Shown here: positions 1 through 20,032 of the stretch, in pieces
Layout: the number at the start of each line of letters is the position of its first letter
How positions within the stretch are numbered: the stretch's first letter is position 1
IMG/VR virus record: IMGVR_UViG_3300031952_000199
Location: 1-20,032 of that record
DNA from: a virus
Direction: 5' to 3' (one strand)
Length of the DNA: 20,032 bases
Made by a program: the position numbers and the translations under genes
The notes under the pieces: model-generated
The model's input: only the letters and a program-made list of their open reading frames with translations
Told to the model about the DNA's origin: nothing
The model's database searches: none

Positions 1-1
1 A

Positions 2-208
2 GGTAAATCAAGAATGGATAAATTGTCTCAGCAATTTTATGGTACTCCTTACTTCGGTTATCTTATACTTAGTGCTAACCCTGAATTTGGTGGATTAGAA
101 TTTAACATTCCAGATAATAGATATATAAGAATACCATATCCATTAATATCATCATTACAGGATTATAAGGGTGCTGTTGATAATTATTATTTTTTATTCG
201 GAAGATGA
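2..208 (+). CDS. Baseplate protein, gp53/LysM-like (5' end cut by window)
   Basis: The C-terminal part of a small baseplate protein. The visible residues include DKLSQQFYGTPYFGYLILSA, then an NPEFGG stretch and IPDNRYIRIP. This is the pattern of the LysM-like 'tail protein X'/T4 gp53 group (D.L...fYG....w.I..aN......ip....iriP). In T4, gp53 joins wedges to the hub; that role here is inferred from the family. The frame is open to the left edge (codons GKSR precede the Met at 14), and the homology appears to begin at or before that Met. The true start is therefore probably upstream of the window, with ATG 14 as the fallback start. The stop overlaps the next gene in an ATGA (205-208), which implies translational coupling. 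Confidence 0.6.
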   Translation, partial: GKSRMDKLSQQFYGTPYFGYLILSANPEFGGLEFNIPDNRYIRIPYPLISSLQDYKGAVDNYYFLFGR

Positions 209-756
209 AAATATTAATTAAACAAATTATTGAACAATTTGCTTCTGATAAAACAGAAACTAAAGAAGATAAAGATTTACTTATTAATAATTTTTTAAAA
301 AAATATATATCATCAGATAAAATATATATTGTAAGTAAAGATGCTAATTTTGCATATACAGGTGGAATATATCTTAGTAAAAATAGTTTTAAAAAAACAG
401 ATGAAGGTTATCTAATACCTATATTAGATAATCCAATAAATTATTTTATAATATTACATGAATTAGGTCACTATTTACATTTAAATAAAAATTTAAATAT
501 TATAAAAAAATTTGAAGAAACTAAAGATTTTGAAGGATTTTTTGATATCATTATAAAAGAAGAAATTTTTGCAGATAAGTTTAGCTCCTTGAATTATTAT
601 AAATTATTTGGTAAAACATTTAAATCTCCACAAACATTTAATATTCCATTTTATTTAGAAAATTATAAAAAAATGATAAAGATTATATATAAAAAATATA
701 TAGAACAGATTGGAGATGGAAACTGGGAATCTTTTTTAATTAATATGTTTGGGTAG
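205..756 (+). CDS. Zinc metallopeptidase-like protein (HELGH motif)
   Basis: A 183-residue protein with the zincin signature HELGHYLH at residues 85-92 (H85, E86, H89), preceded by a hydrophobic stretch (YFIIL). About 30 residues on lies EEIFADKF (119-126), which resembles the second-helix E..A..F motif of ImmA/IrrE-type and related gluzincin peptidases; E119 or E120 could be the third zinc ligand. I see no signal peptide or membrane helix. ImmA/IrrE family members cleave transcriptional repressors, and a ribbon-helix-helix protein is encoded 54 nt downstream. However, the gene also overlaps a baseplate gene by 4 bp, so a structural or virion-processing role is equally possible. The motif is seen directly; the substrate is unknown. 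Confidence 0.6.
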   Translation: MKILIKQIIEQFASDKTETKEDKDLLINNFLKKYISSDKIYIVSKDANFAYTGGIYLSKNSFKKTDEGYLIPILDNPINYFIILHELGHYLHLNKNLNIIKKFEETKDFEGFFDIIIKEEIFADKFSSLNYYKLFGKTFKSPQTFNIPFYLENYKKMIKIIYKKYIEQIGDGNWESFLINMFG

Positions 757-784
757 ATATATTCATCTTTTTATTAATTACTAG

Positions 785-801
785 GTATTTATAGTAAATA
801 C
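785..801. repeat. Perfect 7-bp inverted repeat before the RHH gene
   Basis: GTATTTA-TAG-TAAATAC has perfect arms and a 3-nt spacer, 9 nt before the ATG of the ribbon-helix-helix gene. Proteins of that fold usually bind short inverted repeats, so this could be an autoregulatory operator. The left arm overlaps the TATTTATA promoter candidate (786-793), so binding would block it. This is inference from position only. Confidence 0.4.
786..793 (+). promoter_or_regulatory. TATTTATA promoter-like element 1
   Basis: TATTTATA lies 17 nt before ATG 811. It is one of four copies found on the + strand, all just upstream of start codons. The spacing suits a -10-type element giving a very short leader. 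Function is inferred. Confidence 0.4.
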
Positions 802-810
802 TCTATAAGT

Positions 811-963
811 ATGAAACGAAAGAAAGCTATTGTTGTAACTATAAATGAAGAAGATCGCATAAAATATAGATTGTTATGTGAAAAGTATAGTTATAATATG
901 ACCAAAAGAATAAGAAATTTTATAATTCAAGATATTAAATTAATGGAAAATGAGAAAAAATAA
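811..963 (+). CDS. Small ribbon-helix-helix DNA-binding protein
   Basis: A 50-residue protein starting MKRKKAIVVTINEED. It has the size and pattern of a MetJ/Arc/CopG-type ribbon-helix-helix protein. A basic N-terminal beta strand (residues 4-11, KKAIVVTI) is followed by helix 1 (about 13-26, EEDRIKYRLLCEKY) and helix 2 (about 31-43, TKRIRNFIIQDIK). Such proteins dimerise, and the paired strands contact the major groove. An inverted repeat at 785-801 just upstream could be its own operator. The end overlaps the next gene by 14 bp. The fold is called from hydrophobic spacing alone; an anti-host or phage regulatory role is inference. Confidence 0.6.
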   Translation: MKRKKAIVVTINEEDRIKYRLLCEKYSYNMTKRIRNFIIQDIKLMENEKK

Positions 964-1144
964 AAAAACTCATGAAAAATTTGTTAATCAATTAAAACAA
1001 ATACAACCAGAATTAGAAGTTTTATCAGAATATAAAGGTTCAGATGAAAAAATATTAGTGAAAGATAAAAATAATATTAAATTAATTAGAATAAATTATA
1101 CAGATAATATAGAAAATAAATTAATACTAATTATAAATAATTAA
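950..1144 (+). CDS. Small protein resembling homing-endonuclease N-terminal domain
   Basis: A 64-residue, lysine-rich protein. Residues 5-38 (THEKFVNQLKQ...ELEVLSEYKGSDEKILV) match the pattern THEeFi..l...np.i.vl..Y....kkI.v that commonly opens phage HNH and GIY-YIG-type endonucleases. In those proteins it is followed by a cysteine zinc ribbon; here there is no cysteine and no nuclease domain. It is either a decayed endonuclease fragment or a stand-alone DNA-binding domain. It overlaps the preceding RHH gene by 14 bp and ends 3 nt before the hub gene. Family assignment is by memory of the motif. Confidence 0.5.
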   Translation: MRKNKKTHEKFVNQLKQIQPELEVLSEYKGSDEKILVKDKNNIKLIRINYTDNIENKLILIINN

Positions 1145-1147
1145 CAT

Positions 1148-4100
1148 ATGGCTGACGAACTTAATAGAGAAAAAATATGGATTAATGAATTTAATAATAT
1201 TGTTATTGTTGATCCTAATAAATTAATAGGACAAGACGGCAAAGAAATTGAACGAATGGTTAAACATGAAGAATTAGCAATATATGCTAATTTAACAGCT
1301 CGTGTTTTTCCAAGAAGTAAATTATCACAAGATTCTATTAGCGGACCACAAATTATTCTTGAACTTGACGCACAAAATGTTAATTTCATGAAACCCAATG
1401 GTGATTTAACAAGTAATTGGACAGAACAATTTACAAATCCATCAACAGATACAACAAAAAATCAAACTTACTTTAAACCTAATAAAGAAGGATTTGGTAT
1501 AACTAATATAACTGTATCATATAATTCAGCATATATTCCACAAGTTGCTATAGAGTTTATTGATATAAGAGGTAAAAATTTATTTGAACATACTGATGAT
1601 CCAAATTCTCCTTACACAGCATTCTTTAATTTCCCATATCCTACTTTTGAATTAATATTAAAAGGATTTTATGGAAAAGCTGTAAAATATCAATTAAGTC
1701 TTATAAAATTCTCAGGAAGATTTGATAAAGGTAATTTTATAGTATCAACTAATTTTGTTGGACAAACATATGCTTTATTATCGGATATAACGATAAGTGA
1801 GATGATGCATGCTCCTTATATGTTTGCATTAACTCAAAATCCATTGCCACAACCAACAACTACTGTTAATAATAATACTGTATTAAATAACAGAGAAGGT
1901 ACGGTTATTAATTCAAGAGGAACTCAGGTTTTACATGAGATTTATACTGAATATAAACAAAAAGGATTATATGATATTAATAATCCAGAGTTAGCATTAT
2001 ATGATTTAGTTATTTTAACCCAAAACATTAATAATATAATTGAGAATAAATTAAATAAAGTAGATTTCGATAAATTAAATCAAGCTGAACTTTTCAGTAA
2101 AAGTTTATCTGATTATAAAAATATATTATCCAATTTCTCAAATAAATATTTAGATAGTGTTCCTAATAATAATGTATTATCTGTATTTAAAGACGGAATT
2201 GATGAAGATAAAAAATCAGTAGCTAATATAGACTTACAAAGGTCTATAAAAAATTATAGACAAATATTTGAAAATATTACAGAATATAAATTTCTTAATT
2301 TAGATGCAATATTACCAATTGATGAAGTTCCATTTTATGTCAATGGAGAATTTCAGTTAGGTATTTATTATAATCAATTATCGGATGTTGAAAAAGATTT
2401 TATTATTAATAAAAATACATATGAAAATGATATAAGTAAACAAGTAAATGATATAGTTGTTACAACTCTTGGATTCAGACCAACATTAAGAAATATTATA
2501 GCAGTTTTATGCGCTAATGCTGAAACATTTATTAGATTATTAGATGAAACACATACTAAAGCGTATAATATAAAAGTAACACCAGAAAGAAGAAAATTAT
2601 TTTTAAATAATAATATGGAATCAGTTGAAAAGGATAAAGATATAATTTATCCTTGGCCTCTTTATTATATAGATAAAAGTGCTGATAAATGCTTAACATC
2701 ATATGAACTAAAATATATAGGATCTACTGATTTGAGGTATATAACAGGTGATAGAAATATTTGGCCAGAGATAGATTTTGTTGAAAATTTTATTGAAGCA
2801 ACAACTATGGTAACACCAACAAGATTATCTTTATATGATACTGATCAAACTAATAAAAAAATAATATCCCCTATTGAGTTATTTAATTTAGCATATATAT
2901 ATGATTCTTCATTACTTATTAATACATTATATGAAATATGGGATAGATCTGTTTATTCAACTTATTATAATGGATATTCAACAAGATTAAATTTAAGTAG
3001 TGCAACTGATAATTTTATTAATACTTTAGGTATATTAGAATCAAATAATATTAAAATAGCAGCAGACAGTTCTGTGGTAATAAAAGAGTTTTTAAAAACA
3101 AATAGTTTTAATACAATTGATGATTTTACAAATCAATTAAGATCAATTTCACCTAATCAAAGATATCCAACATTATTAACCCAAAATTTTAATACTAATT
3201 ATATTAAAGATTTTTTTGAAAATGGTTCTAAAATATATAAATTTTCAGATTTTGAAAATAGGGTTCCACTTATTATAGATGATGTTAGTAAAAATAATAT
3301 TGATGCATTTTTAAAACAATCTAAAACTGAATTAACAATTACCGATACTTATCCGTTTACTGATATTTCTGGATGGACAAAAATAAATATAGCTAATGGA
3401 AATAATAAAAATATAAATCAGTTATATAATATTCTTGGTTCTTTATTTGTTGACACAAGAAGTAAGATTTTAACAGATAAAATTAATTCATCTGGTAGAT
3501 ATGTTAATTTTAATTATTTTACAGATACTAATTTTATTAATTTCAGTGGATCTGCTGATACTATATATAATGAAAAATATTCTGAGAATAATTTTAATAC
3601 TAATAATTCATGGAGAAATTTTTATGGAACTAAAGTGTCATCCACACCAACAAGTAATAGCCCCTTTCCATATATACAACCAAGTTTTATAAACAATTCA
3701 AATCAAAATATATCAGCAAATAGAAATAAAATATTTTTAACAGAGGGTAAGATTGATTACGGAATTAATTATAATCCTCAGAAAATTTCATCTGAACAAA
3801 TGGGTTCGCTTATTAATACACCATATTTTATAAATGCTTTACTTGAAGGAATAAATAATGAAAGAGTAAGTGGAGTTACTCCATCTTATATAACAGCATC
3901 TTATTTATTTTTAAATTCATTACCACTTAATACATTTAAGGAATTAATGATTGATGATAATTTAACTAGTGGATCAGGAAATAAATATGGTAATTATTTA
4001 TTTTCGTCATTTAATCAAATATCAGCAGTTCATAATATACCTTTAGTTTGGTTATTAAAGATTGGTTCAATATGGCATAGATATAAAGAATATATTAATA

Positions 4101-7100
4101 GTGGTGTTGATATACTTGATAATTGTTGGACAGATTTTAATTATATTAATTATTTTAGTACAGCTGGAACATTATCATATAATTATACTTTAACTGGAAC
4201 CAATACTAATATTTGTTTACAGAATTCTGTAAATCCAAATCAGGATATTGTTGATAATGGATTTTATCCATTACTTGTAAATGAAATAAATTATTTTGTG
4301 ACAGGAAAAGAATTGTTTCCATCATATGATGATAGTGGACTTAATTATCTTGTTAATAGTGATATTTTAAGATTAAATAAAATAACTAATAATACAATTG
4401 AAAATCCAATAGGGTGGAATTTAACAAATACAGCCAGTACACAAACATTAAATTTATGGTCATGTTACAGTAATTTAGATCCAGATGTTTATATAATATA
4501 TCCTAGTATCGGTGGATCAGGAATAAGTCAGGTTAAACAAGAATTACAATATCCTGATCCATTATTACCATCTTCAACATTATATGAAGATTTAAGAAAT
4601 AGAACTGAGATTAATAATGGTAGTATAAAATCCATATGGGGATTATCAACATATGGATATTTTAATAATATTACAACATTTAAACCAAAACCTTATCAAT
4701 ATATAAAAGTTATTGATAGCACAAAAGATGAACAATTTGCATTTACATTAGCCACTAATGACAAATATAGTAGTATAGAAGATATACTATCTGTTTTTAA
4801 TAAACAATCGCTTGATCAATTTGAAACATTATTTTTAAATTTTAGTAAATCATCATTACAATACGCAACAAATAACTCAACAATAAATCAATTCAATGAA
4901 ATTTATCCAACATTTCAGGATGTATTTAGATCCTTGCTTAAAGTTGGTAAATCAACAATAAATTCAGATATATTAAAGGATATAACTAAACAACAAATAT
5001 TTTCAGGTATTGAGAATATTCAAAAATTAGTGTCGGTTTATACTAGTTATATTCATACTAATCCTAATAATATTGACATGAGAATATTAAAATCATTTAT
5101 TGGTGATAATATTTTTAATGGAAACATATTATATGGAGAAGCATTTGGTGTTTATGATGGAATACAAACCCCAGAATTTATTAATGAATTGAAATTAAAT
5201 TTTGGTATATATACTAATCCTTTATTGGATTATAATAATCCTGCTAATTATTTTTTTAGTTTCTTTTCTGATAATAATATAAAAGAAAATGAAAGCAATG
5301 TTGAAAATCTTAAAAAAATTATAGATATATGGATAACTAATAAAATTAATAATAGTGGATATACATCATCAGATTTGTCAACAACTATAAAAACATTAAT
5401 ATCTAATATAGAAGGTGAAAGAGATACATTTTTATTAAAAACATTAACTAATTCTAAAAAAGTAATACCAGATTTAACTAAGAGTGATACTGATATTAAA
5501 TTCTCTCAATTAAATAATGATAATCTTAAATTAGAATTTTACAGAACCTTTAAATCATTTAATGATAAATGGGTATCTGGGATGGATGTAGGTAATAATA
5601 ATTTATTATCTCAGTTTTTATTTTTGGATAAAGGTAATAGAGATATTGGTGATAATATATTGATAAATTTTAGCTTCTTATCAAATCTTAACGACTCAAC
5701 CAATATGAAGAATTCATTTTTTGGATTATTAGGATCAATTTTTACAAATAATTTTATTAATTTTTTACCACTCCCATCGTATATTAATTTTTGGGGTGGA
5801 AAATTAAATGATAACGGCACTATTGATTTATCTTCGCAAGCTAATACTGCTGAAGATACATTTGGTACTTTTTTAGAAGTTGATTCAGCTAAATCAGGTC
5901 CTAAATTTTTATGCCAATATATTGGTAATGAATCTGAGAATTTAGATGTAAAGGATCCAATAGCTAAATATAAAAGTGATTCTTTTTTTATAGATAATCA
6001 TGAAGCAAATCCATTATTATCAAGTTGTCAAAATTTTGAAAAAAGCAATAAAGTTGTTGCATTTTTTGTTGATTATGGGATACAAAATCAAAATATGTTT
6101 TATGATATATCATTAGATATGAAAGAAGATGGTAAATTAACTGGTGAATATTTTACTGTATTACAAGATTTAATTGATCAAAAAGGCGGAAAATCTTTAG
6201 CAGTTGGTGGCGTTAATTTATTTGAAATATATAAAAGAAGATCATATGCTTGTAAAATAGCAATGTTAGGTGATATGTGTATTCAACCAACGATGTATTT
6301 TCAATTAAGATATATACCAATATTTAATGGTGCTTATTTAATAACTGATGTAAGACATACAATAACACCAAATAATATAATTACAGAATTTGTTGGGACA
6401 AGACAAAGTATATTTAGTTTACCAACACCTGAAAGTTTTCTTATTAGTATTAATAAAAGTTATTTACAAACTGCAAAATTATTAGCATCACAAAAAGAAC
6501 AAATAATATTAAATGGTTATACTGGACATATATTATCTAATAATTTATGGAACAATAATGGTGCATTATCAGAATTTATTAAACCAACATCACAAGGTAT
6601 AGGACAAGTTATTGATCCGTATGATACAATAAGAGGTGGTAACACAATGAATGAAATGGAAATTGATGTTATTGGTGAAACATCAGTATATTCAATAGGT
6701 GATGGAATTATTCAAACAATACAATATAATAATAATGATGATGGAATAGAAGTAACCATAATTTATAAAAATATTAAAATAGATGCAATTAATTATACAG
6801 GAGATATAACTGTTAATTATAAACATTTAAAAATATTTAGTTGGAAAATAATAGATCAAAATGGAAAAGATAATATTATAGTAGATGCACCTAATCCTAG
6901 ATACATTAATAGAAATGATAATCAAACACTTATTGATTTAAGATCAAAAAATATTAAAATATTAAAAGGATGGGAAATAGGTATATCTGGAAATGGTTTA
7001 GAATTAAGTAATGGCGCAAATTCAACATCAGGAAGAATAAAGGGACCTCATATATCTATTGAGACTTATAAAAATAATGGTAAACAAGAAAAATTTAACC

Positions 7101-7135
7101 CAGAGTATTTATTTGGATTATATTCATCTCGTTGA
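1148..7135 (+). CDS. Giant baseplate hub protein (gp27/late control D-like, degenerate M23 C-terminus)
   Basis: A 1995-residue protein, very large for a baseplate component. The N-terminal region (about 65-225, e.g. ITVSYNSAYIPQVAIEFIDI and FELILKGFYGKAVKYQL) looks like the start of hub proteins of large phages. The long middle is rich in N, I and Y and resembles nothing I recognise. Residues about 1585-1760 (CKIAMLGDMCIQPTMYFQL, IFNGAYLITDVRHTITPNN, EFVGTRQS) carry the late-control-D/gp27 signature of a tail-hub beta domain. The C-terminus (about 1822-1990) has the M23 peptidase layout: SIGDGII, VNYKHL, GWEIGISGNG, KGPHISIE. Two of three expected zinc ligands are replaced (E1836 and S1970; D1840 is kept), so it is probably not an active lysin. 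A structural hub role is inferred. There is no Shine-Dalgarno site; the start is the only ATG fitting the gap to the previous gene. Confidence 0.7.
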   Translation: MADELNREKIWINEFNNIVIVDPNKLIGQDGKEIERMVKHEELAIYANLTARVFPRSKLSQDSISGPQIILELDAQNVNFMKPNGDLTSNWTEQFTNPSTDTTKNQTYFKPNKEGFGITNITVSYNSAYIPQVAIEFIDIRGKNLFEHTDDPNSPYTAFFNFPYPTFELILKGFYGKAVKYQLSLIKFSGRFDKGNFIVSTNFVGQTYALLSDITISEMMHAPYMFALTQNPLPQPTTTVNNNTVLNNREGTVINSRGTQVLHEIYTEYKQKGLYDINNPELALYDLVILTQNINNIIENKLNKVDFDKLNQAELFSKSLSDYKNILSNFSNKYLDSVPNNNVLSVFKDGIDEDKKSVANIDLQRSIKNYRQIFENITEYKFLNLDAILPIDEVPFYVNGEFQLGIYYNQLSDVEKDFIINKNTYENDISKQVNDIVVTTLGFRPTLRNIIAVLCANAETFIRLLDETHTKAYNIKVTPERRKLFLNNNMESVEKDKDIIYPWPLYYIDKSADKCLTSYELKYIGSTDLRYITGDRNIWPEIDFVENFIEATTMVTPTRLSLYDTDQTNKKIISPIELFNLAYIYDSSLLINTLYEIWDRSVYSTYYNGYSTRLNLSSATDNFINTLGILESNNIKIAADSSVVIKEFLKTNSFNTIDDFTNQLRSISPNQRYPTLLTQNFNTNYIKDFFENGSKIYKFSDFENRVPLIIDDVSKNNIDAFLKQSKTELTITDTYPFTDISGWTKINIANGNNKNINQLYNILGSLFVDTRSKILTDKINSSGRYVNFNYFTDTNFINFSGSADTIYNEKYSENNFNTNNSWRNFYGTKVSSTPTSNSPFPYIQPSFINNSNQNISANRNKIFLTEGKIDYGINYNPQKISSEQMGSLINTPYFINALLEGINNERVSGVTPSYITASYLFLNSLPLNTFKELMIDDNLTSGSGNKYGNYLFSSFNQISAVHNIPLVWLLKIGSIWHRYKEYINSGVDILDNCWTDFNYINYFSTAGTLSYNYTLTGTNTNICLQNSVNPNQDIVDNGFYPLLVNEINYFVTGKELFPSYDDSGLNYLVNSDILRLNKITNNTIENPIGWNLTNTASTQTLNLWSCYSNLDPDVYIIYPSIGGSGISQVKQELQYPDPLLPSSTLYEDLRNRTEINNGSIKSIWGLSTYGYFNNITTFKPKPYQYIKVIDSTKDEQFAFTLATNDKYSSIEDILSVFNKQSLDQFETLFLNFSKSSLQYATNNSTINQFNEIYPTFQDVFRSLLKVGKSTINSDILKDITKQQIFSGIENIQKLVSVYTSYIHTNPNNIDMRILKSFIGDNIFNGNILYGEAFGVYDGIQTPEFINELKLNFGIYTNPLLDYNNPANYFFSFFSDNNIKENESNVENLKKIIDIWITNKINNSGYTSSDLSTTIKTLISNIEGERDTFLLKTLTNSKKVIPDLTKSDTDIKFSQLNNDNLKLEFYRTFKSFNDKWVSGMDVGNNNLLSQFLFLDKGNRDIGDNILINFSFLSNLNDSTNMKNSFFGLLGSIFTNNFINFLPLPSYINFWGGKLNDNGTIDLSSQANTAEDTFGTFLEVDSAKSGPKFLCQYIGNESENLDVKDPIAKYKSDSFFIDNHEANPLLSSCQNFEKSNKVVAFFVDYGIQNQNMFYDISLDMKEDGKLTGEYFTVLQDLIDQKGGKSLAVGGVNLFEIYKRRSYACKIAMLGDMCIQPTMYFQLRYIPIFNGAYLITDVRHTITPNNIITEFVGTRQSIFSLPTPESFLISINKSYLQTAKLLASQKEQIILNGYTGHILSNNLWNNNGALSEFIKPTSQGIGQVIDPYDTIRGGNTMNEMEIDVIGETSVYSIGDGIIQTIQYNNNDDGIEVTIIYKNIKIDAINYTGDITVNYKHLKIFSWKIIDQNGKDNIIVDAPNPRYINRNDNQTLIDLRSKNIKILKGWEIGISGNGLELSNGANSTSGRIKGPHISIETYKNNGKQEKFNPEYLFGLYSSR

Positions 7136-7143
7136 TATTTATA
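7136..7143 (+). promoter_or_regulatory. TATTTATA promoter-like element 2
   Basis: TATTTATA begins one base after the hub stop codon and 15 nt before ATG 7159. It sits in a weak imperfect hairpin (CGTT at 7130-7133 pairing with AACG at 7151-7154). Confidence 0.4.
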
Positions 7144-7158
7144 TTAAAATAACGTTTT

Positions 7159-7323
7159 ATGAACGAAATTAATGATAAAATTAATGATTATCTTGAAAAT
7201 AAAGAACAAGATGAAGTCATTAATGAAATAGAAACCAAAAAAATTCAAATTAAAGACGGTTTGATAGAAAGAGTTGATAAGAAACTCATAACAGAAGACG
7301 GTAGATTATTATTGAAAGATTAA
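7159..7323 (+). CDS. Small acidic phage protein, unknown function
   Basis: A 54-residue charged protein starting MNEINDKINDYLENKEQDE. The C-terminal half (IKDGLIERVDKKLITEDGRL, then LLKD) is compact and looks conserved: a helix followed by a short hairpin-like tail. It has no cysteine, no signal peptide and no membrane segment. It follows a TATTTATA element and ends 2 nt before the next gene, so the two are probably co-translated. I do not recognise the family. Its place after the hub gene makes a virion-assembly or chaperone role possible but unproven. Confidence 0.6.
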   Translation: MNEINDKINDYLENKEQDEVINEIETKKIQIKDGLIERVDKKLITEDGRLLLKD

Positions 7324-7325
7324 AA

Positions 7326-7988
7326 ATGAAAAGAACCTTACAGGAAGAATTAAATCGATTTAAACAGATCGATAGTTATAGAAAATCATTAACTGAGCAA
7401 GCTGCGCCATTACCTGCAGCGCCAGTTACTAATGAATTACCTCCTGCTGATTTACCACCAGTTGAAACAGCACCCCCACCACCAGATAATGAATTAGGTG
7501 GTGATGAAACAGCACCAATTGATTCGGCATTACCTCCTCCAGTAGATTCAACACCATTACCTGCGGACAATACTTCAGCACCAGAAGAAATTGATGTTAC
7601 TGACATTGTTAAAACATCTAAGAAATTAGATAAAAATTTATCAACCCAAGGGCATAGTTTAGATGCGCAGAATCAAAAATTAGATCAATTAATGTCAACA
7701 ATAACTAATCTTGAAGCAAAATTGGGTAATATTGAAAGTCTTAATCAAAAGGTAGAAGATTTAAGTACAAAGATTGAAACATTAAGACCACCTACTCCAG
7801 TTGAAAAATTAGAAATGAGATCATTGGATAGTTATCCTTATAATCAAAAATTGACTGATTATTGGCAAGAGAAGACAGAAGATATGGATGCTAACACAAC
7901 TAAGGGTTATGAAATAACAACTGATGATGTTGGTAATTTTAATGATACAGATATTAAACAGAGTTTAACCGATTTTGGTGAACAATAA
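7326..7988 (+). CDS. Proline-rich, coiled-coil phage protein, unknown function
   Basis: A 220-residue protein in three parts. Residues 1-25 form a basic helix (MKRTLQEELNRFKQIDSYRK) like the short N-terminal 'FkqI' helices on structural proteins of several T4-like phages. Residues 26-86 are low-complexity, rich in proline, alanine and aspartate, and visibly higher in G+C than the surrounding DNA. Residues about 90-150 are a predicted coiled coil (KLDKNL, QNQKLDQL, LEAKLGNIESLNQKVEDL). The tail (153-220), containing TPVEKLEMRSLDSYPYNQKL, looks globular and conserved. This architecture suits a tether, scaffold or fibre-attachment protein, but that is inference. A terminator follows directly. 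Confidence 0.6.
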   Translation: MKRTLQEELNRFKQIDSYRKSLTEQAAPLPAAPVTNELPPADLPPVETAPPPPDNELGGDETAPIDSALPPPVDSTPLPADNTSAPEEIDVTDIVKTSKKLDKNLSTQGHSLDAQNQKLDQLMSTITNLEAKLGNIESLNQKVEDLSTKIETLRPPTPVEKLEMRSLDSYPYNQKLTDYWQEKTEDMDANTTKGYEITTDDVGNFNDTDIKQSLTDFGEQ

Positions 7989-8011
7989 TATTTAATTAAT
8001 TAAAAAAGATA

Positions 8012-8045
8012 AAAATCCTGGACAAATGTTCGGGATTTTTTATTT
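8012..8045 (+). terminator. Rho-independent terminator
   Basis: The 5' arm AAAAATCCTGGAC (8012-8024) and 3' arm GTTCGGGATTTTT (8029-8041) form a 13-bp stem with two G-T wobbles, and the loop is AAAT. The 3' arm ends in a T-run continuing as ATTTT. It separates the structural genes from the gp32 operon. Confidence 0.85.
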
Positions 8046-8049
8046 TAAA

Positions 8050-8081
8050 TTTGACTTTTGAAATTCATATGGTTATGTTTA
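8050..8081 (+). promoter_or_regulatory. Bacteroidetes-type promoter upstream of gp32 gene
   Basis: TTTG (8050-8053), 20 nt, then TATGTTTA (8074-8081) matches the Bacteroidetes primary promoter (-33 TTTG, -7 TAnnTTTG) at all but the last base. It can also be read as a sigma70-like promoter, TTGACT - 17 nt - TATGTT. It lies just after the terminator and about 38 nt before the gp32 start, so it likely opens the replication operon as an early or middle promoter read by host polymerase. Confidence 0.55.
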
Positions 8082-8118
8082 ATACAATAACATTTTAAAT
8101 CATAAATTTTTAAAACAA

Positions 8119-9003
8119 ATGACAACATACGAATCAGTACTGCAACAGTACGAAAACAATCAACCAAAAGAAAGAAAACCACAAATTAGTAAGGAAGAAT
8201 TATTTAAAAAGTATTTTAATTTAATTTTACCTAAAGGTGTAAAAGAAGCTAATAAGAGAATTAGAATTTTACCAACAACAGATGGTAGTTCACCATTTAA
8301 AGAAGTTTGGTTCCATCAAATACAAATTAAAGGTGATTGGATGACACTTTATGATCCAGAAAAAAATGATAATGAAAAAAGTCCATTAGCAGATGTTGAA
8401 AGAAGTTTATTAGCAACAGGAAAAGAATCTGATAAAGAATTATCAAAAAATTATAAATCACGTAAATATTATGTGATTAAACTTATTGATAGAGATAATG
8501 AAGCAGATGGTGTTAAAGTGTGGCGTTTTAAACATAATTGGAAACAACAAGGTATTTTAGATAAAATTATTCCTATTTGGAAAAATAAAGGTGATATTAC
8601 CGATAAAGAAAAAGGAAGAGATCTTATTGTATCATTACAAATTGCTAAAACAAATAAAGGTAAGGAATATACAGATGTTAAAACAATAATGTATGATGAT
8701 CCTACGCCATTGTCCACTGATCCAGCATTAATTGAAGCATGGTTAGCCGATACTACTGAAGCTAAGAAAGCATATGCAAGAAAACCTATTGAATTTTTAG
8801 AAGCAATAGCTCATGGTGAAAAACCAAAGTGGGATAGCAAGAAAAATAAATTTGTTCATGGTGAAGAAGCAACTACTGTATTTGAAGGGGATGCAACTGC
8901 TAATACTAATCCGCAATCTCCATCACCAACAAATGATGTTAATATTAATATTCCTGCAGTTGAAATATCAGATGAAGGTCCTGATGATGAATTGCCTTTT
9001 TAG
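8119..9003 (+). CDS. 32: Single-stranded DNA-binding protein, gp32-like
   Basis: A 294-residue protein of T4 gp32 size. It has a basic N-terminal region for cooperative self-association (residues 1-48, ending in KKYFNLILPKGVKEANKRIR), a central OB-fold-like core (RILPTTDGSSPFKEVWFHQI; KYYVIKLIDRDNEADGVKVW), a linker, and an acidic tail ending SDEGPDDELPF. That tail is typical of SSB proteins and in T4 recruits replication and recombination partners. The T4 zinc site (C/H cluster) is missing: the protein has no cysteine at all. UvsX, exonuclease and helicase genes follow, matching its partners. The start ATG has only A-rich sequence before it. It is the first gene after the promoter candidate at 8050. 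Confidence 0.8.
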   Translation: MTTYESVLQQYENNQPKERKPQISKEELFKKYFNLILPKGVKEANKRIRILPTTDGSSPFKEVWFHQIQIKGDWMTLYDPEKNDNEKSPLADVERSLLATGKESDKELSKNYKSRKYYVIKLIDRDNEADGVKVWRFKHNWKQQGILDKIIPIWKNKGDITDKEKGRDLIVSLQIAKTNKGKEYTDVKTIMYDDPTPLSTDPALIEAWLADTTEAKKAYARKPIEFLEAIAHGEKPKWDSKKNKFVHGEEATTVFEGDATANTNPQSPSPTNDVNINIPAVEISDEGPDDELPF

Positions 9004-9248
9004 AAAGGTTAAATAATAAAAATAACTACCTTTTTAATTTACATCATTGGTCATACAATCAGGAAGATTGGTTAGATATAATTGAATTAACAATTAAAGA
9101 ACATCATTTTTTTCATAGATATTTAATTTATGATAGCAACACAAAATTTTATATAGATAAAAATGGCAATTTATTAGATACAAAAGAAAAACATTTAGAA
9201 TATTATAAATCATTAAATAAAAAATTAACTACAACAAATGGCAATTAA
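8991..9248 (+). CDS. ATG-less reading frame between gp32 and uvsX
   Basis: An open frame of 85 codons runs from just after a TGA (8988-8990) to TAA 9246-9248. Its composition looks like protein (e.g. LFNLHHWSYNQEDWLDIIEL, then HHFFHRYLIYDSN, KFYIDKNGNLLD). It contains no ATG, GTG, TTG or CTG. The only near-cognate options at the beginning are ATT 8991 and, further in, ATA or ATT. It overlaps the gp32 end by 13 nt and the uvsX start by 11 nt, a coupling pattern seen for real genes. Possibilities are an ATT start, a -1 frameshift at the T-run of the gp32 stop (CCT TTT TAG), or a gene that lost its start. It fills the whole 234-nt gap. No family recognised. Confidence 0.4.
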   Translation: MAFLERLNNKNNYLFNLHHWSYNQEDWLDIIELTIKEHHFFHRYLIYDSNTKFYIDKNGNLLDTKEKHLEYYKSLNKKLTTTNGN

Positions 9249-10239
9249 GAAAAAAGAGTTTGATTTAAAAAAGTTACAGGAAAAGTTTTCAACTAAAACC
9301 CAATATAAAGAAGATAAATATTTTTCCTGTGGTGAAGAATTTTTAAATGCTTGTGGTTTACCTGGTCCATCTATTAATGGTGTAACTACATTTTTGGGGC
9401 ATTCCAACACGTCTAAAACTACTGCTATGATTATAGCAGCAAGTAATGCCCAAAAGAAAGGAATATTGCCTGTATTCGTTATAACCGAAAAGAAATGGCA
9501 ATGGGAACATGCAAAATTACTTGGATTAGAATGTGAAAGAGGTGATGATGGGGTATGGAATGGATTATTTTTGTTTAATGATAATTTCGATTATATTGAA
9601 CAGGCAACTGATTATGTTAATAGTTTGTTAGATGCGCAAGAAAGAGGTGAAATACCATACGGGCTTGCTTTCTTTTGGGATTCCATTGGTTCTGTACCAT
9701 GTAAAATGACATTCGAAGGAAAGGGTGGTAAAATGCATAATGCAGCAGTACTGGCTGATAAAGTAGGGATGGGTTTAACATCAAGAGTTACTAAATCAAA
9801 GAAGATGGATTATCCATATGATAATTCTATAACCTTTGTTAACCAACCTTGGGTAGAATTACCAAGTAATCCATTTGAACAACCAAAAATCAAAGCAAAA
9901 GGTGGTGAAGCGATATTTCTTAATAGTTCTTTAGTGTTTTTATTTGGTAATCAGAAAAATTCAGGAGTATCTTATTTAACAGCAACTAAAGATAAACGAA
10001 AAGTAACTTTTGCAACCAGAACCAAAGTATCCATATTAAAAAATCATATGAATGGACTTGGTTATCAAGATGGGAAAATTATTGCAACACCTCATGGTTA
10101 TATTCCAGATACTGCAGACGCAATAGAAGAATATAAAAACAAATATTCAGAATATTGGAAAAATATATTAGGTACATCTGATTTTAATTTAAGAGAAGAA
10201 TCAGAAGAAGAATCAGTTGAAATTTTAGATGAAAAATAA
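9238..10239 (+). CDS. uvsX: UvsX/RecA-like recombinase
   Basis: A 333-residue RecA-fold ATPase that coats single-stranded DNA and drives strand exchange in phage recombination-dependent replication and repair. Visible motifs: a P-loop GHSNTSKT at 54-61, using the UvsX-like S-K-T in place of the canonical G-K-T; E84 in VITEKKW as candidate catalytic glutamate; Walker B-like LAFFWDS ending at D148; and VNQPWV at 201-206 near the L2 DNA-binding loop. The tail (318-333) is acidic. Length is close to T4 UvsX (about 390) but shorter at the C-terminus. It lies between the gp32 and exonuclease genes as expected for a replication cassette. The ATG at 9238 follows ACTACAACAA, with no Shine-Dalgarno motif. 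Confidence 0.85.
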   Translation: MAIKKKEFDLKKLQEKFSTKTQYKEDKYFSCGEEFLNACGLPGPSINGVTTFLGHSNTSKTTAMIIAASNAQKKGILPVFVITEKKWQWEHAKLLGLECERGDDGVWNGLFLFNDNFDYIEQATDYVNSLLDAQERGEIPYGLAFFWDSIGSVPCKMTFEGKGGKMHNAAVLADKVGMGLTSRVTKSKKMDYPYDNSITFVNQPWVELPSNPFEQPKIKAKGGEAIFLNSSLVFLFGNQKNSGVSYLTATKDKRKVTFATRTKVSILKNHMNGLGYQDGKIIATPHGYIPDTADAIEEYKNKYSEYWKNILGTSDFNLREESEEESVEILDEK

Positions 10240-10244
10240 AAAAT

Positions 10245-10379
10245 ATGTGTAGCTGTAAAAATAGTTTAAAAAAGAAGGTTGCTGATCAGTCAAAGAAAGA
10301 AAATGTTTTAGCAACCTTAAGTGGTAAAATTAATCTTACTGTATTGAAAAATAAGATTAAAGAAATTGTAGGGAAATAG
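10245..10379 (+). CDS. Small CxC-motif protein, unknown function
   Basis: A 44-residue, strongly basic protein, MCSCKNSLKKKVADQSKKEN followed by VLATLSGKINLTVLKNKIKE and IVGK. The N-terminal C2-S-C4 could bind a metal in a dimer; the rest forms one or two amphipathic helices. It starts 5 nt after uvsX and fills most of the gap before the exonuclease gene. A perfect 9-bp inverted repeat (10275-10318) lies inside it. I know no family. Confidence 0.55.
   Translation: MCSCKNSLKKKVADQSKKENVLATLSGKINLTVLKNKIKEIVGK
10275..10318 (+). repeat. Perfect 9-bp inverted repeat inside the CxC gene
   Basis: AAGGTTGCT (10275-10283) and AGCAACCTT (10310-10318) are perfect complements, with a 26-nt spacer holding TGATCA. 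No T-run follows, so it is not a standard terminator. It could form an RNA hairpin between uvsX and the exonuclease gene. Confidence 0.5.
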
Positions 10380-10406
10380 TATTGTTAACCTTTTAATTTA
10401 TGAAAA

Positions 10407-11402
10407 TTGATAAAAACTTTAGTAGTTGATGGGGATTCTATTTTCAAAATAGGATTGCATGGAATAACAAATCAAATCTATAAGAATAAGCATATTGGAG
10501 CAATATATTATTTTTTAACATCAGTTAAGAAACGTCTTGAAACCAGTAATTATGATAAGGTAGTTGTTTTTTGGGATGGTGAAGATAATTCAATTCAACG
10601 TAAAAATATTTATCCTAATTATAAATCTAACAGAAAAAATTTATTAACACCAGAACAGGAAGAAAATAAATTCTATCAACGTAATAGAATTAAACAATAT
10701 CTTGAAGAAACTTATATAAGACAAGGACAGTTTAATGAATGTGAGAGTGATGATTGTATTGCATATTATTGTCATAGTACACCACAAGAAATAAAAACAA
10801 TAATGTCTGGTGATAAAGATTTATCACAATTAATATCACCTACTGTTAATTATTACATGCCAAGGTTAGCAAAATTGCTTAATGATGGTGATATGATAAA
10901 AATGCATGAGATTACAGTACCAGTTAAAAATGTTAAAACAGTAAAAATACTTTGTGGTGATTCATCAGATGTTATAACAGGAATACAATCATTAGGAGAA
11001 AAAACATTATTAAAATTTTTTCCTGAAATAGTTGAACGGGAAATTTCTGTTGATTATATTAAAACAAGAGCTGAACAATTGTTAATTGAAAATAAAGATA
11101 ATAAAGTAATTCAGAATTTATTAAGTGGTAAAACAAAGCATGGAATATTTGGTGAAGAATATTTTATTATGAATGATAAATTAATTAATCTTGAAAATCC
11201 TTTATTAACAGAAGAAGCAAAGAACGAAATATTAACAATAATAAATGATAAAATTGATCCAGAAGGTAGAGGTTGGAAAAATTTAATAAAAATGATGACA
11301 GAAGATGGATTATTTCATTTCTTACCACAGAATGATAATGCATGGACTGGATTTTTTACACCATACTTAAAATTAGCAAGAAAAGAAACAAAAAAAATAT
11401 GA
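10407..11402 (+). CDS. 5'-3' exonuclease, FEN/T4 RNase H-like
   Basis: A 331-residue flap-endonuclease-family nuclease that removes RNA primers and 5' flaps on the lagging strand. Acidic metal-binding clusters appear in family order: LVVDGDS (D8, D10), VVFWDGED (D57), ECESDDCIAY (E111, E113, D115, D116), SGDKDLSQ (D136, D138) and the helix-hairpin-helix region LCGDSSDVITGIQSLGEKT (D185, D188). NYKSNR at 71-76 corresponds to the conserved basic stretch. The only frame-correct start after the upstream TGA is TTG 10407. An ATG at 10400 is out of frame by one base, so either a TTG start is used or the sequence has a one-base difference in AAAA. It overlaps the next gene by ATGA (11399-11402). Confidence 0.8.
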   Translation: MIKTLVVDGDSIFKIGLHGITNQIYKNKHIGAIYYFLTSVKKRLETSNYDKVVVFWDGEDNSIQRKNIYPNYKSNRKNLLTPEQEENKFYQRNRIKQYLEETYIRQGQFNECESDDCIAYYCHSTPQEIKTIMSGDKDLSQLISPTVNYYMPRLAKLLNDGDMIKMHEITVPVKNVKTVKILCGDSSDVITGIQSLGEKTLLKFFPEIVEREISVDYIKTRAEQLLIENKDNKVIQNLLSGKTKHGIFGEEYFIMNDKLINLENPLLTEEAKNEILTIINDKIDPEGRGWKNLIKMMTEDGLFHFLPQNDNAWTGFFTPYLKLARKETKKI

Positions 11403-11839
11403 AAAACGAAGTAGCAAAATTTGAACTAGCCTTAAGATTAAATGACAATTTTGTTTGTCAGAGGTATTTTACAGTTAAGGATTATAATCCTAAAATAAGA
11501 AGATCTGTTGAAATATATGAAGCTATGAATTATGTTAAAAAAATTATAATTCATAATTTATATATTAAAAGTTCTAATTATATAACTGAAATATATAACG
11601 GACAATATGGCATAAATGCTATGCCAACCCTTGATTATGAAACACAAGACAATTTAATTTTAGAATTAAAGTTAGGAAATAGTGTAATATCACAATCAGC
11701 TATCGATATTTCACAATATCCTTCTAAAGTTAGATATAATATTGATATCAGAGGAAATCTTCATAATATAATTGATTTTATGACAGAAACATTATCTTTA
11801 GATGAAGTTACATCAGAATATTTAGGAACCAAACTTTAA
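11399..11839 (+). CDS. Hypothetical phage protein between exonuclease and helicase genes
   Basis: A 146-residue protein starting MKNEVAKFELALRLNDNF. The ATG overlaps the exonuclease stop (ATGA), which decides the start over an in-frame ATG inside the exonuclease gene (11342). It appears to be an alpha/beta protein with beta-rich stretches (FELALRLNDNFVCQRYFTV; DNLILELKLG) and a C-terminal acidic helix (HNIIDFMTETLSLDEVTSEY). No catalytic motif, zinc site, signal or membrane segment is visible. Its place between the exonuclease and helicase genes suggests a replication accessory protein, such as a helicase loader or adaptor, but no motif proves this. Confidence 0.6.
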   Translation: MKNEVAKFELALRLNDNFVCQRYFTVKDYNPKIRRSVEIYEAMNYVKKIIIHNLYIKSSNYITEIYNGQYGINAMPTLDYETQDNLILELKLGNSVISQSAIDISQYPSKVRYNIDIRGNLHNIIDFMTETLSLDEVTSEYLGTKL

Positions 11840-11841
11840 CA

Positions 11842-11849
11842 TATTTATA
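11842..11849 (+). promoter_or_regulatory. TATTTATA promoter-like element 3
   Basis: ACATATTTATAAACAA lies directly after the preceding stop codon and 22 nt before ATG 11872. The flanks resemble those of copy 4 (16976): both have ACATATTTATA followed shortly by AAACAA. Confidence 0.4.
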
Positions 11850-11871
11850 AACAATATAACAAATTAAAATT

Positions 11872-14340
11872 ATGAGTGGACAAGATAATTTCGGGTACTT
11901 AGGGTACAACTTTCAAATAAAACTTTTAAATAATATATTAATCGATAAAAATTTTGGGAAGAATATTGTTGAACATATAAATCCAAAATATTTTGATAAT
12001 CAATATTTTAAATTTATCATGCAAATGATAAAAGAGTATTATAACAAATATTCTACTATACCATCATTTGAAGCATTGGAACAAGTTACATTACTTGAAC
12101 AATCATCAGATATGGCAACTAAAAATATTGGTGATATGTTAATAGAAATTAAGAATATCCCTATGGAAGATAATGCTTTCGTTCAGGAAAAATCTTTAAA
12201 ATTCTGTAAACAACAAGAATTAAAAAAAGCAATTAAAAAAGTTAACTCCATTATGGAGAAAGGTGAATTTGAGAGTTATGATTTATGTGAAGAATATATT
12301 CGTAAAGCAACTCAAATTGGTGAACAGGATAATTCAAATATTGAAGTATTTGAAAATGCAAATGATGTAATGGAAAAAGATTTCAGACACCCTATCCCAA
12401 CTGGAATAAATGGAATTGATAATCTTTTAAATGGTGGATTAGCTAAAGGAGAATTAGGATTAGTATTAGCACCAAGCGGAATCGGAAAGTGCCAGCCCAT
12501 GTCATCTAAGATTTTAACTCCAAATGGATGGAAGAAAATGGGTGATATTACATTAGGTGATGAAGTGATGGGTAGTGATGGAAAAAAACAATATGTTATT
12601 GGTGTATATCCACAAGGGGAAAGAAAAATATTTAAAGTTAAATTTACAGATCAAACTGAAGTGTTATGTGATGCTGAACATATATGGTCAGTTAATACAC
12701 TTAATATGAGAACTGCAAAAACTAGATTAAAAGGAAAATCAATTAGAAAATCTAATTTTGGCTACAAAAATATTTTAACAAAAGATTTAATTGATATTAA
12801 AAAAAGAGGAATATATAATTACAGACTTCCAACAATGCTACCATCTGAATTTAACAATATTGAATTACCTATTAATCCATATGTGTTAGGTATATTACTT
12901 GGCGATGGATGTTTTAGTAATAACATGATACAATTTGTGACAAAAGATAATGAAATAATCAATAATATTGATAAATTATGCGATTGTGAAATAACAAATA
13001 CGTCTAATAGTAGAGAATTTGATCATTATAACAATGATAATACAATAACAAAAGTTAAAAGAAATATTAATATAGTATCACTTAAAAAATATAAAGTTTT
13101 AATAAAAGAATTAGGATTATTTGGTACATTATCAAATAATAAATTTATACCTAAAAATTATATATATAATTCTATTGATAATAGAATGCAATTATTACAG
13201 GGGTTAATGGATAGTGATGGTTATATAAGTAAAAAAGGTATAATGGATTTTACTAGTGTATCTAAACAATTAACTGATGATGTTAGAGAATTAGTTTTAT
13301 CTTTAGGTGGAACAGTGAGAATGTTAAATAAAACTCCAAAATATAAATATAAAGGAATATTAAAAGAAGGACAATGTTGTTATATTGTAAGAATGAGTTT
13401 TCCTGATAATGGAATTATTCCTTTTAAATTAACAAGAAAATTAGAAAGATTTAAATCCAGAACTCATTATAAAAATCAGAAATTTGTTAAATCAGTTGAA
13501 TATTCTCATGTCGAAGAAGCTCAATGCATAAAAGTATCTAATGCTGATGAATTGTATGTAACTGATGATTTTGTATTAACACATAATACAACGATGTTAA
13601 CTAAATTAGCAAATTATGCATATAATGTCGGATTAAATGTATTGCAAATTATTTTTGAAGATAACCCAAAAGTTATACAAAGAAAACATTATACAATATG
13701 GTCAAAAATTTCACAGAATAAATTATCTGATAACAGAGAATTAGTTTTAGCTAAAGTTGAAGAATATAAAAACAGAGGTGGTAAATTAATAATAAAAAAA
13801 TTACCTTCAGATTCATTGAATATTATTCAGATTAAAAATCAAATAAGAAAAATGATAAGTGAAGGATTCAAACCAGATATTGTAGTATTAGATTATATTG
13901 ATTGTGTTTTACCTGTAGCAAATAGTAGTGCTAGCGAATGGAAGAATGAAGGATCTATCATCAGACAATTTGAAGCAATGTCATCAGAACTTGATTTTGC
14001 TGGATGGGTTGGTGTGCAAGGAAATAGAGATAGTATGTCATCTGATGTTGTAACAAGTGATCAAATGGGCGGATCAATAAAGAAAGCGCAGGTTGGACAT
14101 GTTATTATAACAATAGCTAAATCATTACAACAAAAAGAACTTGGACTTGCAACTATGGCTTTAGTAAAAAGTCGTATAGGAAAAGATGGGGTTGTATTTG
14201 AAAATTGTATTTTTAATAATGATACAATGGAAATATCAACTGATCAAAGTACCACATTATTAGGTTACGAAAAAGATGCAGAAGAAGCAGAAGAAGAAGA
14301 AAGAAATAAAAGAGTAAAACAATTAATGGACAACAAATAA
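11872..14340 (+). CDS. Replicative DNA helicase, DnaB/gp41-like, interrupted by an intein
   Basis: The 822-residue precursor is a hexameric 5'-3' fork helicase (456 residues after splicing, close to T4 gp41) plus a 366-residue intein. Residues 1-150 are the helical N-terminal domain. The P-loop APSGIGK (200-206) is split by the intein and resumes as TTM from 573. Walker B is DIVVLDYID (D674). The VGVQGNRD stretch (713-720) is the usual sensor motif, and SRIGKDG (767-773) carries the likely arginine finger R768. The tail is acidic and lysine-rich. The start ATG follows a TATTTATA element by 22 nt, and the reductase gene begins 1 nt after the stop. Splicing is required to restore the ATP site, so the helicase should be inactive before splicing. 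Confidence 0.88.
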   Translation: MSGQDNFGYLGYNFQIKLLNNILIDKNFGKNIVEHINPKYFDNQYFKFIMQMIKEYYNKYSTIPSFEALEQVTLLEQSSDMATKNIGDMLIEIKNIPMEDNAFVQEKSLKFCKQQELKKAIKKVNSIMEKGEFESYDLCEEYIRKATQIGEQDNSNIEVFENANDVMEKDFRHPIPTGINGIDNLLNGGLAKGELGLVLAPSGIGKCQPMSSKILTPNGWKKMGDITLGDEVMGSDGKKQYVIGVYPQGERKIFKVKFTDQTEVLCDAEHIWSVNTLNMRTAKTRLKGKSIRKSNFGYKNILTKDLIDIKKRGIYNYRLPTMLPSEFNNIELPINPYVLGILLGDGCFSNNMIQFVTKDNEIINNIDKLCDCEITNTSNSREFDHYNNDNTITKVKRNINIVSLKKYKVLIKELGLFGTLSNNKFIPKNYIYNSIDNRMQLLQGLMDSDGYISKKGIMDFTSVSKQLTDDVRELVLSLGGTVRMLNKTPKYKYKGILKEGQCCYIVRMSFPDNGIIPFKLTRKLERFKSRTHYKNQKFVKSVEYSHVEEAQCIKVSNADELYVTDDFVLTHNTTMLTKLANYAYNVGLNVLQIIFEDNPKVIQRKHYTIWSKISQNKLSDNRELVLAKVEEYKNRGGKLIIKKLPSDSLNIIQIKNQIRKMISEGFKPDIVVLDYIDCVLPVANSSASEWKNEGSIIRQFEAMSSELDFAGWVGVQGNRDSMSSDVVTSDQMGGSIKKAQVGHVIITIAKSLQQKELGLATMALVKSRIGKDGVVFENCIFNNDTMEISTDQSTTLLGYEKDAEEAEEEERNKRVKQLMDNK
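12490..13587 (+). mobile_element. Intein with LAGLIDADG homing endonuclease in the helicase P-loop
   Basis: The intein covers residues 207-572 of the helicase gene. It starts with C207 (CQPMSSKILTPNGW, the usual block A pattern), has a block B-like VLCDAEHIWSV (H270), and ends VTDDFVLTHN with the terminal HN. The next extein residue is T573, suitable as the +1 nucleophile. Two LAGLIDADG motifs are present: LGILLGDG (339-346) and LLQGLMDSDG (441-450), each with its acidic residue, so the homing endonuclease looks intact. Insertion is between GK and TT of the P-loop, a known favoured site because it is invariant. Boundaries are read from splice residues. Confidence 0.88.
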
Positions 14341-14341
14341 T

Positions 14342-16951
14342 ATGGAAATAGAAGAACAAATTAAAACATACACATATGATGAAGTTTATAATACATCATT
14401 AGAATATTTTAAAGGAGATGAATTAGCAACAAATGTTTTTATATCAAAGTATTGTTTAAAATCAAAAAATGGCGATTACTTGGAATCTAACCCTGATGAT
14501 ATGCATCATCGTATGGCAAAAGAATTTGCAAGAGTAAGTACATTATCTGAAAGTGAAATCTATGAATTATTTAAAGATTTTAAATATATTATTCCACAAG
14601 GATCTGTAATGTATGGATGCGGTAATAATGAACAAACAATAAGTTTATCAAACTGTTTTGTTGTTGGACAACCCAAAGATCAATATTCATCAATTATATT
14701 AAAAGATCTTGAATTAGCATCTATATATAAAAGAAGGGGCGGTGCAGGAATAGATATATCAACATTAAGACCAAGAGGTACAATTGTTAATAATGCAGCT
14801 GGATCATCAACAGGTGCGGTATCTTTTATGGAAAGATATTCTAATACAACTCGTGAAGCAGCTCAAAATGGAAGAAGAGGAGCACTCATGATTACTTTAG
14901 ATGTTAGACATCCAGATATTGAAGAGTTCATTCAAATTAAACAAGATTTAACAAAAGTTACTGGTGCTAATATCAGTATATTACTTCATGATGATTTTAT
15001 GAAAGCTGCGGAAAATGATGAAGAATATATTTTAAGATTTCCATGTGATAGTAATGAAGCAGAAGATTATGTTAATGATTTAAGAATTAATGGTGGTGAA
15101 TTTGATAAAGAAGTTTTTGATTTTGAAAGAGATATACCATGCAATAAACTTCAAATATTAAAAGGTAATTATAGTAATCCAGGTGACATTTATTTTAAAA
15201 GAATAAAAGCTAAAGATATTTGGAATAAAATTATTAAAGCAGCACATAATAGTGCTGAACCAGGATTAATATTTAAAGATAAACAAGATAATTATTCTCC
15301 AAGTCATATCATTAAAGATTTTGAAAACGTCACAACTAATCCCTGTTCAGAAATTATGATGGGTGAATATGATAGTTGTCGTTTGATGTGTATTAATATG
15401 TTTAATTTTATTGATAATCCATTTGAAGAAAATAGTACATTTAATTTAAATAAATGGTATCACATATGTTATAGAGCTATGGAACTTAGTGATGGATTAG
15501 TTGATCTTGAATTAGAGAAAGTAGAACAAATAATTAATAAAATTAAGTTAGATGATATATATGATAAAAATGAACTTAATCTTTGGGAACAGGTATATAA
15601 AATAGGAAAAAATGGTAGAAGAACTGGACTTGGTATAACTGGACTCGGTGATGCAATAGCTGCTCTTGGATATAAATATGATTCATCACAAGCATTAGAT
15701 ATAATTAATAAAGTAATGGATATTAAATTATCTGCTGAATTAGATGCATCATGTGATATGGCTTCAAGAAAAGGAATGTACCCTGCTTTCGATTACAAAA
15801 CAATACAAGAAGATTTTAAAAAATCTGGATCATTTTTTAATTTTATCAGAGAAAATAATCCAGCAATGGAAAGTATTATTTTAAATAAAGGACTACGTAA
15901 TATTAGTTGGAGTACTGTTGCACCAACAGGAAGTCTTTCTATACTAGCTCAAACATCAAGTGGTATAGAACCATTATTTCAACCATATTATACAAGAAGA
16001 AAAAAAATTAATCCTGCTGATACAAATACAAGGGTTGACTTTACAGATAAAATGGGAGATAAATGGCAAGAATATCCAGTACTTCATCCAAAATTCGTAG
16101 AATGGTGTACATCAAAGAATAGTGGTAATACAAAACAATTTTTAGAAACATTAGATAAAAAAACATTACAAGGATTATTTGAATTATCTCCATGGTATAA
16201 ATCCACAGCTAATGATATTGATTGGATGAAGAGAATAGAAATGCAAAGTATTATACAAAAATATACAACTCATAGTATTAGTTCAACTATTAATTTACCA
16301 GAAGATGTTAGTATAGATACTGTATCTAAAATATATTTTGAATCATGGAAGAAAGGATTGAAGGGGATCACGATTTATCGAGATAAATGTAGAGATGGGG
16401 TTTTAGTGTCGCAAAAAGAAATAAAATCTGCGACAGAATTTGTATATAATAATGCACCTAAAAGACCAAAAGATTTACCATGTGATATACATACAACTAA
16501 GGTTAAAGGAATTAATTATAATGTTATAGTTGGATTATTTGATGGTTTACCATATGAAGTGTTTGCAATATCAGAAGGTGAAGCCTTAAAGGGTAAAGGA
16601 CATCTTGAAAAGGTATCTAAAAAGAAATACAGAGTGGTTAATGAAGATAAATCTGATATTATAATAAAAGACATAATAAAAGAGATGTCTTCAGAAGAAG
16701 AAGCAATAACTAGATTACTTAGTATAAGTTTAAGACATGGTGCTAATATTCAATTTATTGTTGAACAACTTAATAAAACATCAGGTAGTTTGGTTAATTT
16801 TGATAAAGCTATAGCTAGAATATTAAAAATGTATATACCAGAAGAACAATTAATAAGTAGATCTAAATGTGGTGATTGTGGTAGTAGTAATCTTAAATTT
16901 GAGAATGGTTGTAGTGCATGCCTTGATTGTGGCAGTTCTCGTTGCGGATAA
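14342..16951 (+). CDS. nrdJ: Ribonucleotide reductase, class II (adenosylcobalamin-dependent)
   Basis: An 869-residue enzyme reducing ribonucleotides to deoxyribonucleotides with a B12 radical. Motifs in order: SLSNCFV (C105), RRGGAGIDISTLRPRG (132-146), SSTGAVSFMERY, TNPCSE (N333, C335 thiyl site, E337), YDSCRLMCINM (C346, redox partner of C105), TGLGITGLGDA, APTGSLSILA and SSGIEPLFQP in the barrel, then HSISSTINLPEDV and GITIYRDKCRDG. A TSCPD-like domain (about 705-840, PYEVFAISEG) and a C-terminal cysteine cluster (CGDCG...C..CLDCGSSRCG) follow; these shuttle electrons in this class. No ATP cone is visible at the N-terminus. It starts 1 nt after the helicase stop. No small-subunit gene is in the window, as expected for class II. 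Confidence 0.9.
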   Translation: MEIEEQIKTYTYDEVYNTSLEYFKGDELATNVFISKYCLKSKNGDYLESNPDDMHHRMAKEFARVSTLSESEIYELFKDFKYIIPQGSVMYGCGNNEQTISLSNCFVVGQPKDQYSSIILKDLELASIYKRRGGAGIDISTLRPRGTIVNNAAGSSTGAVSFMERYSNTTREAAQNGRRGALMITLDVRHPDIEEFIQIKQDLTKVTGANISILLHDDFMKAAENDEEYILRFPCDSNEAEDYVNDLRINGGEFDKEVFDFERDIPCNKLQILKGNYSNPGDIYFKRIKAKDIWNKIIKAAHNSAEPGLIFKDKQDNYSPSHIIKDFENVTTNPCSEIMMGEYDSCRLMCINMFNFIDNPFEENSTFNLNKWYHICYRAMELSDGLVDLELEKVEQIINKIKLDDIYDKNELNLWEQVYKIGKNGRRTGLGITGLGDAIAALGYKYDSSQALDIINKVMDIKLSAELDASCDMASRKGMYPAFDYKTIQEDFKKSGSFFNFIRENNPAMESIILNKGLRNISWSTVAPTGSLSILAQTSSGIEPLFQPYYTRRKKINPADTNTRVDFTDKMGDKWQEYPVLHPKFVEWCTSKNSGNTKQFLETLDKKTLQGLFELSPWYKSTANDIDWMKRIEMQSIIQKYTTHSISSTINLPEDVSIDTVSKIYFESWKKGLKGITIYRDKCRDGVLVSQKEIKSATEFVYNNAPKRPKDLPCDIHTTKVKGINYNVIVGLFDGLPYEVFAISEGEALKGKGHLEKVSKKKYRVVNEDKSDIIIKDIIKEMSSEEEAITRLLSISLRHGANIQFIVEQLNKTSGSLVNFDKAIARILKMYIPEEQLISRSKCGDCGSSNLKFENGCSACLDCGSSRCG

Positions 16952-16960
16952 AATCAATTT

Positions 16961-16999
16961 GTTGCATTTGTTACATATTTATATATAAACAAATACAAC
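16961..16999 (+). repeat. Hairpin just before the HNH gene start
   Basis: GTTGCATTTGTT (16961-16972) and AACAAATACAAC (16988-16999) pair over 12 positions with one C-A mismatch. The loop is 15 nt. The second arm ends at the base before ATG 17000. The loop holds TATTTATA. Confidence 0.65.
16976..16983 (+). promoter_or_regulatory. TATTTATA promoter-like element 4, in hairpin loop
   Basis: TATTTATA lies 16 nt before ATG 17000, inside the loop of the 16961-16999 hairpin. A transcript starting a few bases downstream would lack the left arm and could not fold the hairpin. Confidence 0.4.
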
Positions 17000-17581
17000 A
17001 TGAAAAATTATAAAAATTTTCCAGAAATAGGTAAAAAATTCGGTCAATGGACAGTAATTTCTGAAACAATTAAAAGTGGATCAATAATATATGGTAATGT
17101 TAATAGAAGTTCATTTTGGAGAGTAAGATGTTATTGTGGTAAAGAAACATGGAGATCCGCTAATGCATTATTGCGTAATAGGACTAATAGTTGTAAAAGT
17201 TGTTCAAAAACAGATAAATTTAATAATATGGCTTTAGGTTATTTTAAGAGGGTTGAAATAAGAGCTAAAAAAATTAATGTTGATTTTGATCTAACTATAG
17301 AATATATTTGGGATTTATATGAGAAACAAAATAAAAAATGCGCTTTGTCAAATATAGATATTCATTTTACTAATAGTTGGAGAACAAAATGTGATCAAAC
17401 TTGTTCGTTAGATAGAATTGATAATATGAAAGGATATACTAAAAATAATGTGCAATGGGTGCATAAAGATATAAATAATATGAAGTATACTTTTACTGAA
17501 GAATATTTTATAAATTTATGTAAAGCAGTAGCAAATACAAATAAAACTATAATTCAACAAACATTCCTGGTGGAAACCTAG
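17000..17581 (+). CDS. HNH homing endonuclease with N-terminal zinc finger
   Basis: A 193-residue free-standing phage endonuclease. The N-terminal domain (10-68) has GKKFGQWTVI and a four-cysteine zinc finger (C44, C46, C65, C68), common in phage HNH and AP2-like proteins and used for DNA contact. The nuclease domain (about 105-165) has C114, then CSLDRIDNMKGYTKNNVQWV (135-154) with H155 and NNMK (159-162), the pattern of the DRID/NVQWVH HNH family. The last 12 residues (about 182-193) are encoded by DNA that also carries the end of a minus-strand frame, suggesting the gene took its tail from the insertion site. An unusual hairpin precedes the start. Confidence 0.8.
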   Translation: MKNYKNFPEIGKKFGQWTVISETIKSGSIIYGNVNRSSFWRVRCYCGKETWRSANALLRNRTNSCKSCSKTDKFNNMALGYFKRVEIRAKKINVDFDLTIEYIWDLYEKQNKKCALSNIDIHFTNSWRTKCDQTCSLDRIDNMKGYTKNNVQWVHKDINNMKYTFTEEYFINLCKAVANTNKTIIQQTFLVET

Positions 17582-17873
17582 ATGGTGATGTACGTATGTT
17601 TTTAACAGATATTTTCATTTCATCCCATATCATTTTTTCAATAAATTCGTATATAAATACGGTATCACGAACAGTTAAACCATAGTGTCCCATGATTTTA
17701 TCAAAAAAATCTTCTTTATATATAAGTGTTCCAGTTGCATCATCTAAACTCATACACCATCTACGTTGATATTTCCATATAAGATATTTACCTTTTTGAA
17801 TAGGATTTGATAATTCACGTTTTAAAGATTTTTTGATGTAATCTTCAAATTTTTTACTTAATTCTTCTTTATG
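17547..17873 (-). CDS. Orphan minus-strand frame lacking an upstream start
   Basis: The only plausible minus-strand coding region. The frame is open for 108 codons; the ATG at 17753 would give 68 residues (MSLDDATGTLIYKEDFFDKI...). Codons before that Met still look like protein (KKFEDYIKKSL, then KGKYLIWKYQRRWC), so 17753 is probably not the original start. Upstream a TAA (17876-17874) closes the frame with no ATG, GTG or TTG between. It is either the C-terminal remnant of a gene whose 5' part was lost, or it uses an unusual start. It overlaps the HNH gene tail-to-tail by 35 bp and stops 16 bp short of the divergent gp25 gene. It fills the 308-nt gap. No family recognised. Confidence 0.4.
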   Translation of the reverse strand, partial: HKEELSKKFEDYIKKSLKRELSNPIQKGKYLIWKYQRRWCMSLDDATGTLIYKEDFFDKIMGHYGLTVRDTVFIYEFIEKMIWDEMKISVKNIRTSPSRFPPGMFVEL

Positions 17874-17889
17874 TTATAATTATAAGGTA

Positions 17890-18351
17890 ATGGCAAATGG
17901 TGCAAATAAGATAGGTATAGCATATCCTTTTCAGGATTCAAGAGTTGGTGATTATGTTGAATTAACATCAACAGTTGAAGCTGAGGTAAGATCTGAGTTA
18001 ATTCATCTATTATTAACTAGAAAGGGTTCAAGATTTTTCTTACCTGATTTCGGAACTAGGTTATATGAATTTATATTTGAACAGATGGATGATAATACAT
18101 ATAATCGGATAGACGCTGAAATAAGAGAACAGATAGGTATATATCTACCAAATATAAGAATAAATAAATTAACCGTAACTGCATTAACTCAGGAAGATGA
18201 AATTAATTTAGCTATACCAGAAAATAGTGATGACAGGTTATATAGATTACCTGGTAGAAATACTTCAGAATATACAGCTAAAATTAAAATAGATTATAGC
18301 ATAACAAATAATTCATTTGAAACAAGAGATTTTGTAATAATAAACATTTAA
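17890..18351 (+). CDS. 25: Baseplate wedge protein gp25 (lysozyme-like W family)
   Basis: A 153-residue protein of the gp25/W family, which forms the core of the baseplate wedge and nucleates the sheath. Residues 29-63 show the conserved block: VEAEVRSELIHLLLTRKGSR, then FFLPDFGTRLYEFIF, with the family pattern '..i..lL.T..GeR...p.fG..l...lf'. The C-terminal half (about 78-153) has the beta strands INKLTVTAL and AKIKIDYSI. A TATAAT (17875-17880) lies just upstream, but no convincing -35 is seen. The next gene (gp6) starts 1 nt after the stop, the usual wedge gene order. Confidence 0.85.
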   Translation: MANGANKIGIAYPFQDSRVGDYVELTSTVEAEVRSELIHLLLTRKGSRFFLPDFGTRLYEFIFEQMDDNTYNRIDAEIREQIGIYLPNIRINKLTVTALTQEDEINLAIPENSDDRLYRLPGRNTSEYTAKIKIDYSITNNSFETRDFVIINI

Positions 18352-18352
18352 A

Positions 18353-20032
18353 ATGGCAACAAAAAAAATAGCATATAGTGAAAGAGATTTCTTAGGAATC
18401 AGAAATGAATTATTAAGAATAACTAAAGAATTTTATCCAGATGTCATTCAAAGTACTAATGATGGATCCATATATTCTGTATTTTTGGATTTAAATGCAG
18501 GGGTAACTGATAACTTACATTTCCATATAGATAGAAGTATACAAGAAACAGTACTTCATTTTGCACAACAAAGAAGTTCATTATATAATATTGCACGAAC
18601 ATATGGTTTGAAAATCCCTGGTAACAGACCATCTATTGCTATATGTGATTTCAGTATAACTGTACCTGTATTTGGCGATAAAGAGGATGTTAGGTATTGT
18701 GGTATAATTAAACAAGGATCTCAGATTAATGGAGCAGGTCAGATTTTTGAAACCCCTTATGATATTAATTTTGCATCACCATATAACGCACAAGGATTTC
18801 CAAATCAGATTAAAATACCTAATTTTGATTCTAATGGTAAATTATTAAATTATACAATAACAAAAAGAGAAGTTGTTGTTAATGGTGTAACTAGAATATT
18901 TAAAAAAGTTATAAGTCCATCTGATGTTAAACCATTTCTTCAATTATTCTTACCTGAAAAAAATGTATTAGGTATAACATCTGTTATTGTTAAACAAGGA
19001 ACAAATTTTACAACATTACCTACTGATCAGGAATTTCTTGATGCATCTTTAAAATATTATGAAGTAGATACACTTATAGAAGATAAAATATTTATTTCTG
19101 ATTCAACTAAGCCATCAGATAAACCTGGAATAAAAGTAGGAAAGTATATAACAACAAGTAAAAAATTTATAACTGAATATACACCAGAAGGGTTCTTTTT
19201 TATGACTTTTGGTGGTGGAACATCAACATCAGAACAAACATTAGAGAATTTTGTTAATCAGAGTATAACTCTGGATTTGAATCAGTATATGAATAATCTT
19301 TCATTAGGTGAAACATTACAATCAAATTCAACATTGTATATCCAATATAGAATTGGTGGAGGAAGTTCAACTAATCTTGGTCCAAATACAATATCAAGTA
19401 TAGGTACAACATTTAAATTAGATATAAATGGTCCTGTTCCTCAAATTAATCAAAATGTAAAAAGTACATTAAAAGTTAATAACATAACCGCAGCAATAGG
19501 TGGTGCTGATCAACCATCTTTAGAAGAAGTTAGGAATTATGTTGCATATAATTTTGCATCTCAGAACAGAGCTGTAACAATAAAAGATTATCTTGCTATA
19601 TTACAAAAAATGCCTGGTATATTCGGAGCACCTGCTAAAGTTAATATAATGGAACTTGAAAATAAAGTTATGGTTATGGTATTATCATATGATCCTAATG
19701 GAAAATTAATTTCATCCGTATCAACAACATTGATGCAGAATATAGCTAATTATCTTTCAAATTACAGAATGATGAATGATTATGTTGTTGTTAAATCAGC
19801 AGAGGTTATTGATTTAGCTATTGAAGCAGATTTAACAGTAGATCCAGGATATAATCAATCCGAATTAGTAACAAATGTTATTCAAAAAATAACAGCATAT
19901 TTTGATGCAACAAAAATGGAACTTGGTAAAACTATATTCATTGGTGATCTTATTAAAGATATTGTAACTTTACAAGGAATATATAATATTATTAATTTAA
20001 GATTTTTTAATAGAGTTGGTGGGCAATATTCT
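18353..20032 (+). CDS. 6: Baseplate wedge protein gp6-like (3' end cut by window)
   Basis: The first 560 codons of a gp6/baseplate J-like wedge protein, open in frame to the last base. It begins MATKKIAYSERDFLGIRNEL, the usual start of this family (sxRdf..ir..Ll..), then FLDLNAGVTDNLHFHIDRSI and an SSLYNIARTYG helix. The second half shows the J-like signature near residue 383: GGADQPSLEEVRNYVAYNFA, then SQNRAVTIKDYLAIL, KVMVMVLSYDPNGKLI, and FIGDLIKDIVTLQGIYNI. In T4, gp6 dimers join neighbouring wedges into the ring. It is co-transcribed with gp25 (1-nt gap). The missing C-terminus lies beyond 20032. Confidence 0.85.
   Translation, partial: MATKKIAYSERDFLGIRNELLRITKEFYPDVIQSTNDGSIYSVFLDLNAGVTDNLHFHIDRSIQETVLHFAQQRSSLYNIARTYGLKIPGNRPSIAICDFSITVPVFGDKEDVRYCGIIKQGSQINGAGQIFETPYDINFASPYNAQGFPNQIKIPNFDSNGKLLNYTITKREVVVNGVTRIFKKVISPSDVKPFLQLFLPEKNVLGITSVIVKQGTNFTTLPTDQEFLDASLKYYEVDTLIEDKIFISDSTKPSDKPGIKVGKYITTSKKFITEYTPEGFFFMTFGGGTSTSEQTLENFVNQSITLDLNQYMNNLSLGETLQSNSTLYIQYRIGGGSSTNLGPNTISSIGTTFKLDINGPVPQINQNVKSTLKVNNITAAIGGADQPSLEEVRNYVAYNFASQNRAVTIKDYLAILQKMPGIFGAPAKVNIMELENKVMVMVLSYDPNGKLISSVSTTLMQNIANYLSNYRMMNDYVVVKSAEVIDLAIEADLTVDPGYNQSELVTNVIQKITAYFDATKMELGKTIFIGDLIKDIVTLQGIYNIINLRFFNRVGGQYS

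Follow-up and report, generated by a model that had tools for sequence, protein, structure and literature searches.

TATTTATA, a probable late-promoter core in T4-like phages that probably infect Bacteroidota

Promoters read by the primary sigma factor of Bacteroidota carry a TTTG element at −33. The −7 consensus in this phylum is TAnnTTTG (PMC9723704), and its members, which do not use Shine–Dalgarno sequences, have been reported to carry AT-rich signals upstream of their genes (PMC3160421). The late promoter of phage T4, with the box TATAAATA numbered −13 to −6, is used by gp55 together with gp33 and the gp45 clamp, and versions of it have been described in KVP40, 44RR, S-PM2 and Aeh1 (PMC2988020). 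A late promoter combined with a hairpin in the region of the start codon is the design described for I-TevI, SegB and Aeh1 MobE (PMC2988022).

Here we describe an octamer, TATTTATA, found in a 20,032-bp fragment (the window) that constitutes an entire IMG/VR record, with no further genome of that phage. The octamer is best read as a known kind of promoter with a new consensus, one that would work like the T4 late promoter, and with a probability of about 85% it is the late-promoter core of a widespread, mostly uncultured T4-like lineage probably infecting Bacteroidota. In the literature searched, no late promoter for this T4-like group was found, and a search on TATTTATA with phage promoter terms returned nothing relevant. 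If the reading is right, the octamer would provide a readable late-gene signal for this large group, predict RNA starts to within one base and separate genes under host promoters from those under late promoters.

Placement of the octamer in the window

Products encoded in the window include ssb, a UvsX-like recombinase, an exonuclease, an HNH endonuclease, a gp6-like baseplate wedge and a DnaB-like helicase, the gene for the last being split by an intein-like insert. Also encoded are a gp25-like baseplate wedge and a B12-type ribonucleotide reductase, the latter named from its annotated homologues; the family phrog_12791 had no match anywhere and was uninformative. This gene set is that of a T4-like myovirus, and gp25 places Flavobacterium phage immuto nearest among the named relatives. 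A Bacteroidota host is probable, since host-type promoters of the Bacteroidota kind precede ssb in the window and in most of its orthologues.

Four exact copies of TATTTATA, and no others, lie on the + strand of the window; all are intergenic. Copy 1 (786–793), 17 nt before an ATG, precedes an open reading frame for a small basic protein (811–963), which is followed by a second frame (950–1144) and a third of 1,995 amino acids (1148–7135); its predicted RNA start is A798. Immediately 3′ of the stop codon of this long frame is copy 2 (7136–7143), 15 nt before the ATG of the frame at 7159–7323, with a predicted start at A7148; it is kept before orthologous genes in five relatives (L208, L220, L222, L227 and L233). 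Copy 3 (11842–11849; predicted start A11854) is 22 nt before the ATG of the DnaB-like helicase gene (11872–14340) and is kept before the orthologues in L210 and L212, replaced by TATTTATT in L218 and missing in some others. Copy 4 (16976–16983; predicted start A16988) is 16 nt before the ATG of the HNH endonuclease gene (17000–17581, + strand, identified by PHROG HNH/endonuclease matches), and the motif stands likewise before homologous HNH genes. These are the sites, outside genes and 15–22 nt from an ATG, that the first-pass annotation had listed, and its further observation that copies 3 and 4 share ACATATTTATA and have AAACAA nearby is also correct. The gene under copy 3, a helicase, is no obvious late gene, which counts against a late-promoter reading.

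Over the whole window and both strands TATTTATA is not over-represented (9 copies, 11.5 expected), so that the informative part is its placement alone. Between genes there are four copies where local composition predicts 0.37 (P = 6e-4). The reverse complement does fall inside genes, as had been noted, with four of its five window copies in genes and one in a gene relic at 17652. Chance copies in coding DNA had been expected from composition, and synonymous-codon shuffles do give 2.3 coding-sense copies against none seen, but with P about 0.05 this deficit is weak.

Enrichment, site anatomy and gene classes in related phages

Relatives were collected through three proteins of the window or its relatives (gp25, ssb and the sigma factor). 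After gene calling, genome by genome, every octamer was ranked by its frequency upstream of genes versus sense coding DNA. Across eight long relatives (650 kb) TATTTATA ranks first, with 80 copies in 15.3 kb of upstream DNA and 40 in 629 kb of coding DNA, an 80-fold enrichment; the mean for permutations of its letters is 11.6 copies upstream and 92 in coding DNA. It is also first in immuto (24 upstream, 4 coding; 107-fold). The question raised at first pass, whether the octamer is as common inside genes as upstream of them, is thus answered by upstream enrichment in both data sets. Its occurrence only before start codons holds for the small sample in the window and fails in the relatives, where the 40 coding copies are in sense orientation and, set beside 27 antisense copies, give no sign of a general avoidance inside genes.

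Two phages served as positive controls for the ranking: in T4 it recovers TATAAATA at rank 2 as well as GTTTAC-type early words, and in cyanophage Syn33 it recovers AATAAATA/TATAAATA; TATAAATA itself ranks 65 in immuto and 72 in the relatives. Upstream octamers of Mel-JY01 include ATATTTAT/TATTTATA, and in Rhodothermus phage RM378 the top upstream octamer is TATTTAAA, which resembles TATTTATA in its rank, in an A-rich start region and in the company of a gp55-like gene, but differs in its last bases and lies mostly 5–10 nt before the ATG. DAC19 and Lbo-JY46, reached through the ribonucleotide reductase, turned out to be phages of a different kind and were kept as negative controls: TATTTATA is not enriched in them, and the host-type words TACCTTTG/TATCTTTG are among their top octamers.

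As orthologous sites are not independent, 46–111 sites were left after de-duplication. In a set of about 100 non-redundant sites, T is almost never the base preceding the box, C is nearly absent from the A-rich positions at indices 8–13 from the box start, and A occupies index 12, the fifth base after the box, in 84%; in immuto index 12 is a purine at 25 of 25 sites. Upstream of 111 sites there is no conserved position or spaced word that could represent a −35 element. Applied to T4 and Syn33, the analysis places the purine peak at index 13, one base later and at the base expected from the −13 to −6 numbering, so for promoters with a known start the approach identifies the correct base. The RNA start at TATTTATA sites is predicted to be the A located 4–5 nt after the box, about one helical turn along.

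Distances from box to ATG are bimodal, at 3–4 nt (13 of 89 sites) or at 10 nt and more, with two sites at 1 nt and the longest reaching about 60 nt. The interval of 5–9 nt is empty (0 of 89, against 14.7% for control octamers), as expected if the RNA begins 4–5 nt past the box and leaders are missing or no shorter than about 6 nt. Messages with the box 3–4 nt before the ATG would accordingly be leaderless; in F. psychrophilum such messages account for 5.5% of the mRNAs mapped (PMC9723704). Wrongly assigned start codons are an unlikely source of these short distances, orthologues with boxes at 15, 18 and 30 nt sharing the methionine.

Genes preceded by TATTTATA in the relatives belong to the tail tube, tail sheath, baseplate hub, gp25 and neck/head–tail adaptor families, a set of structural and presumably late genes. 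Host-type boxes precede ssb (eight of ten cluster members), DNA polymerase and an Arc-like repressor. There are exceptions: two ssb members fit the late pattern, and TATTTAT is also present about 60 nt upstream in four of the five polymerase members. In the window, ssb (8119–9003) is preceded on the + strand by TTTG-N20-TATGTTTA (8050–8081), read from the sequence as a host-type promoter, with TATTTATA absent; most ssb orthologues have host-type boxes too.

A gp55-like sigma factor and the competing explanations

A profile of the gp55 family matches a 248-residue open reading frame in two relatives (G001 and G003) and the 232-residue gp118 of immuto, encoded at 78174–78872. The profile also matches two of 14 control bacteria, so that alone a match may mean just a sigma-like protein or 'sigma region 2'. 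Homologues of the gp55-like proteins are also present in Mel-JY01 and LR756508, and a profile built from this group finds RM378 (E 3e-12), Syn33 (5e-5) and T4 gp55 (0.002), with nothing above noise in DAC19 and Lbo-JY46; its best match in the PDB is T4 gp55 (7D7C, E 0.0056). By this remote similarity, a gp55-family sigma factor appears to be encoded by G001, G003, immuto, Mel-JY01 and RM378; none was seen in the window, a 20-kb fragment. An AlphaFold model of the gp55-like protein (pLDDT 61) was dropped as evidence; several sigma factors were among its top Foldseek matches, none of them significant (E > 0.1).

Families gp45 and gp44, the T4-type clamp and clamp loader, match T4 and Syn33 but found nothing in the complete genome of immuto, in RM378 or in the IMG/VR relatives, while Mel-JY01 has gp44; these phages may have a very diverged clamp. 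The C-terminal clamp-binding motif of T4, SLDFLY, is absent from the gp55-like proteins, an absence that is not counted because the pattern misses the gp55 of Syn33 as well.

Like the T4 late promoter, TATTTATA is a single AT-rich box of 8 bp, placed a helical turn before the predicted start and followed by an AT-rich stretch that would melt, and it precedes putative late genes in phages with a gp55-like sigma factor. It differs in the centre of the box, TT where T4 has AA, in a likely start one base closer, and in having some boxes near enough to the ATG for leaderless mRNA to be predicted. The description 'comparable to but distinct from' T4 TATAAATA was apt, the layout being alike and the box sequence different. 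Because of this difference, and because the T4 clamp was not found in the complete genome searched, we do not place TATTTATA within the T4 late-promoter class in the strict sense.

Host RNA polymerase carrying the gp55-like phage sigma factor most likely reads the box; the RNA would start at the A 4–5 nt past it, with leaders of about 6–30 nt. The original proposal, that a polymerase or sigma factor modified by the phage reads a −10-type element, gains from the upstream enrichment, the fixed A and the want of a −35 element, and fits the partition into late and host-type genes, the gp55-like gene in relatives and the hairpin layout at HNH genes. A more specific version, in which a gp55-type late system dispenses with the T4-type clamp, the sigma factor itself recognizes TATTTATA and the roughly 15% of late sites with the box at 3–4 nt give leaderless mRNA in Bacteroidota hosts, is tentative and somewhat doubtful. 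These phages would allow a natural test of whether the replication clamp is required for gp55-type late transcription.

The assignment to a gp55-like factor is the part most exposed to a competing account, in which TATTTATA is a promoter for another sigma factor or a phage RNA polymerase and the gp55-like gene is unrelated. That link is one of co-occurrence only, and in the part of LR756508 examined a clear TATTTATA enrichment is absent despite the gp55-like gene; we nonetheless consider the account unlikely, as the T4 layout is retained (TATNNATA, no −35 element) and DAC19 and Lbo-JY46 lack both gene and motif. Recognition by the unmodified Bacteroidota polymerase, with TATTTATA as a variant of the TAnnTTTG box, is quite improbable. 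Both elements are AT-rich and lie at −7/−10, in two ssb relatives TATATTTATA overlaps a box with TTTG about 20 nt upstream, and TTTG stands at a spacer of 18–22 at 7 of 100 late sites (3 of 100 at control spacing). Yet the 111 sites give no −33 signal, the box has no terminal TTTG, other genes of the same phages have true host-type boxes, and DAC19 and Lbo-JY46 use TACCTTTG/TATCTTTG with no enrichment of TATTTATA.

Even less probable is a signal in the RNA leader, acting in ribosome binding, translation or RNA stability, which the first-pass annotation had offered as an alternative and for which its location always upstream of start codons and the AT-rich upstream signals of Bacteroidota could be cited. 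Such a signal fits worse than a promoter, because the base preferences, including the A at index 12, are fixed to the box while the ATG lies anywhere from 3 to about 60 nt away, the gap at 5–9 nt is left unexplained, and at HNH genes the box sits in a hairpin loop, which suits a promoter and not a leader element. Chance placement in AT-rich DNA agrees with the unremarkable window-wide count, and any single window site may still be accidental, but the intergenic excess there and the upstream excess over permutations in the relatives refute it for the motif as a class and leave it with virtually no probability.

Hairpins at HNH endonuclease genes

Copy 4 is enclosed by a 13-bp inverted repeat (16960–17000, + strand) with the 5′ arm TGTTGCATTTGTT at 16960–16972, the 3′ arm AACAAATACAACA at 16988–17000 and the box in the loop. 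The repeat would form an RNA hairpin of −9.6 kcal/mol (z −2.9), and its 3′ arm ends on the A of the ATG of the HNH gene, whose product is a putative homing endonuclease. The 3′ arm begins with the predicted start, A16988, and RNA from this start could not form the stem. Read-through RNA, by contrast, would contain the whole hairpin and be silent, and late RNA lacking the 5′ arm would be translatable, keeping the endonuclease genes quiet until late infection. In several predicted folds the stem lies right next to an AUG that is not fully paired, so the silencing is suggested by geometry.

Late promoters are placed in the same way, leaving the 5′ arm of a hairpin out of the late RNA, at I-TevI, I-TevII, I-TevIII, SegB and Aeh1 MobE (PMC2988022). 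There the hairpins of T4 homing endonuclease genes cover the Shine–Dalgarno site, whereas here the stem abuts or overlaps the AUG, the box is TATTTATA, and many HNH genes with unrelated arm sequences are involved; a promoter within a silencing hairpin would thereby extend to phages of hosts not reliant on Shine–Dalgarno sequences. No significant hairpin is present at copies 1–3 of the window. The layout recurs, with different arm sequences, in the HNH homologues L060, L057, L317, L327, L338, L353, L367, L380, L389 and others, and inverted-repeat scores of at least 19 are found at 9 of 14 HNH late sites and at none of 81 other late sites (P 6e-7).

HNH genes with a box close to the start codon

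In some HNH genes of relatives (L340, L375 and L377), the late box, the 8-letter word read as the late promoter of this T4-like lineage, lies just 3 nt upstream of the ATG and replaces the layout in which the box sits in the loop of a hairpin adjoining the start codon. These HNH genes are candidates for leaderless expression. A separate strong hairpin is present farther upstream of the HNH gene in L340 and L375.

Hairpins and inverted repeats upstream of genes

Immediately 5′ of the host-type promoter of ssb in the window is a terminator-like hairpin, AAATCC...GGATTTTTT (8013–8043), and similar TGTCGGGAT hairpins stand 5′ of late promoters in relatives. Upstream of an 1801-aa gene in the relative L085 (upstream of 13405) and of its orthologues, an inverted repeat, GTGTG...CACAC, is conserved, and CATAAACTATTTATA comes after it. 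In the octamer ranking of the relatives, CATAAACT on its own is strongly enriched upstream of genes.

Upstream words in comparison phages

Ranking first among the upstream octamers of the Rhodothermus phage RM378 (L180–L186), which also has a gene resembling that of the T4 late sigma factor gp55, is TATTTAAA, followed by A-rich DNA and located mostly 5–10 nt upstream of the ATG. Phage LR756508 (L187–L196) exhibits no clear TATTTATA enrichment within the 200 kb examined, although a gp55-like gene is present. The same ranking identified TATCTTTG, the Bacteroidota −7 box, as the enriched upstream word of Lbo-JY46 (PP438436, L155–L161). This phage is recorded as a Leptolyngbya phage, but it may in fact infect a Bacteroidota bacterium that contaminated the culture.

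Helicase insert and gene relic

Inserted into the P-loop of the DnaB-like helicase is an intein-like segment (window 12492–13584), assigned from the reading frame and PHROG matches, with matches to intein-bearing families covering residues about 200–579. The frame reads GIGKC...THN-TTM, with homing-endonuclease-type motifs. Between the HNH gene and gp25 is a gene relic on the opposite (−) strand (window 17547–17889), its frame open yet lacking a start codon at the upstream end.
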